Shown here: in pieces, positions 1 through 64,000 of the stretch
Layout of the letters: each line of letters opens with the position of its first letter
Numbering within the stretch: position 1 is the stretch's first letter
Virus record (IMG/VR): IMGVR_UViG_3300023049_000005
Span: 199,053 to 263,052 of that record
DNA: 64,000 nucleotides
Strand: one strand, 5' to 3'
Source of the DNA: a virus
Notes under the pieces: generated by a model
Told to the model about the DNA's origin: nothing
The model's input: the letters and a program-made list of their open reading frames with translations, nothing else
Databases searched by the model: none
Made by a program: the position numbers and the translations under genes

Positions 1-410
1 TAGAAAATAAAAACAATTCTAATGTCGAGTTAATTAAAAAAGCAATAGAGCAAGAAGGTCACGGAACAGTTACTATTTACAAGAACACTAACCCTAATTA
101 TGTTTCTGAGTCAGTATCTAATACACATGCTATGGTTGGCGGTGATAGTTATGAAGCCGAAACTATATCGATTAAAGAACTTAGGGAACTATATAACCCC
201 TCTCTTATAAAAATAGATATTGAAGGTAGTGAGTATAACGTATATAGAGAGTGTATAGGCGTTAAACAAGTTTGTATCGAGTTCCACCATCATTGTATGA
301 CAGATAAGAGCTTAGATGATACCAAATCAGTTATCAAAGAGTTCGAGGATAATGGGTACACTGTAATAGATAATAGAAACTATATAGAATTAACCTTCTT
401 AAAAAAATAA
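1..410 (+). CDS. FkbM-family methyltransferase, 3' part
   Basis: The reading frame is open from the left edge (first full codon at base 3), so the start lies outside the window. The end carries the FkbM-type motif IKIDIEGSEYNV at codons 71-82 of the visible frame, followed by a short beta-rich tail ending in LTFLKK. FkbM enzymes are SAM-dependent O-methyltransferases, usually acting on sugars or polyketides. The SAM-binding N-terminal half is not visible. The next gene, 9 nt downstream on the same strand, is another methyltransferase-like protein, which suggests a cassette that modifies a glycan. The substrate is unknown. Confidence 0.75.
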   Translation, partial: ENKNNSNVELIKKAIEQEGHGTVTIYKNTNPNYVSESVSNTHAMVGGDSYEAETISIKELRELYNPSLIKIDIEGSEYNVYRECIGVKQVCIEFHHHCMTDKSLDDTKSVIKEFEDNGYTVIDNRNYIELTFLKK

Positions 411-419
411 TCAAAAGAA

Positions 420-1148
420 ATGGAAAGATTTACTAAAGAAATAATGTTATCACATATAGAAGAATTTAAAAAACTATATGATCAAAGACCAATAGACAAT
501 AATCAAGGAGGTATGAACTCTTCTCATATGTTACCGTTATATGTATACTTAAAAGAAATTAAGCCTAAGTTAGTTATAGAGAGTGGCATTTGGAAAGGAC
601 AAGGGACTTGGTTAATAGAAAATAGTTGCGATGCTAAAATTATTTCAATAGATCCGAATCTAGGAGTAAGAAAATATATTAGTAATAAGGTAATATATTT
701 ATCTACTGATCTAACAACACATAATTGGGGAGAAATATTAAAGGAGCATGGTGTCGAACCAAGTGATGTATTAGTTTTCTTAGACGATCATCAAGACTTT
801 GATAAAAGAATAGATTTTTTAAAAGAAAATAATTTAGTGAATATCATACATGAAGATAATTATCCTGTTTTACGTGGAGATTGTATAAGTCCTAAAACAT
901 TACTAGATCAGAATTCTAATCTATCTACCGACCAAATAGAACACGCTAAAGAGAATATAGAAGTATATGAAGAAATTAGACCTATATTTAAAAGTAGTAC
1001 AACTAGATGGGGGGATGCTTGGGATGAAGAAAATTATGCGACAAAAGATCCTTTGTTCGAAGAAAGTGATAAAGAAAAATACCCTTTATTCTACGAAGAG
1101 CATAAAGGGTATACTTGGATTGCTAATGTTATTTTGAAGAAGGGTTAA
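420..1148 (+). CDS. SAM methyltransferase-like protein (cephalosporin hydroxylase/CmcI type)
   Basis: This 242-residue protein has a Rossmann-like core: LVIESGIWKGQGTW at residues 51-64 stands in for the glycine-rich SAM loop, IISIDPN at 74-80 for the acidic strand, and VLVFLDDHQDF near 138-148 for the metal or catalytic strand. This arrangement fits the CmcI/rhamnosyl O-methyltransferase group. It lies 9 nt behind the FkbM-like gene and probably shares its transcript. Its stop overlaps the stop of the convergent kinase gene by 4 nt. Function as a sugar methyltransferase is inferred from fold motifs only. Confidence 0.6.
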   Translation: MERFTKEIMLSHIEEFKKLYDQRPIDNNQGGMNSSHMLPLYVYLKEIKPKLVIESGIWKGQGTWLIENSCDAKIISIDPNLGVRKYISNKVIYLSTDLTTHNWGEILKEHGVEPSDVLVFLDDHQDFDKRIDFLKENNLVNIIHEDNYPVLRGDCISPKTLLDQNSNLSTDQIEHAKENIEVYEEIRPIFKSSTTRWGDAWDEENYATKDPLFEESDKEKYPLFYEEHKGYTWIANVILKKG

Positions 1149-1645
1149 ATCCTTACAATAAAATCAAACCCTTCTTCTTTAGAAGGTGGTGTATATCTTT
1201 TAATCATATCTTCGATAACGTTTTCGGGAATATATTTGTTTTCTGTTTTCTCTCTTATCGAATTTCTTTTGAAGAGTTCTTCTTTATCAAAGACATCCAT
1301 GATAAGTGCTATTTTAATATGATTAGGAAAATGACTCATATGATACTTTCTTCTTTTCTTACCCATATGTGTCATATCGAGAATGATATTTTCATCAGTT
1401 TTTCCAAATTCTCTCATAGTGTCTATTAACCTAAGGTCAGCTTCCTTTTGGTCAATTGTTTTAAATGCGTCTTGATACGAAAGACCTTCTCCTAATGATT
1501 CAACAATAGCATCTCGTGATATTGTTGTACAATTTTCACCGATTTCTTTAATGATGGTAGATTTACCCGATAAGGGAGGACCTACCATAAGAACTAGGTT
1601 ACTTTCTGTGGTATCTAATCTCTTTTTTAACTCTTTTTTATCCAT
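1145..1645 (-). CDS. P-loop kinase, polynucleotide-kinase-like
   Basis: The 166-residue protein starts with a short helix and then a Walker A loop GPPLSGKST (22-30). SRDAIVES (43-50) follows at the place where T4 PNK-type kinases have their catalytic Asp region, then a lid with several arginines (FKRNSIREKTENKYIP). This is the kinase half of T4 Pnkp without the phosphatase. Likely substrates are RNA or DNA 5' ends, but a metabolite or protein kinase cannot be excluded. A host-type box TATATTTG (1650-1657) ends exactly 4 nt before the ATG, which predicts a leaderless early transcript. Confidence 0.7.
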   Translation of the reverse strand: MDKKELKKRLDTTESNLVLMVGPPLSGKSTIIKEIGENCTTISRDAIVESLGEGLSYQDAFKTIDQKEADLRLIDTMREFGKTDENIILDMTHMGKKRRKYHMSHFPNHIKIALIMDVFDKEELFKRNSIREKTENKYIPENVIEDMIKRYTPPSKEEGFDFIVRI

Positions 1646-1649
1646 CTCG

Positions 1650-1657
1650 CAAATATA
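1650..1657 (-). promoter_or_regulatory. Bacteroidota-type -7 box TATATTTG before the kinase gene
   Basis: Read on the minus strand the bases are TATATTTG, matching TAnnTTTG. Four bases (1646-1649) separate it from the ATG at 1645. The spacing places the expected transcript start on or next to the start codon. Confidence 0.6.
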
Positions 1658-1728
1658 CTAAAAATAAGTACTATGTATAGTAAACTTTATAATATATATG
1701 AATATAACTTAAAAATAATAATATTACT

Positions 1729-2181
1729 ATGAGTTATAAAGTACAAGAAGGCGATGTAGTTACAGTACACTACGTTGGATCATTAGACGATGGAAGCGAA
1801 TTTGATAATAGTTATCAAACTCAAAACCCACTAACTTTTACAGTCGGTGAAAAAAAATTAATACCAGGTTTTGAAAATGCGGTATTAGAGAGAGAAAAAG
1901 GTGAAGAAGTTACCGTAAAGATTCCTAAAGAGGAAGCATATGGTGAATATTCTGAAAAAAATATACACGAGATTCCTAACGAGCAAATCAGTTTACCTGA
2001 GAATGCATCAGCAGGGGCGAGTATTGAAGGAACTGCTCCAAACGGAGAAAGATTTATTTGTAAAATAGTTTCAGTCAATGAATCAACTGTTACATTAGAT
2101 CTTAATAGCCCATTAGCAGGTAAAGACCTAAGCTTTAAAATCGAAATCGTTGATGTTAAAGAAAAAGAAAGTGCTGAGTAA
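1729..2181 (+). CDS. FKBP-type peptidyl-prolyl isomerase, SlyD-like
   Basis: The 150-residue protein begins with the FKBP strand GDVVTVHYVGSLDDGSEFDN (8-27), has the loop VGEKKLIPGFENAVL (40-54), and an inserted flap domain carrying the SlyD-like segment IPKEEAYGEY. It closes with LNSPLAGKDLSFKIEIVDV, a variant of the NHPLAG signature of SlyD. It is of near normal length but lacks the histidine-rich metal-binding tail. It should catalyse prolyl isomerisation and act as a cytoplasmic folding chaperone. A host-derived chaperone in a phage may assist folding of the very large virion proteins encoded nearby; that role is inferred. Confidence 0.9.
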   Translation: MSYKVQEGDVVTVHYVGSLDDGSEFDNSYQTQNPLTFTVGEKKLIPGFENAVLEREKGEEVTVKIPKEEAYGEYSEKNIHEIPNEQISLPENASAGASIEGTAPNGERFICKIVSVNESTVTLDLNSPLAGKDLSFKIEIVDVKEKESAE

Positions 2182-2197
2182 AAATAAAGTTTAAACT

Positions 2198-2671
2198 TTG
2201 AACTTACTTAAAGTATTTAGTTATCTAAGAAATACAAAAAATGACCACTTTTTATTTTTCACATTAGAGAATTATAAAATATATAAATGGTTTATAAAAA
2301 TCCTAGTTTTTTTTAATAAGGATTATATATCATGCACTATTTTTAGAAAACAGCACAAGTATTATAAAAATGTAGTTATAGTAGGGCTTAAATATTACGG
2401 CAGAAACGTGAAACGAAGAACCAACGGATTTGCCAAAATGTTCTTAGAAGAATTTCCTGATAAGAACTGCCCTTACTGTAATTCCAAACTTACTAAAGAA
2501 AACATTACTGCGGATCACATAATACCCGTAAGTAAAGGTGGGAATAATAGTAAACTAAATCTCTTAGCTTGTTGTAAAAGTTGTAATGAAGAAAGAGGGG
2601 ATTTAGATTTTTATCGTTACCTTTATCTCAAACAACCCAAATTTAAGAAAATCAAATTCCCTTTTATATAG
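2198..2671 (+). CDS. HNH endonuclease
   Basis: The C-terminal half contains two zinc knuckles, CPYCNSKL and CKSCNEERGD, flanking ITADHIIPVSKGGNNSKLN. This is a complete HNH nuclease core with its ADHIIP catalytic strand. The full frame needs a TTG start at 2198. A GTG at 2408 would give an 87-residue protein limited to the HNH domain, and no ATG precedes the domain, so the start is uncertain. It may be a free-standing homing endonuclease. It ends in TAG and abuts the next ATG without a gap. Confidence 0.75.
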   Translation: MNLLKVFSYLRNTKNDHFLFFTLENYKIYKWFIKILVFFNKDYISCTIFRKQHKYYKNVVIVGLKYYGRNVKRRTNGFAKMFLEEFPDKNCPYCNSKLTKENITADHIIPVSKGGNNSKLNLLACCKSCNEERGDLDFYRYLYLKQPKFKKIKFPFI

Positions 2672-2962
2672 ATGAATAACGATCTAATCACGGTAAGAAA
2701 AATTATAGATAATCTAGATGATTATAAAATTTACACTACCTATGAAGATCTTGTAATCATAGAAATAGACGGTGTTACAATATACTATATATCTGTTAAA
2801 GATTTTAATATAAAGGATTTAACAGCTTCTATGGTTAAATGTGCTAGGGTATTAAAACAAAGGGGTATACAAGACAGGTATGTAAAATACAGAACCACTC
2901 TACTAAAGCTTTTTTTGCCATATAGAAGGGATGAAATAATTGATGATATATTAGAAAATTAG
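2672..2962 (+). CDS. hypothetical protein, 96 aa
   Basis: The ATG follows directly on the stop codon of the HNH gene, so the two are translationally coupled. The protein is small, with alternating charged and hydrophobic residues, a strand-rich middle (DLVIIEIDGVTIYYISV) and a helical C-terminus YRRDEIIDDILEN. No signal peptide, membrane segment or known motif is visible. Its last bases overlap the stop of the convergent hub gene by 4 nt. I do not recognise the family. Confidence 0.65.
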   Translation: MNNDLITVRKIIDNLDDYKIYTTYEDLVIIEIDGVTIYYISVKDFNIKDLTASMVKCARVLKQRGIQDRYVKYRTTLLKLFLPYRRDEIIDDILEN

Positions 2963-4620
2963 CTATTTATATTTTGTAAGATTCCATCTTTATCATCATC
3001 AGTAAGATTATTTATTTGTTCTCTTGCTGTATTGAAATCTTGGAAAGTCAGTAAAGTATAACTAAATTGATTACCGTATCTCTGATTATGTGTTTCTAGT
3101 AAATTTATAAATGAAGTCAAACCATTGCTATTCGAAAATACTTGACTACCCTCACTCCAATTGTTTACGTCAATTCCTCCTGGGTATCCACGGTGAATAT
3201 GCATACCAAACTCTCCTTCTTCTTCGAACGAATAAGTAATTCTATTACTATCCCAATTATTATCTCTGTAAACAATTTGTTTCCCCACACTTTTCAACGC
3301 CTTGGTTTTTAAGGGTCCTTTAACGGGGAAGAATCCTAATCTATAAGAATTTATATATTGAGCAGGTTGTAATATACCAAGACCTGTTCTGCCTACATAT
3401 TTAGAATATTTTTTCATACTTATTGTTTGTCCTATGATACTAGGATCTACCTTTTCGGTAAATTTTTTATATTCTTGTTGGGTTATTTTTATTGACGTAC
3501 CAGGCATAGTAGATATCTTAAAATTCTTAATTCTCCATCGACCATCATTATCAACATAAAACACAAATAATTTATCTGAGAATTTATTCGTGTATTGATC
3601 ACCACTTTCTTGGAATCTAACACCTACTATATTCATTTTATTGGGTTCGTTATAAATAACGTATCCATTATTTATTAAACTCTGTACTAAGATGTAAACA
3701 TCTTCATTTACTTCCCCGAATTCAGGAAGTTCTATTTCTTTATTAGGATCGTTAATACCACCGTCAACTGTAGCCCCCTTTAATTCTTCTGAGGTAGTCA
3801 ATTGACCATCAGGTGTGGTTTCTTTCGTTCCGTCTTTTGCTTCGTATCCTGTTGGTATATTCTCTTTAGTTAAGTTATTATCTTCTGTTGTGCTTCTCCA
3901 CTTATCCCCCCTTTGTGAAATGTTAACTCTTGTTAGGTTATCAACATATCCATTATCATTAAAATTTACGTTATGACTTAAAAACTTAGGGACTTTAAGT
4001 GCTTTATATTGTAAGATGTGTGATATGAAACCAGGGTGGGGAACAACGGGAGCTAAGAGGTTTCCGAAGAACGGTCCACCGAATTGACCTAGTAAATGAT
4101 CCACAAACACATCAAACCAATCTAAGAAATTATTACCAAGAATGGCTTGTTGACTTGCATCTGCTGTGCCTATATTAACAGAACCAAAATTATCTTTAAG
4201 ACCTAAATTAATACTATCTTCTGTGATATTAAATAAATTGAATTTATGATCAATTTTCATTCCCTCAGACTCATTACTATACATCTGTGTAACATGATCA
4301 AATAATAAACTTTTCATCGATTCATAATCATCATCGGATAACGAACTTAATTTTTCTTGTAAATTAGGATTATAGTGTTCAGCATATCGGTATATAGGGT
4401 TGTATATATCACCGTTTTCAAACTCAACGGAAACCACTTTACCATTTTCGGGTAAATTACAATACTCTCCGTTATTGTCTTTGAATGGAACAGCCCAAGG
4501 TAGATCTTCAATAGCTAACCCATCAAATACATTAACTACTCTAATTCTACATTTGTTTTCTCTATCGGGGTCTTTATTATCCTCAACTATCCCTAAAAAT
4601 TTTTTACTGAAATCCTTCAT
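2959..4620 (-). CDS. baseplate hub protein, T4 gp5-like, with N-terminal OB domain
   Basis: The 553-residue protein opens with a gp5/VgrG-type OB fold: KKFLGIVEDNKDPDRENKCR, then RVVNVFDGL, LPWAVPF and LPENGKVVSVEFENGDI (residues 6-75). That domain sits at the tip of contractile tails. The middle has no motif I can name. The C-terminal region has GMHIHRGYPGG followed by NNWSEGSQVF (about 471-492), a pattern recalling cell-wall hydrolase or transpeptidase-like domains that read WSAGCQV. Here Ser replaces the expected Cys. No T4 lysozyme domain is visible. Hub identity is fairly secure; the C-terminal activity is uncertain. Confidence 0.7.
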   Translation of the reverse strand: MKDFSKKFLGIVEDNKDPDRENKCRIRVVNVFDGLAIEDLPWAVPFKDNNGEYCNLPENGKVVSVEFENGDIYNPIYRYAEHYNPNLQEKLSSLSDDDYESMKSLLFDHVTQMYSNESEGMKIDHKFNLFNITEDSINLGLKDNFGSVNIGTADASQQAILGNNFLDWFDVFVDHLLGQFGGPFFGNLLAPVVPHPGFISHILQYKALKVPKFLSHNVNFNDNGYVDNLTRVNISQRGDKWRSTTEDNNLTKENIPTGYEAKDGTKETTPDGQLTTSEELKGATVDGGINDPNKEIELPEFGEVNEDVYILVQSLINNGYVIYNEPNKMNIVGVRFQESGDQYTNKFSDKLFVFYVDNDGRWRIKNFKISTMPGTSIKITQQEYKKFTEKVDPSIIGQTISMKKYSKYVGRTGLGILQPAQYINSYRLGFFPVKGPLKTKALKSVGKQIVYRDNNWDSNRITYSFEEEGEFGMHIHRGYPGGIDVNNWSEGSQVFSNSNGLTSFINLLETHNQRYGNQFSYTLLTFQDFNTAREQINNLTDDDKDGILQNINS

Positions 4621-4641
4621 ATATGTATTATATATTATTAG

Positions 4642-4649
4642 TATATTTG
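4642..4649 (+). promoter_or_regulatory. Bacteroidota-type -7 box TATATTTG before a zinc-ribbon mini-gene
   Basis: TATATTTG lies 26 nt before the ATG at 4676, between the divergent hub gene and the small protein. No clear -33 TTG is seen. Confidence 0.4.
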
Positions 4650-4675
4650 CTCATAGGTAAATAAAAATATAAGTT

Positions 4676-4786
4676 ATGGCTGATATTGTAAAATGTAATT
4701 GTTGTGATGGAGATGGTGGACATGAATACCTAATAAGTATACATGATGACGTTACAGGTTGGACAAAGTGTACTAACTGTCTATAG
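4676..4786 (+). CDS. 36-aa zinc-ribbon-like small protein
   Basis: The frame ATG-GCT-GAT runs to a TAG at 4784-4786 and encodes 36 residues with KCNCCDGDGGHEY near the start and WTKCTNCL at the end. Two Cys pairs about 23 residues apart, the first in a CxxCxGxG-like setting, suggest one zinc-ribbon or DnaJ-type zinc finger. It has its own host-type promoter box upstream. A second frame at 4792-4836 could encode 14 acidic residues but is too short to support. Confidence 0.5.
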   Translation: MADIVKCNCCDGDGGHEYLISIHDDVTGWTKCTNCL

Positions 4787-4838
4787 CCCAAATGACAGAA
4801 GACGAAGAAAGAGATTATCGTGAAAACGATTGGTAAAT

Positions 4839-6572
4839 TTATTTCTTATATACGTTCGGTATAGTTTGTGAACCATTACTACTCAATGAACTGTTTCTGT
4901 TACTACCTGCTTCGAAGCCTTTAAGCTTTTGTGCGCCACGGTTGGCTGCATCAAATATAGAATTTTCAGCACCCTTAGATAATTGAGATAAATAACTCGC
5001 ACCTCCACTAAGAGCCGTACTTAACCCTAAGTTTGAGAAATCTCCTACTTTATCTAATACAAATTGACCAAGGTTTGTTCCTTGATATACGTTAGTAGGT
5101 GATGATATATTTCTTAATCCTGTTCTTTCTCTTATCTTAGAAGTAAGACCTGATATTAACTGTGATCTAGCCTCTATAAATCTCGTTTGTAATTGTTGAT
5201 TAGCTCTGTCGATAATAGTATTTACACCTCTTCTGAAATTAGTTTGCTGTGCTTCTATTCTTTCTTTAGCATTTCTTAGATCAATAACATCTCTACTATA
5301 TTTTGGGTTTAACATAGGGAAATCAAACTCATATTGTCTTGGGTTATCAACACTATTATTAAATGTATTCATTTGAAATTTAAAATCAATAACCCTCTTA
5401 GGGAATTTATCAGCATTCGGTGCATCGGTTTGTTTATTAGCATCACTATCAGGATCAGGATTAAGTTGATTTGTCGTAGGGTCTATTCGTTGGTTATTAA
5501 TATATTTACCTTCATCTAAGAACGCCTGTGATGGATCAACAGAACCTGGATGAAAATTAAATTTCTCCATCTCGAACCCAACATATTTGTAATAAATATC
5601 CATATTAATTCCACTAGAAACCTCAGGTGCGCCTGCGCCAAAGCCTGCTTGTGTTATATTATTACCAAAACTGTAACTATTGAAATCAAATTGACAATCA
5701 TATAAAGTATAGATATATCTATTTACGTTATCTTTAAAAACACGGATGGTTTCTTGATCAGAATCAGATGATATTTTAGCAGCAGCATTAGATACCCTAT
5801 TGAAATTCCTAACCTCACTTATTATAACCGCCATATCAAATCGTAATAAGTTTTCAGGAATAACTTGTCTACCTGTACTCTTATCATAAATAAGATTTCT
5901 ATATGTTCCTGCTAAATAACCTGAATTTAATCCAACATCTTCACTTAAATTAATAGTTAATTTGTCTTTACCGAAATCAGCCATTTGCCTTCCACCCTCA
6001 TCTCCTATGCCTGTGTGGTGAATCAATTTTTCTAAGTTCTCAACGCTATTAATATAATGTGTTTTGAAACTATTGAATCTATTGTCTGTTCTAAAAATCC
6101 CTCTTGTTCTATCATCTACATTGAAAAACTTCGCAAATTGACTTACGAAGTCGTCATATAAATTTTGTCTATTACTCACGTGCTTTAAACTATTCTCTAC
6201 ACCAAATGTAAAAAAATCATCCATGTCGTTAAAAAGAGAAGATTCATTTAGTATAACAAGGTCAAATCCTAATATTGTTGGATCTTCGTCTAAATTCAAT
6301 AAAGCATTATCTGTTGAACTATTATTTAAATTACTTCTTAATCCTGTTTCTAATCCATATTTAAAATTAAAGGTATCTCTATCTTTAAAGTAATCTCTTA
6401 AAACATATTCTGAGTTAAATCTTTGAAACCCATTACTCGATACACTATTACTCTTAGAACTACCACTGAAATTTTCAGGGATCTGTGTTCTTTGATCTCT
6501 ACCTATTCCCGTTGAAGGTGGTTGTATGGGTAAATTACTTAAGGCATCATTTATAAATTTTGGGATTAACAT
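4839..6572 (-). CDS. phage structural protein, possibly baseplate or tail-tube junction
   Basis: The 577-residue protein follows the hub gene on the same strand and is separated from it only by the small zinc-ribbon gene. It is rich in Asn, Asp and Phe and has no signal peptide. The segment DNVNRYIYTLYDCQFDFNSY (about 279-298), followed by a strand-rich stretch, recalls tube-initiator proteins of contractile tails (T4 gp48/gp54 type), and the C-terminal third is Ser/Gly-rich and helical. The structural role is inferred from position and composition; the exact part is not established. A palindromic AT box (6587-6604) lies upstream. Confidence 0.4.
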   Translation of the reverse strand: MLIPKFINDALSNLPIQPPSTGIGRDQRTQIPENFSGSSKSNSVSSNGFQRFNSEYVLRDYFKDRDTFNFKYGLETGLRSNLNNSSTDNALLNLDEDPTILGFDLVILNESSLFNDMDDFFTFGVENSLKHVSNRQNLYDDFVSQFAKFFNVDDRTRGIFRTDNRFNSFKTHYINSVENLEKLIHHTGIGDEGGRQMADFGKDKLTINLSEDVGLNSGYLAGTYRNLIYDKSTGRQVIPENLLRFDMAVIISEVRNFNRVSNAAAKISSDSDQETIRVFKDNVNRYIYTLYDCQFDFNSYSFGNNITQAGFGAGAPEVSSGINMDIYYKYVGFEMEKFNFHPGSVDPSQAFLDEGKYINNQRIDPTTNQLNPDPDSDANKQTDAPNADKFPKRVIDFKFQMNTFNNSVDNPRQYEFDFPMLNPKYSRDVIDLRNAKERIEAQQTNFRRGVNTIIDRANQQLQTRFIEARSQLISGLTSKIRERTGLRNISSPTNVYQGTNLGQFVLDKVGDFSNLGLSTALSGGASYLSQLSKGAENSIFDAANRGAQKLKGFEAGSNRNSSLSSNGSQTIPNVYKK

Positions 6573-6586
6573 CAGTGTTTATATGG

Positions 6587-6604
6587 TTTAATATATATAT
6601 TAAA
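6587..6604. promoter_or_regulatory. 18-bp palindromic AT box between divergent structural genes
   Basis: TTTAATATATATATTAAA is a perfect palindrome containing the TTAATATATA decamer on both strands. It lies 14 nt before the minus-strand ATG at 6572 and could serve as a late promoter in either direction. Confidence 0.4.
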
Positions 6605-6639
6605 GCACTTTAATTACCATTGAATAAGTAGAATTATAT

Positions 6640-6649
6640 TTAATATATA
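6640..6649 (+). promoter_or_regulatory. TTAATATATA box 21 nt before the fibre-like gene
   Basis: The decamer ends 21 nt before the ATG at 6671. This longer spacing recurs before other virion genes, near 34765 and 61310. Confidence 0.4.
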
Positions 6650-6670
6650 GGTTAAACATAATTTAACTAT

Positions 6671-9229
6671 ATGTCTACATATTCAATAAATGACGGAACT
6701 CCATATGAATCTACCTTTTTAGGTGACCTTTCAATAAATACTGTATTAAACGAGATACCTAATAATACATCTCAATTAATCGTACCTGAGAATGTACGAA
6801 ATGCCTTATTTACGCTATGGGATAATATAGCATTTAAGACAGTAGCAGCTACGGGTAGTAGTGTTTCTTATATCGGAATCGGTGGAACTATTCACACAGA
6901 AAAATACACAAATACTGCGGATGGGTTAAAGGTATTGATGGGTAAACCACAATTAAATAACTCTGATATATTAGATAATATTTTAATTGAATATAATGAT
7001 ACGTTACCATATACAAACAGTGACTTCTATTTCTACAATTTTAAACCTGATGATTTTTCTGACGGATCTGCTAATAAACAATATACGAAAGTATCATTCT
7101 TAGCGGGTGATAACTCTAATGACTTATTTCAGACAGCACCTTATATATTATCACAACAAACAGTAGGTGGTACAGCGATAGATCTTACAATTTACAACCA
7201 AGGTGGTAAATTAATAATTGATTCAGCACAAGAGCTACAAATAGGTAGTACTTCTACTAAGGTTACATTATTAACAGGAACAGGATCAACAGGTGTTAAG
7301 ACACTTCCTGCGGGAAATCCTGGTGATGTGCAATTAAATTTAGACGATTGTGTATTTGGATTCATTAATGGTGGATCTGCATCAGTTGGAGATATACTTT
7401 TAATGGGGGCAAGTAACAGCCCATATTGGGGTGATTTGAATATCAATAGTATATTCACCTTAAACCAAGTATTGAATAGTGGTAATACTACGGATGGTAA
7501 AGATATAATCGTAACAGGTACTGATAGTATTTACTTCGGTGGAACAGGTAGTACATATACTTCTATTTCTAATAACGGTACATTCACATTAATTGATAGT
7601 CCTAATGGTGAGTTTAGAATTGATACTAATTTATTAAGATTGGATATCACAGGGGTAGGACCGAACAAGGTTCTATACACAGATGGCACGGGTTATGCGT
7701 TTTGGGCAACACAGAGTATAGTTGATCCAGGTAGTCCTCTTACTAGTATTCAGTACAACAACAATGGTGATTTCGGTGGATCTGCATTATTGTTATGGGA
7801 CAATACATCAGGAACTATGACAGTAAACGCTTCGGAAGCATCGGCTGCAATTTCAGTTGCCGCTAATAACGGAGGTGGTGTTAATATAGAAGGTAATAAC
7901 CAAGATGGTTTATTTCATATTACAAACGTGGCTGCGGATTTAGTTAAATTAACCAACAAGGAAGGAGATCTAGAAGATTATAGTTTTATATTAAACGGAA
8001 ATGTGTTTACTGCGTCTGAATATATGTTATCACTTAAATCTAATATACAAGGTGGTATTTTTGTTAATACGGATATAGAAGGTAGTGGTGCAGGTCAAAA
8101 TGCTATGGTAGTTAAAAATGCGAATGCTACTTTTTTCGATATTACGGTAAATGATTTTGAAACATCAACGGTCACTATAAACGATGCTGCTTCTGAACAC
8201 GCACTGAATGTTAAAGCAAACAACACAGGTGGGTTACACGTGGATTCAAATAACAGTTCAAGTGTATTATTAATAGAAAATATAGTAGGAGCAGATAAAT
8301 ATTTCGAGATAGACGATAGTACTAAAGAAATGATATTCGACGATAAAAATGAATATAAATTTATATTTAGTGGTGCATCGACAGCTATAATAAATAAATT
8401 CACTTTCAGAAATGGTGGAGCAGGCGATAAGGATATAACATTATTAGCTAACGCTGCGAATGAGGAATTTAATATTGCATATAATAATGCTAGTGGGGCA
8501 AGTAATTCAGTTATTTCATTTAGTCCTGATAATAATAATGGTTTATTCTTAGGGGTTAGCAATAGTTTAGAGAGTGCATTATTCCTAGGTGATTTTGATG
8601 GGTCTAATAGAGGTAGTGTTGTTGTATACCCTAGCACAGAAAGTACACCACCTATCTTACAGAGAGCAACAAGTAAAAGTGTTGTTATTGGTAACAGCAG
8701 TAAGACAACACAAACATTAGGAACGGTGGTTGGTACTGATGCAGATAAAAGAATGCTTGGTATTAATATAGTACCTCAGGTTGATGATCATTTAAATGGT
8801 GTATATGCAGTAAATCCTTCTAATTATATCAGTACTGGATTTACTTTGTATAGTGGGATGTATTATGCATTGAATGTATTTGATACTTCTTATCTTATGT
8901 TAGACGGTGGTGGATATACAGGACAAACATTACATAGATTGGGAGCTTTAAGCGAGGGCGGCCCCGTAGCACCATATGGTACAACAGTAAGGATATGGAA
9001 TAGATCAGGTGGTAATATATCGGTTGATACTATCTACAACACTAATGAGGCTGCTAGACATAACATATTCGTACCTGCGATAAGTTCTCCTGTACAATTG
9101 ACATGGGCTACGGGAACAATGTTAGAATTTGTTTATTTAGCTATTGGTGGTGATATGTCAAGTACTTTAGCTGGTCTTGGTGTTGGGGGTTTATTAGGTG
9201 AAGGTGGTGTTTGGTATAACATAAATTAA
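6671..9229 (+). CDS. tail fibre or fibre-like structural protein, 852 aa
   Basis: The protein is long, low in Cys and dominated by short beta-strand repeats rich in Asn, Gly, Thr and Ser, such as ISVAANNGGGVNIEGNNQDG and LNVKANNTGGLHVDSNNSS. That is typical of trimeric beta-helical phage fibres. A first globular section (residues 1-110) may attach it to the particle. The C-terminus is Gly-rich (GLGVGGLLGEGGVW), as in exposed tips. No chaperone-type autocleavage domain is seen. It is followed after 10 nt by a gene with its own promoter box. Receptor binding is inferred. Confidence 0.6.
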   Translation: MSTYSINDGTPYESTFLGDLSINTVLNEIPNNTSQLIVPENVRNALFTLWDNIAFKTVAATGSSVSYIGIGGTIHTEKYTNTADGLKVLMGKPQLNNSDILDNILIEYNDTLPYTNSDFYFYNFKPDDFSDGSANKQYTKVSFLAGDNSNDLFQTAPYILSQQTVGGTAIDLTIYNQGGKLIIDSAQELQIGSTSTKVTLLTGTGSTGVKTLPAGNPGDVQLNLDDCVFGFINGGSASVGDILLMGASNSPYWGDLNINSIFTLNQVLNSGNTTDGKDIIVTGTDSIYFGGTGSTYTSISNNGTFTLIDSPNGEFRIDTNLLRLDITGVGPNKVLYTDGTGYAFWATQSIVDPGSPLTSIQYNNNGDFGGSALLLWDNTSGTMTVNASEASAAISVAANNGGGVNIEGNNQDGLFHITNVAADLVKLTNKEGDLEDYSFILNGNVFTASEYMLSLKSNIQGGIFVNTDIEGSGAGQNAMVVKNANATFFDITVNDFETSTVTINDAASEHALNVKANNTGGLHVDSNNSSSVLLIENIVGADKYFEIDDSTKEMIFDDKNEYKFIFSGASTAIINKFTFRNGGAGDKDITLLANAANEEFNIAYNNASGASNSVISFSPDNNNGLFLGVSNSLESALFLGDFDGSNRGSVVVYPSTESTPPILQRATSKSVVIGNSSKTTQTLGTVVGTDADKRMLGINIVPQVDDHLNGVYAVNPSNYISTGFTLYSGMYYALNVFDTSYLMLDGGGYTGQTLHRLGALSEGGPVAPYGTTVRIWNRSGGNISVDTIYNTNEAARHNIFVPAISSPVQLTWATGTMLEFVYLAIGGDMSSTLAGLGVGGLLGEGGVWYNIN

Positions 9230-9235
9230 TATATA
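9226..9235 (+). promoter_or_regulatory. TTAATATATA box, exactly 4 nt before ATG 9240
   Basis: The decamer is followed by GTAC and then the ATG. It overlaps the end of the fibre gene, so it was placed there despite very little room. Confidence 0.55.
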
Positions 9236-9239
9236 GTAC

Positions 9240-9905
9240 ATGAAGTTAATATTAGAATTCACAGAATTTAATCACCAAAGAATGAATAGTGATTCTGTTC
9301 CACAATCAACACATGTAGATGATCCACAATTATCTCTTGGTTCATTTAACAGATTTCAATCTAATCTTAAAAATGCAGTTAATAAATTAAACTCTATTTA
9401 TAAGAAAATGAGTATTACTACATCAGGTGTTAATCTGACTAGTGGTAAACCTATTGAACAAAATGATATTAAGAACATCAAGATTCTTAGAATATTCCCT
9501 AGTGATGATATTTACTATAATGTTTATTTCTCTTTCGAATTAGAAGAAAACGAATATTACGGAGTCATTAAAAAAATAAACCATGACCAACCTATATTAT
9601 CATCTGAAATTTTTAAAGATGTGACAGTATTTGGATCTAAAGAATGGGTAATTAGAGTGAAGGGTAATTTGGTTAAGACTATAAAAAATTGGCTTAATGT
9701 AACTAAAGGAGAATATTTATCATTAAAAGAGATTGAGGTAATTGATAAATTAACAGGTGAGTTAATACTACTTCCTGAGAAAAGTAAAATAGAAGTTCTT
9801 GGTACGTTTGACAGTGTGATTAATATTACACATGAAGATAGAGAATATGATCTTAAAAATGGTAATTATTATTACTTCAATTATTACTTCGAGAATTTAA
9901 ACTAA
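9240..9905 (+). CDS. hypothetical protein with capsid-targeting-like N-terminus
   Basis: The 221-residue protein starts MKLILEFTEFNHQR, one of the recurring M-K-x-I-x-x-F-x-x-F openings in this window. The rest is a mixed alpha/beta protein with strand-rich segments (KIEVLGTFDSVINITHEDREY) and no known motif, signal peptide or membrane span. The promoter box ends 4 nt before the ATG, so the transcript may be leaderless. It converges with the next gene and overlaps it by 9 nt. The opening suggests packaging into the head; the function is unknown. Confidence 0.7.
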   Translation: MKLILEFTEFNHQRMNSDSVPQSTHVDDPQLSLGSFNRFQSNLKNAVNKLNSIYKKMSITTSGVNLTSGKPIEQNDIKNIKILRIFPSDDIYYNVYFSFELEENEYYGVIKKINHDQPILSSEIFKDVTVFGSKEWVIRVKGNLVKTIKNWLNVTKGEYLSLKEIEVIDKLTGELILLPEKSKIEVLGTFDSVINITHEDREYDLKNGNYYYFNYYFENLN

Positions 9906-10103
9906 GGAATTTATAAGCTGATCTCTTTTTTCTATAAGAGTATGAAAGTGTTCTTTTTTGTAAACTTCGACTAAACCATTATCAGATACTATTAAGTACC
10001 CATTATCCATATTAGATAATACATCATACTTCTTACCGATGGTCAAAAATGGATACTCATCATTAATACAGTATATAGGCTGTGTTCTTTCGTTCAAATA
10101 CAT
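9897..10103 (-). CDS. hypothetical protein, 68 aa
   Basis: This small protein (MYLNERTQPIYCIND) has a strand-rich body with KKYDVLSNMDNGYLIVSDNG, which could form a small SH3-like barrel; that is only an impression. Its ATG lies 4 nt after a TTAATATATA box on the minus strand, which strongly supports the start. It overlaps the end of the convergent gene by 9 nt. Confidence 0.65.
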   Translation of the reverse strand: MYLNERTQPIYCINDEYPFLTIGKKYDVLSNMDNGYLIVSDNGLVEVYKKEHFHTLIEKRDQLINSLV

Positions 10104-10106
10104 CTA

Positions 10107-11012
10107 TTATATATTAAACTCAATTTCTCCATTATCTACTTTTTTCAAGAAATCAGAAACAAAATTGTTGTTAAAATAATCCCAAATATCTACATAATTA
10201 TCAACAGCGAATTCTCTAAAGTATCCCGAACATAGTGTTGTACATATCCGCATCATAGACCATCTTACTGCATCCTTAGGGCTGTAATATTTCTTACCAT
10301 CAAAGATGGAAGGTAATACTAAACGTTCCAATGCTATAACATAGGATTCCTCTAAAATACATTTAGCCTTCTCTTCGAATGTAAACTTGTTCCATAGATC
10401 TTTTGAACACCAAACAGAATCTGTATCGGGTTGCATCTTTTCATATAAAGGATTATCATAATGAGCTACCATTCTATGGATATCATCATGTATAAAATAA
10501 TACTTAACAAAGCCTTCACTTTGTCCAAAGAATTCTTCCTTAGATTTATTTAAACTAGGTGTCTTTAATTTACCTAATCTATCCTTTGTTTCTTCTTTGT
10601 TTATCTTAGTGATCTTCTTTAATTTATCTATACCATTAAGTTCTTTATGTAAAAAACAATAGTCTTCTATATGCTTATTGAACTTAATAGGATAATAGAT
10701 ATGAGCCTTTTTAAGACTATATAAAATCTCTTTTGATCCAATTACTGTTTTACAGAAATGGTTGTCATATATATTATATAACAAAGTGAGAGCTTTCGAA
10801 GAATCGGTTATTAAGAACTCAACCATACTTCTATCAAAATTATCATTCTTTTCGATATCGAAAAAAGTTATAAGATGACCCCTATCAACTATTTTAGAGG
10901 GGGTTAATATTTTTTTGAAATATTCTACTTCTTCTAAGTTAGCGATTAAGTCTATATCAAAATAACTTCTATCTCGATAATTAGAAAGTGCTTTAGATCC
11001 TACTAGTATCAT
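10107..11012 (-). CDS. nucleotidyltransferase-fold protein, 301 aa
   Basis: The N-terminus MILVGSKALSNYRDRSYFDIDLIA has the G-S followed by D-x-D pattern of the nucleotidyltransferase fold (GS at 5-6, DID at 19-21). A long helical part follows, with FVKYYFIHDDIHRMVAHY near the middle and a C-terminal helical bundle. Similar stand-alone proteins occur in large phages; their substrates are not known to me. It may transfer a nucleotide to RNA, protein or a small molecule. It sits 12 nt downstream of a small minus-strand gene and probably shares its transcript. Confidence 0.55.
   Translation of the reverse strand: MILVGSKALSNYRDRSYFDIDLIANLEEVEYFKKILTPSKIVDRGHLITFFDIEKNDNFDRSMVEFLITDSSKALTLLYNIYDNHFCKTVIGSKEILYSLKKAHIYYPIKFNKHIEDYCFLHKELNGIDKLKKITKINKEETKDRLGKLKTPSLNKSKEEFFGQSEGFVKYYFIHDDIHRMVAHYDNPLYEKMQPDTDSVWCSKDLWNKFTFEEKAKCILEESYVIALERLVLPSIFDGKKYYSPKDAVRWSMMRICTTLCSGYFREFAVDNYVDIWDYFNNNFVSDFLKKVDNGEIEFNI
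10108..10117 (-). promoter_or_regulatory. TTAATATATA box, exactly 4 nt before ATG 10103
   Basis: On the minus strand the order is TTAATATATA, ATAG, ATG. The box overlaps the stop region of the upstream gene, which ends at 10107. Confidence 0.55.
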
Positions 11013-11024
11013 GGTTATAAAATA

Positions 11025-11195
11025 TTACTCATCCAAAAGAGCTTCTAATTCACGGATTATATGTTTATTAACAAGAACTTCTTCACTCCTTGTCATTTCA
11101 GCATTTTTTGGTTGTAACCAAACTCTTTCTTCGTCAGTAGTGTGTGCTTGTCTCTTATATAATCCTTGTAATCTTCCTTTTATTTTATCTTCCAT
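11025..11195 (-). CDS. hypothetical protein, 56 aa
   Basis: The minus-strand frame from the ATG at 11195 to the TAA at 11025 encodes 56 residues beginning MEDKIKGRLQGLYKRQ and ending IIRELEALLDE. It is highly charged and predicted helical. I prefer it to the plus-strand frame over the same bases because its composition matches the neighbours and because it precedes the nucleotidyltransferase-like gene by 12 nt on the same strand. Function unknown. Confidence 0.6.
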   Translation of the reverse strand: MEDKIKGRLQGLYKRQAHTTDEERVWLQPKNAEMTRSEEVLVNKHIIRELEALLDE

Positions 11196-11247
11196 ATTTG
11201 TTTAATTATTATTTAATTTATCTTTTCAAGTTTACTTCTGTTTCAAA

Positions 11248-11269
11248 AACGGTTCTTACGCAAACCGTT
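11248..11269 (-). terminator. Rho-independent terminator overlapping a stop codon
   Basis: On the minus strand AACGGTT pairs with AACCGTT across an 8-nt loop, followed by TTTTTG. It overlaps the stop of the 11268-11537 gene and would end the short operon that starts at 11757. Confidence 0.5.
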
Positions 11270-11537
11270 AATAGGAAGAAGAAGTGTCTTCGTCATATGA
11301 AGAATCTTCATAGTATTCATCAGTATAGCTAATCATCCCATCTTCGTTATATTCTTCTACAGTACCCGTAAGAATTTTTTCAGGATCTAAATCAATTATA
11401 TCAATTTTTTCACTTAATTCTTTTATATGTGTTGAAGCCCTTTCCTTACTGATTGGATCATCTTCTCTTATATAGCTTTCTACTATATCGTTTAGCTCTT
11501 CCCAAGCCTCGTTTATGTTTTCTATCTTATTGCTCAT
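11268..11537 (-). CDS. acidic hypothetical protein, 89 aa
   Basis: The protein is strongly acidic and predicted helical, ending in a Ser/Asp/Tyr/Glu tail (YYEDSSYDEDTSSSY). Its start overlaps the upstream gene by 11 nt, so the pair is translationally coupled. Acidic tails like this are common in DNA-mimic or chaperone-type phage proteins, but nothing here proves such a role. A hairpin terminator covers its stop codon. Confidence 0.65.
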   Translation of the reverse strand: MSNKIENINEAWEELNDIVESYIREDDPISKERASTHIKELSEKIDIIDLDPEKILTGTVEEYNEDGMISYTDEYYEDSSYDEDTSSSY

Positions 11538-11757
11538 CTTCTAAAATTTGATTGATTTTAATATCTCTTATTTCTGCTTTGTTTATGAACCTATTCACAT
11601 TATAATAATGTGGTTCACCATAATCATCTTCTACTTTAATTGTATTAGTAGATTCACCTACGTCTAGACAATCGTATTCCTTTAACTTAGTTAAGTATAC
11701 GTTTGCCCATATCACACAAATAACTTTACTTCCTTTCTCTATTTTACTTCCTAGCAT
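11527..11757 (-). CDS. hypothetical protein, 76 aa
   Basis: The small strand-rich protein (KGSKVICVIWANVY, YDCLDVGESTNTIKVEDDYGE) may form a compact beta barrel. It leads the two-gene minus operon. A TAATATATA box on this strand lies 6 nt upstream of its ATG, inside the same palindromic AT stretch that serves the divergent gene at 11774. Function unknown. Confidence 0.6.
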   Translation of the reverse strand: MLGSKIEKGSKVICVIWANVYLTKLKEYDCLDVGESTNTIKVEDDYGEPHYYNVNRFINKAEIRDIKINQILEDEQ

Positions 11758-11759
11758 AT

Positions 11760-11769
11760 TTAATATATA
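11760..11769 (+). promoter_or_regulatory. TTAATATATA box, exactly 4 nt before ATG 11774
   Basis: The order is TTAATATATA, TTAC, ATG. The stretch TAATATATATTA is palindromic and lies between two divergent genes whose starts are only 16 nt apart. Confidence 0.55.
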
Positions 11770-11773
11770 TTAC

Positions 11774-12154
11774 ATGAATTGGTTAGATTTCATTTTAGAC
11801 AACATATCCGAATTCGGTTTATATATTACAAAGTTAGAAAAAAAATTCCTAGATAACTATTATTCTAAGGAAATAAATAAAGAACTTACGGAAAGGTACG
11901 ACTTTTATAAATCGATATATGAATCAGATGTGTCTTCTTCTTTCTTATTAGAAAACATTACTTTTACCAACGAAACAGATGTAACTGACCTAAAGTTGAA
12001 TATACTATGGGATAATATTAAGGAAGATGATGCTGATAATTTTCAGAACATTTATAATATACCTACAAGAAAATTAAACTTAGAGTGGGAAGACCTAGAT
12101 GATAGATATAGAAGGGAGTTCCATTTATATTGGAAAAAATATTATAGGTTTTAA
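11774..12154 (+). CDS. hypothetical protein, 126 aa
   Basis: The protein is predicted mainly helical and aromatic-rich (MNWLDFILDNISEFGLYITK; ending FHLYWKKYYRF). No motif or membrane segment is clear. The ATG sits 4 nt after the promoter box. The gene ends within the box that serves the next gene, leaving only 10 nt between them. Function unknown. Confidence 0.6.
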   Translation: MNWLDFILDNISEFGLYITKLEKKFLDNYYSKEINKELTERYDFYKSIYESDVSSSFLLENITFTNETDVTDLKLNILWDNIKEDDADNFQNIYNIPTRKLNLEWEDLDDRYRREFHLYWKKYYRF

Positions 12155-12160
12155 TATATA
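12151..12160 (+). promoter_or_regulatory. TTAATATATA box, exactly 4 nt before ATG 12165
   Basis: The order is TTAATATATA, GACT, ATG. This correctly placed box supports the ATG at 12165 as the real start of the amber-interrupted gene that follows. Confidence 0.6.
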
Positions 12161-12164
12161 GACT

Positions 12165-13262
12165 ATGGCTCATATAAACAATTTTCAGAAATTTAACGAA
12201 AGCAAGTTTGTAGAAGAACTACCTGAATACTTCTATCTAATATTACGTGCGGGTGATAGAGATAATAGTAATACTAACACTAAACCTTAGGAAACATTAG
12301 CTACTATGGAAGCTGAGGGATTAGTAGGGATTAGTTCGACTCCTAATATTATATCTAGTTGGATGGACGTAAGACCTATATTAGTTATGATGCCTGCTGA
12401 AGAAACTATGAGAATAAATAAGATATTCCCTGTCGATTATTACAATCCTGATCAACTTGTGTCTAATGACCTATTTTTATTAAGAAGGTTAACAGATAAT
12501 TATAATAAAGGAAGTAAGGCTGATCTAAAAGACAAGGAAGACGTAGACAGATTTGAAAGATGGGAATATGATTCTACATTAACTAAGATATTCCAAGTTA
12601 GAAAATTGAGCGTAGGTAAAAAGAAATCGTCTAGATTAGTAGGAACTTGGCACAGAGATAGAACACATTACCAACAAAAATTATTCGAAACATTTGGACA
12701 CAGTGCCTTCTATTACAGAATAGGAGACCATATATCTAATGAAATACAACAAAAGAAATTTAAGATAAATAACGTAAACGATTTAGTCAAAGTGATGGGT
12801 GAAGCTATTGTAACTAACAGAGATGAGTTAGAACATATTACTTATGGTACACATAAACAATTCGAGTGGTTCTTTAACTACTTTGATAAATACGGAACAA
12901 AAGGATTTAAACAAGTTCTTAATTGGATGATTATAGAACTTTCTAGGGTATGGGCAGAAAAAGAAAACGAATGGATTGTGAAGAAAGATAAGTTAAGTAG
13001 TAAAAGGGAATTTAAGATCCCTAACAATTCACACTTGATTATCAAAACTTTCCCTGGTTATGAGGACGAAGAAGCATATGCTGAGTGGAATCAGAAAAGA
13101 CAAAAAGCAAATAAAGAAAATAATAGAAGAGATTTGACACAAGGACTTAGAGAAGATTATGCTAAAGAAGCAGTAAAAGATTACCATTTAGATAATATAT
13201 ATGATATACACTATGTAGATAATTTACATGAGGGTAAGAAAAAAGTAAATGAAATAAAATGA
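12165..13262 (+). pseudogene. amber-interrupted gene with capsid-targeting-like N-terminus (pseudogene or readthrough)
   Basis: From the ATG at 12165 the frame reads MAHINNFQKFNES and continues for 41 codons to a TAG at 12288-12290. The same frame is then open to the stop at 13260-13262, with the first internal ATG at 12306 giving 318 residues. Promoter box, start and recurring N-terminal peptide all belong to the 41-codon part, so the original gene spans the TAG. Other genes here end in TAG, so the codon is not reassigned. The body has LRAGDR and GISSTPNI, faintly like the R and S-T strands of ADP-ribosyltransferases, but no E-x-E is evident. It overlaps the next gene by 4 nt. Confidence 0.6.
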
Positions 13263-13789
13263 AATACATAAGAGAATATAATAGCAATGTTTATAACTAT
13301 ATAAAATCAATCATTGATACTAAGTTCAATGAGTTAAAATATGATACTGAATTTTTAAAAGAAGTATATAATATCATAGATATATGGGTTTATATAAAAT
13401 TTAAAAGCGATAATTCACTATTAGAGGATACTGAAATATCTATGGAAGGCTTCGATACGAGTTATGATTTCGCAGACCAAATAGCAGGCTTAGAGACTGC
13501 CGTTCTTGAAAGTGAAATGGAGATAGAAATCGATATAGAAACTACTTCACCTGATTATATACAACAGGATTTTAAATTTAAGCTAATAGATAAAGATAAG
13601 CTTACTAAAATGTATAATTTTTATGACAAACATTCATATATTATGAAGAAGGCAAATGAATTATTTATTAAATATAAAGACGATATGGAAATTAATTATA
13701 GATCAGACGGAAACGAGTTGGGTATAACATACACCTTTACTGTAAATATATCTGAAATGACTAATATGATAAAAAAATTAAATAAATGA
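13259..13789 (+). CDS. capsid-targeting-like protein, DMIKxLNK family member A
   Basis: The 176-residue protein opens MKYIREYNSNVYNYIKS and closes with SEMTNMIKKLNK. The same type of opening and closing recur in the next gene and in the gene at 57590, so these are diverged paralogs. The body is acidic with long amphipathic helices and a central strand-rich segment (EMEIEIDIETTS). It overlaps both neighbours by 4 nt (ATGA), as expected of a coupled operon. Function unknown; packaging in the head is inferred from the N-terminus. Confidence 0.7.
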   Translation: MKYIREYNSNVYNYIKSIIDTKFNELKYDTEFLKEVYNIIDIWVYIKFKSDNSLLEDTEISMEGFDTSYDFADQIAGLETAVLESEMEIEIDIETTSPDYIQQDFKFKLIDKDKLTKMYNFYDKHSYIMKKANELFIKYKDDMEINYRSDGNELGITYTFTVNISEMTNMIKKLNK

Positions 13790-14337
13790 GATATATAAAA
13801 GAATATAACAGTTATATAGAAAATCAAAGTGAGTATTTTGGGGCATATATGGATTCATTTATTGAAAGTAATAAATGGGTATATTCTTATGTAAACGAAA
13901 GTAGAGTAAGTTTTCTGTTCTCATTTAAAGGTGATATAATTGTTTATGATGAAAATACAGGAGAAAGAAGCTCACATATCCTAAACACTCCTTTACAAAA
14001 CAATAAAGAAAGGGTACTTGATCATTTAAAAAATGATGCTTTAATATCCGCTACTATAAGAGCAGGATTAAATATTAAATTAGAAAACGTAGAATTAGTT
14101 TGTATATTAAATGTAGGATATAATAAAAGATCTGATTGGTATGATATAGAAAATATCAAATCAATAGAAGACGAATTAGACAAGAAAAAGGGGCTAGTTG
14201 AAAAATTAAAAAGATTAACTACATTTGATAAATCAGATGTTCAAATAAGCCCCAATCTAGATGCCTTTGTGCATAAAAGATATATTAATATTAACATTGA
14301 TGATATGTATAACATAATGAAAAAGTTAAATAAGTAA
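13786..14337 (+). CDS. capsid-targeting-like protein, DMIKxLNK family member B
   Basis: The 183-residue protein begins MRYIKEYNSYIENQSEYF and ends DDMYNIMKKLNK, paralogous at both ends to the gene before it. The middle is an alpha/beta region with KGDIVVYDENTG-like turns and a lysine-rich helix (ELDKKKGLVEKLKRL). It starts in an ATGA overlap and its last base is the first base of the next gene. Tandem duplicates of one packaged protein family suggest diversification of roles. Function unknown. Confidence 0.7.
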   Translation: MRYIKEYNSYIENQSEYFGAYMDSFIESNKWVYSYVNESRVSFLFSFKGDIIVYDENTGERSSHILNTPLQNNKERVLDHLKNDALISATIRAGLNIKLENVELVCILNVGYNKRSDWYDIENIKSIEDELDKKKGLVEKLKRLTTFDKSDVQISPNLDAFVHKRYININIDDMYNIMKKLNK

Positions 14338-15008
14338 TGGAAAAAGTATTATATCATTTCATACCCGTATTTAATTTAATCTCTCTTTTAGAAGAATATA
14401 AGAGCTTGAGTAAAATATTTTTGAAATCTAATTCAGAACACATTAGCTTAACTAGGAATCCTTCTTTAACTAGTGTGGATCTTTCTTTCGATAAACATAT
14501 GTGTAGGATCACATTGGATACTAAGAAGATTTATGATAGGTATAAGATAAAACCATACGCAGATTCAACTTATACACAAGGTAGTGATGAAGAACAAGAA
14601 GAAAGAGTATATGTAAAAAAGAGGTCTAATTGGCAAAGAAACTATGATAAGGCATTACAAATACCCACAGGCGCATATAAAATAGATATATCTGATTGTA
14701 TATTACGAATAGATATTTTAACAATGGTTCATAATAAAGTGAAAGACAGACAAGCAGGATATAACTCTTGGATGTTTTCATACGATCAATTTAATCCTAA
14801 GTATTTAGATCCCAAAAATAAAAAGAATTTACCTACAATACAAAAAGACCACGAAGGTTTAGTTCATGGTCTTTTTAATATTTTAAAACAAGTTGATTTA
14901 CCGTTTAAGGTAAAACTCGTCACAAAATTTGTCGGGTATAAATATCAGGATAAATATATCGATAAATGGAATAGAAGAAGTTTTTCTTTTAATTCTTTCG
15001 GTTCATAA
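14337..15008 (+). CDS. phage protein with possible ADP-ribosyltransferase-like fold
   Basis: The 223-residue protein has ordered motifs shared by a phage family I know from memory: LYHFIPV near the N-terminus (4-10), HISLTRNPS (about 36-44), ITLDTKKIYDRYKIKPY (about 58-74) and EEQEERVYV (about 84-92). The H-Y, S-x-T-R and E-x-E(E) order resembles the ADP-ribosyltransferase/KptA/DarT-type fold, so it may modify a macromolecule using NAD. That is an inference. It ends the operon starting at 12165. A terminator-like hairpin lies inside the coding region at 14842-14876. Confidence 0.5.
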   Translation: MEKVLYHFIPVFNLISLLEEYKSLSKIFLKSNSEHISLTRNPSLTSVDLSFDKHMCRITLDTKKIYDRYKIKPYADSTYTQGSDEEQEERVYVKKRSNWQRNYDKALQIPTGAYKIDISDCILRIDILTMVHNKVKDRQAGYNSWMFSYDQFNPKYLDPKNKKNLPTIQKDHEGLVHGLFNILKQVDLPFKVKLVTKFVGYKYQDKYIDKWNRRSFSFNSFGS

Positions 15009-16116
15009 ATCCCATTCGGTTATTATTTTCTTCTTCCTCCAATTTATCATTATAGATTTGCGCTAAAGTCATATCTTCGGTAGTTTCTTCTTTCCCAAGT
15101 TTATTTAATATTTTATTAGCTTTATCCGTTTTAAGTTTACCGAATTCGTATTTCTTTAATAGTCTTCCTTCTCGAAGGAGAGCTTTATCTAAGTTATGTA
15201 CATCAGTGTTAAAAGTACATATTATTTGAAATCTTAAACAATCCCCTAATATACCATCAGATAAATTAAGTAGATCACTCACTGCAGCACCATTTCCTGA
15301 ATTTCTCGATTCTACTAATTTCTCCGCATCCTCAATCATTAATACTGAGTTGGGATAGTCCATTAAGAAGTTTAACATAGAAGGCTCTGATAAAGAAGTC
15401 CCAATATTAGGTGGTATGAATATAACACGTTTATTAACTGTTCTGATAAGGTGTCTTAAATAAGTAGTTTTTCCTGTGCCTGGATCACCGTGGAATAAGA
15501 AAAGACCTACGCTTTCTCCTTTGATTTTTTCTATTACGTCATTATGCACATCGATAAAACCATCGTTGTAATTACTCTCTAAATCTAAATTTGCATATTT
15601 ATCATCGATCCTAAAATCAGATAAACTCATATCCTTACCTTGTGTAAGCATATGGACAGAAGTGTTAATTCTGTTTTTAGATCCGTCATTTATTATATTT
15701 TTAAGTTTATCTAAAACAATATGGTCTATTTCACCTTTACTAAGGAACTGCAGATTTTCGTAATTAGATATACTCAACACAATATTTCTTTTCTGATCAA
15801 CAGATATTCTATTTATTCTATCCTCTCTTTCGTTTACCAATTCCCCTGTATAATCATCTATTGTGTTCTCAGGAGTAAATGATTCCGAACAGTAATTTAC
15901 ATCAAATTCAAATTCTTTCTCTATTAGTTCTCTTACTTCCTTTCGAACCGATTTATGTATAGAATAGAAATTATAACTATAATTAGCTAGATCCTTGAAA
16001 AATTTTAAATAAATTAAACGAACCTCAGATGAATCTTGGTATTCTGAAATTTCTACATCAGTAATATTACCTATGGTTATATCGTTTCCTTTTATTTTGC
16101 TTGTCTTCATTTCCAT
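14989..16116 (-). CDS. AAA+ ATPase, BCS1-like
   Basis: The 375-residue protein has a strand-rich N-terminal domain of about 190 residues and then a full AAA module: Walker A GDPGTGKT (210-217), Walker B VLMIEDAE (258-265), sensor-1 CTFNTD and the arginine-finger region LLREGRL. The layout resembles Bcs1-type ATPases, which remodel or translocate folded proteins. A phage version could remodel virion or replication complexes. The C-terminus is polar and short. It converges with the preceding gene, overlapping it by 20 nt. The start ATG lies just after an AT-rich stretch. Confidence 0.85.
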   Translation of the reverse strand: MEMKTSKIKGNDITIGNITDVEISEYQDSSEVRLIYLKFFKDLANYSYNFYSIHKSVRKEVRELIEKEFEFDVNYCSESFTPENTIDDYTGELVNEREDRINRISVDQKRNIVLSISNYENLQFLSKGEIDHIVLDKLKNIINDGSKNRINTSVHMLTQGKDMSLSDFRIDDKYANLDLESNYNDGFIDVHNDVIEKIKGESVGLFLFHGDPGTGKTTYLRHLIRTVNKRVIFIPPNIGTSLSEPSMLNFLMDYPNSVLMIEDAEKLVESRNSGNGAAVSDLLNLSDGILGDCLRFQIICTFNTDVHNLDKALLREGRLLKKYEFGKLKTDKANKILNKLGKEETTEDMTLAQIYNDKLEEEENNNRMGFMNRKN

Positions 16117-16150
16117 ATTTATATCAAACTTTTTATAATATATGATATTT

Positions 16151-16182
16151 TTTGGTATTTGTTTTAAATATTAGTACATTTG
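16151..16182 (+). promoter_or_regulatory. Bacteroidota-type promoter with -33 and -7 boxes
   Basis: TTTG at 16151-16154 and TACATTTG at 16175-16182 are separated by 20 nt, the spacing reported for Bacteroidota vegetative promoters. The ATG chosen for the following gene is 14 nt downstream. Confidence 0.7.
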
Positions 16183-16196
16183 TAAAAAATAAAGAC

Positions 16197-17132
16197 ATGA
16201 ATACGAATTATAATGCTATATACGACTTTTGTAAAGTCAGAAATAACGGAGTTTCTACTAAGAATGGAACTGTTGATTATCCACCAAGAGTTAAGTTTAT
16301 AATCGAACTATTAGAAAAATTAGGTATTGATTATGAAATGGATACTTACCAAGTAGGTAAATATAAGGATAACAACTTCCATAACATTTACCTAAGAGGA
16401 ACTTCAACTCGTTGGTTTATGGCACACCACGATGTTTGTAATCATAATATTGATAATGCTAATGATAATTCTGCTAGTGTGATCAATGCTATTATGTTGA
16501 AAAACATTAGACCTGATGTTAATATAGCATTAGTAGATGGAGAAGAACTACCTACAATGGGATTAGGTTCGGCACATTTTTCTGACCGTGTGAACAATGG
16601 TGATTTCGGAACAGTAGAATGGGTATTGAATTTAGAACTTACGGGAATCGGAGGAAAGAATTTCTTTATCGCTGATATGAATAATCTATTGTGTGATAAG
16701 ATATTTGATAAATTCGGATGTCCACCTTTCAATCCACCATTCAGTGATGCTACTATTATGAATAGTCGTGGAATAATGACTACAGTAATTAACCCACTCC
16801 CTTTGGTAGAAAGGGGATTTAAAATAACCAAACTTGGTGCTTTAGAAGATGATGGGTTTAAGTTAGGGGAACTAATCTTTGCAGATGATATAAAAAAGAT
16901 AAATTTGCATTATCGTGATAATGATGAATTAGAAGATGATAACATAGATAAGTTTATGTTAGAACCTTTTGAGATATCTGAATCTGATTTCGATAAAATG
17001 CCCTCAATTGAATATATGGATACTAGTATTCTATGGAGATGTCATATGGCTGCAGATACAGTTGATAAGATCAAAACGGATGATATGAAGGAATTTGTTG
17101 AACAAGTACTTACTGTTATTGCTGATATTTAA
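16197..17132 (+). CDS. zinc metallopeptidase, M28/M20-like aminopeptidase
   Basis: From the ATG at 16197 the protein has 311 residues. An upstream ATG at 16152 lies inside the promoter and is rejected. Motifs follow the M28 order: MAHHDV (75-80) for the first metal ligand, DNANDNSASV (86-95) with the bridging Asp, and ALVDGEELP (111-119) with the catalytic and ligand Glu pair, then GLGSAHF and a GIGGKNFF strand. No signal peptide is present, so it acts in the cytoplasm. It may trim peptides or deacylate a metabolite. The stop overlaps the convergent gene by 4 nt. Confidence 0.75.
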   Translation: MNTNYNAIYDFCKVRNNGVSTKNGTVDYPPRVKFIIELLEKLGIDYEMDTYQVGKYKDNNFHNIYLRGTSTRWFMAHHDVCNHNIDNANDNSASVINAIMLKNIRPDVNIALVDGEELPTMGLGSAHFSDRVNNGDFGTVEWVLNLELTGIGGKNFFIADMNNLLCDKIFDKFGCPPFNPPFSDATIMNSRGIMTTVINPLPLVERGFKITKLGALEDDGFKLGELIFADDIKKINLHYRDNDELEDDNIDKFMLEPFEISESDFDKMPSIEYMDTSILWRCHMAADTVDKIKTDDMKEFVEQVLTVIADI

Positions 17133-17395
17133 TCTTCCACAGAAGAGAAATAATAGTCATCAGATCCATAGCAATACCAAACGTCTATACCATTTGCTGT
17201 ATCTACGTAGTCTAAATATGCTATACGCTGTTCTTGACATTCCATTGAGCCCCAATCCAACCCATTAGCTCTATCTATTGCGTCTTGCTGACCATTAGGA
17301 GCTTCATGACCTGATAAGATATCACCAAAGAAACATCTTTCTTTGTAATCATGGTTTTCGGTTATATATTGATCAAATTTTTTAATACGATTCAT
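17129..17395 (-). CDS. small capsid-targeting-like protein, 88 aa
   Basis: The N-terminus MNRIKKFDQYITENHDY is one of the clearest examples of the recurring peptide and contains I-T-E, the form cut by the T4 prohead protease. The remaining 75 residues are acidic and aromatic (WYCYGSDDYYFSSVED at the end), with two Cys but no metal site. It lies 20 nt downstream of the WC-domain gene on the same strand. It is likely a small injected internal protein. Confidence 0.65.
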   Translation of the reverse strand: MNRIKKFDQYITENHDYKERCFFGDILSGHEAPNGQQDAIDRANGLDWGSMECQEQRIAYLDYVDTANGIDVWYCYGSDDYYFSSVED

Positions 17396-17415
17396 TTCGG
17401 TTTATTATTATTTTT

Positions 17416-19221
17416 TTAACCCATAGGTTTATTAAATTCTTGTACTTTTTTAATTATATCACGATCTTGTTCACTACCTTCACCTGTTAAATATGCTTCT
17501 AAGCTTGTATCAATTGTATATTTTTCTTCTGTGTATACTTCTCTTGGTAGCATTGTATAATAAATAGAATCGCCTTCTTTTCTACTTAACATTAACATCG
17601 TTAGATCTAAGTTAACAGGATTTAAATGATCTTCTATCATAATCATAGGAGTGTCTTGTTTAGGCATTAAGTATTCTTCCCCATCAACTTCTTTCTTATT
17701 CGCTAAGAAGAAAAAATAGAAATTATCTGATTCCTTTTTAAGTCTACTACTATCTTTTATTAATTGAGATAATAATAAAGATATAGTAATAGTATCCTCA
17801 CTATTTGCGGCTTCTATTAATCTATCCCACCTTTTCTTATCATCAATATACATTTGTCTTAATTTTTCTTTATCCGCTCTTGATGTTGCTATCTTAGTAT
17901 GAGAAACTAAAATAGTAGGATCTAAATCAATTAGTTTATAAAGTTCTTCATCAGTCAATTCTACACCATCATATAAACTGTGTTTATTAGTGATCATTTC
18001 TAATTTTTGAGTAGAAGTAAGTTTAAGTGTTGCTTCTTTATAATATTCCTCTATATTACTTTCTAGTAAATCAGGATAGTTTATGATAGCATATATCTTT
18101 TGATCCATGTTTAATGATTTAGCAACGGACTCGTGTTTACATACACGAACATCTGTCTTAATTAAATCAGTGATTTCTTCTGCCGTTAGGAAGTCTATAT
18201 TATCATATAGTCTAACTAATCTTGGGTATTTCATTAAGTACTTTTTCTTATCACCATCAGATAGATCGCTAAATAAATCTCCTGCGTATTCACTCATACT
18301 TTCATTATCGGCTAAATACTTTATCTTTTGATAATCTTCTATTTCATTCCATTTTTTTAGATATTTGAAGTATCCTTCTTTTTCAAGATTACTAGCACTA
18401 CTATCATCCTTATAATGTGCTATATATTTACCATCTTCGTACAAAGTAATACCAACTTGTGATTGTACGCCCTCTTTTGTTAGATCCCAAATAAAGTATT
18501 GTACCCCTGCCTTTCCACCACGAGTAAGATAACTACTCCAATAGTTATACATACTATCAGATATACACCATTGTTTAGACCCTAAGTTACATGAGCCTTC
18601 TTTTGAGAAAATCATAGCAATTAAATAATCATCTTCATCAAAGTATACTATTTGTGCATCTTGATCTTTTTTAATTTTCTCGAATATATCCTTTATATCT
18701 GCGAAACTTTTTAAGTGACCTGATAAGTAATTGAAAAAATCTTCAACAGGTCTATCCTGATACTTAGCAATCTTTTTTAAGAATACATTATTATAATCTT
18801 CGTAATCATAATCTATAATAGCATCTCTGAATCTGTTAAAGTGTTTTTTATTGGATTTCAATTTTTGTCTAAGCGGATTTGGTATCTTTTTTAAATATTT
18901 ATTTGTCTTTTCGATTAGATCTACTTCTGCTAATATATCAATAACATCTTCAAACTTCTCTGCTTCTGTTACATCTATATTAAACTGTTTGAACGTGTTT
19001 TTATGATCAGTCATTTTCTTATATAAATCCTTTAATTCATCGTGATTTATCCCTTCTTCAGAGTGTATATCAAAGAAAAGAGGAATGTATTTTTGTTCCT
19101 TTCTCAAATAATCAAACGCTTTGAGTATTTCTTGGTAAGGTATTTCCCTACCTTCCTTATCTTTATATTCTCTTTTACTTTCGAAAATAAATTGTTCTAA
19201 TGTTATTATCCACTTTGCCAT
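17416..19221 (-). CDS. WC-domain protein with capsid-targeting-like N-terminus, 601 aa
   Basis: The protein starts MAKWIITLEQFIFESKREY, a capsid-targeting-like peptide with I-F-E. A helical region of about 180 residues leads to a domain with LGSKQWCIS (213-221), QYFIWDL and QVGITLYEDGKYIAHYK. The same domain is found in the proteins at 31063 and 53509, at a similar distance from the N-terminus. From memory, related domains occur in large phages without known activity; the invariant W-C pair suggests a catalytic or metal-binding site. The C-terminal 330 residues are helical with repeat-like segments. Probably injected; role unknown. Confidence 0.65.
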   Translation of the reverse strand: MAKWIITLEQFIFESKREYKDKEGREIPYQEILKAFDYLRKEQKYIPLFFDIHSEEGINHDELKDLYKKMTDHKNTFKQFNIDVTEAEKFEDVIDILAEVDLIEKTNKYLKKIPNPLRQKLKSNKKHFNRFRDAIIDYDYEDYNNVFLKKIAKYQDRPVEDFFNYLSGHLKSFADIKDIFEKIKKDQDAQIVYFDEDDYLIAMIFSKEGSCNLGSKQWCISDSMYNYWSSYLTRGGKAGVQYFIWDLTKEGVQSQVGITLYEDGKYIAHYKDDSSASNLEKEGYFKYLKKWNEIEDYQKIKYLADNESMSEYAGDLFSDLSDGDKKKYLMKYPRLVRLYDNIDFLTAEEITDLIKTDVRVCKHESVAKSLNMDQKIYAIINYPDLLESNIEEYYKEATLKLTSTQKLEMITNKHSLYDGVELTDEELYKLIDLDPTILVSHTKIATSRADKEKLRQMYIDDKKRWDRLIEAANSEDTITISLLLSQLIKDSSRLKKESDNFYFFFLANKKEVDGEEYLMPKQDTPMIMIEDHLNPVNLDLTMLMLSRKEGDSIYYTMLPREVYTEEKYTIDTSLEAYLTGEGSEQDRDIIKKVQEFNKPMG

Positions 19222-19236
19222 AATTAAAAAAAATCT

Positions 19237-19244
19237 TATATTTG
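19237..19244 (+). promoter_or_regulatory. Bacteroidota-type -7 box TATATTTG before the membrane protein gene
   Basis: TATATTTG lies 36 nt before the ATG at 19281, in the gap between divergent genes. No clear -33 TTG is visible. Confidence 0.45.
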
Positions 19245-19280
19245 TTCTTTAATACTATATATTAAATAAAATAGACACAA

Positions 19281-19748
19281 ATGAAAAGTATGACACAGTT
19301 AAAATTATTTTCTCCTACACATTTCAAATTTAAGTTTGATATTGCGTTATCTCTTATTGTCCTATATTATTTAGTACTTCTCATATTTATCGGAGAAAAA
19401 GAAGTAAGAGATTACCTAATGGAAGGGACAAATATATTCTCTAGTTTAATTGGTGTCGTTATCTTAGTAAATGCTAAAATTGTAGACTTTTTTTCTTTTT
19501 TAGAAAACTTAAAAAAGGATTTGAGATATGATCTATGGATCAAATATAAAGATAACAAGTTATATAAGTTTATTAAGAAATCTTTTTATGGACTTATTGT
19601 GTTTAATACAATATGTTTATTGGTTTATTTGTATTTAATTTTCATTACTGATGATATTATCGATAAAATTTTGTATTTTTGTATCTCTTTAGTTACGATA
19701 ATCGTACCTGGGATTGTTATTTATAGCTCACATTTAAAAATAAAATAA
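19281..19748 (+). CDS. four-helix inner-membrane protein, 155 aa
   Basis: Hydrophobic segments near residues 20-40 (ALSLIVLYYLVLLIFIG), 52-68 (IFSSLIGVVILVNAKIV), 104-126 (FYGLIVFNTICLLVYLYLIFI) and 130-150 predict four membrane helices with a basic cytoplasmic loop between the second and third. It begins an operon driven by a host-type promoter and followed 1 nt later by a secreted protein. Early expression and membrane location fit a superinfection-exclusion or signalling role, but nothing proves this. Confidence 0.65.
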   Translation: MKSMTQLKLFSPTHFKFKFDIALSLIVLYYLVLLIFIGEKEVRDYLMEGTNIFSSLIGVVILVNAKIVDFFSFLENLKKDLRYDLWIKYKDNKLYKFIKKSFYGLIVFNTICLLVYLYLIFITDDIIDKILYFCISLVTIIVPGIVIYSSHLKIK

Positions 19749-19749
19749 G

Positions 19750-20028
19750 ATGAAAAAATTATTACTAATATTCTCAACTCTACTGTGTGTCAGTGCTTAT
19801 TCACAAGTAGATGGTAAATACGGATCGGAAGGACTTTCCTTTCACACTCCCCAAAAAGATACCTTGTTTTTACAGAAAGGTCATTTAATTACACCCGATA
19901 TCATTAGGATATGGGAAACCGATAGTACTATTGAAGAAACTAAGCCTGTTATCATTACCCATACTAACATCGCTTATATTAGAGAACAAAGATTAAAACA
20001 ATATGGAATTAGAAAAGAAATTCGATGA
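19750..20028 (+). CDS. small exported protein with Bacteroidota-type signal peptide
   Basis: The 92-residue protein begins MKKLLLIFSTLLCVSAYSQV: a basic n-region, hydrophobic core and likely cleavage between Ser18 and Gln19. Gln at +1 is common in Bacteroidota secreted proteins. The mature part is short, with no lipobox, membrane segment or known domain. It follows a membrane protein and overlaps the Nudix gene by 26 nt in another frame. Likely periplasmic and perhaps a partner of the membrane protein. Confidence 0.65.
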   Translation: MKKLLLIFSTLLCVSAYSQVDGKYGSEGLSFHTPQKDTLFLQKGHLITPDIIRIWETDSTIEETKPVIITHTNIAYIREQRLKQYGIRKEIR

Positions 20029-20533
20029 ATATTTAAAGATCTATGATATAGAGGACATTAATAAAAATGGTGTTCATATCAAAAGACAGATCGTTTCTAG
20101 AACAAATGATAACTTAGATATATCTGTTGCAGGTACTGTATATGATACAGAAGAAGAAGTCTTCTATCTAGTAAAACAGTATAGAGCAGGTGTAACTGAC
20201 GAAGATCGTTATATGGTCGAAGTAGTTGCAGGAACTGTTGAAAGCGGTGAAAATCCATTAGAATGCTTCAAGAGAGAAGTTATGGAGGAAGTAGGTGTTA
20301 AGGTGAATAGGGTCACTGAAGTTGGTTCGTTTTATGCCTCACCAGGCTTTTCGAAGGAACAAATGTACTTGTACCACGCAGAGGGTGTTAGAGTTGCCGA
20401 AGGTGGTGGACTAGAATCAGAAAACGAAGATATCGAAATCCTTAAAGTTTCTAAAGAAGTATTAAGAGATATGCTTTATAGAAACAGAATAAAGGATCTT
20501 AAATCACTGACTTTATTGAAAGACGTTATATAG
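20003..20533 (+). CDS. Nudix hydrolase, ADP-ribose pyrophosphatase-like
   Basis: The 176-residue protein carries a perfect Nudix box at residues 77-99: G77, five residues, E83, seven residues, then REVMEEVGV. Upstream is YLVKQYRAGVT, and downstream the loop VGSFYASPGFSKEQMYLYHA has the Ser-Pro-Gly-x-Ser-x-E pattern typical of ADP-ribose pyrophosphatases. It should cut ADP-ribose or a related nucleotide sugar to AMP and a sugar phosphate. It may clear ADP-ribose produced by NADase defences or by the phage's own enzymes. The start lies within the preceding gene. Confidence 0.85.
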   Translation: MELEKKFDEYLKIYDIEDINKNGVHIKRQIVSRTNDNLDISVAGTVYDTEEEVFYLVKQYRAGVTDEDRYMVEVVAGTVESGENPLECFKREVMEEVGVKVNRVTEVGSFYASPGFSKEQMYLYHAEGVRVAEGGGLESENEDIEILKVSKEVLRDMLYRNRIKDLKSLTLLKDVI

Positions 20534-20537
20534 TATT

Positions 20538-20813
20538 ATGGGAATAAATATTTTAGATAGTTTTATGGAAGAAGTTAAAGAACTTGAAAAAAGACCTGAA
20601 CTTTTAGATAGTATATTAAACTATTATAATACAGAAACAAAGACATTTGATATTCCAAAAAATTGGAAGTCTAAAAATGTACGTAGGAATAAACTACCTG
20701 CAGATAACCCAAGGGATTATGTTTTCAATAAGATAGAAGAGGTTTTATCATTTGAGGAAATGGATCAATTAATATCCGATTCTCATATGAGAATGGACAA
20801 GAAACTTACTTAA
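20538..20813 (+). CDS. hypothetical protein, 91 aa
   Basis: The gene starts 4 nt after the Nudix stop, so it belongs to the same transcript. The protein is polar and helical at both ends (FMEEVKELEKRPELLDSILNYY; EEVLSFEEMDQLISDSHMRMDKKL) with a basic, Pro-containing linker. No motif is recognised. Its stop overlaps the stop of the convergent ParB-like gene by 8 nt. Confidence 0.55.
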   Translation: MGINILDSFMEEVKELEKRPELLDSILNYYNTETKTFDIPKNWKSKNVRRNKLPADNPRDYVFNKIEEVLSFEEMDQLISDSHMRMDKKLT

Positions 20814-21201
20814 CATAAATAACAGGGATGTTATCTAACTTAAGCCAATAGAAAGCTACTACTCTATGTCTGCCTTCTAATATGAATCTATCCCCATCTT
20901 CTAATTCAACGAAGATAGGATAGATTCTATTTTTTCTCTCTGATATTAGATCGAGGATATATTCACTCCTTTCTTTTTCGTCTATAAATTCATCATAAGT
21001 AGATTCCATTTCCTTTGCTTGGTCTTTGAACATTTCCATTGGTTCTGATTTATAATAGAACTTTATGTCGTTTATGTCTTTTCTTAACCACTCACCTATG
21101 GCTTCTATGTCCGATAGCTGAGACATATCAATAGCTTCTTTAAGGCTGATTTCTTTTAGCCCTGAAAATCCTGAATATTCGTATATGCGCTTATTTTTCA
21201 T
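20806..21201 (-). CDS. ParB/sulfiredoxin-like domain protein, 131 aa
   Basis: The C-terminal half has YPIFVELEDGDRFILEGRHR followed by VVAFYWLKLDNIPVIYV, the ParB/Srx core with the ExxR-like G-R-H-R nucleotide-binding turn. ParB-type domains bind CTP or ATP. No helix-turn-helix follows, so it is not a partition protein. The N-terminus MKNKRIYEYSGF is only a weak match to the recurring peptide. The ATG overlaps the stop of the upstream small Cys-rich gene (ATGA), so both are coupled. Confidence 0.6.
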   Translation of the reverse strand: MKNKRIYEYSGFSGLKEISLKEAIDMSQLSDIEAIGEWLRKDINDIKFYYKSEPMEMFKDQAKEMESTYDEFIDEKERSEYILDLISERKNRIYPIFVELEDGDRFILEGRHRVVAFYWLKLDNIPVIYVK

Positions 21202-21353
21202 GATTTGCGCTCATTTTTCTTGTAGGGACAATGTTTGCACCCATTTTTACAACAGTAGCCTCTCTTTAAATGGTATTGTTCAGTGAAAACTATATACCCT
21301 TCTTTCGTAGTATAATAATCACCCTTTTCATATTTGCTAAATTGGTCGTACAT
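21198..21353 (-). CDS. DUF5522-like Cys-cluster protein, 51 aa
   Basis: The minus-strand frame from the ATG at 21353 to the TGA at 21198 encodes GYIVFTEQYHLKRG then YCCKNGCKHCPYKK. This matches the short family I know as DUF5522 (VFTxxYHLxRGxCCGSGCRHCPY), common in Bacteroidota. Five Cys and nearby His residues could hold a metal. The usual role is unknown. The gene is complete and is coupled by ATGA to the ParB-like gene. A host origin is likely. Confidence 0.7.
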   Translation of the reverse strand: MYDQFSKYEKGDYYTTKEGYIVFTEQYHLKRGYCCKNGCKHCPYKKNERKS

Positions 21354-21415
21354 AACTTTTTAAGTATATATTAAAACATATTTAAATATTATAATATAAT
21401 AAAAAAAGTTTTACT

Positions 21416-22486
21416 ATGCTTAAAAATAATGAAAGAAAAATAAGAGTAGAATATATTTGGTTAGACGGTGGTACTCCACAGAAAATACGATCTAAGACCA
21501 AGGTTATGACAACTACTACTGACGATCTAATGACTATTGAATTATCTGATTGGAATTATGACGGATCTTCAACGAAACAAGCTGTAACCAATAATTCAGA
21601 AGTTGTAATTAAACCAAAAACAAGATTTAAAGATCCCTTCGGTGGTGACCTTTTAGTAATGTGTGATACATACAGCCCTGATGGTACACCACTTGGTGAC
21701 AACAAGCGATACGAATTAGAGAAAATAATTGATATGGATCAAGAAACATGGTATGGTTTCGAACAAGAATATACTATGATGAACCCAACTTCGGGTAAGC
21801 CATTAGGTTTCCCTAATACAGAAGGATATTTCCCTGAGCCACAAGGAAATTATTACTGCGGAGTAGGCTATAATCATGTTAAAAATGGTAGAGAGATAGC
21901 TATGGAACATTTAGATAAATGTATAGAAGCGGGTATTAATATCAGTGGTGTCAATGCAGAAGTCATGCTAGGACAATGGGAGTATCAGGTCGGTCCTGTC
22001 CCTGCATTAGAGGGGGCAGATTCGATGTGGATGTCTAGATATATCCTTTATAGAATCGGAGAGAAATATAGTGTAGAAATGAATATCGAACCAAAACCCG
22101 TTAAAGGCGATAATTGGAACGGCTCAGGTATGCATGTTAATTTCTCTACAGGTGCTATGAGAGATAAGAAAAACATCGAAAGTGGTGAAAGTATCAAAAT
22201 TATAGAAAGAGCCTGTGAGAAACTTTCTACGAAACATTCAGAACACATATCAGTGTACGGTGAGGGTAATGAAGAAAGACTTACAGGAATCAACGAGACT
22301 TCTTCTTATAAAGACTTTTCTTGGGCATATGGTAGTAGAGAAGTATCTATTAGAATACCAACTGCTGTTAAAGAAAGAAAGGTGGGATATTTAGAAGATA
22401 GAAGACCATCATCTAACGGTGATCCTTATTTAATTTGTAGAAAGTTAATCCAAACTATCTGCAGCGAGAAAGAAGCGTATGCATAA
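21416..22486 (+). CDS. glutamine synthetase type II (GSII), complete
   Basis: The 356-residue protein has the GSII length and all main motifs: beta-grasp IELSDWNYDGSST, the substrate region WYGFEQEYT, NAEVMLGQWEYQVGP, the ATP/metal segment NGSGMHVNFST, HISVYGEGNEERLTG, and FSWAYGSREVSIRIP then YLEDRRPSSNGDPY. It should convert glutamate, ammonia and ATP to glutamine. It lacks the adenylylation loop of type I enzymes, so it would escape host covalent control. Glutamine feeds nucleotide synthesis. A strong terminator follows. Transfer from a host is likely. Confidence 0.93.
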   Translation: MLKNNERKIRVEYIWLDGGTPQKIRSKTKVMTTTTDDLMTIELSDWNYDGSSTKQAVTNNSEVVIKPKTRFKDPFGGDLLVMCDTYSPDGTPLGDNKRYELEKIIDMDQETWYGFEQEYTMMNPTSGKPLGFPNTEGYFPEPQGNYYCGVGYNHVKNGREIAMEHLDKCIEAGINISGVNAEVMLGQWEYQVGPVPALEGADSMWMSRYILYRIGEKYSVEMNIEPKPVKGDNWNGSGMHVNFSTGAMRDKKNIESGESIKIIERACEKLSTKHSEHISVYGEGNEERLTGINETSSYKDFSWAYGSREVSIRIPTAVKERKVGYLEDRRPSSNGDPYLICRKLIQTICSEKEAYA

Positions 22487-22507
22487 TTAGTAAACTGTAT
22501 TATTTTT

Positions 22508-22537
22508 AAAGAGGGAGTGATTATTCATTCCCTCTTT
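22508..22537 (+). terminator. Rho-independent terminator after glutamine synthetase
   Basis: AAAGAGGGA pairs with TCCCTCTTT over an imperfect inner stem, followed by a run of T. It lies 21 nt after the stop and insulates the next gene's promoter. Confidence 0.75.
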
Positions 22538-22542
22538 TTTGT

Positions 22543-22550
22543 TATATTTG
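22543..22550 (+). promoter_or_regulatory. TATATTTG box, exactly 4 nt before ATG 22555
   Basis: The host-type -7 box follows directly on the terminator T-run and is followed by TATT and the ATG, predicting a leaderless message. Confidence 0.6.
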
Positions 22551-22554
22551 TATT

Positions 22555-22938
22555 ATGGAAGTAGGATTCATAAAGCGAGAATTAAAATTAGCCTCTTTAT
22601 CGGGAGAAAAATTAGATAAAGATCTACAGGACTTAATTGATAATTTTAAAAAAGCATTGAATTATAAGATAGTTGAACCTTTTGTTGAAATATGGTATAA
22701 TCATTTAGACCAAGAAGTTTTGAAAATAGACCAACAAAATAATAGAGTTCTTGTAACATCTTCCTACATAGGGTTGTCGATATATTTTAATTCTGAGGTA
22801 TATAAAACTATAATTGAATATGTTTTAGAAATAGATTTGTCCTATAAAGATTTGTCTTTTATATTTGTGGTTGATGTGGTTGATGTTGAAATGGATTACC
22901 ATAAGTTTATGGATTACCATAAGTTTAATAGTCTTTAA
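22555..22938 (+). CDS. hypothetical protein, 127 aa, with duplicated C-terminal hexapeptide
   Basis: The protein is helical at the start (IKRELKLASLSGEKLDKDLQDLIDNF) with a strand-rich centre. The end carries MDYHKF twice in a row, encoded by a perfect 18-bp tandem repeat (22891-22926); a shorter VVDV repeat comes just before it. The repeat looks recent. It has its own host-type promoter. It overlaps the convergent gene by 14 nt. Function unknown. Confidence 0.6.
   Translation: MEVGFIKRELKLASLSGEKLDKDLQDLIDNFKKALNYKIVEPFVEIWYNHLDQEVLKIDQQNNRVLVTSSYIGLSIYFNSEVYKTIIEYVLEIDLSYKDLSFIFVVDVVDVEMDYHKFMDYHKFNSL
22891..22926. repeat. perfect 18-bp tandem duplication
   Basis: The unit at 22891-22908 is repeated at 22909-22926 without change, in frame, adding six residues (MDYHKF) to the end of the 22555 gene product. 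Confidence 0.9.
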
Positions 22939-23326
22939 CTATTTGTGTGAAGGTAAATTTGCTTAAATTCTCTAAGGCTTCGTTTAAATGATGTTTATCT
23001 TTTTCAAATTCATCATAAAATACTAAGATATTAAAATTGTTTTCTCCTAATATTTTCTTTAAGTTGAGTAGTTTTTCAATCGAAAATTCATCATCAAAGT
23101 TGGGTATGAAATAGATATCTTTTTTCTTTTCCATAGCCTGTTGGATCTTATTATAGATAAGTATTTTCAAATACATCTTATCTTGATCCTTTTCGACCTC
23201 TTCATCCATCAGTTTCCTGATATCTAATACGTACTTATTGCGTATCTTATTAGTCTTGAAATACTTATCGATTTTCTTCTTTGTCTTTGCGTATACCACA
23301 AAGAAGTTTATCATATGTTCTTGCAT
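22925..23326 (-). CDS. hypothetical protein, 133 aa
   Basis: The protein (MQEHMINFFVVYAKTKKKID) is lysine-rich and alternates strands (KDIYFIPNFDD, FNILVFYDEF) with helices, suggesting a small Rossmann-like fold resembling P-loop kinases without a visible Walker A. The start may be the second Met (23314). It overlaps the end of the 22555 gene. No clear promoter box is adjacent. Function unknown. Confidence 0.55.
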   Translation of the reverse strand: MQEHMINFFVVYAKTKKKIDKYFKTNKIRNKYVLDIRKLMDEEVEKDQDKMYLKILIYNKIQQAMEKKKDIYFIPNFDDEFSIEKLLNLKKILGENNFNILVFYDEFEKDKHHLNEALENLSKFTFTQIVKDY

Positions 23327-23376
23327 AAAAAGAGGTCATTTTATTTTTATAAACTATATATAAAAATACTTCCCCC

Positions 23377-23799
23377 TTAATCCAAAAACATATCAATTTT
23401 CATGTCTCGATAATCGACTTTATGTTTGTCTAATGTGTTTACTATTCTATAGTGTGCGTCTTCACTATTTGTTACAGTGAAGATATAGTGAAGATATTCA
23501 ACAAACCCCATTTTCTTTTGTAACGGAAATATCTCACCACCACCTAAATTATAGACTATGTCAGTATTCTCACCATCCATCAGGACTTTTATGGATGTCG
23601 TATAACTCGTTATAATATCGTATTTGAGATCTTTGTCAAAACTCGTCCATATAGGGAAGTCATATTTAGCGAGTTTATTATACTGTTTTATTGTCTTTCT
23701 TTTCTCTTTTTCTAAAAAAGATTCATACCAACCCAAATTCCCAATCTTCTTTTTTTGTTGGTGTTTATAAGCTATATGTGTGTCTGATCCTTTTTTCAT
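23377..23799 (-). CDS. hypothetical protein, 140 aa
   Basis: The protein is basic at the N-terminus (MKKGSDTHIAYKHQQKKK) and contains DIVYNLGGGEIFPLQKKMGF and a helical C-terminus. No known motif is clear. Its ATG is 4 nt from the host-type -7 box formed by the left half of an 18-bp palindrome, which places it among the predicted leaderless early genes. It is divergent from the dCMP deaminase gene. Confidence 0.6.
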   Translation of the reverse strand: MKKGSDTHIAYKHQQKKKIGNLGWYESFLEKEKRKTIKQYNKLAKYDFPIWTSFDKDLKYDIITSYTTSIKVLMDGENTDIVYNLGGGEIFPLQKKMGFVEYLHYIFTVTNSEDAHYRIVNTLDKHKVDYRDMKIDMFLD

Positions 23800-23803
23800 A
23801 TCA

Positions 23804-23821
23804 CAAATATACGTATATTTG
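23804..23821. promoter_or_regulatory. divergent promoter: 18-bp perfect palindrome of two TAnnTTTG boxes
   Basis: CAAATATACGTATATTTG is its own reverse complement and holds one TATATTTG box on each strand, back to back. The minus box is 4 nt from the ATG at 23799 and the plus box is 17 nt from the ATG at 23839. Two polymerases could not bind at once, so the genes may compete. Confidence 0.65.
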
Positions 23822-23838
23822 CTTAAAATATTTAATTT

Positions 23839-24276
23839 ATGACTAATTGGGATAAAAGATTTATAGATTTAGCTAATCATATAGCTACTTGGAGTAAAGA
23901 TACTAACACAAAAACAGGTGCTGTTATTGTAGATAAAGACAATCGTGTAATTAGTATGGGATACAACGGCTTTCCATCGGGTGCAGTAGATACCAGGGAA
24001 GATAAGTATGAGAAACCACAAAAGTATTTTTATACCGAACACGCAGAACGTAATGCTATTTATAATGCTGCTAAATTGGGTATAAGCACAGATGGGTGTA
24101 CTATGTATATCATGTGGTTTCCTTGTGCTGATTGTGCAAGAGCTATCATCCAAAGTGGTATTAAGAAACTTGTGTGCCACGAACCCGATCTAAACTTACC
24201 TAAATGGGGGGAACATTTCGAAAAATCCTTAGAGATGTTCAATGAAGTGAATATGAAAATCGTTTATATAGACTAA
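23839..24276 (+). CDS. dCMP deaminase
   Basis: The 145-residue protein has TEHAERNA (66-73) with the zinc His and catalytic Glu, and FPCADCA (94-100) with the two zinc Cys, plus GYNGFPSGA, the substrate loop of dCMP deaminases. It converts dCMP to dUMP, feeding dTTP synthesis, as in T4. Low genome GC fits a high thymidine demand. Zinc and catalytic residues are all present. It starts a plus-strand operon reaching the DNA polymerase part and is driven by the palindromic promoter. Confidence 0.93.
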   Translation: MTNWDKRFIDLANHIATWSKDTNTKTGAVIVDKDNRVISMGYNGFPSGAVDTREDKYEKPQKYFYTEHAERNAIYNAAKLGISTDGCTMYIMWFPCADCARAIIQSGIKKLVCHEPDLNLPKWGEHFEKSLEMFNEVNMKIVYID

Positions 24277-24277
24277 T

Positions 24278-24859
24278 ATGGAAGATACTACTAATAATGA
24301 AGTTATTGATATGGAGATTAGGTATATGCACGATGAATACCTATCTTCACGTGAAAAGCTTATAGAAAGAAGAAAAGAAGCAGTTCAAAAAGTTATTTCA
24401 AAAAAAGAATATACATATAGAATAGAGGGGATTAATTATTATTATATGTTAGAATCGGGTGTCACACTGATTGTTAGAGCAAATGATAGTGATATATCAC
24501 ATAGTCTCAATACGGATAGAATATTACTTAAAGAAGAGAAGAGAGATATGTTTATCTCCTCTCTTCTAGAAGATGTTGATTCATTCACCGATAGTTTGAT
24601 GAAAGACCTAAAAGAAATTGAATGGATGTATAATGAATTTCGTATGCTTAAAAATAATCTATATGAGGCTATTATAACCGAATTAAGAGATTGGGTAGAT
24701 AATACCTTTGATATATCATACTTACTTCCATTGGTTATTTCTATCGGGGAAACAAAGTATATTATTACCGAAAACGAAGACCGTGGAGATGCTGCTTATA
24801 ACCCTAGTGAAAATAAAACCAAAATTGATCTGAAACCATACATAGAGTATTCACTATGA
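24278..24859 (+). CDS. hypothetical protein, 193 aa, paralog of the next gene
   Basis: The gene starts 1 nt after the deaminase stop. The protein has a long charged helix (SSREKLIERRKEAVQKVI), a middle helical part and ends with a short domain containing LPLVISIGETKYIITENED. The next gene has a matching end (ETPYVINLGSIKYLLTKEE), so they are paralogs. No motif is recognised. The stop overlaps the next ATG (ATGA), so translation is coupled. Confidence 0.65.
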   Translation: MEDTTNNEVIDMEIRYMHDEYLSSREKLIERRKEAVQKVISKKEYTYRIEGINYYYMLESGVTLIVRANDSDISHSLNTDRILLKEEKRDMFISSLLEDVDSFTDSLMKDLKEIEWMYNEFRMLKNNLYEAIITELRDWVDNTFDISYLLPLVISIGETKYIITENEDRGDAAYNPSENKTKIDLKPYIEYSL

Positions 24860-25380
24860 TAGAATTAGCTGAGATTTTCGAAGAAAATAAAAAGAAAATA
24901 AAGGATCTTAAAAAGTCCATAGTCGATATACTCCTATCTAATAAAGAGTTGTGTTATGAAGTGAGGTATGATCTATATACTATATTAGTAAAGGATAACC
25001 ACTTAGAACACATAGAAATAATAGGGGAATCTTTATGCTCAAGATATAATACCTTTTATAATGCTTATTTAGACCATGTAGTTAGGGATATGAAATTAAG
25101 CCTATTGACAGAAGAACATAAGGTAGAATTTGCTAATGAGGTAAATCAGATGCTAATAAATTTAGATCTATTGCTTATAGAAACACAAACTATTAATGAA
25201 GGGATAATTAGTAAAATAGTTACCCATCTTAATAGTAAATATAATACTATTGAAACACCATATGTTATTAACTTAGGTAGTATTAAATACCTACTAACAA
25301 AAGAAGAAATACCTCTTAGTGTAGATTATGTAATTAACACTGATTACAATTTAATTGAACATAGAGAAGAAATTATCTAA
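24856..25380 (+). CDS. hypothetical protein, 174 aa, paralog of the previous gene
   Basis: The protein is largely helical (IFEENKKKIKDLKKSIVDILL) and ends with YVINLGSIKYLLTKEEIPLS, the counterpart of the conserved end of the preceding protein. It is coupled to that gene by ATGA. Its place between dCMP deaminase and a DNA polymerase part suggests a link with replication, but this rests on location alone. Confidence 0.65.
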   Translation: MIELAEIFEENKKKIKDLKKSIVDILLSNKELCYEVRYDLYTILVKDNHLEHIEIIGESLCSRYNTFYNAYLDHVVRDMKLSLLTEEHKVEFANEVNQMLINLDLLLIETQTINEGIISKIVTHLNSKYNTIETPYVINLGSIKYLLTKEEIPLSVDYVINTDYNLIEHREEII

Positions 25381-25422
25381 TAAGTCTCTAAACTTTTTCA
25401 TAGTTCTAGACTATATCTAGTA

Positions 25423-26856
25423 ATGAAAAAGGAAGATAAGATACAAGAGTTAAAAAGGAAAATTTCTCAACTCGACCAAGAGATTGGATATTATGATGCA
25501 CTTCAACAAGGATTGAAGCTCGTACTTAACGGATCATATGGTGCTTATGCATCAAGTTACTTTGTCTTATTCGACAACAATGTTGCAGGCTCTATTACCG
25601 CTGAAGGTAGAGAGTTAACTAAAACTATGTCAGATAAAAATGAAGACTATTGGTATAACCAATGGCACTTAGATGAAGAACTACATAAAACCCTTTATAT
25701 AAAATATGTAGAACAAATTCCTAATACTAAACCCGTAAGTGTATATGGTGATACAGATTCAATTTTTGTTGGATTTGAACCTGCTATCGATAGCTGTGAA
25801 TGGAAAGACAGGATATTTAACGACACATGGTTGAACAAGTGTCCTTATCCTTATATAGTAATCAAGAAAGGAGATACATTTGACCATAATATAAAGAATG
25901 ATAATTACAAAGGTGTCATTTATTTCAGAGATGAAAAATTATATATGAACGGAGAAGAAATAGAATCTATACCTGAAATAAAACTATTAGCGATAGATGG
26001 TTCTTTAATTAAAGATTATAAGTTCATACCATATCTAAAAGAAGTTAAGAGTAAAACAATATACAATTGGGGAACTGAATTAGAATTCATGCACGGTTTA
26101 GATCATTTTAAAATAGCTGCTTATTTTAAAGATGAGTTAGACAAACATGCCCATAGTTATGGCGTAGATAACCTAGAAGATTTTGAGTTAGAAAAGATTT
26201 CTGAATCTATTATCAACTTAGAGAAAAAGAAATATATCCAACATATTACTTGGGAAGAAGGAATTAATTATGAAAGATTAAAATACTTCCAACCTAAGGG
26301 TGTTGAATTGATTAGATCATCTACTCCACAATTTGCGAGAGATGAAGATATGGGTATATACAAAGTAGTTAAATATTTATTTAACCATCCTAGGGATTTC
26401 AATATACAAGAACTTACTGAAATAGTAAGAGGAATGAGAACAGAATTTGAACTTGCAGATATAAATGATATTAGTGGACAATCTTCTTGTAGTAATTATG
26501 AGAAAAAAGTACTTAATGATAAGGACGCATTAGAGTTTGTATCAGGTGCGCATTTTGGTGTTAAGGCTGCAGCATTCCATAACTACTTATTGAACCAAAG
26601 AAAAGAATTACAGACTAGATATGAATTCTTGAAATCAGGCGATAAGATCAAGTATTATTATACTAAAGATCCGATTAATCCTATTTTTGGTTTTAAGAGA
26701 GGGGAATACCCAATTGAGTTTGGTCCTGATGTGGATTATGACACACAATTTGATAAAGTAATTCTAAGTCCTATTAATAATATTATTAAGAAACTTGGTA
26801 TGCCTGAAATTAATAAGAGGTTAAGTGTGTTAGTAGATATATTTGCTAATCTTTAG
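25423..26856 (+). CDS. family B DNA polymerase, C-terminal part of a split enzyme
   Basis: The 477-residue protein starts with a short charged helix and then polymerase motif B, LKLVLNGSYGAYAS (32-45), motif C YGDTDSIF (about 109-116) and a thumb domain. The end LSVLVDIFANL resembles the clamp-binding tail of T4-type polymerases. The exonuclease domain and motif A (DxxSLYP) are absent, and the upstream 1 kb does not encode them. Two genes must therefore supply one enzyme, as in some T4-like phages with split gp43. No intein or homing gene flanks it here. The N-terminal partner lies outside the window. Confidence 0.88.
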   Translation: MKKEDKIQELKRKISQLDQEIGYYDALQQGLKLVLNGSYGAYASSYFVLFDNNVAGSITAEGRELTKTMSDKNEDYWYNQWHLDEELHKTLYIKYVEQIPNTKPVSVYGDTDSIFVGFEPAIDSCEWKDRIFNDTWLNKCPYPYIVIKKGDTFDHNIKNDNYKGVIYFRDEKLYMNGEEIESIPEIKLLAIDGSLIKDYKFIPYLKEVKSKTIYNWGTELEFMHGLDHFKIAAYFKDELDKHAHSYGVDNLEDFELEKISESIINLEKKKYIQHITWEEGINYERLKYFQPKGVELIRSSTPQFARDEDMGIYKVVKYLFNHPRDFNIQELTEIVRGMRTEFELADINDISGQSSCSNYEKKVLNDKDALEFVSGAHFGVKAAAFHNYLLNQRKELQTRYEFLKSGDKIKYYYTKDPINPIFGFKRGEYPIEFGPDVDYDTQFDKVILSPINNIIKKLGMPEINKRLSVLVDIFANL

Positions 26857-26892
26857 ATATATTTCCAAATATATAGTAAAATATCTACTCCA

Positions 26893-27696
26893 TTAGCGTT
26901 TAACCATAAAGAAAAAATCCGAATTTGGCATACCTTTAACGGTTTCTTCTGCTTTTTCTTTCATGTTTCTTCCTTCATCTAGCATCATTTGAGAGTTATA
27001 GCTACTGTTGCCAGGAAGTTTGAAGTCATATCTACCTACCATTTCACCGATCTTCATCTTACACATACCAATAACATATTCTATGAATAAAGGATCTGCG
27101 TACAAATGCTCAGGTTCTATATTGGAATAACATTCTGCAATTAAGTCATCTTTAACATTTGTTAAAATAGCTAAACGGTTCGCCATTTGGTTATAATCAT
27201 ATTTTACTGTGAAAAGGTTTAAGTGATCTAACATATCAGAGAAGTTATCAAGGACTGTCTTATATACCCCCAATTCCCCTATTGTCGTTACATATGACGA
27301 AAGATATGGTTGGTTACTAACACCTAAGTTAATACTTAAATTTGGTGCGTTTAAACCTAATTGAAATAAAGAATCTCTGTTTATTTTAAATAACCACGTA
27401 ACTGATTGTATCTCAGCAGGTAAATAGATATACTTATCTCTAGTAAACTCTCTTGTTTCCATTAGGTTTCTATCGATATAATAATATCCTTGTTGTACTG
27501 CGTATCTGTAATTTTGGTAAAACCACGGCTGAGCTTGTGTAACTATTACACGTTTAATAGTTCTGATAGGGAGTAATTGTGGTAAAGCACAATCAAATGT
27601 TAATTCACTGTTTACTAGGTCTACTAATTCTTCAATAGTATACGCTTTGCTGAATCCTCCTTCTAGATTCCTTGGTGATTGATTATTATAACTCAT
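26893..27696 (-). CDS. neck protein, T4 gp13-like
   Basis: The 267-residue protein ends with a conserved pattern of T4-like neck proteins: FIEYVIGMCKMKIGEMVGRY, then FKLPGNSSYN, a helix and NSDFFFMVKR. The N-terminal half has YTIEELVDLVNSEL and an aromatic segment WFYQNYRYAVQQGYYY. gp13 joins the filled head to the tail. The ATG is 4 nt after a TTAATATATA box, fitting late expression. The identification rests on pattern memory, not on a search. Confidence 0.6.
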   Translation of the reverse strand: MSYNNQSPRNLEGGFSKAYTIEELVDLVNSELTFDCALPQLLPIRTIKRVIVTQAQPWFYQNYRYAVQQGYYYIDRNLMETREFTRDKYIYLPAEIQSVTWLFKINRDSLFQLGLNAPNLSINLGVSNQPYLSSYVTTIGELGVYKTVLDNFSDMLDHLNLFTVKYDYNQMANRLAILTNVKDDLIAECYSNIEPEHLYADPLFIEYVIGMCKMKIGEMVGRYDFKLPGNSSYNSQMMLDEGRNMKEKAEETVKGMPNSDFFFMVKR

Positions 27697-27700
27697 ATAC

Positions 27701-27710
27701 TATATATTAA
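27701..27710 (-). promoter_or_regulatory. TTAATATATA box, exactly 4 nt before ATG 27696
   Basis: On the minus strand the order is TTAATATATA, GTAT, ATG. It drives a virion gene, supporting the box as a late promoter. Confidence 0.6.
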
Positions 27711-27726
27711 AGTTATATTTTTATAT

Positions 27727-28554
27727 CTATCCCCAATAAGATCCACCCTCTGCCATGTGTGCTTTATCGTGCTTTTCTTCTGCTTTAGGATACACCCAAT
27801 GTTCGTTATATAGTTTAGAAATTATACCATGTCCGTCCCATCTCTTTCCTTTTATACCAAAAAGAATTTGTACACCACCGCCTATATAAATGGCACTTTT
27901 ATTCAGTTCTGTCTTAATAAAATTAACAAGTGGTAGCCCATATGCACCACACCCCACTAAAGCGATATCAAAGTCATATTTACTAATATCGTCCTTCATT
28001 ATGTTGAGTGATTCGATCCAATCCGAGTGAGGTCCTTCACCACCGATGCTCTGTACGCTTTGGTAACACATTAGATCAAACTCAGGTAATATTTTTTTAT
28101 TCTGAAACAGGTTTTCTCTTTTCTTATATTGTTCTTCGATACTTTTCTTAAAAGGGTGTATAATAAGAACTTTCTTTCCTTTTAATTCTTCTGACCAAGG
28201 ATTATCAAAATAAAATGGTTCGAGACTTCTATTATGTACCCTAATACTGTTAGGAGAATATTTATCAAATAAATGAGTCTGTGCTTTATTTATAAGCGGG
28301 TTATTCCATTCTATTTGTATATCAGCACAAGCTATACCTTTGGTGTATTCTTTATGGAATTGTGGTACACAATCTCCATAGAACCCCGCAACTATTCTAT
28401 TCATGTGATCTACATTGGGTGTTATAGGTTGACCTATATCTGTTAAATATGCGGTTAATGTTTCACCGCCTATACCGACTCTAGATACAGCGAATGGATC
28501 GCCTTGTTCTATGAGTTCTTTTATTTTATCGTTTCCTTCTTGTTCATTTAGCAT
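27727..28554 (-). CDS. GT-D-fold glycosyltransferase-like protein
   Basis: The 275-residue protein shows a conserved order: AVSRVGIGGE near the N-terminus, VLIIHPFKKSIEEQYKKR, a Gly-rich segment, FDIALVGCGAYGLPL, IYIGGGVQILFGIKGKRW and a C-terminal GGSYWG. I know this pattern from bacterial and phage proteins assigned to the GT-D (DUF1792-like) glycosyltransferase fold. It probably transfers a sugar to a surface glycan or to the particle. It lies upstream of the neck gene on the same strand. Donor and acceptor are unknown. Confidence 0.6.
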   Translation of the reverse strand: MLNEQEGNDKIKELIEQGDPFAVSRVGIGGETLTAYLTDIGQPITPNVDHMNRIVAGFYGDCVPQFHKEYTKGIACADIQIEWNNPLINKAQTHLFDKYSPNSIRVHNRSLEPFYFDNPWSEELKGKKVLIIHPFKKSIEEQYKKRENLFQNKKILPEFDLMCYQSVQSIGGEGPHSDWIESLNIMKDDISKYDFDIALVGCGAYGLPLVNFIKTELNKSAIYIGGGVQILFGIKGKRWDGHGIISKLYNEHWVYPKAEEKHDKAHMAEGGSYWG

Positions 28555-28591
28555 AATAAAAATTATATCAAAAAAGTAAAAAAAGTTTATA

Positions 28592-28906
28592 TTATCCTCT
28601 AGGGAATTTATCTTTATATATCCAAGGAAACTCCTTTTTGAGTTCTTCCTTTTCCCTTTCTCTGTATTCGTTTAATTTCTTTTTCACTTCATCGCTATCA
28701 GTAGTATCTAATACTTCAACTACCTCAACATTTTTTACTGATATAGATCTCCAATATGACCCATCTGTTAAATATACCCTAGTATCATTTTTTAACCAAT
28801 GTGTAGGAACTGCAAAATGATCATGTATAAATCCTGTTATCGGAATCTTTCTTCTGATGATAGATGTTGATCCACTGAAATTTTCTAATAGTTTAATGTA
28901 TTTCAT
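28592..28906 (-). CDS. capsid-targeting-like small protein, 104 aa
   Basis: The protein opens MKYIKLLENFSGSTS, a looser variant of the recurring N-terminal peptide. The middle is strand-rich with FIHDHFAVPTHWLKNDTRVYL, and the C-terminus is a lysine/glutamate-rich helix (KKKLNEYREREKEELKKEF). The ATG lies 4 nt after a CTAATATATA box. The gene precedes the GT-D-like gene on the same strand. Function unknown. Confidence 0.6.
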   Translation of the reverse strand: MKYIKLLENFSGSTSIIRRKIPITGFIHDHFAVPTHWLKNDTRVYLTDGSYWRSISVKNVEVVEVLDTTDSDEVKKKLNEYREREKEELKKEFPWIYKDKFPRG

Positions 28907-28910
28907 AACT

Positions 28911-28920
28911 TATATATTAG
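28911..28920 (-). promoter_or_regulatory. CTAATATATA box, exactly 4 nt before ATG 28906
   Basis: On the minus strand the order is CTAATATATA, AGTT, ATG. It overlaps the stop of the upstream gene (28917). Confidence 0.5.
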
Positions 28921-29195
28921 TGATTAGGGTGTAATTTATAGATTATCTTTTCTAATTCTTCTTGTGTTAAAGCTATAGCCTTAGCTCCTGTTTTTTGTTC
29001 AATTTCATCTACTGTATCATTTACACCATAAATAAAATCTTCTTCATCATCAAATTCATCTCTATGTACTTCTTCTACGCCTACTCTTTTGTCTACATCT
29101 GTAATTTCTTTACCCAAGTTATATAATACGTAGAATACTTCATTTGATTCTTCATCTGTGTTTTCTGTTATAAATTTATCAAATTTCTTAACCAC
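28917..29195 (-). CDS. capsid-targeting-like acidic small protein, 92 aa
   Basis: Starting at a GTG, the protein reads MVKKFDKFITENTDEE, a clear match to the recurring peptide with I-T-E followed by Asn. The remainder is acidic (VHRDEFDDEEDFIYGVNDTVDEIEQKTG) and ends in a helix with an LHPNH tail. The TTAATATATA palindrome lies further upstream (19 nt to the box on this strand). Probably packaged; function unknown. Confidence 0.65.
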   Translation of the reverse strand: MVKKFDKFITENTDEESNEVFYVLYNLGKEITDVDKRVGVEEVHRDEFDDEEDFIYGVNDTVDEIEQKTGAKAIALTQEELEKIIYKLHPNH

Positions 29196-29209
29196 AATAG
29201 TTCTCTTTT

Positions 29210-29223
29210 TTAATATATATTAA
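29210..29223. promoter_or_regulatory. palindromic TTAATATATATTAA between divergent genes
   Basis: The 14-bp palindrome contains the decamer in both directions. Starts at 29195 (minus) and 29241 (plus) lie about 19-21 nt from the respective boxes. Confidence 0.45.
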
Positions 29224-29240
29224 AAACCAAATACTATTAA

Positions 29241-30080
29241 ATGATTACAGTAAAGGTATTAACTGCAGACGAATTCCGTGAGATAACTAAAGAGAAAGAT
29301 AGAATAAGATATTTCGATTATGCTGATCTATCTAGGAAAAAGAAAAAACACTTCATTACTCTTTTAGATAATAATAAAATAATAGGTGTTTGTCATATAG
29401 CAGAGTTTGAATATGATACTGATTCGGATATGTCTATTGTTTATTTTTCGATAGATCCTGAATATAGAGGAAAGGGATATACTACTTTAATGGCTGATAA
29501 GTTAATGGAACTTTGCAAAAAAGAAAATATTGTATTGGGAACATCTTCTTGGACAGTGCCTGGTTTTAACAGACTGAGATCTACTATACAAAAATATGCA
29601 AATAAACATAGAGTTAAATTTGTAGATAATAATGAGTTGTTTGATAGACCTTGGATGTATAATTCTAAAATGAAACACACACGAGATATGACCGAAGAAG
29701 AAAAGAAAGAATATGAGAAGTTAAGGAAACTTAAATACGTAAAATCATTTAATATTTTTGATTATAATACAGGATTGTATAAGATATATGCTACACAAAC
29801 AGATTTCGATTTCAATAAAGTAGATTATTTCTATGATATAATAGATAAAGGAGAATATAGGTTCTTTTCTAATGAAGGGAAGATAGCGGGTTATTTTGTT
29901 AACAACAAGTATTATATTTCAGAAGGACACCACAGAATGTTAGCTGCGTTAAAATATTGGAAGAAACATAATGATTATTCGGTTGTAGATAAACTGATCA
30001 AGAATGGTCTTATCACACCAAAAGATAAAGTGCCTAATAACTTCTATAAAAAATTTCCTATTAAGAAGCTTTTTTCATAA
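29241..30080 (+). CDS. GNAT acetyltransferase fused to a ParB-like domain
   Basis: The 279-residue protein has an N-terminal GNAT domain: IIGVCHIAEF, then FSIDPEYRGKGYTTLMADKL (about 75-94), which carries the R-G-K-G acetyl-CoA loop. The C-terminal part has AGYFVNNKYYISEGHHRMLAA, the G-H-H-R turn of the ParB/Srx fold, as in the protein at 20806. I do not know this fusion from characterised proteins. It may acetylate a protein or small molecule under nucleotide control. The start follows the AT palindrome by 17 nt. Confidence 0.65.
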   Translation: MITVKVLTADEFREITKEKDRIRYFDYADLSRKKKKHFITLLDNNKIIGVCHIAEFEYDTDSDMSIVYFSIDPEYRGKGYTTLMADKLMELCKKENIVLGTSSWTVPGFNRLRSTIQKYANKHRVKFVDNNELFDRPWMYNSKMKHTRDMTEEEKKEYEKLRKLKYVKSFNIFDYNTGLYKIYATQTDFDFNKVDYFYDIIDKGEYRFFSNEGKIAGYFVNNKYYISEGHHRMLAALKYWKKHNDYSVVDKLIKNGLITPKDKVPNNFYKKFPIKKLFS

Positions 30081-30094
30081 TACAAATATAAGAA

Positions 30095-30104
30095 ATAATA
30101 TATA
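30095..30104 (+). promoter_or_regulatory. ATAATATATA box, exactly 4 nt before ATG 30109
   Basis: The order is ATAATATATA, AGGT, ATG. An isolated minus-strand TATATTTG at 30083-30090 has no gene to drive and is not annotated. Confidence 0.5.
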
Positions 30105-30108
30105 AGGT

Positions 30109-30366
30109 ATGAAGAATTTTAAAGAGCTTAAAAAAATAGAAGACCCAAAAAATACTTTATTTTTTATGAGGTCAAGACCATTAGGATATAATACAGATGG
30201 ACAAAGTTATGATAACACTTTCGAAACTATTATGGCATTAGCCAATTATAATATTGAAACATACCCATTGGCTAAAGATGATGAAATTGTATCAGGTGAT
30301 ATAAAAGAAGCCTTCATGTTTATGGGGAAAGGTAGTTCAGGAAGATTTATATTAAAAAACATTTAA
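30109..30366 (+). CDS. hypothetical protein, 85 aa
   Basis: The short protein (MKNFKELKKIEDPKNTLFFM) has the aromatic/basic opening of the capsid-targeting set only in part. It ends GKGSSGRFILKNI. It stands alone, with a promoter box 4 nt before the ATG and a hairpin 34 nt after the stop. Function unknown. Confidence 0.6.
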   Translation: MKNFKELKKIEDPKNTLFFMRSRPLGYNTDGQSYDNTFETIMALANYNIETYPLAKDDEIVSGDIKEAFMFMGKGSSGRFILKNI

Positions 30367-30399
30367 GACACGACCACAATTAGGACCGTTGTCGTTATA

Positions 30400-30432
30400 G
30401 AAACCACTTATGTTCGCTACGTAAGTGGTTTC
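30400..30432. terminator. bidirectional hairpin between convergent genes
   Basis: GAAACCACTTATG pairs with CGTAAGTGGTTTC (one G-T pair) across the loop TTCGCTA. No long T-run follows, so termination strength is uncertain. Confidence 0.5.
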
Positions 30433-30436
30433 ACCT

Positions 30437-30742
30437 TTAATTCAATTTAGTTATTTCACCGTGGTTATCGTAAATGAATTTATACTTTTCTGCAATTGAA
30501 TAAGAACAAGTATAATTAGTGTACACCTTATCTTCCTTTACTGCTTTTTGGATATCTTCTAAAGACGCTTGACCAAATTCATCAGAACTACCATAAAAAG
30601 TGAATGTTTTATCTTCTAATTTAAACCAACCACCACCCTGTACTTTATCTTTCTCAGTAACTAATTCATTATGATAGATACATCTTGAAAGGATTAAATT
30701 TCCTTCTTCTATAATAAATTTGGGGTTTAATTCTTCTATCAT
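30437..30742 (-). CDS. hypothetical protein, 101 aa
   Basis: The protein is strand-rich in its first half (NPKFIIEEGNLILSRCIYHNEL, GGGWFKLEDKTFTFYGSSDEFGQ) and then helical. Stand-alone proteins with the GGGWF...FTFYGSS pattern occur in mobile elements as far as I recall, without a known role. Its ATG is coupled to the upstream gene by a 4-nt overlap. Confidence 0.6.
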   Translation of the reverse strand: MIEELNPKFIIEEGNLILSRCIYHNELVTEKDKVQGGGWFKLEDKTFTFYGSSDEFGQASLEDIQKAVKEDKVYTNYTCSYSIAEKYKFIYDNHGEITKLN

Positions 30743-31017
30743 ACACCTAAATCTTCTATGAATTCATCACGACTCATCGCTTTTTTATAGGTATCGTATC
30801 CTGGAATTAAGGGAAAGTCTACATAGGTATAAACCTCTTTATACTTTGTTCCAAAGAAGTCATATATACGTATTCTACGCAAATCAACCTTTCCTTTTTT
30901 CATAGCAAAAAGAATTTTCAATACCTTATCATATGACTTCACATGATGTTTCTCTTGATGTTCTTTACCATCTTTGTCTTTGTAGATAAATACTGCGTCA
31001 AAAAATTTAGTTTCCAT
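30739..31017 (-). CDS. hypothetical protein, 92 aa
   Basis: The short protein (METKFFDAVFIYKDKDGKEHQ) has beta-hairpin character at its start and a Tyr-rich second half. It is the first gene of a two-gene minus operon with a host-type -7 box 19 nt upstream of the ATG. No domain recognised. Confidence 0.6.
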   Translation of the reverse strand: METKFFDAVFIYKDKDGKEHQEKHHVKSYDKVLKILFAMKKGKVDLRRIRIYDFFGTKYKEVYTYVDFPLIPGYDTYKKAMSRDEFIEDLGV

Positions 31018-31036
31018 ATCGTTTTAGTTTGTTTTA

Positions 31037-31044
31037 CAAATATA
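31037..31044 (-). promoter_or_regulatory. Bacteroidota-type -7 box TATATTTG before the 31017 operon
   Basis: On the minus strand TATATTTG ends 19 nt before the ATG. It is interleaved with the plus-strand AT box at 31049-31058. Confidence 0.45.
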
Positions 31045-31048
31045 ATAA

Positions 31049-31058
31049 TAAATATATA
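31049..31058 (+). promoter_or_regulatory. TAAATATATA box, exactly 4 nt before ATG 31063
   Basis: The order is TAAATATATA, GAGT, ATG. It lies within 20 nt of a host-type box on the other strand. Confidence 0.5.
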
Positions 31059-31062
31059 GAGT

Positions 31063-33492
31063 ATGAAATTTATTTTACAGAAAGAAAATTTACAACAAGC
31101 AAGAAGTATATTAAAAAAATTAGATATCACAGAAGATGATGTTAGATTCAAAGACCTCAAAGAATATTACGAAGAAAGATTAGGTAATAATTGGGGGTAT
31201 TTTGGTTTCTTAACTAATCTTATTTTTAAACAAGGTGAGCATTTAAGTTCAGTTAAAAAGTTAATAGATTTCATTGTTGATGATAAAGATATCATAAAGA
31301 GTTTACCAAAAAACATAATTAAATATACTAGTATAGAAAAGATATCAGATGATATTACTATACAATTGGAATGGAGAAAATACAGACAAGAATTCGTCAA
31401 TGAACTTTCGGGTAAAATAAAAACACTAGCTAAAAAAGATGAAGATCTTAAAAACGAATACATTAATAGTGATGAAAATACTAAGAAAGATATTTTACAA
31501 AATTTCATTCCTAAAATAGCTAGATATACGGACTATAGAAAATTTAAATCAGATCTAAAATCATTTTTGAATAAAACAGATGATATCGAAACCATTATTA
31601 AAGATATTAAGAATCAAGAACACGCATATTTAGTATACAACGAAAATAATGTTGTTATAGCGGAAATATATAAATATGAAGCATCTTGTAAATTAGGATC
31701 TAAAGCATGGTGTATATCTACGGAAAAATTCCATTGGAATGATTATGTCAGTGGTATGAATAAACAATATTTTATTTGGAATTTAAATGTTCCTAAATCA
31801 AGTAATGAAAGTCAAGTAGGTGTTACAATAAAGGAAGATGGTACAGTAAGAACTGCTCATTATAAAAATGACAAAAGAGCATCTATTGAATTATATTTAA
31901 CTAAATATAATATACCCACCGAAGTACTTACTCCTATTGATATAAATAAAGATTTTAGTAAATTAGAAAAAGCAGACCGTTTAGATGAAGGCGTATTCAC
32001 TAATCTGATAAAAAGTGATAACAAAGAACTTATTAAAAAATATTACGATATTATACCAAATAGATTAAAGATTAAATATAATTTATATAATGAAGAAGAA
32101 TTAAGTAAAATGAATTTATCTGATACTACTAAAGAAGTACTTAGTTCGGATAACAGTAAGATTAAAAGAATAGTTAATTATCTAAGTCTTGAAGAAATTC
32201 TTAATTCTGAGGAAAGAAAATTCGTCGATAAGATGACATTCGTCGATAAAATATATTTTCTTAAAAAAGCGATGACACTTAATTTAGACTACGGTAGTGA
32301 TTTCCATGAATCTAATATAACAGAAAAGTTGTTTCCTAATACTGATGTATATACCATAGACTTTGATGAAGAATTAATTTATGTTAAAGGGGAGGAGAAA
32401 GATCAATTTTTTGATGAATTTCTTGGTATGTATACTGAGACATACCATCATTTAAATTCTATCACTACACATAGTAGTATGTATAGTGATACAGAGGAAA
32501 TTAATTTTTGTTATAATGCTCTAACGTCTGACCAAGGGTTAGAATTTATGGAAGTTTTAGAGTTCTTAGAAAAGAATTCATACCACGAAAAACTAAAAGA
32601 ATATTTCACAAAATTTATTAAGACGTATACTGATAATAATGGGATTGAATATTATGACGTTGAATCATTTTTCTTAAAAGTAGGTTTAAAAGAAGTGTTC
32701 GAAGTATTAGAATTATGTTCTAGTGCAATAGAAGAAGGCGCAGATCAATATATCTCAGAAGATATGCAATTATTTTCTGACCTAGAAAATAAGTTTGATT
32801 TTGATAGTTTTAATATCGGAATAGGTATTCCAATAGATTTAATTATTGATTCATTTGATGATAAGGAATTAACAGACGAAGGTTTTGATTATGATAATTG
32901 GGTTAATAACACTCCGTTATCTAATCAAGTTCCTGCATTTAATTCAGAAGAGGGAACTTATGAATATTATAGTATGGCTCAAGTATCAGAAGAATATAAA
33001 GAAAAAATTGATAATCAATTAGAAAAATTAACAAGTGATCTTGAATTTGAATTAGCTGAATTTTTAGAAATGAATAACGAAAAAGTACATAATGCTTTAA
33101 TTGACAATGGATATGTTGGTGATACAGAAAGTGGTTGGCAATATGAAGAATTCTTTTTTTATAGAAAAACCAAAGGTGATATAGTTAGTATCATACCAAT
33201 AGAAAGTATCATAGAAAACGGTAATGCCGTAATGTACATAATGGAAACTAAAGTTTTTAAGGAAGAATTACGCATTCTTAAAAATATAAATATAGTTACT
33301 GATGGTAGTGAGGAAAAACCAAATAGATGGGGGAGTAGTGAAAAAGAGCTTAATAGTAAAAACATCAATGTTAAACAGATTAACATCTTTGATCGCTTTG
33401 AAGAAAGAACTAAAGACCCTAACCAACTTAGTCTATTTGAAGAAAAGTTAATAATTAATTTCAAAAAGTTTAAACAAAGGAAGAGTATTTAA
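31063..33492 (+). CDS. WC-domain protein, 809 aa
   Basis: This is the second member of the WC family. Its N-terminus KENLQQARSILKK and the segment LPKNIIKYTSIEKISDDI (81-98) match the 1345-residue member at 53509. The WC domain has LGSKAWCIS (211-219), QYFIWNLNVP and SQVGVTIKEDG followed by an AHYK strand. The C-terminal 450 residues are acidic and helical, ending with the 'NQLSLFEE' stretch. The start is fixed by a promoter box 4 nt upstream. Family members are probably virion-associated; the activity is unknown. Confidence 0.65.
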   Translation: MKFILQKENLQQARSILKKLDITEDDVRFKDLKEYYEERLGNNWGYFGFLTNLIFKQGEHLSSVKKLIDFIVDDKDIIKSLPKNIIKYTSIEKISDDITIQLEWRKYRQEFVNELSGKIKTLAKKDEDLKNEYINSDENTKKDILQNFIPKIARYTDYRKFKSDLKSFLNKTDDIETIIKDIKNQEHAYLVYNENNVVIAEIYKYEASCKLGSKAWCISTEKFHWNDYVSGMNKQYFIWNLNVPKSSNESQVGVTIKEDGTVRTAHYKNDKRASIELYLTKYNIPTEVLTPIDINKDFSKLEKADRLDEGVFTNLIKSDNKELIKKYYDIIPNRLKIKYNLYNEEELSKMNLSDTTKEVLSSDNSKIKRIVNYLSLEEILNSEERKFVDKMTFVDKIYFLKKAMTLNLDYGSDFHESNITEKLFPNTDVYTIDFDEELIYVKGEEKDQFFDEFLGMYTETYHHLNSITTHSSMYSDTEEINFCYNALTSDQGLEFMEVLEFLEKNSYHEKLKEYFTKFIKTYTDNNGIEYYDVESFFLKVGLKEVFEVLELCSSAIEEGADQYISEDMQLFSDLENKFDFDSFNIGIGIPIDLIIDSFDDKELTDEGFDYDNWVNNTPLSNQVPAFNSEEGTYEYYSMAQVSEEYKEKIDNQLEKLTSDLEFELAEFLEMNNEKVHNALIDNGYVGDTESGWQYEEFFFYRKTKGDIVSIIPIESIIENGNAVMYIMETKVFKEELRILKNINIVTDGSEEKPNRWGSSEKELNSKNINVKQINIFDRFEERTKDPNQLSLFEEKLIINFKKFKQRKSI

Positions 33493-33520
33493 ATATATTA
33501 ACAAAAGATTTCTTCCCTTA

Positions 33521-34747
33521 ATGAAATTAGAGACCAAGGACAAAGACCTATTAAAAACATTCGAGAAATACAGTAAAAGAATTAAGAAAATCGATAAGCT
33601 TAAATTATGTACTTATCAGACCATACTTGATATAATAGGCGATAAAAGTAAAATAAAATATGGAGATATCTTTCTTAAAAAAGATTACCTCATTGATCTA
33701 GTTAATACTATTATTTATAAGACTTATGACAAAAAAGATAAAGTTGTTAGACTATCTTCTGTGTATTTAAGAAAAAAATATGGGAAACATTCGAGTAAAT
33801 ATACTAAATATTTAAAAGAAAAAAAGATAATAAATCATCCTAGTAATTATTTAGTAGGTAAACAATGTAATGGATATCAATTACATTTCTCTATTATAGA
33901 GAGCAAATCGGTTTTATATACTAGTTATGATAAAACACTAATCGAAAAAACAAAGAAACGAAAGATCCAAGAGTTCATAGAATCAGTTAATTATAATTAT
34001 ATATCAGATAAAGTAATAAGACACGTAATCGATAGTTTCGAACACGTTGAATTAGAATACAATGGTGCATTACATTATCTGAATGAAAATGTCAAAGGAA
34101 ATAAACTGACAAAAAACTTAGTACATCTTCATATGATAGATGAAAAATTAGGTTGGTTTTCAATAGACGAAAACCAAAGGTGTCACACTCCGTTTACTAC
34201 ATTAAAATCAGAAGTTAGGGATAGTTATTTAACAATAGAGGGGGAAGAAACCAAAGAGATAGATATTTCTAATAGTCAACCTTTCTTTTTAACTATATTA
34301 GTTAAGAAACATTTAAAGGAATTAAAATGGATAGATCGAGATGAGTATAGTATATTTAAAAATTTAGTTAAGTCGGGTAAATATTATCGATTTTTCGAAG
34401 AATATGCACATGGGGGAAATGTTAAGACAAAAACATTTAAAGTGTTCTTCGGTAAAAATGAATATAAGACTAAGGTTGAGAATAAATTTGAACAGACTTT
34501 CCCTACTATATACAAATTTATACTTTGGTATAAAGAAAAAGAAAAGAGATATCAAGCATTAGCTAAAGAACTACAAAGGAGTGAATCTAATTTCATATTT
34601 AACGATGTCTTAGAAGAAGTAGTTAATTCTTTCCCAAACATAAGGTTTTTCACAGTACATGATTCGATAGTAGTCAGAGAATCGAAATATGATGAGGTAA
34701 AGGAAATATTTGATAAACATATTGATAGAATTCACCAAAAATTGTAG
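33521..34747 (+). CDS. diverged single-subunit polymerase with family-A-like palm motifs
   Basis: The 408-residue protein has three motifs in family A order: motif A EIDISNSQPFF with Asp248, motif B VKTKTFKVFFG (301-311, K302, F306, G311), and motif C TVHDSIVV with His380-Asp381. The K-x3-F-x3-F/Y-G spacing is that of family A and T7-type enzymes, and H-D-S is the T7 RNA polymerase form of H-D-E. The N-terminal 200 residues include SSVYLRKKYGKHSSKYTKYLKEK, which looks like a winged helix. The fingers are short for a replicase. It may be a primase-like, repair or RNA polymerase. It ends in TAG. Confidence 0.5.
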   Translation: MKLETKDKDLLKTFEKYSKRIKKIDKLKLCTYQTILDIIGDKSKIKYGDIFLKKDYLIDLVNTIIYKTYDKKDKVVRLSSVYLRKKYGKHSSKYTKYLKEKKIINHPSNYLVGKQCNGYQLHFSIIESKSVLYTSYDKTLIEKTKKRKIQEFIESVNYNYISDKVIRHVIDSFEHVELEYNGALHYLNENVKGNKLTKNLVHLHMIDEKLGWFSIDENQRCHTPFTTLKSEVRDSYLTIEGEETKEIDISNSQPFFLTILVKKHLKELKWIDRDEYSIFKNLVKSGKYYRFFEEYAHGGNVKTKTFKVFFGKNEYKTKVENKFEQTFPTIYKFILWYKEKEKRYQALAKELQRSESNFIFNDVLEEVVNSFPNIRFFTVHDSIVVRESKYDEVKEIFDKHIDRIHQKL

Positions 34748-34764
34748 TTGACATACTTACTTAT

Positions 34765-34774
34765 TTAATATATA
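34765..34774 (+). promoter_or_regulatory. TTAATATATA box 18 nt before the 3190-aa gene
   Basis: The decamer follows the stop of the polymerase-like gene and precedes the ATG at 34793, with the longer spacing seen before other virion genes. Confidence 0.45.
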
Positions 34775-34792
34775 ATTAAAATCGGATATTAA

Positions 34793-37700
34793 ATGAGTAA
34801 CAGTATTCAAGAAACATATAGTTCAGCACTAGTAAACTATTCAGAGCCTAGAACAATTAACGGTGTACATTACACGAGGTTTTACACAGAATTCAACACT
34901 GAATTGTCTGTAGGTGATTTCGTGTATATCTTAAATGGTAATTATGATAATACTGATTTACTTAACATCAACGAATATCAACAAGGAACAACGGGCTATG
35001 AAGTATTAGAGATCGATAGAAATTCGATAACTTTAGATATCTTATATAGAGATGAAGATCCGTGGAACGAAGACCCATTCGCTGATTATACTAAAGTATA
35101 TTTAGTTGATAATATCCAAAAATTTAATTATGAAAATATAGATAACTCGTTTGGTTTCGAAGGTCAAAGTGGGGATAAATACAGTATATTTAATAACAAT
35201 GTTTTCTTATCTCAAATAGAGGATATGGAATATACCCAAGAAACAGGAACTAACCAAAGATTTTTTAAGTCTTTCTTTGATCCCGAACGTACTTTAGGTA
35301 TGGTCGATATGAGAGGACAATTATTTAATGATTCCACGGAATTAAAATTCGATCTAGAAGAACTAACCGAATATAGTTTAGTTGAGCCTAACGGGGCATC
35401 AGGTAGTACATATGCTAGGTTTTCTAGTGGGCAGAATAATATAAGAGATTTTGATATAGTAACACAAGTTGATTATAGTACAGATGAAATAATAGAGAGA
35501 TTAATATCACTTAACTCATCTAATTCAGCTACTAATACAGTCAATTTATGGACACTTAATAAAAACACATTAGATGGTATAGGTGATGTTACACTAAGAA
35601 ATAGTTTAAATACAGAAGATGTGAGTGCTAATATAGTATCCCCTTTTATTAAAAAAGACGGATTGGGGGCATTTTCGGGTAGTCTTATTGATATTAGATT
35701 ACCGAAATATTCAGGTAGTACATATAATTATATAAGTTCTCAATCAGGGGGTGCTATATTAGGTAATACTTCAAGAACTTATACACTTAGAGATATAAAT
35801 CAAACAGTAATAGTGGGATATGATGATCCTACTTTTGAAAACAATTATAGAGCATTTGGTTTTTATAATTCTTCGGATCTATTGTCTGATAAATTTATAT
35901 CACCTGATTCACAGGATGATAGTTGGACAATTGCTAACGGTCAGGGATATATAGACGGTAATACACAGTCTACTCCATATTTTGCTTTGTCGTCAGGTTT
36001 AACAGGGTCTTATAATTATACAGGCGACTTTGTTTTCCCACAACGACAAATTGGAGGATTTAGGGTATATGGAAATATAGTACCACCATACGCAGAATAT
36101 AGTGGTATAGGTAGAGCAGTTCAAATAGAAACAAATACGTGGAATAATTCAGTAGAGGATTCTACACACCATGAGTTAGTTTTTGCGGGAACAGGACTTA
36201 CATCATCAGTCGATCCATTACAAGGAGGTGCTTATTTTTATTCATATGGAGGCGTTTGGCGTGATTATGATAGTATCTATAATGGTAATAAAATGTTAGG
36301 TAATGCGTTTGAGCTTTCTAAAACAACTTTTGATGAATATAAAACAGGGAGTTGGTCACAGTCTAGTTTTAACCCATTTGGTGATTTTGATGATTACCCG
36401 TTCGCAGATTTAAAAGATATTAAATTCTTAGGATACGAGAAGAAAGATTTTGGATTAAATATCTATTATGATAGTGCAGGTACACCTGTTAATACGTTTT
36501 CGGCTCTTACTTTTGCTTTACCTACTTTCGGTGGTATTGGTGGTGGTGAAACTTTTGCTTTACCATCGGAATTCGAATCTAATGGAGTATATTATTCTAG
36601 GTACTTAGTAATTACTGAAAGTGGTACTTCTTATATAATAAATTTATTATTTAACAGTGTTCTTTTAGCGGTAAATACTGATTTCTTAACTGATATGCAG
36701 AATGGATTACCACAAGTACATGTAGTAATACAAGAAATAGACACTGATCTTAGCCAACCAACAGAAATCGGAGTGCAAAGGAATTTAAACGTTTTTGATT
36801 TCCCTGAATTAATAGGGGGGGATTATCCAATTGTGTCTATATACGGAACACATTCTTATTATGATCCTATAAGCGGAACATTTTCGGGGTTTGACTTTAG
36901 TGATATTAATATAAGTACTATTGATTTTAGTGACCAAAGATGGCTAATAGGTAGCTCTGAACTAAGCCCAAGGTTAAGTAATTCTTCTCTTTTATCAACA
37001 GATGCAAACCAAGGTGTTTATGTTTTTGATAGATCAATAAATGATACTACTTATGAGTTTAGTATAACAACAACTACTGAATTTGATACAGGTGATACTT
37101 TACCTTCAAACAAAATATATAAAATATTAGGAGAGGTTATAAATAATAAGAGAAGAGTTTGGGTAGCTACGAACACAGGTCTATTTATGTTTGATTATGA
37201 TCTAGCATATACTTTTGATTATTATTTTAGAGTAAATTTTGATGATAATGAAATAGAACTAGATGAATCATTATATAAGAATGACAGACTTTATGTGATG
37301 GAAGAATTCACGTATGATGGAAGATTATTCGAAAAAGATAAAATATATCGTCATTTAAAAGACGAAAAAAGATGGGTAAGGGATACTACATACGAAAGAT
37401 CGTATTTAACTAAAGCTCACATGAAAGATGGTACTATATTAGAAGGTGTCTTCAATGATGGTATCTTCGGTAATAAAAACACTGTTGCAAATTGGGAAGG
37501 GGCTACTTGGAGAAATGGGATAGTTTATAATGTGGATTGGGATAGTGGTACAATGAGTTCTAAATCTGATATTATATTAAGACAAAATTATTATGCTACG
37601 TTAGATAATAGCAAAGTTAAGATAAGTACTGATTTTACTAACAATGAAGGATATGGTTATAATTTAGTTAATTTCTCTACACTTAAAACGGGTGATGTCT

Positions 37701-40700
37701 TAAATGGAACAATATTAAATACAACAATTGGGTTAACTGTAAGTAGTAGATTATTGGATGATACGTATAATGGATTATCGTTTAGTTATAACGATTTAGA
37801 AATTGTTAGATCTAAGATAGAAAATTCTACTACGAATGCGATACAACTTGGTAATTCTATGGTTAGTAGATCAGATCTAAATTCTACTTTTGTTAATGAT
37901 GCTCAATTGATTAATAATAATGTATATGATAGTATAATAAATGATGCAACAATAGAAAACCAAGGTAATATTAAGATATTAGGATACGAAAAATGGTTTA
38001 ATATCAGAACTAAAACGGAACAACAGGATATATTACAAATTCATAAATTCTTTATTAACGAAAAGGATTTTAGTAAGTTATCATATGAAGATTGGGTAGT
38101 TTTCAATAACGTGCAGTTAAGTAATAATAACCCGTCTAACATACTCGATAGACTGTTCTATGTCTTAGGTGGAGCTGATGGATATTACCAAGATGTATAT
38201 GAAGATTTAAATAGAATATTTAATAATAAGTATAGAGAGAATAATTTTAAGATATTTATTTCTAAACGATTAGAAACACAGAATAGACAAAGAACTAATA
38301 TTAGATATAATGGTGTTCAGTTAGTTGTAGATACTGCAGAGAACGAAAGTCCTATGTATTCTATTGATTTAAATATAGTAACTAATGAAATACCATATAA
38401 TTCTGATTCGAGTATTTATTTAAATGCTTTAGAAAATGATGGTATACTTAAAGTAAATGCTACTAATATAAGTAAAGCGGTTTTACAGAATTACCATTTT
38501 AAAAATAGTTGGATTAATGGTGGTACTTGGTTAAATGGTTCTATGATACAACCTGATCAGTTAAATAGTTTATATAATTATGGGTCAGTTTCTTCTACCA
38601 CTAATAGTGTTACAGTTGATTTATATGATAATAATTATGAGATAAAGTCTTCTGATATACTTGATAATGAAGTTGTACATATAAATAACATATGGGATAG
38701 TAATTTCTTAACGTATAGTGGTGGTGATTTTATGATCGTATCAGGAACAACATCAAGAGTTTTAGAACCGTATGGTGATTTCGCAACAAACGCAACACTA
38801 TCTGTTCCTATGAGTCAATATACTACACTTAATTTAAATAGAATTGACGGAGTAAATAATAATTTATCAATTGTAAGTGGTGTATTTAAGAACCAAAGTT
38901 TTTCTAATTTAAGTATACAAAACGAAGAATTAGATGTAAGAAATTTAAATTATCAGAATATTAGAAACTTAATGGTTATAAATTCTGAAATCACAAAGAG
39001 AGATAATTTAGAGATACAAGATATATTCTTAGGATATGGACATGTCTCAAATGACTTTACTAGCAAAGAAGAATTTGGTTTAGATCTTATATCATATAAA
39101 CAAACATTAACAAACGTAAATGTTTTTGATGGTATAGTTACTAAGTCTGCTTTCATATCAGGTACATTCTCTGATGGTATATTTACTAATAATCGTTACA
39201 GAGATATCAATGATTTGATTCCTATTAACAATAGAACCTATGCACCAACACAAAGTGCTGTGATATCTTCATGGCATTTCGGTAATTTCCTAAACGGGGA
39301 AGTTTCTGATTCAACTTGGTTGAATGGTACATTCTCTAATGGAATATTCTTAAATAGTGAATTCTTAGGTGGTATTTGGTCAAATGGTGAGTTTGGTGAT
39401 ATATCAGGTAGACCAACTCTTAACTTATTTAGAAAGGGGTTGTGGTTAAATGGTGCTTTTAATAATGGAATATTTGGCGATGATGATAAAGAAGTTGGTA
39501 CGATAAATAGTATTTATACTAATAATAAGTATATTTTAGAAAGTAATATTTATACTAAAGAAGGAACAAATATATGGGAGAAAGGTAATTTCAACAATGG
39601 TGTTTTAACTTCTATTAATAATAATGTAACAATATGGAGAGACGGTAAATTTAACAATGGTAAAGTAAGTGGGTCTGTTATTTGGTATGATGGTATATTT
39701 AATAACGGTAAATATAGTTCTAGATACGGTAGACAAGTAGCTAACGTAGCAGGTGAAGTGGATTTATTAAGTCTTGCGGATAGTTCATTAGCAGACGGAT
39801 CGAGAACATTAAACTTAAATGGTATAACAGCTTCTTTCCCCTTCTTAGATCAATATAGTATTGCTTCTATTAGAGATATCAATGCTAATAATCCAAACCT
39901 ATTTGATAACGCAGGAACGATTGTTCTTGATACTAGTGATAATCAATTAAAGTTCGGTTATGTTTCTTCTACTACAAGTAATACAGTGCTTGATCCATTT
40001 GATACTAACTTATCTTCACATGGTTTCACTGAAAAGGCTGCTGATGATTTCTTTACGGGTACTATATCAAATTTATATATGCAGTTCAAACCATTAGATT
40101 ACGAAGCAATTGGGACAAGTGTACACCCACTTAAAAATGCTAACATATTAGGTGCTAAGATATTCGTTCAAGATACTTCAAATGAATATATTTATGATGG
40201 ATCAAGTTATGTTACTCAATCTAATTTCTTATCTGCTACAATAAGTGGCACATCGTTAACATTCAGTAGTTATTATTCTTGGAGAAATGGTGTATTCAAT
40301 AACGGTGAATTTGGATTAGCGGATAATCCAAATAATATAAACCCATCATGGGAAAACGGTACTTTCAACGGTGGTGTTTTTAATGGTAAAGTTTGGAAAA
40401 ATGGAACATTCGTAAAGGGTAAATTTAATGGTTCGGGTACAAATCAGTTACAAACTAGTAGTACAAATATATTTAAGGGTTATGACCCACAAGCAAGTAT
40501 AGAAGAATATATCGATGATTATAGTCTATCTTTTATAGCAGCACAAAACCAAGGACAAGGATCATATAAAGTTATTTTAGATAAATATGATTGGTATGGT
40601 GTGTGGTTAAATGGTGAGGTTTCACCAAATATTAGTGGACTTAGTGTTGTTTTATCTAATTTAGAAAGCGCAGTATCTAACGTAACACCCAATTTAAGTT

Positions 40701-43700
40701 TTGGGTTAGAATCCGCATTTGCTCCTTCTGCTACTAACACATCTGTTTCCAATGCTCTTTCTAATAATTCAGGTTTATTGACAAACACATCAGTTCTTTC
40801 TAGTCCTGTTAGAGAAAATATACTTGTTGAATATTTCAACGAAGATAAATATAATAGAAGAATTAATAAAAGACCCATATTCGATAAAATGATATGGGTA
40901 AACGGTATATTTAATAACGCAGACGGAGAATTTAATGAAAGTGTTTGGCTTAGTGGTACTATGAAAAACGGTACATTTAGAAATTCTATGTTCAACCCAT
41001 ATGTACAAAGATGGGATTTCGAAACAGGTGATTTAAATAATATAGAATTTAAATTTGACTTAGATACTGAGAACACTATATGGGAGAACGGAACATTTGA
41101 TAGTGGTATATTCTTTTTCTCTGATTGGGAGAACGGAACATTCGAAAATGGTGTAATGATGGGTGGTAACTTTAAGGCAGGTAGAGCTAATTATATGTCT
41201 GCATATTCTTCTATTTGGGAAGGTGGTAGATTTAGAAATGGTAATTGGTTCGGGTCTAACTTTACGTTTGATAATATTTACAACGATCCATCTATACCCA
41301 ATCCTTTTGAGTACTTACGTAATTATTTTGCTAATGTTCAATTTGCTCCTTTCGTAACAGATATTTTAGGTAATAATAGTAAGAGATTACAGGATGATAG
41401 ATTACATATATGGAATATAATAGAAGGTGATATTACTAATAGTGTTTATAATATAACAGGTCATAGTTTTGGTACTGATAGTGGATCACAAATAATCAAT
41501 AACGGAACAGTAGATGTGAATAACACATACAGCTTTACTGATATATCAACTAGCCCCGCATCGGGTATATATAGATTGGAATTAAGTATATCACAAACAC
41601 CAATTGTTTTCTCTACATATGACTATATTGTGAATTTCACATTAGTTGACCAAAAGAGATATGATGAAGGGGTGTACGAAATTACTTTTTATACCGATGG
41701 TAATATTTGGAGTCCTATTCCAATAGTAAACAGCACGGTGTTTGAATTATATGCTGATATATACGAAAACGGTATATTAATCGAACCTGATGTATTACTA
41801 AAACAAATCCCAATAGGTAGTTATAAGAATGTTAGGAAAACCTTTGAGGTATTAGAAAATCAAGAATATGTACTTAAAATAGAAGCCCGAATGAGTGTAG
41901 ATAATGGTACTTACACGGAGAGTTATTACTTAGCAATAGAAGAAGTAGTGGCTGAGGTTGTTTACTCAAATAAAAATAATGATCTAGAAGGGTCAATAGA
42001 ATTAAATTGGGAAGGTTCATACTTAAATTCTACTGCTTCGACTGCTAGTGCTTCATTAACTTATACAAATACATTAAGTTTAGAAGATACTATTCGTTAT
42101 ACAGGTTTAGATGTATCTACTATAAGTATACCTACTGTATATAAAGATTATTCAAGTGCGTATTCTCAATTTGGAAACGGTACTTTCCAATCAGGTATAT
42201 TTGAAAACGGAATATGGAACAACGGATATAGGGGAACAGAATACGGTCTTTATATAATAGAAGACGGTGATGTTTATCCTGGGGCGACATTAAGTTATGT
42301 TCATTTGGGTGGTTCTTCGTCTATAGTAGAAACTAATCCATTATATAGCGATGTCCCTCAAGTTAAATATAGAACAGAACCAATTGTGTATTTTAACAGA
42401 GTACAAAGAAGCTTTAAAGTAGGAAGAAGAAGATGGAGATTCGTTTTAGAAAGTGCTTTTGATATTGATGCTGCTAATAATACAGAAGAATATAATAGAT
42501 TAAGAGTAAGTGATCAAGTGTCTATTTCTAATATAATAGCAATAGATATTAATGGTAATAGAAAATTAATTAAAGATGTATTTAGAATAATTAGAATACC
42601 AAGTAGAACTAGAATAGTAGTAGAGTATCAAGAAACTTTCCCTATCGATAGTATCCAAATAGATAGCGATAGACACTTAATTGCGGTTAGTAAAAACGTA
42701 TGGTTTAATGGTGCTTTCTTAAATGGGTATTTTAAAGGTAATATGATAAACGGATTTGTTAGAGGAAATAGAAATATCACCAAGATAGAAGACTCTCAAT
42801 TAATAGACGTTGACTTCCAAGGTGGGCATTTTGTGAGTAAGAAATACACACTTAGTAGTATATTCGATACAAGAACATCCAATTCGTTAAGTTTATCTCC
42901 ACAATTCACAGAGAAATATAATAGCTTATATCATAGTGGATTAATACAAAATATGACATTCGATGATGATGTTACTTTAACCAATTATGGGTTATATTCC
43001 ACAGAAGGAGTAAAAATAAACGGAAATGGGATTGGTGATCCTAAGAATGTAACTTTTGGTGCTACGGCAGTTTCGGAAGCACTTCAATATATCTATAATA
43101 GTGACATGGATCTAGTGTATGAACCTGAATATTATAGTAGTGTATTTAACCAAAATATTATCAATACACATGCTATAAACGAATTGGAAATTGGTGAGTT
43201 CATCCCCACTAAACTATATAACATACCTGCGGGTTATATTACTTATGATGTATTAAATAGTGTATCTAATTTTAAATATTCGACTGAGCCAAATAACATT
43301 GAGGGGGTAATAGAATATAAATTAAGTTTAGGATCTAAATATAAAATATTTAATGATTTATTTAATGTTGATTTTTCACAAAGTCCAAATAATGATCCTG
43401 ATATAGATGCACCATCTACTTTTAATATAGTGGAATCAGCAACATATGGTATATTCAGACAAGGATCTATATCTAATGGTATCAATTTTAACCAACTAGA
43501 ATCACAATTTATACACGAAGACTTTATGTATATATTTGATACTAGTAGTAATGTTACAGAAAAAATAACAGGGAACAATACGTTTAAACTTAGAAATAGA
43601 TATCACTTAGTAGAAGTAGATGTAGAATTTACTAATAAAACAGTACCCAATCCTTATGTTATAACTAATACCGTTACTATAGGCACTACATATAGTTATG

Positions 43701-44365
43701 GTACATTCTCACTACCTAAATTAAGTATAGGGCAAGCCTATAACGAATATTTTGAAAATATTAATTTAGGTGGAACAAGTGGTTATATATCATCTTATGA
43801 TAATGATATGGTCGGATTTATTGATGGGACAAAATTAAGTGAGATAAATAATTTTGGAAATATTGGTGATACTAAACGATTAACCATGAAGTCATTTATG
43901 TATAATAACTTTGGTGGGTATAGAGATTCAGTGAGAGTTATAGAAAAGGGCTTTAATGTTGATATAGGTTCAACCAGTAGCGAATATACAGTTAATTCTC
44001 CAATTTATTATAAATTTAATCATTATGAGATAGATAAAATTCCTTTTTATGATTATAGAAGTTATATTGATCCATTAAGTGGTGAGGTAACAGATTGGAA
44101 TATGTTAGCAAACCAAGATCAAACTAGAAAAATAGATGATAGGATTAAAACACCTTTCTATGCTTCTTCTGTTCCTATTAATTATCAAGACTCTAATTTT
44201 GTATTAACTGATAATATAAATTTCTTAGGTGGTTCTAATATAACAGGTAATGTGATTATTGAAGAAGTAGATACATTATCAACAGCTACTATACAAGAAT
44301 TATTAGATTTACTTGCTGCTAATAAACAATTTAATTTTGGTGGTGGTGGTCCTCAATCATTATAA
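34793..44365 (+). CDS. giant structural protein, 3190 aa, with WxNGxFxNGxF repeats
   Basis: This single gene fills 15% of the window. The first 850 residues are Ser/Thr/Gly/Asp-rich beta structure. From about residue 876 to 2660, clusters of MORN-like repeats of the form W-x-N-G-x-F-x-N-G-x-F recur, for example DSTWLNGTFSNGIF (near 1502), SWENGTFNGGVF (near 1853) and TIWENGTFDSGIF (near 2096). Other stretches between clusters carry conserved Tyr/Asn-rich folds. There is no signal peptide or membrane span. It ends in QFNFGGGGPQSL. I infer a long tail or baseplate structural protein, possibly a tail fibre or decoration spanning the particle. A strong terminator follows. Confidence 0.6.
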   Translation: MSNSIQETYSSALVNYSEPRTINGVHYTRFYTEFNTELSVGDFVYILNGNYDNTDLLNINEYQQGTTGYEVLEIDRNSITLDILYRDEDPWNEDPFADYTKVYLVDNIQKFNYENIDNSFGFEGQSGDKYSIFNNNVFLSQIEDMEYTQETGTNQRFFKSFFDPERTLGMVDMRGQLFNDSTELKFDLEELTEYSLVEPNGASGSTYARFSSGQNNIRDFDIVTQVDYSTDEIIERLISLNSSNSATNTVNLWTLNKNTLDGIGDVTLRNSLNTEDVSANIVSPFIKKDGLGAFSGSLIDIRLPKYSGSTYNYISSQSGGAILGNTSRTYTLRDINQTVIVGYDDPTFENNYRAFGFYNSSDLLSDKFISPDSQDDSWTIANGQGYIDGNTQSTPYFALSSGLTGSYNYTGDFVFPQRQIGGFRVYGNIVPPYAEYSGIGRAVQIETNTWNNSVEDSTHHELVFAGTGLTSSVDPLQGGAYFYSYGGVWRDYDSIYNGNKMLGNAFELSKTTFDEYKTGSWSQSSFNPFGDFDDYPFADLKDIKFLGYEKKDFGLNIYYDSAGTPVNTFSALTFALPTFGGIGGGETFALPSEFESNGVYYSRYLVITESGTSYIINLLFNSVLLAVNTDFLTDMQNGLPQVHVVIQEIDTDLSQPTEIGVQRNLNVFDFPELIGGDYPIVSIYGTHSYYDPISGTFSGFDFSDINISTIDFSDQRWLIGSSELSPRLSNSSLLSTDANQGVYVFDRSINDTTYEFSITTTTEFDTGDTLPSNKIYKILGEVINNKRRVWVATNTGLFMFDYDLAYTFDYYFRVNFDDNEIELDESLYKNDRLYVMEEFTYDGRLFEKDKIYRHLKDEKRWVRDTTYERSYLTKAHMKDGTILEGVFNDGIFGNKNTVANWEGATWRNGIVYNVDWDSGTMSSKSDIILRQNYYATLDNSKVKISTDFTNNEGYGYNLVNFSTLKTGDVLNGTILNTTIGLTVSSRLLDDTYNGLSFSYNDLEIVRSKIENSTTNAIQLGNSMVSRSDLNSTFVNDAQLINNNVYDSIINDATIENQGNIKILGYEKWFNIRTKTEQQDILQIHKFFINEKDFSKLSYEDWVVFNNVQLSNNNPSNILDRLFYVLGGADGYYQDVYEDLNRIFNNKYRENNFKIFISKRLETQNRQRTNIRYNGVQLVVDTAENESPMYSIDLNIVTNEIPYNSDSSIYLNALENDGILKVNATNISKAVLQNYHFKNSWINGGTWLNGSMIQPDQLNSLYNYGSVSSTTNSVTVDLYDNNYEIKSSDILDNEVVHINNIWDSNFLTYSGGDFMIVSGTTSRVLEPYGDFATNATLSVPMSQYTTLNLNRIDGVNNNLSIVSGVFKNQSFSNLSIQNEELDVRNLNYQNIRNLMVINSEITKRDNLEIQDIFLGYGHVSNDFTSKEEFGLDLISYKQTLTNVNVFDGIVTKSAFISGTFSDGIFTNNRYRDINDLIPINNRTYAPTQSAVISSWHFGNFLNGEVSDSTWLNGTFSNGIFLNSEFLGGIWSNGEFGDISGRPTLNLFRKGLWLNGAFNNGIFGDDDKEVGTINSIYTNNKYILESNIYTKEGTNIWEKGNFNNGVLTSINNNVTIWRDGKFNNGKVSGSVIWYDGIFNNGKYSSRYGRQVANVAGEVDLLSLADSSLADGSRTLNLNGITASFPFLDQYSIASIRDINANNPNLFDNAGTIVLDTSDNQLKFGYVSSTTSNTVLDPFDTNLSSHGFTEKAADDFFTGTISNLYMQFKPLDYEAIGTSVHPLKNANILGAKIFVQDTSNEYIYDGSSYVTQSNFLSATISGTSLTFSSYYSWRNGVFNNGEFGLADNPNNINPSWENGTFNGGVFNGKVWKNGTFVKGKFNGSGTNQLQTSSTNIFKGYDPQASIEEYIDDYSLSFIAAQNQGQGSYKVILDKYDWYGVWLNGEVSPNISGLSVVLSNLESAVSNVTPNLSFGLESAFAPSATNTSVSNALSNNSGLLTNTSVLSSPVRENILVEYFNEDKYNRRINKRPIFDKMIWVNGIFNNADGEFNESVWLSGTMKNGTFRNSMFNPYVQRWDFETGDLNNIEFKFDLDTENTIWENGTFDSGIFFFSDWENGTFENGVMMGGNFKAGRANYMSAYSSIWEGGRFRNGNWFGSNFTFDNIYNDPSIPNPFEYLRNYFANVQFAPFVTDILGNNSKRLQDDRLHIWNIIEGDITNSVYNITGHSFGTDSGSQIINNGTVDVNNTYSFTDISTSPASGIYRLELSISQTPIVFSTYDYIVNFTLVDQKRYDEGVYEITFYTDGNIWSPIPIVNSTVFELYADIYENGILIEPDVLLKQIPIGSYKNVRKTFEVLENQEYVLKIEARMSVDNGTYTESYYLAIEEVVAEVVYSNKNNDLEGSIELNWEGSYLNSTASTASASLTYTNTLSLEDTIRYTGLDVSTISIPTVYKDYSSAYSQFGNGTFQSGIFENGIWNNGYRGTEYGLYIIEDGDVYPGATLSYVHLGGSSSIVETNPLYSDVPQVKYRTEPIVYFNRVQRSFKVGRRRWRFVLESAFDIDAANNTEEYNRLRVSDQVSISNIIAIDINGNRKLIKDVFRIIRIPSRTRIVVEYQETFPIDSIQIDSDRHLIAVSKNVWFNGAFLNGYFKGNMINGFVRGNRNITKIEDSQLIDVDFQGGHFVSKKYTLSSIFDTRTSNSLSLSPQFTEKYNSLYHSGLIQNMTFDDDVTLTNYGLYSTEGVKINGNGIGDPKNVTFGATAVSEALQYIYNSDMDLVYEPEYYSSVFNQNIINTHAINELEIGEFIPTKLYNIPAGYITYDVLNSVSNFKYSTEPNNIEGVIEYKLSLGSKYKIFNDLFNVDFSQSPNNDPDIDAPSTFNIVESATYGIFRQGSISNGINFNQLESQFIHEDFMYIFDTSSNVTEKITGNNTFKLRNRYHLVEVDVEFTNKTVPNPYVITNTVTIGTTYSYGTFSLPKLSIGQAYNEYFENINLGGTSGYISSYDNDMVGFIDGTKLSEINNFGNIGDTKRLTMKSFMYNNFGGYRDSVRVIEKGFNVDIGSTSSEYTVNSPIYYKFNHYEIDKIPFYDYRSYIDPLSGEVTDWNMLANQDQTRKIDDRIKTPFYASSVPINYQDSNFVLTDNINFLGGSNITGNVIIEEVDTLSTATIQELLDLLAANKQFNFGGGGPQSL

Positions 44366-44369
44366 AAAA

Positions 44370-44403
44370 AAAGGGGGGATAGTTAAAAACATATCCCCCC
44401 TTT
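44370..44403. terminator. strong bidirectional terminator
   Basis: AAAGGGGGGATA and TATCCCCCCTTT form a perfect 12-bp stem around a 10-nt loop. A-run on the left and T-run on the right let it work from both sides, between convergent genes ending at 44365 and 44424. Confidence 0.85.
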
Positions 44404-44423
44404 CAGACAAACTAAAAACTAAT

Positions 44424-45158
44424 CTATTGTTTGATAAACTGTTTCGTCAATGTCTTTCCATCTTTGTTCAACATTAATATATAATTACCTCTAGTTAAAG
44501 AAGTAACATCGATTCTGTTGTTATTTAAATTACCTTGTTTAACCATACTACCATTGATATTAAATACACTAAAGGTAGCGTTAGAAACATCATTACTAAC
44601 ATTCAAATAGTCAGTAGTTGGATTAGGATAAATTGTAAAAGAAAGTGATTCTTTCTCAAAGCTATTATCATTAATACCTGTAGTAATACTACTTACAAAA
44701 ATAGTATCTACTGTGTGTATAATATCAACATCAACTTGATATCTACCTGCAAAAACAGTATTACTAATATTAAAATCTAATACATCACCTGATTTTAATA
44801 TTAAACTATCTTTAACTACATTAAATAGAGACATATTATTACCACTAGTGATGGTCGTAGAATTTGTATCAATAGTGAAATTATAACCGCCTCTTATATG
44901 GGTTAAGGAAAAACTCACTTTATATGAGTTATAAGTAGTAGGTATAGTTTCACTATACAGTGTAACTGCAGCCCTCATGTTCTGAACTCCACTATTATAA
45001 GCATATAGTGTATCAACTTTAGAGCTATCTTGTGTATAGTTATTGATGTTTGTATCATTAACTACCATTTGATTTGATACATCGAAAAACACAGTATCCT
45101 GAGCGTTCAATGTCGTTGCAAATAATGCAACTATTAAGATTGAGATTAACTTTTTCAT
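44424..45158 (-). CDS. secreted protein with type IX secretion C-terminal sorting domain
   Basis: The 244-residue protein begins MKKLISILIVALFATTLNAQ, a signal peptide with cleavage before Gln20. Residues about 25-165 form an all-beta domain without a known match. The last 75 residues are a classic type A sorting domain: SFTIYPNPTTDYLNVS, then FNINGSMVKQGNL, IDVTSLTRGNYILML and the final KTLTKQFIKQ. Such domains direct export through the host T9SS and are often removed at the surface. It has a host-type promoter with both boxes, so it is probably made early and placed on the cell surface. It may block adsorption of other phages. Confidence 0.9.
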   Translation of the reverse strand: MKKLISILIVALFATTLNAQDTVFFDVSNQMVVNDTNINNYTQDSSKVDTLYAYNSGVQNMRAAVTLYSETIPTTYNSYKVSFSLTHIRGGYNFTIDTNSTTITSGNNMSLFNVVKDSLILKSGDVLDFNISNTVFAGRYQVDVDIIHTVDTIFVSSITTGINDNSFEKESLSFTIYPNPTTDYLNVSNDVSNATFSVFNINGSMVKQGNLNNNRIDVTSLTRGNYILMLNKDGKTLTKQFIKQ

Positions 45159-45193
45159 TGTTTTTAGTTTTAGTTATTATTGTTTTGTTGGTA

Positions 45194-45223
45194 CAAATAT
45201 ACGAATACTTTTTAAATAAACAA
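45194..45223 (-). promoter_or_regulatory. Bacteroidota-type promoter, -33 TTG and -7 TATATTTG
   Basis: On the minus strand TTG (45221-45223) and TATATTTG (45194-45201) are 19 nt apart, and the T9SS cargo gene starts 35 nt downstream. A second TATATTTG at 45277-45284 on the same strand may be a tandem promoter. Confidence 0.65.
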
Positions 45224-45318
45224 GCTTTTCTGTAAAAAAAATTATTCTTATATTAAATCCTTGTTTTAGTTCAGCACAAATATAAGAAAACTTTTATATA
45301 CAATCAACTATAATTAAT

Positions 45319-45705
45319 ATGATATTATTTAATGAAGAATACGACTTAGAAAAAAAGAAGTCATTAATAAAAGAACATAACCAAAGGTATTATAATGCAG
45401 TTTATATAGACATACCTGATTATGTTATAAGTAAAATATTCTTTTTAACTAATACTATAAATATCAATAATAAGGGTGTAGATAACGTAACTATGTATTC
45501 TATATCAGAATTAACAGAGGAATTTTTAAAAGATAAGATCATTTTTTTCAATAAATTAACACTTGAGCCATTTAATTATCATATAAATAATGATCCTGTT
45601 GTATTACATGGTAATATTTATAATAGAAGTCAATATATGGATTTACCCATTTATCAAAAATATTTAGTAGAGAAGAGAGAACTTTATATTAAAGATTGTC
45701 TTTAA
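45319..45705 (+). CDS. hypothetical protein, 128 aa
   Basis: The protein (MILFNEEYDLEKKKSLIKEH) has a helical, strongly charged N-terminus and a mixed middle (VDNVTMYSISELTEEFLKDK). No motif is recognised. It converges with the J-domain gene and overlaps it by 17 nt. The upstream gap of 160 bases to the T9SS gene holds two host-type promoter boxes directed the other way. Its own promoter is not obvious. Confidence 0.55.
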   Translation: MILFNEEYDLEKKKSLIKEHNQRYYNAVYIDIPDYVISKIFFLTNTININNKGVDNVTMYSISELTEEFLKDKIIFFNKLTLEPFNYHINNDPVVLHGNIYNRSQYMDLPIYQKYLVEKRELYIKDCL

Positions 45706-46228
45706 TATAAAGTTCTATTATAGCTTCTTTTTCTTTATCTGTATTAGAAATATTCCATTGCCAAGCATAGCTACATTCGATGAAATCTATACTAGCTTTT
45801 ATTTTATTGATTTTTTCTTTAATTAAATTAGTATCATCTTCTTTGAACTCAAAGTCAATCTTCAAATCATTACATATTAGATATAATGATAGTATATCAT
45901 TGTTTTTATAGTGTTCACTTGCTCTAAGATAATATTCAGAAAGATCTTCTGTTACATCAGGGTGTGTTTTCTTAGCTATTTTACGAAATACATCTTTTGC
46001 TTTTTGGTCAATATTCTTCTTTAGTTTAAGTTTGCCTAGATCTATTCTTTTATTAGTAGAACTATCATCCGCTATCCTAATATCTTCTCTTTGTTCGATT
46101 GTTTTCCCTATCTGTTGAATGAATTTTTGATTCGCTTCATCCATACACTCTTGTTTATATTCTAAATCAGCATTCAAATAGTCTAATTCTTTAAACAGTT
46201 TGTTTACTTCTAGGGTTTTCTTGTCCAT
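45689..46228 (-). CDS. J-domain-like co-chaperone, 179 aa
   Basis: The central part has the J-domain core VFRKIAKKTHPDVTEDLSEY with an intact His-Pro-Asp, flanked by helices; the next helix reads ASEHYKNNDILSLYLICN, as in phage J-proteins. An N-terminal coiled-coil-like helix of about 60 residues (LFKELDYLNADLEYKQECMD) precedes it. HPD is needed to stimulate DnaK, so the protein likely redirects host Hsp70. Zinc and C-terminal DnaJ domains are missing. Confidence rests on HPD and its helices. Confidence 0.7.
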   Translation of the reverse strand: MDKKTLEVNKLFKELDYLNADLEYKQECMDEANQKFIQQIGKTIEQREDIRIADDSSTNKRIDLGKLKLKKNIDQKAKDVFRKIAKKTHPDVTEDLSEYYLRASEHYKNNDILSLYLICNDLKIDFEFKEDDTNLIKEKINKIKASIDFIECSYAWQWNISNTDKEKEAIIELYIKDNL

Positions 46229-46263
46229 TAAAATGAGATATATTTATTAATATATATAATAAT

Positions 46264-46707
46264 ATGAAACGTACTATAAATAATTTCGAAAATTGGGTAA
46301 CAATAAATGAAGAAGGCGGTGCTGCAGGTGGTGGCGCAGGCGCAGGAGCAGCAGGTGGTGGAACAGGTGCAGGAGTAGCATCAGGTTCAGGATCAGGTGA
46401 TGCTTCGGCAGGAACGACTCCTGTATCAACAGGTGGGGTAGCTTACTTCAACCAAGGATCTGTTGATGGAATGGGTGCTGTTAAAAATTCAACAGTTTCT
46501 CCCGTACCAGGCTCACCAAAAGAGAGTGAAGCAGGATCAGGTGATGTATCATTACCCGCATTTACTTTTACTAAAGACACAGGTATAACAGGAAATAAGT
46601 TCCACAAAATGGGTAAAGTAAAAGTTGATATGGGTACAATCAAAAAGATAAAAGATAAAGTAGGTCTAGGTAAAGTTAAATCTTTCGAAGACTTCTTAAA
46701 TAAATAA
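46264..46707 (+). CDS. Gly/Ala-rich capsid-targeting-like protein, 147 aa
   Basis: The protein opens MKRTINNFENWVTINEEGG, part of the recurring set. A long Gly/Ala/Ser-rich linker (about 20-60: GGGAGAGAAGGGTGAG) follows, then a Pro/Ser/Gly-rich middle and a basic C-terminus ending VKSFEDFLNK, which repeats the S-F-x-x-F-L theme. It looks like a disordered internal head protein. An AT box lies a few bases upstream. The next gene of the same type starts 10 nt later. Confidence 0.65.
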   Translation: MKRTINNFENWVTINEEGGAAGGGAGAGAAGGGTGAGVASGSGSGDASAGTTPVSTGGVAYFNQGSVDGMGAVKNSTVSPVPGSPKESEAGSGDVSLPAFTFTKDTGITGNKFHKMGKVKVDMGTIKKIKDKVGLGKVKSFEDFLNK

Positions 46708-46717
46708 TTAAAGTAAT

Positions 46718-47482
46718 ATGAGATTTGTAAAAAAATATGATAAATTCTTAGAAAGTTATTCAGAAGATATCGATGAAGTAATGGATGATAAAGATAACGA
46801 ATACGTTCTAATAGAAAATGGTGAAGTAAACTCAGCGTTTGAAACAGTAGAAACAGCATTCGAATACTTAGCTGATATGTTAGAAGACAAAAAGCAATTA
46901 GATATTGATCAAAAAGAAGAATTTTTAGAAATCACTAAAGAAGAATTGGGTAAACTAGATTCTGAAATCATATTACAAGAAGAGATAGATTTCGTATTAA
47001 ACTTCATATTAGATCGTTTTAATATAGTAGAACCTTTTGAAATCAAAGCTAGAATAGAAATAGAAGATACTCCAATAGATGATACTATCGATACAGAACT
47101 AGAAGAACTATTAGGAGAAAGTAAAGAATATTTAATATTCTCATCTGATGGGAAAGAATTAGATGGTTTTGATAGTAAAGAAGAAGCAGATGATTTTAAA
47201 GAAGAATATGATAAAGTCTATAACAGTTGTAAAGTAGTTCATAAAGATGATATGATTAAAGAATCTGTTTTATCCGAGAGAGGTTGTGATTGTGAAGATT
47301 GTGAATGCCATAAAACAGGATTGTGTTCATGTGGATCAGATTGTAGTTGTACTAAATGTAAGTTAATTAAAGTACATATGCGTCATTGTAACCAAGGAGA
47401 TTTTGAAGATTCTTGTAAGTATGGTGATCCTAATTGCCCTATGTTAAACCAAGAGCAAGAAGAAGATACTTTTTCAAAGTAA
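46718..47482 (+). CDS. acidic capsid-targeting-like protein with Cys-rich C-terminal module
   Basis: The 254-residue protein begins MRFVKKYDKFLESYSED, one of the clearest members of the recurring set. Residues 20-180 are strongly acidic and helical. After about residue 185 comes a dense Cys module (CDCEDCECHKTG, then CSCGSDCSCTKC) with nine Cys in about 30 residues and three more near the end, like a metallothionein or iron-sulfur site. A packaged acidic protein with a metal cluster is unusual. Its stop overlaps that of the convergent patatin gene by 9 nt. Confidence 0.7.
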   Translation: MRFVKKYDKFLESYSEDIDEVMDDKDNEYVLIENGEVNSAFETVETAFEYLADMLEDKKQLDIDQKEEFLEITKEELGKLDSEIILQEEIDFVLNFILDRFNIVEPFEIKARIEIEDTPIDDTIDTELEELLGESKEYLIFSSDGKELDGFDSKEEADDFKEEYDKVYNSCKVVHKDDMIKESVLSERGCDCEDCECHKTGLCSCGSDCSCTKCKLIKVHMRHCNQGDFEDSCKYGDPNCPMLNQEQEEDTFSK

Positions 47483-48412
47483 TTCGTAACTATTATTCTT
47501 ACCGTCAATTAAATAAGAGACACATTCTTTATTCTCTGCATATTTATACCCCGCTTCCCACCATTTTTCGGATAACTCTTTATCAAATATTAAAGCATTA
47601 TTAGTAAGTCTTTTATTTAAGTAATGAAAGTTTATTTGTATTTTCTTAGTAGCATGATGTGCTAAATACCCTATGTCAATTTGATGATCTTTAATTTTAT
47701 TCATCATTAGTAATAGTAATTTTATCTGATAATGTAATATATTTCTAATATGCTCAATAGCCCAATCTGTTTTTTCTTTATCTAGTACGATTACATCTAT
47801 TATATCATTCTTATCCAAGATAGCTTGTTTAATTGGAACTTGTGTTGAAACACCACCATCAGTATAATGACATCCGTTTATTTCAGGTAAACTCATAAAA
47901 GGAGGCGCACAAGTAGATGCCCACATCCAATCACAAAATTCTTCATAGGTATAATCCTTTAAATCCTTTTCTTCAGGCATACCTGTTGACATATTAGTAA
48001 CTACGATCAATATTTTTTTACCACTGTTGATCAGATCAATATAATTATCTTTTGTGAAAAATTTAGGAATTGTGTGTGTCCTTAACTTTGTAGTATCCCC
48101 CAAAGCAATCTGTTTATTGATAATAATATTCTTAAATATATTCCAATAGTTTACACCATAGATATAAATACCATTACTTTGTTTTTCGATTTTAAACGGA
48201 TTAATTGAGAATATATCATCCATTGTAATAGATGAAAACGCTGTCTTTAATTTGTTGTAATTATTAGTAGCCGCAAAAGGAATTAAAAGAGATCCTATAG
48301 ATGAACCATATAAATTATCATAAGTTATTCCGTTTCTAATATAATATTCTATAATCCCACCTGCGTAAGCTCCCTTAGACCCACCGACACTTATAACTAG
48401 ACCTCTCTTCAT
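47474..48412 (-). CDS. patatin-like phospholipase
   Basis: The 312-residue protein has the full patatin active site: oxyanion loop GGSKGAYAGG (10-19), GSSIGS (36-41) with the nucleophile Ser38, and TDGGVSTQVPI with the catalytic Asp185. The core is complete; the C-terminal 90 residues are helical and aromatic. It should hydrolyse membrane phospholipids at the ester bond. No signal peptide is present, so it acts from the cytoplasm, perhaps in lysis or membrane remodelling. A palindromic AT box overlaps the upstream terminator region. Confidence 0.87.
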   Translation of the reverse strand: MKRGLVISVGGSKGAYAGGIIEYYIRNGITYDNLYGSSIGSLLIPFAATNNYNKLKTAFSSITMDDIFSINPFKIEKQSNGIYIYGVNYWNIFKNIIINKQIALGDTTKLRTHTIPKFFTKDNYIDLINSGKKILIVVTNMSTGMPEEKDLKDYTYEEFCDWMWASTCAPPFMSLPEINGCHYTDGGVSTQVPIKQAILDKNDIIDVIVLDKEKTDWAIEHIRNILHYQIKLLLLMMNKIKDHQIDIGYLAHHATKKIQINFHYLNKRLTNNALIFDKELSEKWWEAGYKYAENKECVSYLIDGKNNSYELL

Positions 48413-48427
48413 TAATTTATATATAAA

Positions 48428-48457
48428 TTAATGTTTAGTTTGTCTGATAAACATTAA
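48428..48457 (-). terminator. hairpin at the stop of the 48454 gene
   Basis: On the minus strand TTAATGTTTA and TAAACATTAA make a perfect 10-bp stem with a 10-nt loop, followed by TTTATATATAAATT, which also looks like the AT box for the patatin gene. Terminator and promoter therefore overlap. Confidence 0.5.
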
Positions 48458-49236
48458 ATAAAAACCATATTCCCGTTCTTATAATGAACAAATTCTTTAC
48501 CTAACATCTCAGCCCATTCTTCCTTAGTGGCAGTCTGTTTTCCAAAGACTGTTGTGTTATCTGCACACCACTCACATAGGTCTTCTAAATTATCAAACAC
48601 AGGGGATTTAGGAGAACCCTCACTTGTTGTTTCCCATAATTGAAATCCTTCACCCTTTGGTGGATCAGTTGATTCCCATTCTTCGTATAAGTTTTTAGAT
48701 TCTTCACTATCCCATACTACACCTTCACCATCACAAATTTCACATAGTCCATATACTCCAATGTCCTTAGCTCTCGCCTTCACACAAATATGCATATTAA
48801 TACCATCATGTCCCATTCCTTCTCTGTTCCATTTATTTACTTCATCAGGCGTAGGTATATATCCATTGTTATAAGGAAGCCAACTGTTACCACCGTTTTT
48901 TACCTTTTCTTCTACCTCTTTCTTTTGTTCCTCATTTAAAGGAACTCTTGTGAAGTCCATTAACCTACCTGATTCTAATAGAGCATTAATTTCAACTTCC
49001 GTGATATTATTAGAATGTGCTAATTTATTATACCTTCTACCATTACCAAGATATTCCCAATCTTGTTCATCGAATGAATACCATTCTTCTGATATCTTTT
49101 TAGTTTCTTTATTATATCCCGATTGGTCACAAGATATACAATCCACGGCTGTATATAGTGGATTTAAATATCCTTTCCATTTTTTACCTAATTCCCAATC
49201 GAAATCCATTGGTACTCTTTTTAATTCTCTACCCAT
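48454..49236 (-). CDS. Zn-binding phage protein, MGRELKRVPxDFDW family, 260 aa
   Basis: I choose the ATG at 49236 because it gives the conserved start MGRELKRVPMDFDWELGKKW; further upstream the frame overlaps smpB. Two Cys pairs, CISCDQSG and CEICDGEGVVW, are of the CxxCxGxG zinc-knuckle type, and a third cluster is at CEWCADN. I recall similar proteins with this opening in many unrelated phages, without a known function. It abuts smpB, with 1 nt between the smpB stop and this ATG, and ends in a hairpin. A role in RNA or translation is only guilt by association. Confidence 0.65.
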   Translation of the reverse strand: MGRELKRVPMDFDWELGKKWKGYLNPLYTAVDCISCDQSGYNKETKKISEEWYSFDEQDWEYLGNGRRYNKLAHSNNITEVEINALLESGRLMDFTRVPLNEEQKKEVEEKVKNGGNSWLPYNNGYIPTPDEVNKWNREGMGHDGINMHICVKARAKDIGVYGLCEICDGEGVVWDSEESKNLYEEWESTDPPKGEGFQLWETTSEGSPKSPVFDNLEDLCEWCADNTTVFGKQTATKEEWAEMLGKEFVHYKNGNMVFI

Positions 49237-49237
49237 T

Positions 49238-49687
49238 TTAGTTGTGTTTAATATCTCTTTCTGCTTGTCGATCAATGTCTTTACTTTTAATAGAATCTTT
49301 CTTATCATATAATTTCTTACCCTTACCAACCCCAATTTCTAATTTAGCCCAATTGTTAACGATCAGTAATTTAATAGGAATTAATGAATATCCTTTTTCT
49401 TCTATTTTTTTAGTTATCTTCTTAATCTCTTGTTTAGTAAGTAATAGTTTCCTCTCTCTTGTTTCATCGTGTTTTTCACCAAACTTATACTCTTTGATAT
49501 ACATATTCTTAACATATATTTCCCCGTCATTAATTATACAGAAAGACTCTTTGATAGAGCATGATCCTTCCCTAACACTTTTTATTTCAGTACCTAATAT
49601 TCTAAGACCTGCAACAAAAGTTTCCCCTATCTCATAATTGAAATAAGCTTTCTTATTGTTTACTATTGTTTCTATTTTCTTTGACAT
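49238..49687 (-). CDS. smpB: SsrA-binding protein SmpB
   Basis: From the ATG at 49687 the protein has 149 residues, normal for SmpB. It starts MSKKIETIVNNKKAYFNYEI and contains GLRILGTEIKSVREGSCSIKES, YIKEYKFGEKHDETRERKLLL and the ring-binding segment VGKGKKLYDKKDSIKSKDIDRQ near the end. SmpB carries tmRNA to stalled ribosomes. The positively charged C-terminal tail is present. No tmRNA gene was seen in the window. A phage copy could steer trans-translation during infection. The longer frame to 49711 would begin in the upstream gene. Confidence 0.93.
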   Translation of the reverse strand: MSKKIETIVNNKKAYFNYEIGETFVAGLRILGTEIKSVREGSCSIKESFCIINDGEIYVKNMYIKEYKFGEKHDETRERKLLLTKQEIKKITKKIEEKGYSLIPIKLLIVNNWAKLEIGVGKGKKLYDKKDSIKSKDIDRQAERDIKHN

Positions 49688-49697
49688 ATTAATATAG

Positions 49698-50018
49698 TTA
49701 AATGCTATCAATAAGTTTATCTCTGAGTTCAGCTTTAATTAAGTTTACTATTTTTTCTTTATTTCTTCTATATAAGTAAACAGTAATAGTTTCTAATTTG
49801 AAATCATTCAGATCTAATTTTTCTAAATCTAATATGATATAACGCAAAAATCCATCAGGTGATACTCTCCTTTCATGATAAGCATTACCCTTTAATAAAG
49901 ATCTATCTTGATATAATAATTTCTTCATTAGTTTTTCATTACCAATAGAATTACCTTCCTTGTCTTTTAATATACTAGGATTATTTAGTAAATCTCTTAT
50001 TACTATAAAGTCGCTCAT
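49698..50018 (-). CDS. ELRD-tail family protein A, 106 aa
   Basis: The protein starts MSDFIVIRDLLNNPSILK and ends LIKAELRDKLIDSI. The next upstream gene starts MNFILIKDIYNNPTIVK and ends TIELRDSFIDSL, so the two are tandem paralogs. A third copy lies at 53056 and a decayed one at 53459. The fold seems alpha/beta with no known motif. It overlaps the neighbour by 4 nt and precedes smpB by 10 nt. Function unknown. Confidence 0.65.
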   Translation of the reverse strand: MSDFIVIRDLLNNPSILKDKEGNSIGNEKLMKKLLYQDRSLLKGNAYHERRVSPDGFLRYIILDLEKLDLNDFKLETITVYLYRRNKEKIVNLIKAELRDKLIDSI

Positions 50019-50332
50019 AAGCTATCAATAAAAGAATCCCTCAATTCAATAGTAACCATCTTCTTTATTTCTTCATTGTCTATAAAGATATAATCAATTA
50101 TATCAATATCAGACATCATAATAAATTTTTGATTTAAATCGATAACTAAGTATTTATTTATATAATATTCAATAATTTGACCATGTTTTATAACATCATC
50201 AATACCGAAATGAGTTCCGCTATCATATTGAATTAATCTCTTTATAAAATCAATATTACCCCTATTCTCATTGTTTTTATACTTAACAATAGTTGGGTTA
50301 TTATATATATCCTTAATCAGAATAAAATTCAT
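50015..50332 (-). CDS. ELRD-tail family protein B, 105 aa
   Basis: This is the paralog and coupled upstream neighbour of the 49698 gene, sharing the start FILIKDIYNNPTIVK-type segment and the ELRDSFIDSL tail. The ATG is exactly 4 nt after a minus-strand TATCTTTG box, placing it in the predicted leaderless early class. It therefore heads an early operon that reaches smpB. Function unknown. Confidence 0.65.
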   Translation of the reverse strand: MNFILIKDIYNNPTIVKYKNNENRGNIDFIKRLIQYDSGTHFGIDDVIKHGQIIEYYINKYLVIDLNQKFIMMSDIDIIDYIFIDNEEIKKMVTIELRDSFIDSL

Positions 50333-50336
50333 AATA

Positions 50337-50344
50337 CAAAGATA
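50337..50344 (-). promoter_or_regulatory. TATCTTTG box, exactly 4 nt before ATG 50332
   Basis: On the minus strand TATCTTTG fits TAnnTTTG and four bases separate it from the ATG. It would drive the ELRD pair, smpB and the zinc-binding gene. Confidence 0.55.
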
Positions 50345-50350
50345 AGAAAA

Positions 50351-51076
50351 TTATATCATATTATCAGCTTTTAACTCTCTGTATAATTCTTCTTCTGTTT
50401 TACAATTAGAATAATTTAACTTATAATGTTTTTTCATTTTTCGAATAACTCCTTTGATTCCCTTATGGTCTTTTAATAAAGCTTTAAATTCTTCATCACT
50501 TTCCCAAGTATCATCTTTCCCAATAGTAGTAGTGATTTCTTGGTCGAATTCAAATTGGTATAATTCGTCTATTTTAGTTATCCAATTTATTTTAGTATAA
50601 TAAATATGGTCATCTATATTTAAAGCTATATTACCTTCCTTATCTATAGATAGGGGGGTATATGCTTTATTTTTATCGTGTTCGGGATAATCATGGATAT
50701 ATTCTACATATATCTTCTTTCCGTCCATTATAAGCTCTGCTATTTCTTCCTCTGCTACTGATTCTAATTTCATTAGGTTAGGAATTAAATCGACATGATA
50801 TCTCGATCCTAATTTAATTATAGTTGGGATAATAACAATTGAAGCGGGTAATACTAATAATGTGCTTATACCTAATAATTTTAAGATATCAAGAACTTGA
50901 TCTCTAAAATAGTTTACTTCTTCTTGTGATATTGGTATTCTGTTCAGAAACTTCATTATTATATTTCTCAAATCTCCTTTATCTTTTATCTCTTTTTTAA
51001 GAGTAACAAGGAATTTTTGGATATATTTTTTTCGATTTTCTTTAGAAAATTTATTTAAATTGGAAAGATATTTCAT
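50351..51076 (-). CDS. membrane protein with capsid-targeting-like N-terminus, LETM1-like segment
   Basis: The 241-residue protein starts MKYLSNLNKFSKENRKKY, a basic variant of the recurring peptide, followed by helical segments. LLGISTLLVLPASIVIIPTIIKLG (about 88-111) is a strong membrane helix with two Pro. Together with the RNIIMKFLNRIPIS region it resembles LETM1-type proteins. The C-terminal half is soluble. The ATG is 4 nt after a TTAATATATA box. An injected membrane protein could alter the host envelope. The LETM1 link is weak. Confidence 0.5.
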   Translation of the reverse strand: MKYLSNLNKFSKENRKKYIQKFLVTLKKEIKDKGDLRNIIMKFLNRIPISQEEVNYFRDQVLDILKLLGISTLLVLPASIVIIPTIIKLGSRYHVDLIPNLMKLESVAEEEIAELIMDGKKIYVEYIHDYPEHDKNKAYTPLSIDKEGNIALNIDDHIYYTKINWITKIDELYQFEFDQEITTTIGKDDTWESDEEFKALLKDHKGIKGVIRKMKKHYKLNYSNCKTEEELYRELKADNMI

Positions 51077-51080
51077 AGAG

Positions 51081-51090
51081 TATATATTAA
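51081..51090 (-). promoter_or_regulatory. TTAATATATA box, exactly 4 nt before ATG 51076
   Basis: On the minus strand the order is TTAATATATA, CTCT, ATG. It lies back to back with the plus-strand host-type box at 51095, so late and early promoters are paired here. Confidence 0.55.
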
Positions 51091-51094
51091 ATCA

Positions 51095-51102
51095 TATATT
51101 TG
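51095..51102 (+). promoter_or_regulatory. Bacteroidota-type -7 box TATATTTG before the PncC-like gene
   Basis: TATATTTG ends 36 nt before the ATG at 51139. The TTG that could open a longer frame at 51100 is part of this box, which is why I reject that start. Confidence 0.5.
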
Positions 51103-51138
51103 TCAAAAATAAATATAAATTTAAATTATTATATTATA

Positions 51139-51603
51139 ATGTTGAACCTTTTTACTCTCCTAAAAGATAATGACTACAAATTATCCGTAGCAGAAAGTTG
51201 TACAGGTGGAAACCTACAAGCGTTTATTACATCTAGAAGTGGAGCAAGTGAAGTCTTTAGGGGTGGAATTACTTGTTACACAATTGATCAGAAGGTGAAA
51301 CATTTAGGTGTGGATTGGGATTTAGCAGAAGAAGTTGATTGTGTATCATTGGAAGTAGCGGATCAAATGGCACTAGGTTGTGTTAAAATGTTTGGCACTG
51401 AGGTAGCGGCATCGACTACAGGGTATATTGAGAAGTATCTTTATTACTCTATTGTGATTAATGGTGTGGTTGAAGTTAATGGGGAAATTGATCTAAGTAA
51501 TTATAAAAATAGAAGGGAAGCACAACAAGTAGCTTCGATTGATATTATTAATGTCTTAGAAAAAACATTAGAAAGTATATACAGTCCGAATAATATTATA
51601 TAA
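51139..51603 (+). CDS. CinA-type nicotinamide nucleotide amidase (PncC-like)
   Basis: From the ATG at 51139 the protein has 154 residues, typical of the stand-alone CinA C-terminal domain. It contains KLSVAESCTGGNLQAFIT with the catalytic Ser-Cys-T-G-G segment, GASEVFRGGITCYT, the TID-K motif and the A-S-T-T-G-Y strand. PncC removes the amide of NMN to give nicotinate mononucleotide in NAD recycling. With the Nudix hydrolase it points to control of NAD or ADP-ribose during infection. A host-type box is 36 nt upstream. Confidence 0.85.
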   Translation: MLNLFTLLKDNDYKLSVAESCTGGNLQAFITSRSGASEVFRGGITCYTIDQKVKHLGVDWDLAEEVDCVSLEVADQMALGCVKMFGTEVAASTTGYIEKYLYYSIVINGVVEVNGEIDLSNYKNRREAQQVASIDIINVLEKTLESIYSPNNII

Positions 51604-51605
51604 TT

Positions 51606-51615
51606 TTTATATATA
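51606..51615 (+). promoter_or_regulatory. TTTATATATA box, exactly 4 nt before ATG 51620
   Basis: The order is TTTATATATA, ATAG, ATG. The box lies just after the PncC-like stop. Confidence 0.5.
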
Positions 51616-51619
51616 ATAG

Positions 51620-51886
51620 ATGAAACAAAACATTAAACTATTTGAACAATTTAATATGGAAAATGTTATAAGCCCGATGTTCTTAGAAACATTAAATGAT
51701 AATGAGATAAAAGAATATTTCGATGCTGAGAATATAGATGATTTATCTGATTATGGGAGCTTGGGTGTTATAAAAAATTTCCTAAATAAGAAAAGAGGAC
51801 TAGGTTCGTTAGGATCATACATAAATGGTATTGAAAATCATTTAATGTCGATTGTATACGATAGATGGTCAAAAAACATAAAATAA
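51620..51886 (+). CDS. capsid-targeting-like small protein, 88 aa
   Basis: The protein opens MKQNIKLFEQFNMENV, a member of the recurring set. The rest is an acidic helical segment (LNDNEIKEYFDAENIDDLSD) and a basic tail (NKKRGLGSLGSYINGIENHL). The gene is 1 nt upstream of the CCA-adding-like gene, so the two are co-transcribed, and both begin with related peptides. Function unknown. Confidence 0.65.
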   Translation: MKQNIKLFEQFNMENVISPMFLETLNDNEIKEYFDAENIDDLSDYGSLGVIKNFLNKKRGLGSLGSYINGIENHLMSIVYDRWSKNIK

Positions 51887-51887
51887 G

Positions 51888-53054
51888 ATGAAATTTATTA
51901 AACCTAGAAGTGTTAACGAAAGTAACTCTATGGAATCTATTATACCTGATTCTATATGGGAACTAAATTCTATTTTCCAAAAAGAAGGACATAAGTTATA
52001 TGTCGTTGGTGGAGCAGTAAGAGACTTTCTTAATAATGAAAAACCAAAGGATTTTGATCTAGCTACAGACGCAGAACCACAGAAGGTAATTGATATGTTG
52101 AAACCTCATTTTAAAGTTAAGGATGAGGTACAAGGTGTTGACTTTGCTGTTGTGGTAGTTTACACAGAAGACGAACCCGATGGAATGGAGATTGCTACTT
52201 TCCGTGAAGACGTATACGGAGATAAACTTGGTAAGACAAGAAATCCTGTTATTAAATTTACGACTATTGAAAAGGACGTGGAAAGACGTGACTTAACCTT
52301 CAATGGTCTGTTCTTCGATCTAGAAAAGAAAGAAATAATTGACTTAGTAGGTGGACAGAAAGATCTAGAAAATAAGATTACTAGATTTGTAGGTAAACCC
52401 GCAGATAGAATAATTGAAGATCCACTTCGTATATTAAGACTATTAAGGTTTACTACTAGGTACAACTTTACTATTGAAGAAAAAACTGCTAATGCTATTA
52501 AAGAAAATGGTCACACACTTTCTATTATCACTAAGGAGAGAATTTGGGATAGTAAAAATGGTGAAGTTGTTAAAGCCTTCAAGCAAGCGAAAGACTTTCA
52601 GGATTACGTAAACTACGTAACGGCTTTTGCGTTATGGGATAATATACTTCCTAATCTTGAAATTAATTCTGAATTAAAGAGCCAAATCAACTTACCTATT
52701 GTTGTTGTTCAATTAGTAAAAGGTAATAGTATTAAGAGTGTTCAGAAGAACCTCACTAAAAGTAAACTATCTACTGATTTAATTAATCAAGTAGTTTTTA
52801 TGTTGAAACTATTAGATTTCAATAAAGAAGATATACTTAAATTCCATAGCGATAAAGTAAGGTCTAAGACGGCTGATGATACTATTGAAGAATGGATCAA
52901 GATCAATGGTCTAAAAGGTGATGTTTTAAAGTTCACTAAATTCGTTCCTACTGTTAGTGGAGAAGAAGTGATGAAAAAATTTGATATGAAACCTAGTAGA
53001 GAATTAGGCGATAAGATCAAGGAGTTGGAAGTTATTAATTTCGAAGCTCTTTAA
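51888..53054 (+). CDS. CCA-adding enzyme/poly(A) polymerase-like nucleotidyltransferase
   Basis: The 388-residue protein has YVVGGAVRDFL (38-48), the metal pair DFDLATDA (55-62), TFREDVYGD, VERRDLTFNGLFF and EDPLRILRLLRF, which together define class II tRNA nucleotidyltransferases and poly(A) polymerases. It should add CCA to tRNA 3' ends or short tails to RNA. The N-terminus MKFIKPRSVNES before the domain is unusual and resembles the capsid-targeting set. It could repair tRNAs cut by host defence nucleases, perhaps on entry. Which specificity applies is not clear from the sequence. Confidence 0.85.
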   Translation: MKFIKPRSVNESNSMESIIPDSIWELNSIFQKEGHKLYVVGGAVRDFLNNEKPKDFDLATDAEPQKVIDMLKPHFKVKDEVQGVDFAVVVVYTEDEPDGMEIATFREDVYGDKLGKTRNPVIKFTTIEKDVERRDLTFNGLFFDLEKKEIIDLVGGQKDLENKITRFVGKPADRIIEDPLRILRLLRFTTRYNFTIEEKTANAIKENGHTLSIITKERIWDSKNGEVVKAFKQAKDFQDYVNYVTAFALWDNILPNLEINSELKSQINLPIVVVQLVKGNSIKSVQKNLTKSKLSTDLINQVVFMLKLLDFNKEDILKFHSDKVRSKTADDTIEEWIKINGLKGDVLKFTKFVPTVSGEEVMKKFDMKPSRELGDKIKELEVINFEAL

Positions 53055-53055
53055 T

Positions 53056-53457
53056 ATGTATGTAATACTTACTATAAACCTTCAAGATGATACATTAGTA
53101 TATTACTTTGATAATACACAGGGTAGTATTCTTGTAAACGAAACTTATGTGAAGTCTTTCATAGGTGATATAGAATCTACAAAAGCTGTGATAGAATCTG
53201 CGGATGCCGTAACTGATGACGGTTTATTAATAAGAACAACCCCTGCTATTATATTTACTGATGATTCTATATCTTGTATAGCTATCAATAAAGAAGGTAC
53301 GAGAGCAACACACCTTATCGTAGAAATAAAAGAAGGATACGAAAACCGATTTGATTTAATTCATAAATATGTATCATTATCTGATGAAAGTCTTAAGAAT
53401 ATTGTATCTAAAATAAGAACTGAATTAAGGGATTGTTTAATAGATAAACTGATCTAA
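53056..53457 (+). CDS. ELRD-tail family protein C, 133 aa
   Basis: The protein (MYVILTINLQDDTLVYYFDN) is strand-rich and ends NIVSKIRTELRDCLIDKLI, related in its tail to the pair at 49698-50332. It starts 1 nt after the CCA-adding-like gene. In-frame bases just after its stop encode another ELRD tail, described separately. No known domain. Confidence 0.6.
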   Translation: MYVILTINLQDDTLVYYFDNTQGSILVNETYVKSFIGDIESTKAVIESADAVTDDGLLIRTTPAIIFTDDSISCIAINKEGTRATHLIVEIKEGYENRFDLIHKYVSLSDESLKNIVSKIRTELRDCLIDKLI

Positions 53458-53458
53458 T

Positions 53459-53532
53459 ATGTATATTTTATAACAAATAGAATTAAAGTAGAGTTAAGAG
53501 ATAGAGCTTTAAATTCTGTTACCCCAAATTGA
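53459..53532 (+). pseudogene. decayed remnant of an ELRD-tail paralog
   Basis: Bases 53459-53470 read ATG-TAT-ATT-TTA (MYIL), like the start of the 53056 gene, but end at a TAA. In the frame of the preceding gene, 53476-53517 encodes NRIKVELRDRALNS, a clear relative of its KIRTELRDCLID tail. Start and tail survive with the middle lost, so this looks like a deletion remnant. It overlaps the 3' end of the 53509 gene. Confidence 0.45.
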
Positions 53533-56500
53533 ATCGGCTTTAGGTGTTCCTCTGTAAGCACCAACCTCAAATTTAAATGGTTCGCCTTTCAGATTAACTT
53601 CTAATTCGTGTGGTAATTGTTTAAAGGTCTCAATAGATTTATTAGTATCTATTTGGTTAGGTTTTAAATACCCCTTAATTATATAAGGTAATTCCCCTTC
53701 TGTCTCTTCTAACGAATCATAGAAGTTGGATAATTGATCAAATTCTAAACACCAATGCTCACCTAGTTCTTTATCATCCAAATCAGATATATTATCTAAG
53801 AATACTAATCGATATACTTCACCACCTTTTTTATTTAAGGTTTTAATCATATTGTTATAGTATTCCCATTCTTCTTCGGCTCTATCACCATCTTCGAATT
53901 CACTTATAAACCTTTGGTCTAATTCTTCTTTAATGAAGTCTGAATATTTTAATACAACAGATTCATTAGCTTCTCTAGGTATAAATTCATATAACCTATC
54001 GTTTAATCTTTCATTATAGTCTTCATAATCATTATCATCAAAAGAAACATAATTATTGTCACCTGAATCGGGGCTAAATTTTCCTTCCGCTTCTGTATAA
54101 GCATTAAACATATTAGATACTTCAAATTCTTCTAATCCACTATAATCTCTTAGATTACTTAAGAAGTATTCGTTATCACACATTTCCCATATATCGGGAA
54201 TCACTTCAATGCCACCGTTAGTATATTTTATTAAACTATTATTTTTGAAATATTTTAATATTTTGTCTAATTCATTAATAGTATTATCAAACCATTTTGA
54301 TCCTTGTGCATCTGCCTCAGTTTGACTATATGCTCCATTAATTGCGTCTATTATCTGATCTGCTTCGAAATCATCATAAAAATCTTCATCCTCTGTTTCA
54401 TAATCTTCCTTTAAAACTGATTCTATATCATTTCTTAATTGTCTTAATTCTGCGTCCTCGCTGTATAACTCTTGTGATTTTTTATAACTATAACTTGATT
54501 CTGTGTATTTATCAATAGCTGAGGTATTTATGTCTAATCCATCACTTTTTATTATAGATATTATATCTCTTAAATTATGAACTGTAATCTCATCAAATAT
54601 ACCACTTTCTTCAAAATAATTAAAATCATTATGCCACGCATCAAACATATCATAATAATTCTCTAAAGAAAAGTTCATACCACTACTATCATATAGATCC
54701 TCTAAATCAGATAATGTTGTTTCGTATACCCACGCTTCTTCTTCCTTATCATAACTCATACCAATATTTTCATAAAAGACTTTGTTGTATTTAGTATCAT
54801 GGTATGCTAAAGATAGTAGAGCAAAACTATTACCTTCTTCTAAATATTTCTCTAATAATTCTTCATTATTTGCTATACTATATCCTATTAGTTTAACTAC
54901 GTCTAAGTCCTCTGTATGGTCTTCATAATATAGTTTGTCACATAAAGTATCCATACTAGTTTCATTTAAATATTTTACAATTTGTGTATCTAATCCTATA
55001 TTATTTTTATTATACTTACTAAGGATAACTTCGTCTTTTTCGCCTGCCCAAGTAGTTAATACTCTATGTAGATTATCTGAGATATAATCTAACTGATCTT
55101 CTTCATCATCATTTACCATTAAATATTCCCTTTTAATTAATCTATCATATTTATTGAAAAAAGAATAATAATCACCAAATGTTTCAAATGTTTTAACTTC
55201 ATCAAATAATAACTCTAATAATTCACCTAAGAACATCTCTATTTCTTTTTCGAAATCATTTACAGTAGGTTTAGAAGGCATCTTGTTATAGATGTCAGAT
55301 TGGTTAAAATATTTTTTCATTCCGTTAAGACCAACTTCTTTGTTATTAATCATATCATCTATCTGTTCTTGTATTTTAGGAAAATCATTAATGTCTTTTA
55401 TGTTAACAATATTATCTTCTACTACTAATTTTCTTAACTGTCTAGCACTAGCATTAGACTTTACCATTTTAAGAATCACTATAATAGTAAATAGTTCTTT
55501 AATATTATATTCTTCTTTTTTGTGTGCTTGTAATACCATACTTAGATCCAATACTAACCAAGAGAATATATACTCATTAGAGATTACATAATTTAATAAT
55601 TCTTCTGTTTCTGATATAGCTTTAAGATCGGTTATAACTTTTGTTATAACTTTCCTATCTATCTTAAATTCATTAGATACGTCTCTGATATATGGATAAA
55701 CTTCTTTATCTAACTTATTTATCTGTTTAATAATTCTATTTATCTCAGTTAAATCTTCTTTGTTTGATAGATACTCAGCTAATGGTTTTGTTAATTCCTT
55801 TGAGGCTATTAAGTAAAACATATCCTTATCGAATAATTTAACCGCTTCTTCTGTTTTAATTAACATAGATAAGAATTTAGGTAACTCTCTACTATTGGCT
55901 ACTTGTTCAATGTTTAACATTTTCTCATATTGTTCAGATGTCAATAATTTCATATCTTCTCTGAACTCTAAGGACACAACAGACTTTTCATAAACTTCAT
56001 AAAGTTTACTGTTTCCTTTTTCTAAAATATCATAAAACGCTTCGAAGTTTCTTTTACTTAACATATTATATGATGATACATATATCTCTTGTCTAGGTGA
56101 ATCAACTACTCCCGACTTTGTAACAAAGTCTATTAGTATTAAGTAACCACCATTATTCCCTGTTAAATATTCTAATATCCTTTGTTCTAAATTAGAGCTA
56201 AAATAAAAATATGATAATACTAGTTCTAAGAATTCAACACCTATCTCTTCTGTAACTTTATGTGCGCTTATTATTTCGTATGTGTTGAATATACTTTTTA
56301 AACTTTTACCCTTAGATTCAAATCCTAAGGCATTAAAAAACAATGCTGCGTCTGTTGCGTTTTCTAATTCCTTTAAACCTTTCAATAATCCAATTAAATC
56401 ATTATAATAGAATAAAGAATTGAATAATACTTTACTGTCTTGATTATCCTCTTGGAAATATTTAAGGCTTTCTTTTGGTATGTTCACTTCTATGTCACCT

Positions 56501-57546
56501 ATTTTCATTGGTTCATTTAGCTTTTCAATAGTCTTAGCTATACCATTATTCTTAGCAAACTCTATCATATCTAAAGTACCACTATTGATTTTATTATAAA
56601 TTTCTTCATATTTGGATTTTAATGATCCTTTTGGTATGTCTGTCATATCATATATCCTATTTAAATCAACGGCATTATTATTTTTGTTCTGTGATCCACC
56701 ATGTAAGGTTTTACCTTTAGGGTCAATAGTAATCCCAAATTCTGAGTTAGGGTTAGATGCGGGTAAGTTAAAGTTGAATATGAAATATTGTGTATTATAT
56801 TTACTTTTATCTAAATAACTATCATAATAATTATCGCTATATACTATACACCATTTTTCTGAACCTAAGTTACACACGTGTTCCTTATCACTTGTTTCTA
56901 TGGCTAATATGTTATTCTGATTATATACGATATTAATATCATGTTTCTTTACGTATTCTAATACTTCTTTCTTTCTCTCATTAACATCGGATTTATTAAT
57001 AAATTTATCTAATGTATCTAGAAACTCACTGATCGAAATATCATTCTTTTCGAAATATTTCAAAGGTGTGAATAGTTTTTTGTAATCTTCTTTTAGATCC
57101 ATAAAAGACAATGCAAGTTGGTTGAACTTTTCCATTCCTTCTTCTCCTAATCTATCTACTTCACTTCTCATACTACTGTATAAAGATTTGTAGAATTTTT
57201 TAATCTTAATTTGATCTTCAAGTTGTACTATATCATCTGATATTTTTTCTAAACTATCATATTGAATTAGGTTCTTAGGAAGTTGTTTGGATATGTTTTT
57301 GTTTTCTTTATACCACTCTATTATTTCTCTAGCTTTTTCTAAGGCTCTCTCTTTGTTTTCTTCTTGGAAAATTAGTTTTGTAAAAACATAAACTAAGTTC
57401 GGGAACTTTTTAAGTAGTTCTCTAATAGCCTCAAATATTACACTGTTGTCTTGATCGACATCAATATTATATTCCTTCTTTAAAAAAGATTTTGCTTGTT
57501 TTATATTCTCTTTAAGTAAATATGTGTTTTTATCTAAGATAAACAT
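53509..57546 (-). CDS. giant WC-domain protein, 1345 aa
   Basis: The largest WC family member. The N-terminal 110 residues (LLKENIKQAKSFLKKEY, LPKNLIQYDSLEKISDDI) match the 31063 protein. The WC domain follows, with LGSEKWCIVY (227-236), TQYFIFNFNLP and EFGITIDPKGKTLHGG. The remaining 1000 residues are helical and acidic, without known motifs, ending RGTPKADSIWGNRI. It is divergent from the 57590 gene. I infer a large virion-internal protein. The third copy of this family in 40 kb implies a repeated need for it. Confidence 0.65.
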   Translation of the reverse strand: MFILDKNTYLLKENIKQAKSFLKKEYNIDVDQDNSVIFEAIRELLKKFPNLVYVFTKLIFQEENKERALEKAREIIEWYKENKNISKQLPKNLIQYDSLEKISDDIVQLEDQIKIKKFYKSLYSSMRSEVDRLGEEGMEKFNQLALSFMDLKEDYKKLFTPLKYFEKNDISISEFLDTLDKFINKSDVNERKKEVLEYVKKHDINIVYNQNNILAIETSDKEHVCNLGSEKWCIVYSDNYYDSYLDKSKYNTQYFIFNFNLPASNPNSEFGITIDPKGKTLHGGSQNKNNNAVDLNRIYDMTDIPKGSLKSKYEEIYNKINSGTLDMIEFAKNNGIAKTIEKLNEPMKIGDIEVNIPKESLKYFQEDNQDSKVLFNSLFYYNDLIGLLKGLKELENATDAALFFNALGFESKGKSLKSIFNTYEIISAHKVTEEIGVEFLELVLSYFYFSSNLEQRILEYLTGNNGGYLILIDFVTKSGVVDSPRQEIYVSSYNMLSKRNFEAFYDILEKGNSKLYEVYEKSVVSLEFREDMKLLTSEQYEKMLNIEQVANSRELPKFLSMLIKTEEAVKLFDKDMFYLIASKELTKPLAEYLSNKEDLTEINRIIKQINKLDKEVYPYIRDVSNEFKIDRKVITKVITDLKAISETEELLNYVISNEYIFSWLVLDLSMVLQAHKKEEYNIKELFTIIVILKMVKSNASARQLRKLVVEDNIVNIKDINDFPKIQEQIDDMINNKEVGLNGMKKYFNQSDIYNKMPSKPTVNDFEKEIEMFLGELLELLFDEVKTFETFGDYYSFFNKYDRLIKREYLMVNDDEEDQLDYISDNLHRVLTTWAGEKDEVILSKYNKNNIGLDTQIVKYLNETSMDTLCDKLYYEDHTEDLDVVKLIGYSIANNEELLEKYLEEGNSFALLSLAYHDTKYNKVFYENIGMSYDKEEEAWVYETTLSDLEDLYDSSGMNFSLENYYDMFDAWHNDFNYFEESGIFDEITVHNLRDIISIIKSDGLDINTSAIDKYTESSYSYKKSQELYSEDAELRQLRNDIESVLKEDYETEDEDFYDDFEADQIIDAINGAYSQTEADAQGSKWFDNTINELDKILKYFKNNSLIKYTNGGIEVIPDIWEMCDNEYFLSNLRDYSGLEEFEVSNMFNAYTEAEGKFSPDSGDNNYVSFDDNDYEDYNERLNDRLYEFIPREANESVVLKYSDFIKEELDQRFISEFEDGDRAEEEWEYYNNMIKTLNKKGGEVYRLVFLDNISDLDDKELGEHWCLEFDQLSNFYDSLEETEGELPYIIKGYLKPNQIDTNKSIETFKQLPHELEVNLKGEPFKFEVGAYRGTPKADSIWGNRI

Positions 57547-57575
57547 TTAAGGTATATATATTTTGTTTTATATAT

Positions 57576-57585
57576 TAAATATATA
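57576..57585 (+). promoter_or_regulatory. TAAATATATA box, exactly 4 nt before ATG 57590
   Basis: The order is TAAATATATA, AGCT, ATG. A second AT stretch (57553-57560) lies nearer to the divergent gene at 57546. Confidence 0.5.
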
Positions 57586-57589
57586 AGCT

Positions 57590-58084
57590 ATGAAACACAT
57601 CTTAGAATACAATTCTTTTAGTGATAACCAAGTAATATTAGACTTTATTAAACATAGTTTACAAGAAGGAGAAGAAACCTTTAAGGCAATGAAAGAAGCC
57701 TTAGAAGACGATTCAATATCATTTAACGTCAAGTTTTCTCTATTTGATATAGACTATATTGATCCTAAGAATTATAAAGGTGAAGATTTTGATGAAGAAG
57801 AAAAAGAAATATTTAAAAAAGAATTTAAAGGAGTGAAGTATATTTCATATTTTAGGTTCAGAGAATATGGAATGGGGACACAGGAAGAGATTGATAATTT
57901 TTATTATTATGAGAATGGAGCATTTAAAGATATCGTTGGTGATGCTCACTCTTACTTACGTTATTTACTAGATGATTTAGATTACACTTTCCAAGAAGGT
58001 CTTGAAATAAAAATGGTTACTTATGACAATTGGTTAGAGTATACTGCTAAGACCGCAGATATGATCAAAACGCTTAACCAATAA
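57590..58084 (+). CDS. capsid-targeting-like protein, DMIKxLNK family member C
   Basis: The 164-residue protein opens MKHILEYNSFSDNQVI and ends TADMIKTLNQ, sharing both ends with the tandem pair at 13259 and 13786 some 44 kb away. The middle is strongly acidic (DFDEEEKEIFKKEFKGVKY) with an aromatic strand region. The promoter box is 4 nt upstream. Dispersed copies of one family argue for an old duplication and a distinct role. Function unknown. Confidence 0.7.
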   Translation: MKHILEYNSFSDNQVILDFIKHSLQEGEETFKAMKEALEDDSISFNVKFSLFDIDYIDPKNYKGEDFDEEEKEIFKKEFKGVKYISYFRFREYGMGTQEEIDNFYYYENGAFKDIVGDAHSYLRYLLDDLDYTFQEGLEIKMVTYDNWLEYTAKTADMIKTLNQ

Positions 58085-58111
58085 TAAGAATTTAATATAT
58101 AAGATATAAAA

Positions 58112-59170
58112 ATGTTTACTATTATGAAGATAAGAAAATTCAATGAAAAAGTGGTTGTACCCAATGCTGATAAGTTCAATATTATATCAGAAGTTAAGGA
58201 TAAATTTAAAAAAGGAGAGATCAAAGATCTACAAGAATTGAATGAGTTAACTGTTCCTCAGGGGTTTAAATTTATAAAACACTCAGAGTTCTCTGAACTA
58301 ATGAAAGATGTTAAAGACGTAGCAGAAACAATGCCGAAGAAAGGCGATAGACAAATGATACCTCATGTTCTTTGGTTTATGATAATGAATAAGAAAACAA
58401 ATTTGATTAATATTGTACTTGATGATAATTTCGACAATAACTTTAAATTGCACATGAATAAGTTATTAGATTTTCCTGTTTTAGTATCTATATTAAAACA
58501 CGAGGATATTCATAGACAACAGATTGAAAGAATGGGTGATAGTAAATATTACATAGTAAGAGATCCTAATGACAGGAAAAAATATTTTTCTGATCCAAAT
58601 GAGATAATGGCTTTTGCTTATTCAATAATTGAGGACTTAAAAAACGATGGGTTTTCAAGAGATGAAATCTTAAATAAACTTAAAGATGGTGATTTATCTT
58701 TCTCTATGGGCAGAATGATGACAGGTGGAAGATCGTCTTTTCACCCAATATATTTTGATTATGTAGAAAATTTAGAAAAAAACAGTAAAGAATTTAAAAA
58801 ATTACAAAAATATATGTACCTTTACACCATTGAATTGTTTGACAAAGACAAGACGGAAAAAAACGTACACGATAAAATTAATTTAAACGACGAAATGAGT
58901 AAAATTAAGAAATTTGAAGCTTTTGTAGAAAGTGTAACAGTGGCTAACCAACCACAAACAGCACCTACAAAACCAGGTGTGAAGCCTGCTGACCCTGGGA
59001 CGAAGCCACAAAAGCCTAACCCAAGAAGAAGAATTAAACCAAGTGTTGACCCAAGACCAAAAGCAGAAGCAGAAGATCTTATCAATAACCTTATTGATAA
59101 ATTTGATGACGAAGCTACAACTAGTGTTAAAAAAGAAATAATAGAATATTATGGCAAAAAGAATAGATAG
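58112..59170 (+). CDS. HExxH metalloprotease-like protein with two capsid-targeting-like peptides
   Basis: The 352-residue protein starts MFTIMKIRKFNEK; the ATG at 58124 (MKIRKFNE) may be the true start. The middle holds KHEDIHRQQIERMG with the zinc motif H-E-x-x-H, followed by DPNEIMAFAYSI, which could supply the third ligand. A second peptide of the recurring type, MSKIKKFEAFVES, occurs in frame at 58895 before a Pro-rich linker and a basic tail. It could be a second start giving a 91-residue protein. A prohead protease role is possible but unproven. It overlaps the next gene by 20 nt. Confidence 0.6.
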   Translation: MFTIMKIRKFNEKVVVPNADKFNIISEVKDKFKKGEIKDLQELNELTVPQGFKFIKHSEFSELMKDVKDVAETMPKKGDRQMIPHVLWFMIMNKKTNLINIVLDDNFDNNFKLHMNKLLDFPVLVSILKHEDIHRQQIERMGDSKYYIVRDPNDRKKYFSDPNEIMAFAYSIIEDLKNDGFSRDEILNKLKDGDLSFSMGRMMTGGRSSFHPIYFDYVENLEKNSKEFKKLQKYMYLYTIELFDKDKTEKNVHDKINLNDEMSKIKKFEAFVESVTVANQPQTAPTKPGVKPADPGTKPQKPNPRRRIKPSVDPRPKAEAEDLINNLIDKFDDEATTSVKKEIIEYYGKKNR

Positions 59171-60788
59171 TTTTAAAGTATTTGAAGCAAGTTTAAATGA
59201 TGACACTAAATTAGGGTCATGGTATTTAGATGACGTAAAAAGAAGAGGTGAGGAAGAATCACAAGAGAAAATGAGACAAGGATATAATCCTATGCAAATT
59301 CCTGATCTTTTACCAAGGCTGATGCAAATCCAAGGTGCTGACTTTAACCCAAGAACAAGAGAACTTACTTGGATCAACGAAGAAAGAAAAGAAGAATTAG
59401 AACAACTTACTGAAAGGATCATAAGAACAGAATTCGGTTCTGTTATTAATACTTTAGGTGTGGAACTAGACTTAAAATTAGTTGGCAATAAAGAAGAATT
59501 AGAAGACGCTGCTAAGGAAATGGAAAGCGAAGCTGAGGAACTACCTGAGGAAGAAGAGGAAGAAAAAGAAGATCAGGAAGAAAAAGAAGAAGAAGAAGAA
59601 GAGGAAGAAAAAGAAGAACCTAGTGAAAGACTTCTTAATGAAGTAGAGAAAAGAAAGTTGATCAACAACATTACACAAGGTTCAGCTAAAAACACACATA
59701 GATTGATCGCATTATATAAAAATGATATAGATGACATCGATCCACGTTTATATGATATTATGGAGCGTCTTATTAAGTCGCAAGAAACCATGGAATGGGA
59801 CCCGAATAATCCGTTGAACAATATGTCTGATAGAGAAAAGGGAGATATTATTAAAAATAATATGAACGGATTTGCTGATATCGATTTTGGTGATGATGAA
59901 ACAGATGATGGTAGAGATTACGATGCCTCTGCAGGTGCTTTATCGGATATGAATGACGAAGAAGATGGTGGGGGTTCAGAAGGAGAAGAACAAACACAAG
60001 CTGAAGAATATGCAGCAAGAAACCCTAAGTTAATCGCTAGGGCTTTTGATATCGTAGTATTATTACACGAATCTGTTAAGGCTATATATGAAATGATCGC
60101 TACATCAGGTATTGTAGAAGATGAAGAAATGGCAAGAGCCGTTATGAATTACACAGATACTGTATCAGATGAATTCGAAGATCTTAAATATGGTGTTTAT
60201 ATCAGACAAGATTTAATTGCATTCATATCACAAAATGATAAAATCGATGATATCGAAAATGGTTTTGAGTATGTTTGGATGAAGATGGTGGATATACCTG
60301 CGAAACAATTTGTTAAACTATTCAAATACATCTTAATTGATACTTATCATGAAGATAGATTAGAAGTTGATGTATATCATTCTTATGACCAAGCTGACAT
60401 CACTCTTACAGGAACACCAATGGAAATTATTGATGGTATTGTTAATCTTATTGAAGAAGAAAACAAAACATACCAAGAAGAACTAGCTCGTTGGGAAGAA
60501 CAAAACAGAGAAGCACAAGAATGGGAAAAGGATAAAGGTCGTTACGAAGAATGGAAGGATAAAGCAGAAGACGAAGGAGAACTCGAAGGTGATAAAGAAG
60601 ACGATGAAATTGAGAAATTAATTAAACAAAGTCAAGAAAGGAATCAAGAACCTGAAAAAGATTCTGATGATTTTTCTTCTATGTCTAAGAAAGAAGTACA
60701 AGCAGAGATCGATAGAATCTTCGATGAAGAGGATATCAGTAAACCTGAGGTAAGAAGTCGTTTAGATAAACTTACTAGCCTTGTATAA
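59151..60788 (+). CDS. very acidic capsid-targeting-like protein, 545 aa
   Basis: The protein opens MAKRIDSFKVFEASLND, a recurring-set member with V-F-E. It is dominated by acidic segments; residues about 125-160 are nearly all Glu/Lys/Asp. Helical stretches flank a central region (RLYDIMERLIKSQETMEW), and a long charged coiled-coil-like helix lies near the end. Such proteins resemble scaffold or core proteins. It may form the prohead core or mimic DNA. The gene starts within the end of the metalloprotease-like gene. Confidence 0.6.
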   Translation: MAKRIDSFKVFEASLNDDTKLGSWYLDDVKRRGEEESQEKMRQGYNPMQIPDLLPRLMQIQGADFNPRTRELTWINEERKEELEQLTERIIRTEFGSVINTLGVELDLKLVGNKEELEDAAKEMESEAEELPEEEEEEKEDQEEKEEEEEEEEKEEPSERLLNEVEKRKLINNITQGSAKNTHRLIALYKNDIDDIDPRLYDIMERLIKSQETMEWDPNNPLNNMSDREKGDIIKNNMNGFADIDFGDDETDDGRDYDASAGALSDMNDEEDGGGSEGEEQTQAEEYAARNPKLIARAFDIVVLLHESVKAIYEMIATSGIVEDEEMARAVMNYTDTVSDEFEDLKYGVYIRQDLIAFISQNDKIDDIENGFEYVWMKMVDIPAKQFVKLFKYILIDTYHEDRLEVDVYHSYDQADITLTGTPMEIIDGIVNLIEEENKTYQEELARWEEQNREAQEWEKDKGRYEEWKDKAEDEGELEGDKEDDEIEKLIKQSQERNQEPEKDSDDFSSMSKKEVQAEIDRIFDEEDISKPEVRSRLDKLTSLV

Positions 60789-61305
60789 GATTTTCAACAA
60801 GCTTGATTTTTTTATAATACCTCAAAAACACAAAGGAGGAATATGGATATTACTTATCCCATTCCTCTTTTTGATTATTGATAGTATTCTTAAATTAGCG
60901 TTTTCTATAAATATGGGTATCATTGGAACATTGGTGTACCTATTAGTCCTTTTTTATTGTAACTTAATATGGTATTATAGAACTAGTAAATGGTATCTTA
61001 GAAAAACAAAGAAGATATACTATCGTGTGGTGAGTCATCATATCTATTATTTACCAATACCAAAAAAATATTTTAAAAAGGATAGGGATGTTTTTTATAT
61101 GAATCCTAAAGAAGTTGTTTCTGATTTACAAAAATCATATGAAATGATATTAGACATAGATGACATAGAAGTTATTAAGTTATTATTAACTGATAATAAT
61201 ACTTGCTTTCTTCATCATCCTGATATTAAAATAGAATACGTATTAGAGCCTATTGTTAAAGTAAATAAAAGAAATGAAACCATTGATGATGTTTTGAATA
61301 ACTAA
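60781..61305 (+). CDS. membrane protein with two helices, 174 aa
   Basis: From the TTG at 60781 the frame encodes GIWILLIPFLFLIIDSILKL and then INMGIIGTLVYLLVLFYCNLIW, two membrane helices near the N-terminus, followed by a soluble domain of about 110 residues. It overlaps the preceding stop by 8 nt. The TTG start is uncertain because the first Met is at 60914, inside the second helix. Function unknown. Confidence 0.5.
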   Translation: MYKIFNKLDFFIIPQKHKGGIWILLIPFLFLIIDSILKLAFSINMGIIGTLVYLLVLFYCNLIWYYRTSKWYLRKTKKIYYRVVSHHIYYLPIPKKYFKKDRDVFYMNPKEVVSDLQKSYEMILDIDDIEVIKLLLTDNNTCFLHHPDIKIEYVLEPIVKVNKRNETIDDVLNN

Positions 61306-61309
61306 TTTT

Positions 61310-61319
61310 TTAATATATA
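61310..61319 (+). promoter_or_regulatory. TTAATATATA box 26 nt before ATG 61346
   Basis: The decamer directly follows the stop of the membrane protein gene and precedes another membrane-anchored protein; the longer spacing allows a short leader. Confidence 0.4.
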
Positions 61320-61345
61320 GTTATAGAAAATAGATTAGATAATTA

Positions 61346-62098
61346 ATGGGATTCGACAGCATCAATGAAATATATAACACTTTACCAAATTACTTACAAA
61401 TATTAGGGGCTGTTCTTGGGTTCATATTTACGGCATTTATTGTGGGTCTATTAAGTTCTGATTTCGTTAAAGATACGGTAAAAAATTTCATAAACAAAAA
61501 GTGGGAAATATTTAAGAAAAAGAAAACAGAATCAGAAGATATTAACGCCATAGATATAGATAACCACAATTTATTCAACTATATTGACTTTTGGATATAT
61601 AATCAAATACCTTCTATGACACTGAGAACAAGGTACAGAACAATAGTTTTTAGAAAATATTTACATTTTTTCTTCTATACACATAAAGAAAAAATAATAG
61701 CTTTTATAAAGGATGGTGGTTATAAAGAGATAAGCAGCCAAGAACTTAAAACAAAGTTGTTAAGACTAATGACTACTATAACTATCGAAATGGAAAATAA
61801 AATGAGGAAGGGGGGAATCCCTGAGGTAATCATACTAAAGATGAAAAATGAATTAAATGATAAAAATGAATTAACTAGAGATCTTATAGAATCTATATCG
61901 GATAGTTCTTTTTATGATAGTGATGATAATCTACTGAAAATTTACTCATTTTTAAATATCATACATTCAATATTAGATAACACTATTTCTAACATTGAGC
62001 CTGTGTGTAATAATATAAATGGAGAGTTAAGTGGTTTGATAATAGAAGGTGTAACAGAACCTATATCTAAGGGGGGACATGATGGTGATGATGAATAA
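61346..62098 (+). CDS. membrane-anchored hypothetical protein, 250 aa
   Basis: One hydrophobic segment, LQILGAVLGFIFTAFIVGLL (about 17-36), is followed by a basic stretch (KKWEIFKKKKTES), as in a signal-anchor protein with the soluble part in the cytoplasm. The C-terminal 180 residues are helical and end in a His/Asp/Glu tail. It precedes the baseplate wedge gene region but no link is shown. Function unknown. Confidence 0.55.
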   Translation: MGFDSINEIYNTLPNYLQILGAVLGFIFTAFIVGLLSSDFVKDTVKNFINKKWEIFKKKKTESEDINAIDIDNHNLFNYIDFWIYNQIPSMTLRTRYRTIVFRKYLHFFFYTHKEKIIAFIKDGGYKEISSQELKTKLLRLMTTITIEMENKMRKGGIPEVIILKMKNELNDKNELTRDLIESISDSSFYDSDDNLLKIYSFLNIIHSILDNTISNIEPVCNNINGELSGLIIEGVTEPISKGGHDGDDE

Positions 62099-62108
62099 GT
62101 AATATATA
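62099..62108 (+). promoter_or_regulatory. GTAATATATA box, exactly 4 nt before ATG 62113
   Basis: The order is GTAATATATA, AACT, ATG. It probably also drives the following baseplate gene. Confidence 0.5.
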
Positions 62109-62112
62109 AACT

Positions 62113-62475
62113 ATGGAAAAACAAGTAGAAAAAGATTTAAAAAGTACATATGATTTAAATGTAACATCCCTTAGGATATTTAAAACACCGTTCAAAGAAT
62201 ATCTGAAAGATTCTTTCGGTATTAGTGTAAAAGAGATGAAGATAGAATACAGACACTTAAATAGTGGTAGGTTATCTAATCATGGTAGAATAGGAGATCA
62301 GTCTGAATTACATATTAAATGTACTACTAATATTATAAACAATGATGTTATACTAATGGTAAAAAGAGAATTAGGTGAACTACCTAGAGCTTTTGATATA
62401 AGCGTAAGAATGGATAGTATTTTAGTTACTTTCGATTCTAAGATATTAGTCAGAGCAATAGATAAAAATAATTAA
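62113..62475 (+). CDS. hypothetical protein, 120 aa, upstream of the wedge gene
   Basis: The protein (MEKQVEKDLKSTYDLNVTSLR) is alpha/beta with strand segments VKEMKIEYRHLN and FDISVRMDSILVTFDS. It lies 5 nt upstream of the baseplate wedge gene, so both share a transcript and it may be a small baseplate component or chaperone. In T4-like phages a gp25-like protein sits next to gp6, but I see no gp25 signature here. Confidence 0.55.
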   Translation: MEKQVEKDLKSTYDLNVTSLRIFKTPFKEYLKDSFGISVKEMKIEYRHLNSGRLSNHGRIGDQSELHIKCTTNIINNDVILMVKRELGELPRAFDISVRMDSILVTFDSKILVRAIDKNN

Positions 62476-62480
62476 TATGA

Positions 62481-64000
62481 ATGAAATTTAAGTTAACTGA
62501 AATAACATATGAGAATCTAAAGACAGAGATCAATTTCTATTTAGAGGGTGTATACAATAAAGCTTCACAACTTTTTTCTAAGGCTTCACCTTTTGGTCAG
62601 ATATTAGATGTAGTTCAAAACCTTTTCCAATTATCAATATTATATCTTAAAAATTCGATTAATCAATTCGATTTATCTAATTCTAATAGTAATAATTATA
62701 ATATTATACGGAGTGCTGCTATTGTAGCAGGACACAACCCACAAAGAGCAGTGTCTGCTTCGGGTACAATAAGATTACAAGTACAAGTGAGTACTAATAT
62801 TCAGGAAGATATTCCTGGCGCACAGATACGAATAAAAAACAAAACCACTATTAAGAATTCCACTAATAATCTATTATATCATTTAGATTTAGGTGGTGCA
62901 GATGAACAAGTTTATAACATCCAAGGAGGTGGATCTATTTACATAAACGTAGCACAAGGTGAGTGGAAGTCAGCAGATTTCACAGGTAATGGACAAATCA
63001 ATCAAAGTTTTGAGATCAACCCTGAGAACAAAGATGTAGAAAATAACAAAGTAGAAGTTAGAGTAAACGGAGAACTTTGGGAAAATAAAAACCACTTATA
63101 TGAAATGTTGCCCGATGAACAAGGTGTGGTTATTAGAACAAGTTTTGATGGTGGGTTAACCGTTCTTTTTGGTAATGGTAATTATGGAGCTATACCTATT
63201 CTTGGTTCTGCTATATCAGTTTCTTATGTAGAAACCGATGGGGTAAATGGTAATATATTTAGAAGAACCGCAAACGATTGGAGATTCGTAGATGAAGTAC
63301 TAACAGGTGATGGATCTACGGTTGAGATCGAGCGTTATTTCAATATCTTTATTAATACTGACATAAACTTTGGTGTTGATAATGAGAGTTTAGAAAATAT
63401 GAAAAACCTATTACCTTTAAATACTAACAACTTTGTATTAGCGTTACCTCAGCAATATGCTTATGCGATCAGAAGGATCGGAGTGTTCTCTTATGTTAAT
63501 GCGTATTTAGAGCAGAATACAATACGTATAATGGCTACCCCGAATATAAGAATATTTAAGAACCAAAACGCTGATTACTTTACAGTAAATATAGATGCGT
63601 TTTCTTTAGATGATTATGAAAGACAAAAATTAGATCAGTATTTAAGAACGGGTGGTTATATACAGCTTACACAAAAGTATAGTATTGATACACCTGCGCT
63701 TACTTATTATGTATTGTATATAAACCTACAACTATTTGATGATGCTGTTGAGGAAAATATAAACAATGAAATTATAGAAGCAGTTAGTGAGTATTTCTTA
63801 AATCTTAATAGATTAGACCGTATTCCTAGAAAAGATATCATTAACTTGATATCTGATATCAATGGGGTCGATTCAGTAACTGTTAAATTTTTATCTAAAA
63901 ATAACGAAGACTACCATAGACGGTTTGTTCTTGCTCAAAGAAATTCAGAACAAGCTAGAAATCAAAACAGAATAGATAGTGGAGTAGAAACATTAACAGA
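62481..64000 (+). CDS. baseplate wedge protein, T4 gp6/baseplate-J-like, 5' part
   Basis: The frame opens at the ATG at 62481 and runs off the right edge (506 codons visible). The N-terminus LKTEINFYLEGVYNKASQLF and the segment IIRSAAIVAGHNPQRAVSAS match the early part of gp6/J proteins. A beta domain with VVIRTSFDGGLTVLFGNGNYG follows, a close fit to the F-G-D/N-G motif of baseplate J. The second half has the alternating repeats typical of wedge proteins. The protein joins tail sheath and baseplate. An earlier ATG at 62477 ends after four codons. Confidence 0.82.
   Translation, partial: MKFKLTEITYENLKTEINFYLEGVYNKASQLFSKASPFGQILDVVQNLFQLSILYLKNSINQFDLSNSNSNNYNIIRSAAIVAGHNPQRAVSASGTIRLQVQVSTNIQEDIPGAQIRIKNKTTIKNSTNNLLYHLDLGGADEQVYNIQGGGSIYINVAQGEWKSADFTGNGQINQSFEINPENKDVENNKVEVRVNGELWENKNHLYEMLPDEQGVVIRTSFDGGLTVLFGNGNYGAIPILGSAISVSYVETDGVNGNIFRRTANDWRFVDEVLTGDGSTVEIERYFNIFINTDINFGVDNESLENMKNLLPLNTNNFVLALPQQYAYAIRRIGVFSYVNAYLEQNTIRIMATPNIRIFKNQNADYFTVNIDAFSLDDYERQKLDQYLRTGGYIQLTQKYSIDTPALTYYVLYINLQLFDDAVEENINNEIIEAVSEYFLNLNRLDRIPRKDIINLISDINGVDSVTVKFLSKNNEDYHRRFVLAQRNSEQARNQNRIDSGVETLT

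Follow-up and report, generated by a model that had tools for sequence, protein, structure and literature searches.

The TV-Pols are standalone polymerase cores of 400-600 aa with thumb helices, a hairpin Arg, two palm Asp and an RxxxK motif (Iyer et al. 2008, PMC2579912). They are known from Bacteroidetes, Planctomycetes, Verrucomicrobia and other groups, where integrases or resolvases lie nearby, and a primase-polymerase role has been predicted for them (PMC2579912). One enzyme classed as a TV-Pol, CCPol of SCCmec, makes DNA primers de novo together with MP (PMC7581432). For the barbavirus proteins named divPolA2, repair or RNA synthesis has been proposed, and their N-terminal domain has been reported to resemble nothing known (Yutin et al. 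2024, PMC11348598). Here we describe a compact viral polymerase gene whose closest described groups are divPolA2 (PHROG 4756) and, by context and architecture, the TV-Pols.

The polymerase gene, its motifs and its fold

The gene lies in a stretch of 64,000 nucleotides, positions 199,053-263,052 of a 270,756-base virus record, which is called the window below. The product, P0001, is divided as follows (window coordinates).

33521..34747, +: compact family A-type polymerase ORF, P0001, 408 aa (from the ORF, the alignment and the model)
33590..33934, +: N-terminal winged-helix domain, residues 24-138 (separate model and fold search)
33932..34141, +: helical thumb-like region, residues 138-207, with helices 138-157, 163-175, 180-190 and 193-207 (secondary structure of the model; thumb role suggested by position)
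34166..34198, +: template hairpin, residues 216-226 (D216..R220-x-H222-T..T226), R220 being invariant in 84/84 rows
34256..34282, +: motif A, residues 246-254 (E-I-D248-I-S-N-S-Q253-P), from the alignment
34412..34453, +: motif B, residues 298-311 (G298..K302...F306...F310-G311), the usual R/K298 being absent from the window copy
34574..34588, +: conserved Q352-x-x-E355-S356 helix before motif C, putatively equivalent, from its order, to 'QGTAAD' of polymerase I
34652..34669, +: motif C, residues 378-383 (T-V-H380-D381-S382-I), from the alignment

The ORF is intact, begins with ATG and has many stops in its antisense frame. A first-pass annotation had read motif A (D248), motif B (K302-x3-F306-x3-F310-G311) and motif C (H380-D381-S382) into the protein, and all three are found at these residues. 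In an alignment of 84 relatives (51 viral, the window copy counted, and 33 bacterial) eleven positions are invariant, namely R220, D248, N251, S252, Q253, P254, G286, Y289, K302, E355 and D381. H380 and S382 are nearly invariant, with S382 kept in 79/84 rows and HDS in all viral rows. The ordered string D..K-x3-[FY]-x3-[FY]G..HD[SECG], with like spacings, arose in 5 of 20,000 shuffles of P0001; conservation is far stronger evidence than this shuffle test and, judged from the alignment, the motif set is real beyond doubt. D248 and D381 lie 133 residues apart.

In family A enzymes the pair Glu710-Tyr766 excludes ribonucleotides. The position of the steric-gate Glu710 of polymerase I is taken by Q253 in P0001 and by Gln in all 84 rows, and that of Tyr766 (F310 in P0001) is Phe in all phage rows and Phe or Tyr in the bacterial rows. 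Since the pair is replaced by Q253-F310, sugar selectivity is likely to be different.

The AlphaFold2 model of P0001 (mean pLDDT 92.1, pTM 0.87) has the palm, fingers and thumb of a polymerase I-type enzyme, and its best solved fold matches are all family A DNA polymerases (VIA Z 11-13.2 over about 227-265 residues, the alignments covering residues 6-408). These include the apicoplast polymerase (Z 13.2, rmsd 3.4, 237 residues), Bst polymerase I (12.9), T7 DNA polymerase (12.6), Pol theta (12.5) and Klenow (12.5), differences in Z below 1 being ties. Foldseek against the PDB also placed the apicoplast DNA polymerase first (E 6.9e-4), with the same kind of enzyme heading the ranking; mitochondrial RNA polymerases appear from rank 15 on, and T7 RNA polymerase also falls below the polymerase I-type folds. 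Among viral models the best match was a 403-aa protein named 'Putative DNA polymerase I', from an uncultured marine phage (34% identity, E 1.8e-35); ~430-aa proteins of Aeromonas and Rheinheimera phages came next, at a distance. There is no exonuclease domain in the 408 aa. The model and the family A fold matches support the earlier assignment to the family A/T7 superfamily, and we regard both the fold and membership of the family A superfamily as almost certain. A winged-helix-like region had also been noticed ahead of the motifs. Modelled alone, residues 24-138 (pLDDT 81, best Z 8.4) match mainly winged-helix proteins (TFIIE, RPC62, Fur/Zur and plasmid Rep initiators), so that the model bears the region out as a winged helix at fold level, which implies no function.

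The H-D-S of motif C had been read as more like single-subunit RNA polymerases than DNA polymerase I. As a sign of kinship this is not supported, as the best solved folds are polymerase I-type and as HDS alone is not diagnostic of an RNA polymerase, barbavirus divPolA2 having it too. Moreover, comparison with the family A profile stays collinear between motifs B and C (E 0.0023 in hhalign with a broad PolA alignment), whereas the T7 RNA polymerase profile aligns over 21 columns only, near motif C; these profile scores are weak and serve for coverage, not as proof. The P0001 family thus stands closer to the DNA polymerases of family A than to RNA polymerases of the T7 type. HDS and the D-x-x-G-R of most relatives are nevertheless common to it and the single-subunit RNA polymerases, so that it may make RNA; divPolA2 has these motifs in part as well, which makes them undiagnostic. 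The two metal Asp, the motif-B Lys and the fold are kept and the gate Glu and motif C Glu are gone, which places it in the family A superfamily and apart from classical polymerase I.

Relatives, host phages and gene neighbourhood

Searched alone, P0001 had no useful match in Pfam, NCBIfam or PDB sequences and none at all to a Pfam family. DNA_pol_A is absent from the Pfam families listed for the 84 relatives, and neither Pfam nor NCBIfam holds a model for the family. As a query against an annotated-phage collection, P0001 yielded just six records, each an unannotated genome of a huge phage (595-735 kb); a profile built from these six recovered 154 IMG/VR loci and 36 bacterial-genome loci. The bacterial loci are mostly from Bacteroidota, with some from Ignavibacteriota, Planctomycetota and Verrucomicrobiota. 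Within Bacteroidota, matches are sporadic (16 of 395 sampled genomes, about 4%), and this patchy occurrence is the pattern expected of mobile elements. At ten bacterial loci a suspected recombinase neighbour was confirmed with Pfam as a tyrosine integrase or serine resolvase (10/10); the ten were picked by eye and, being selected, give no frequency. No link to an integrase, resolvase or transposase was seen at the phage loci, and a plasmid search gave no P0001-family match. A reading as a defence gene was dropped, PADLOC having given no convincing match.

A survey of huge phages placed genomes of >634 kb among the Mahaphages, with predicted infection of Bacteroidetes (PMC7162821), and we infer that the phage records carrying the P0001 family are Mahaphage-type phages of Bacteroidota. 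Maximum-likelihood analysis gathers 55 phage rows into a single supported group (100/99), which includes P0001 and leaves out the LR756511 copy. The P0001-family gene of LR756511 (L006) forms a 7962-9125/9122-10408 pair, with a 4-base overlap, with a second small PolA. This second gene is more ordinary (Pfam DNA_pol_A 1e-19, motif C HDG), and two compact family A polymerases lie side by side.

A family B DNA polymerase (PolB) is present in 13 of the 14 genomes or records that carry the P0001 family, with PolIII alpha instead in LR756511. P0001 had been thought too small for a replicative polymerase, which these counts support; with PolB in most of these phages, it is an accessory and not the replicative enzyme. 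A PolA recognisable by Pfam was found in 1/14 only, LR756511, where it is the different small gene next door. No multi-subunit RNA polymerase was recognisable in the 14, and a sigma-70 factor passed the model's cut-off in 11/14, the window's own record included; together these suggest that phage promoters are most simply read by host RNA polymerase carrying phage sigma factors. A PF00940 search of the phages gave no match, but the controls were equally silent, so that this carries no weight. In the window, the PolB ORF at 25423-26856 (+) matches the C-terminal half only (PHROG 262 positions 488-840 of 856). Two PolB parts match separate distant ORFs in related huge phages, e.g. about 100 kb apart in LR745206, and the window PolB is probably a split polymerase gene.

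At the other phage loci two families recur beside the polymerase gene. A ~443-aa family (L053:6325-7734; 58-78% identical to the first member) is near it in 40 of 56 non-redundant loci, nearly always just upstream, and a 179-aa family (L002:9330-9866) lies downstream in 40 of 56. Both are candidate partners, and neither is present in the window. Identification of either as a ligase or SSB was set aside, with no convincing Pfam, PHROG or PDB match. Nor was a helicase or SSB partner recognised adjoining P0001 in the window, which counts against the primase-polymerase role favoured below. Directly behind the polymerase gene, an ORF at 34793-44365 (+) encodes 3,190 aa in which repeats of the type W-x-N-G-x-F-x-N-G are numerous; the product is probably a structural protein or a fibre. 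The large proteins encoded at 31063-33492 (+) and 17416-19221 (-) share G-S-K-x-W-C-I-S and similar surroundings and are apparent paralogues; the former has no Pfam match.

An AT-rich motif recurs between genes of the window.

33488..33500, +: TTTAAATATATTA, near variant of TTTAATATATA, 20 nt before the P0001 start codon, a possible promoter
6639, 11759, 29209, 34764, 58091, 61309, +: examples of TTTAATATATA, exact matches
6594, 19256, 27701, 29214, 51081, 57569, -: examples of TTTAATATATA, exact matches

The window holds 16 exact copies of TTTAATATATA, 14 of them in 2,638 intergenic bases and mostly 4-34 nt before a same-sense gene; there is no exact copy before the P0001 gene. The commonest intergenic decamer in 80 related phage loci is TTAATATATA (194 of 272 copies). 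The motif is promoter-like, is found across the clade and recalls the late promoters of T4. The first-pass annotation had linked such decamers speculatively to the polymerase. The motif is real and the link is without support, since sigma-70 factors account for the promoters.

Possible roles of the family and of the window copy

The computations show fold, conservation, distribution, the absence of an exonuclease domain and the presence of PolB; activity, sugar choice, priming and host are inferred. The N-terminal winged helix would dock the enzyme on DNA or on a partner, with a short helical thumb and minimal fingers holding template and nucleotide. R220 would contact the template strand and K302 the triphosphate, and D248 and D381 would hold two metal ions for nucleotidyl transfer. 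With Q253 and F310 at the gate, the choice of sugar is probably less strict or is determined in another way. The job would be to make or extend short primers, or to fill gaps, beside the phage PolB.

Our first choice of role is a TV-Pol-like primase-polymerase, with gap-filling repair second and transcription a distant third. We give an even chance to the general statement, that this is an accessory polymerase of the family A superfamily, copying DNA templates, lacking an exonuclease and of the TV-Pol/divPolA2 kind, likely making or extending primers or filling gaps beside PolB. An accessory primase-polymerase of TV-Pol kind is just as finely balanced. The earlier suggestion of a compact RNA polymerase, a primer-making enzyme or a repair enzyme thus survives in part: primer-making or repair stands as the best guess, and RNA polymerase kinship is not supported.

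The alternative that fares best is an accessory repair or gap-filling DNA polymerase that depends on primers, uses dNTPs and has no priming ability. Its appeal is that the fold is closest to DNA polymerases, that no exonuclease is present, that PolB is already there for replication and that repair was one option named by the discoverers of divPolA2 (PMC11348598). However, the integrase/resolvase context of the bacterial relatives fits replication of an element better, and Q253-F310 stands in place of the E710-Y766 steric gate; we consider pure repair possible, if on the unlikely side.

A compact single-subunit RNA polymerase transcribing phage genes, perhaps from AT-rich decamer promoters, is improbable. 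The structure and the collinear profile match favour DNA polymerase I, and the resemblance to T7 and mitochondrial enzymes lies in HDS and in the DxxGR of relatives, motif A not being of T7 type. Two members weakly match Pfam RNA_pol (0.0011), two match the RNA polymerase PHROG 2051 (best 7e-4) and N4 RNAP2 is a weak profile match (E 1.2), but the bacterial relatives lie in small mobile elements. That TTAATATATA is so common in the phage relatives could also speak for such an enzyme, against which stand the sigma-70 factors of 11/14 phages.

The window copy departs from its relatives. Nearly all phage relatives have R/KxxxK in motif B, where it has G298xxxK302, and a template hairpin of D-x-Y-G-R220 (DxxGR in 50/51 viral rows), where it has D-E-N-Q-R (N218-Q219). 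It alone among the 51 viral rows has G298, Q219 and N218, and its branch (1.42 against a median of 0.3) is the longest in its phage clade. The missing motif-B Arg, the altered DxYGR and the long branch make this copy possibly impaired, a further point against the primase-polymerase, and suggest a shifted or weakened enzyme. A decaying or repurposed gene, in which fold and metal ligands were kept and normal polymerase activity was lost, is nevertheless doubtful given an intact reading frame and the retention of both catalytic Asp, K302, Q352, E355 and H380; with metal ligands and K302 kept, we do not call the copy dead. An active polymerase is predicted with high confidence for the family at large, and is probable for the window copy too.

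It is similarly improbable that the family arose from polymerase I, separately from the T7 lineage, as an RNA polymerase or RNA primase complete in 400 aa. In such an enzyme Q253-F310 would accept ribonucleotides, and the winged helix would recognise DNA of promoters or origins in the largest phages known. The polymerase nonetheless recurs in many Mahaphage-type phages and is common to mobile elements of their presumed hosts, all without a Pfam or NCBIfam model. The invariant gate replacement poses the question of whether a half-size polymerase I derivative can prime or transcribe alone. If it can, primases would have arisen independently once more, in addition to DnaG, the archaeo-eukaryotic primases and CCPol-MP.

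Comparison with described polymerases

With polymerase I/Klenow, the apicoplast DNA polymerase and Pol theta the P0001 family shares the thumb-palm-fingers fold, the motif order A-B-C and R..K...F/Y...F/Y. However, P0001 is half their size, lacks exonuclease domains and has 133 residues between the Asp of motifs A and C, against 177; the HDE of classical polymerase I is HDS and its steric-gate Glu is absent. Single-subunit RNA polymerases (T7, N4 RNAPII, mitochondrial) resemble the family in the DxxGR of most phage relatives and in an HDS/HDC motif C. They differ in that their motif A, DGSCSGIQ (DGxxxGxQ(H)), is absent and is DIxNSQP in the P0001 family, in profile similarity confined to the surroundings of motif C, and in lower fold matches. 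CCPol and the PolA-SSB pairs (PMC7581432, PMC10061031) are likewise family A polymerases of mobile elements without exonuclease activity, and experiments have shown CCPol, with its partner, to be a primase-polymerase. CCPol keeps Glu174/Phe225 (= E710/F762; PMC7581432), whereas the gate of P0001 is Gln253, which again counts against our preferred role, and for P0001 no SSB partner of the kind found in PolA-SSB pairs was identified.

By profile, the P0001 family is homologous to divPolA2 (hhalign E 8.6e-6). PHROG 4756 is matched by 7/84 members (best 3e-7), P0001 by itself not being among them. Barba26A gp034 belongs to PHROG 4756 (3e-64) and is picked by the P0001-family profile from a six-frame scan of the Barba26A genome (6e-5); its size, fold match and PHROG suggest that gp034 is the divPolA2 of that phage. 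The divPolA2 reported in MG592441 (PMC11348598) was not found by the profile, another point against the explanation preferred here. Proteins of both groups measure about 400-440 aa, accompany another DNA polymerase as accessory enzymes and have no exonuclease, with an HDS motif C in a polymerase palm and an unusual N-terminal domain. They differ in motif A (DYSQLWP in divPolA2, DIxNSQP here), in a palm identity of only ~23% and in the N-terminus, which is without known similarity there and a modelled winged helix here. For divPolA1 of Flavobacterium phages, no significant similarity by profile was seen in the candidate tested, immuto_3-5A gene 1.

Among the sources of named TV-Pols (Sputnik V13, Ma-LMM01), the Ma-LMM01 genome gave the family profile nothing at E <= 1, where its sensitivity was perhaps too low. 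P0001 has no fused D5 helicase, and no link to one was seen in neighbouring ORFs, read by eye. The phage branch of the family also differs from TV-Pols in sitting in huge phages alongside PolB. The P0001 family nevertheless has the thumb helices, hairpin Arg, two palm Asp and RxxxK of TV-Pols, the window copy lacking that Arg, and its bacterial relatives share with them both host phyla and an integrase/resolvase context. It is therefore likely that the P0001 family belongs to the TV-Pols.

Follow-up and report, generated by a model that had tools for sequence, protein, structure and literature searches.

Gliding Bacteroidota owe much of their cell surface to the type IX secretion system (T9SS). 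In Cryophage, T9SS type A domains are encoded by three variable genes, for which its authors suggest superinfection exclusion or competition (Bellas et al. 2020, PMC7468147), and a 2019 study found T9SS sorting-domain proteins near crAss-BACON open reading frames (ORFs) on phage contigs (PMC6949934). Because of these reports, phage-encoded T9SS cargo with a suggested exclusion role, the central idea of a first-pass annotation of the locus described here, is already published and known in kind. A receptor blocker made in the infected cell is known from llp of phages T5 and BF23; the gene adjoins the receptor-binding gene, and the two phages have nonhomologous but equivalent versions (PMC4728585). 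The huge-phage paper states that surface-localized proteins may affect infection by other phages, and its main text contains neither the word T9SS nor the word secretion (PMC7162821).

The gene examined here, P0001, lies in a window of 64,000 nucleotides, bases 199053 to 263052 of the 270,756-bp virus record IMGVR_UViG_3300023049_000005. It resembles the Cryophage genes in that a type A sorting domain is attached to variable cargo on a phage-encoded protein, but the passengers of the three Cryophage genes are endoglucanase, GH39, and PA14 domains (PMC7468147), whereas here there is one small gene with an unmatched passenger. Unlike Cryophage, the phage is a Mahaphage relative, and the gene lies beside a giant tail-like gene with a promoter and terminator of its own. 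The sorting domains of the crAss-BACON study lie near head genes of gut phage contigs, and the accessible part of that report describes no conservation of promoter or position (PMC6949934). Like Llp, and like Cor of T1-like phages, P0001 would be a small exported protein, and like llp, it has exchangeable versions in related phages; the gene next to it has a putative role in receptor binding. Llp and Cor, however, are lipoproteins of the outer membrane with FhuA or BtuB as their targets, whereas sequence inspection found no lipobox in P0001 (there is no Cys at the predicted cleavage site), and it would use the T9SS. The signal peptide and a C-terminal domain with YPNP, G-x-Y, and terminal lysines are shared with bacterial type A cargo, e.g., NucA and RemZ of F. 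johnsoniae, but P0001 is phage encoded, and the nearest host cargo mostly has far larger passengers. A recurrent, independently promoted T9SS module linked to a presumed tail gene in huge phages was not found described in the literature searched.

Phage identity and distribution of sorting domains

Genes for a head maturation protease, major capsid protein, large terminase, and tail sheath are in the record outside the window, and those for a baseplate-hub relative and a head-tail adaptor are within it. The terminase is 38 to 45% identical to those of LR745206, LR756502, LR756504, and LR756501, and the capsid protein is 48 to 58% identical. The record is a real jumbo myovirus, nearest by these two proteins to genomes of 634 to 735 kb that their authors assign to the Mahaphage clade, with predicted Bacteroidetes hosts (PMC7162821); compared with these kin, the 270,756-bp record may be a fragment. 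That the host has a T9SS is an assumption drawn from the relatives of the phage. A PorV search of the record gave no match, but it also gave none in control genomes and so carries no weight.

All five huge phages nearest in capsid and terminase (LR745206, LR756502, LR756504, LR756501, and LR756500) have at least one sorting domain above the cutoff. None above the cutoff was found in 12 other phages examined (four Prevotella Lak genomes, Tenacibaculum PTm1 and pT24, Chryseobacterium MA9V-2, Flavobacterium MaF61, Cellulophaga phi40:1 and phi14:2, crAss001, and Sphingomonas PAU). At least one above the cutoff was present anywhere in the record in 8 of 26 IMG/VR contigs encoding a relative of the giant protein next to P0001. 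In this small sample, T9SS cargo characterizes this group and not Bacteroidota phages at large. Further T9SS-tagged genes lie elsewhere in huge phages (L025, L028, L062, L071, and L075, from LR756501, LR756504, and IMGVR_UViG_3300023174_000033), and one 464-kb contig has four sorting domains above the cutoff.

A predicted T9SS cargo gene

The ORF proposed in the annotation proved exact in its positions and lies on the minus strand (Table 1). By inspection and a hydrophobicity scan, the product begins with the signal peptide that had been claimed to end before Gln; it reads MKKLISILIVALFATTLNA|Q, with an LNA|Q cut, and is typical of Bacteroidota. The claimed type A sorting domain is full length and at the extreme C terminus, and all of the quoted motifs are present (YPNPTTDYLNVS, GSMVKQGNL, TSLTRGNYIL, and terminal KQFIKQ). 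The suggested profile search matched residues 176 to 244 above both cutoffs, with 47.6 bits for TIGR04183 (cutoff, 23; E value, 1.2e-12; all 72 model positions) and 51.6 bits for PF18962 (cutoff, 27; E value, 1.1e-13). By sequence comparison, the domain also matched the solved T9SS entries 8glk_D (E value, 3.5e-4) and 8glj_D (E value, 0.004); 8GLK is cited in the F. johnsoniae translocon paper (PMC10994853). It is the sole TIGR04183 match in the record. A lysine close to the C terminus is near-invariant in T9SS type A cargo, and its role has been described (PMC10994853); P0001 has K239 and K243, and the end-most lysine column is invariant in alignments A2 and A6. On these sequence features, we predict with high confidence that P0001 is T9SS cargo.

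Table 1. Predicted features at the P0001 locus (window coordinates)
Feature	Position	Strand	Basis or remarks
3190-aa giant protein, convergent, with WxNGxFxxG-like repeats	34793..44365	+	Relatives adjoin cargo genes in LR745206, LR756502, and L048; near in L035
Intrinsic-terminator-like hairpin between the convergent genes	44370..44403	.	-20.9 kcal/mol in a 70-base stretch
T9SS cargo gene P0001	44424..45158	-	244-aa ORF; profile matches
T9SS type A C-terminal sorting domain, residues 176-244	44427..44633	-	TIGR04183, PF18962; solved relatives 8glk_D and 8glj_D
Passenger domain, about residues 20-165	44664..45101	-	No family match above cutoff
Signal peptide, residues 1-19, predicted cut before Gln20	45102..45158	-	Inspection and hydrophobicity scan
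Proximal Bacteroidota-type promoter, TTG-N19-TATATTTG	45194..45223	-	Pattern scan
Second, upstream Bacteroidota-type promoter, TTG-N20-TATATTTG	45277..45307	-	Pattern scan

A probable separate transcription unit

The host-type promoter claimed for the gene is present as two tandem Bacteroidota-type sites. With a spacing of 17 to 21 bases, the pattern occurs 17 times in the window, compared with 8.7 ± 3.1 times in simulated sequence. The full pattern starts 61 to 65 bases before the start codon in the window, L035 (G001), L048 (G014, a 508-kb IMG/VR contig), and LR745206; the cargo gene of LR756502 has only the downstream element, TAAATTTG, at -46. The full promoter is missing from most of the other T9SS-tagged genes examined in these phages; one in LR756504 (L028) has it. 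A terminator-like hairpin separates the cargo and giant genes in the window, L048, LR745206, and LR756502, and in the window its T run is oriented in the direction of the cargo gene. With two tandem promoters, an intrinsic terminator, and a tail-to-tail arrangement with the giant gene, P0001 would form a stand-alone unit. The promoters and hairpin support expression that relies on a host-type RNA polymerase and is separate from that of the giant gene.

Recurrence beside a giant gene

The neighboring gene is 9.6 kb long, its product contains many WxNGxFxxG-like repeats, and searches of Pfam and PHROGs gave no match to the protein. We take it to be a tail protein, with a putative role in host recognition. 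Only 58 bases separate it from P0001 in the window. The annotation had advised looking for homologues in other Bacteroidota phages; sorting-domain cargo genes were found in LR745206, LR756502, L048, and L035. In LR745206 and LR756502, a gene with a signal peptide and sorting domain is convergent with the giant-protein relative, 46 to 55 bases apart; in L048, the cargo gene is also convergent and lies 65 bases from the giant gene end. In L035, whose giant protein is the closest relative of that in the window (45% over 3192 columns), the distance is 1.9 kb, with small ORFs between. In most of the other IMG/VR contigs with a related giant protein, a DnaJ-like gene adjoins the giant gene and no cargo gene was found. 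At this one spot, the cargo gene thus recurs but is optional: it occurs at the same gene end in some relatives and is absent from most.

Given one to three sorting-domain genes in records of 150 to 640 kb, we estimate it to be very improbable that five such genes landed independently at the same gene end. The cargo-bearing giant proteins do not form one clade in the tail tree, in which those of the window and L035 pair at 100/100. The five syntenic sorting domains do not group in a domain tree that has too few columns to decide, and common descent of the cargo genes therefore rests on position and not on the tree.

The P0001 sorting domain is as near to Bacteroidota host domains (up to 45% identity) as to its phage counterparts (30 to 39%), and the record is metagenomic, as might be expected if host DNA had been wrongly joined to a phage contig. 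Such an artifact is scarcely credible, however, and we reject it: P0001 sits in the middle of the record, 58 bases away from a phage gene and flanked on either side by paralogous phage proteins; the same junction is found in two curated complete genomes and in the 508-kb contig; and its G+C content (0.286; GC3, 0.21) is close to that of the window (0.298) and of the giant gene (GC3, 0.18). The curated profile matches and the recurrence at one position in related huge phages together give good support to the annotation's reading of P0001 as a phage gene for cargo of the host T9SS.

Tight recurrent linkage to the giant gene would also be expected if the exported passenger acted as decoy for, or partner to, the phage's own tail protein, binding it in place of the receptor so that virions would not readsorb, or aiding maturation or release. 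This we consider rather improbable. A convergent gene that is separately promoted and terminated is unlike the layout expected of a virion part, and the signal peptide and T9SS tag would take the protein out of the cytoplasm, the site of virion assembly.

The exchangeable passenger

Pfam and NCBIfam gave no match above the cutoff for the P0001 passenger; no enzyme domain was detected in this small region, and the endoglucanase, GH39, and PA14 passengers known from Cryophage are absent from P0001 at the Pfam cutoffs. Defence-protein models did not match P0001, and two AlphaFold2 predictions of the passenger (pLDDT, 38 and 39) gave no confident fold. The T9SS-dependent surface endonuclease model NF052644 scored 35.5 bits against a cutoff of 260 and was rejected because the match vanishes when the passenger is searched alone. 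P0001 relatives were not found in viral and genome contigs by a scan that may omit records very near the window, and a scan with the megaphage version of the cargo found only itself.

The L048 cargo is a full-length relative of the versions in LR756502 (33% identity) and LR745206 (31%). P0001 has only the hinge and sorting domain in common with the cargo of L048 and LR745206, and only the sorting domain in common with that of L035. Passengers thus cannot be aligned between the window, L035, and the megaphage trio, while the hinge and/or sorting domain is kept. From these alignments, the passenger appears to have been replaced between lineages, with the signal peptide and sorting domain kept in all five phages. 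The megaphage passengers contain VGDTVxF and have a cupredoxin-like look, a candidate resemblance.

A vestigial or reused sorting domain, on a protein that is periplasmic or not exported by the T9SS, is conceivable insofar as the presence of a T9SS in the host is an assumption, but we judge it quite improbable. The domain is full length and intact, scores well above the cutoffs, has K239 and K243, and has been kept over deep divergence in five phages, all of which also have an intact signal peptide.

Proposed function

We propose the following for P0001. Host RNA polymerase would probably transcribe the single gene from the consensus Bacteroidota promoter, plausibly early in infection. Export by Sec would follow from the signal peptide, and the type A sorting domain would then route the product via SprA/PorV to the exterior. 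Once outside, the tag would be removed and the passenger anchored or released. Type A domains are known to dock onto PorV inside the SprA pore, after which cargo is either set free or joined to lipopolysaccharide of the cell surface (PMC10994853). The passenger would most likely occlude or alter the surface structure recognized by the neighboring giant tail protein, so that superinfection would be blocked and progeny would not readsorb to infected cells and debris. Secretion, timing, anchoring, and receptor blocking are steps that we infer, and the overall logic would be that of T5/BF23 Llp but with delivery via the T9SS.

Receptor masking fits the place of P0001 beside a tail-like gene, its own promoter, and its exchangeable passenger; counted against receptor blocking are the lack of a lipobox and of a cargo gene beside most giant-gene relatives. 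Mutations in gld and spr lead to phage resistance in F. columnare (PMC9233685), and T9SS-dependent surfaces therefore matter to phages. By analogy, superinfection exclusion would be the best explanation for the role of P0001. The signal peptide, sorting domain, promoter-like sites, terminator, giant-gene linkage, and passenger exchange on which this proposal builds are read from sequence. The full statement, that P0001 is T9SS cargo acting in receptor blocking or superinfection exclusion, is tentative and falls a little short of an even chance.

P0001 could instead be T9SS cargo that alters the infected cell for adhesion, aggregation, nutrient binding, or action on competing bacteria or grazers. 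An endoglucanase and a GH39 hydrolase are among the cargo of Cryophage (PMC7468147). In huge phages, some T9SS-tagged genes elsewhere in the genome encode large and diverse passengers, such as one with a FISUMP domain in LR756501. Neither the small passenger without a detectable enzyme domain nor the recurrent place beside one giant gene calls for such a purpose, and we hold it to be possible but unlikely.

Other features of the record

A shared C-terminal peptide of the type KRDxxIDxLL is within the last 18 residues of 29 of the 330 predicted proteins of the record, compared with 0.6 expected. Its carriers, seemingly unrelated small proteins, include those at 2672 to 2962, 11527 to 11757, 23377 to 23799, 30739 to 31017, 49698 to 50018, 50015 to 50332, and 53056 to 53457 of the window, with others in L003 and L004; the peptide is also visible in LR745206 and LR756502. 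It is perhaps a docking, targeting, or packaging tag.

A minus-strand tmRNA (L010:5538-5913, record positions 105538 to 105913; Rfam RF00023, 59.3 bits) and a minus-strand SmpB gene (window positions 49238 to 49711; 174.7 bits; cutoff, 130) form, by sequence, a complete-looking phage trans-translation pair. According to ARAGORN, the tmRNA tag is unusually long and ends in LAV. Beside the tmRNA is a gene for an SPFH/HflK-like protein with a lipoprotein-type signal (L010:4626-5456).

Large proteins of 601, 809, and 1345 aa (window positions 17416 to 19221, 31063 to 33492, and 53509 to 57546) all match one L035 protein and constitute a paralogous family, of which the one member tested had no Pfam match. 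The window also encodes a GlnII-like glutamine synthetase below the family cutoff (21416 to 22486) and a patatin-like phospholipase (47474 to 48412).

Significance

More broadly, huge Bacteroidota phages may carry a tail-linked cassette that pairs a tail adhesin with a T9SS-exported blocker under a host promoter of its own. The blocker would be exchanged along with host recognition, and the phage would use the type IX machine of its host to close the cell surface to competitors. We offer this as a doubtful but possible generalization. A phage shown to send its own protein through the T9SS would be an example of a virus using this machinery, and its protein would be the Bacteroidota equivalent of T5 Llp. 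In huge phages, the small tagged genes at the giant-gene end are few, short, and easy to express, and the question is therefore directly testable in laboratory flavobacteria.
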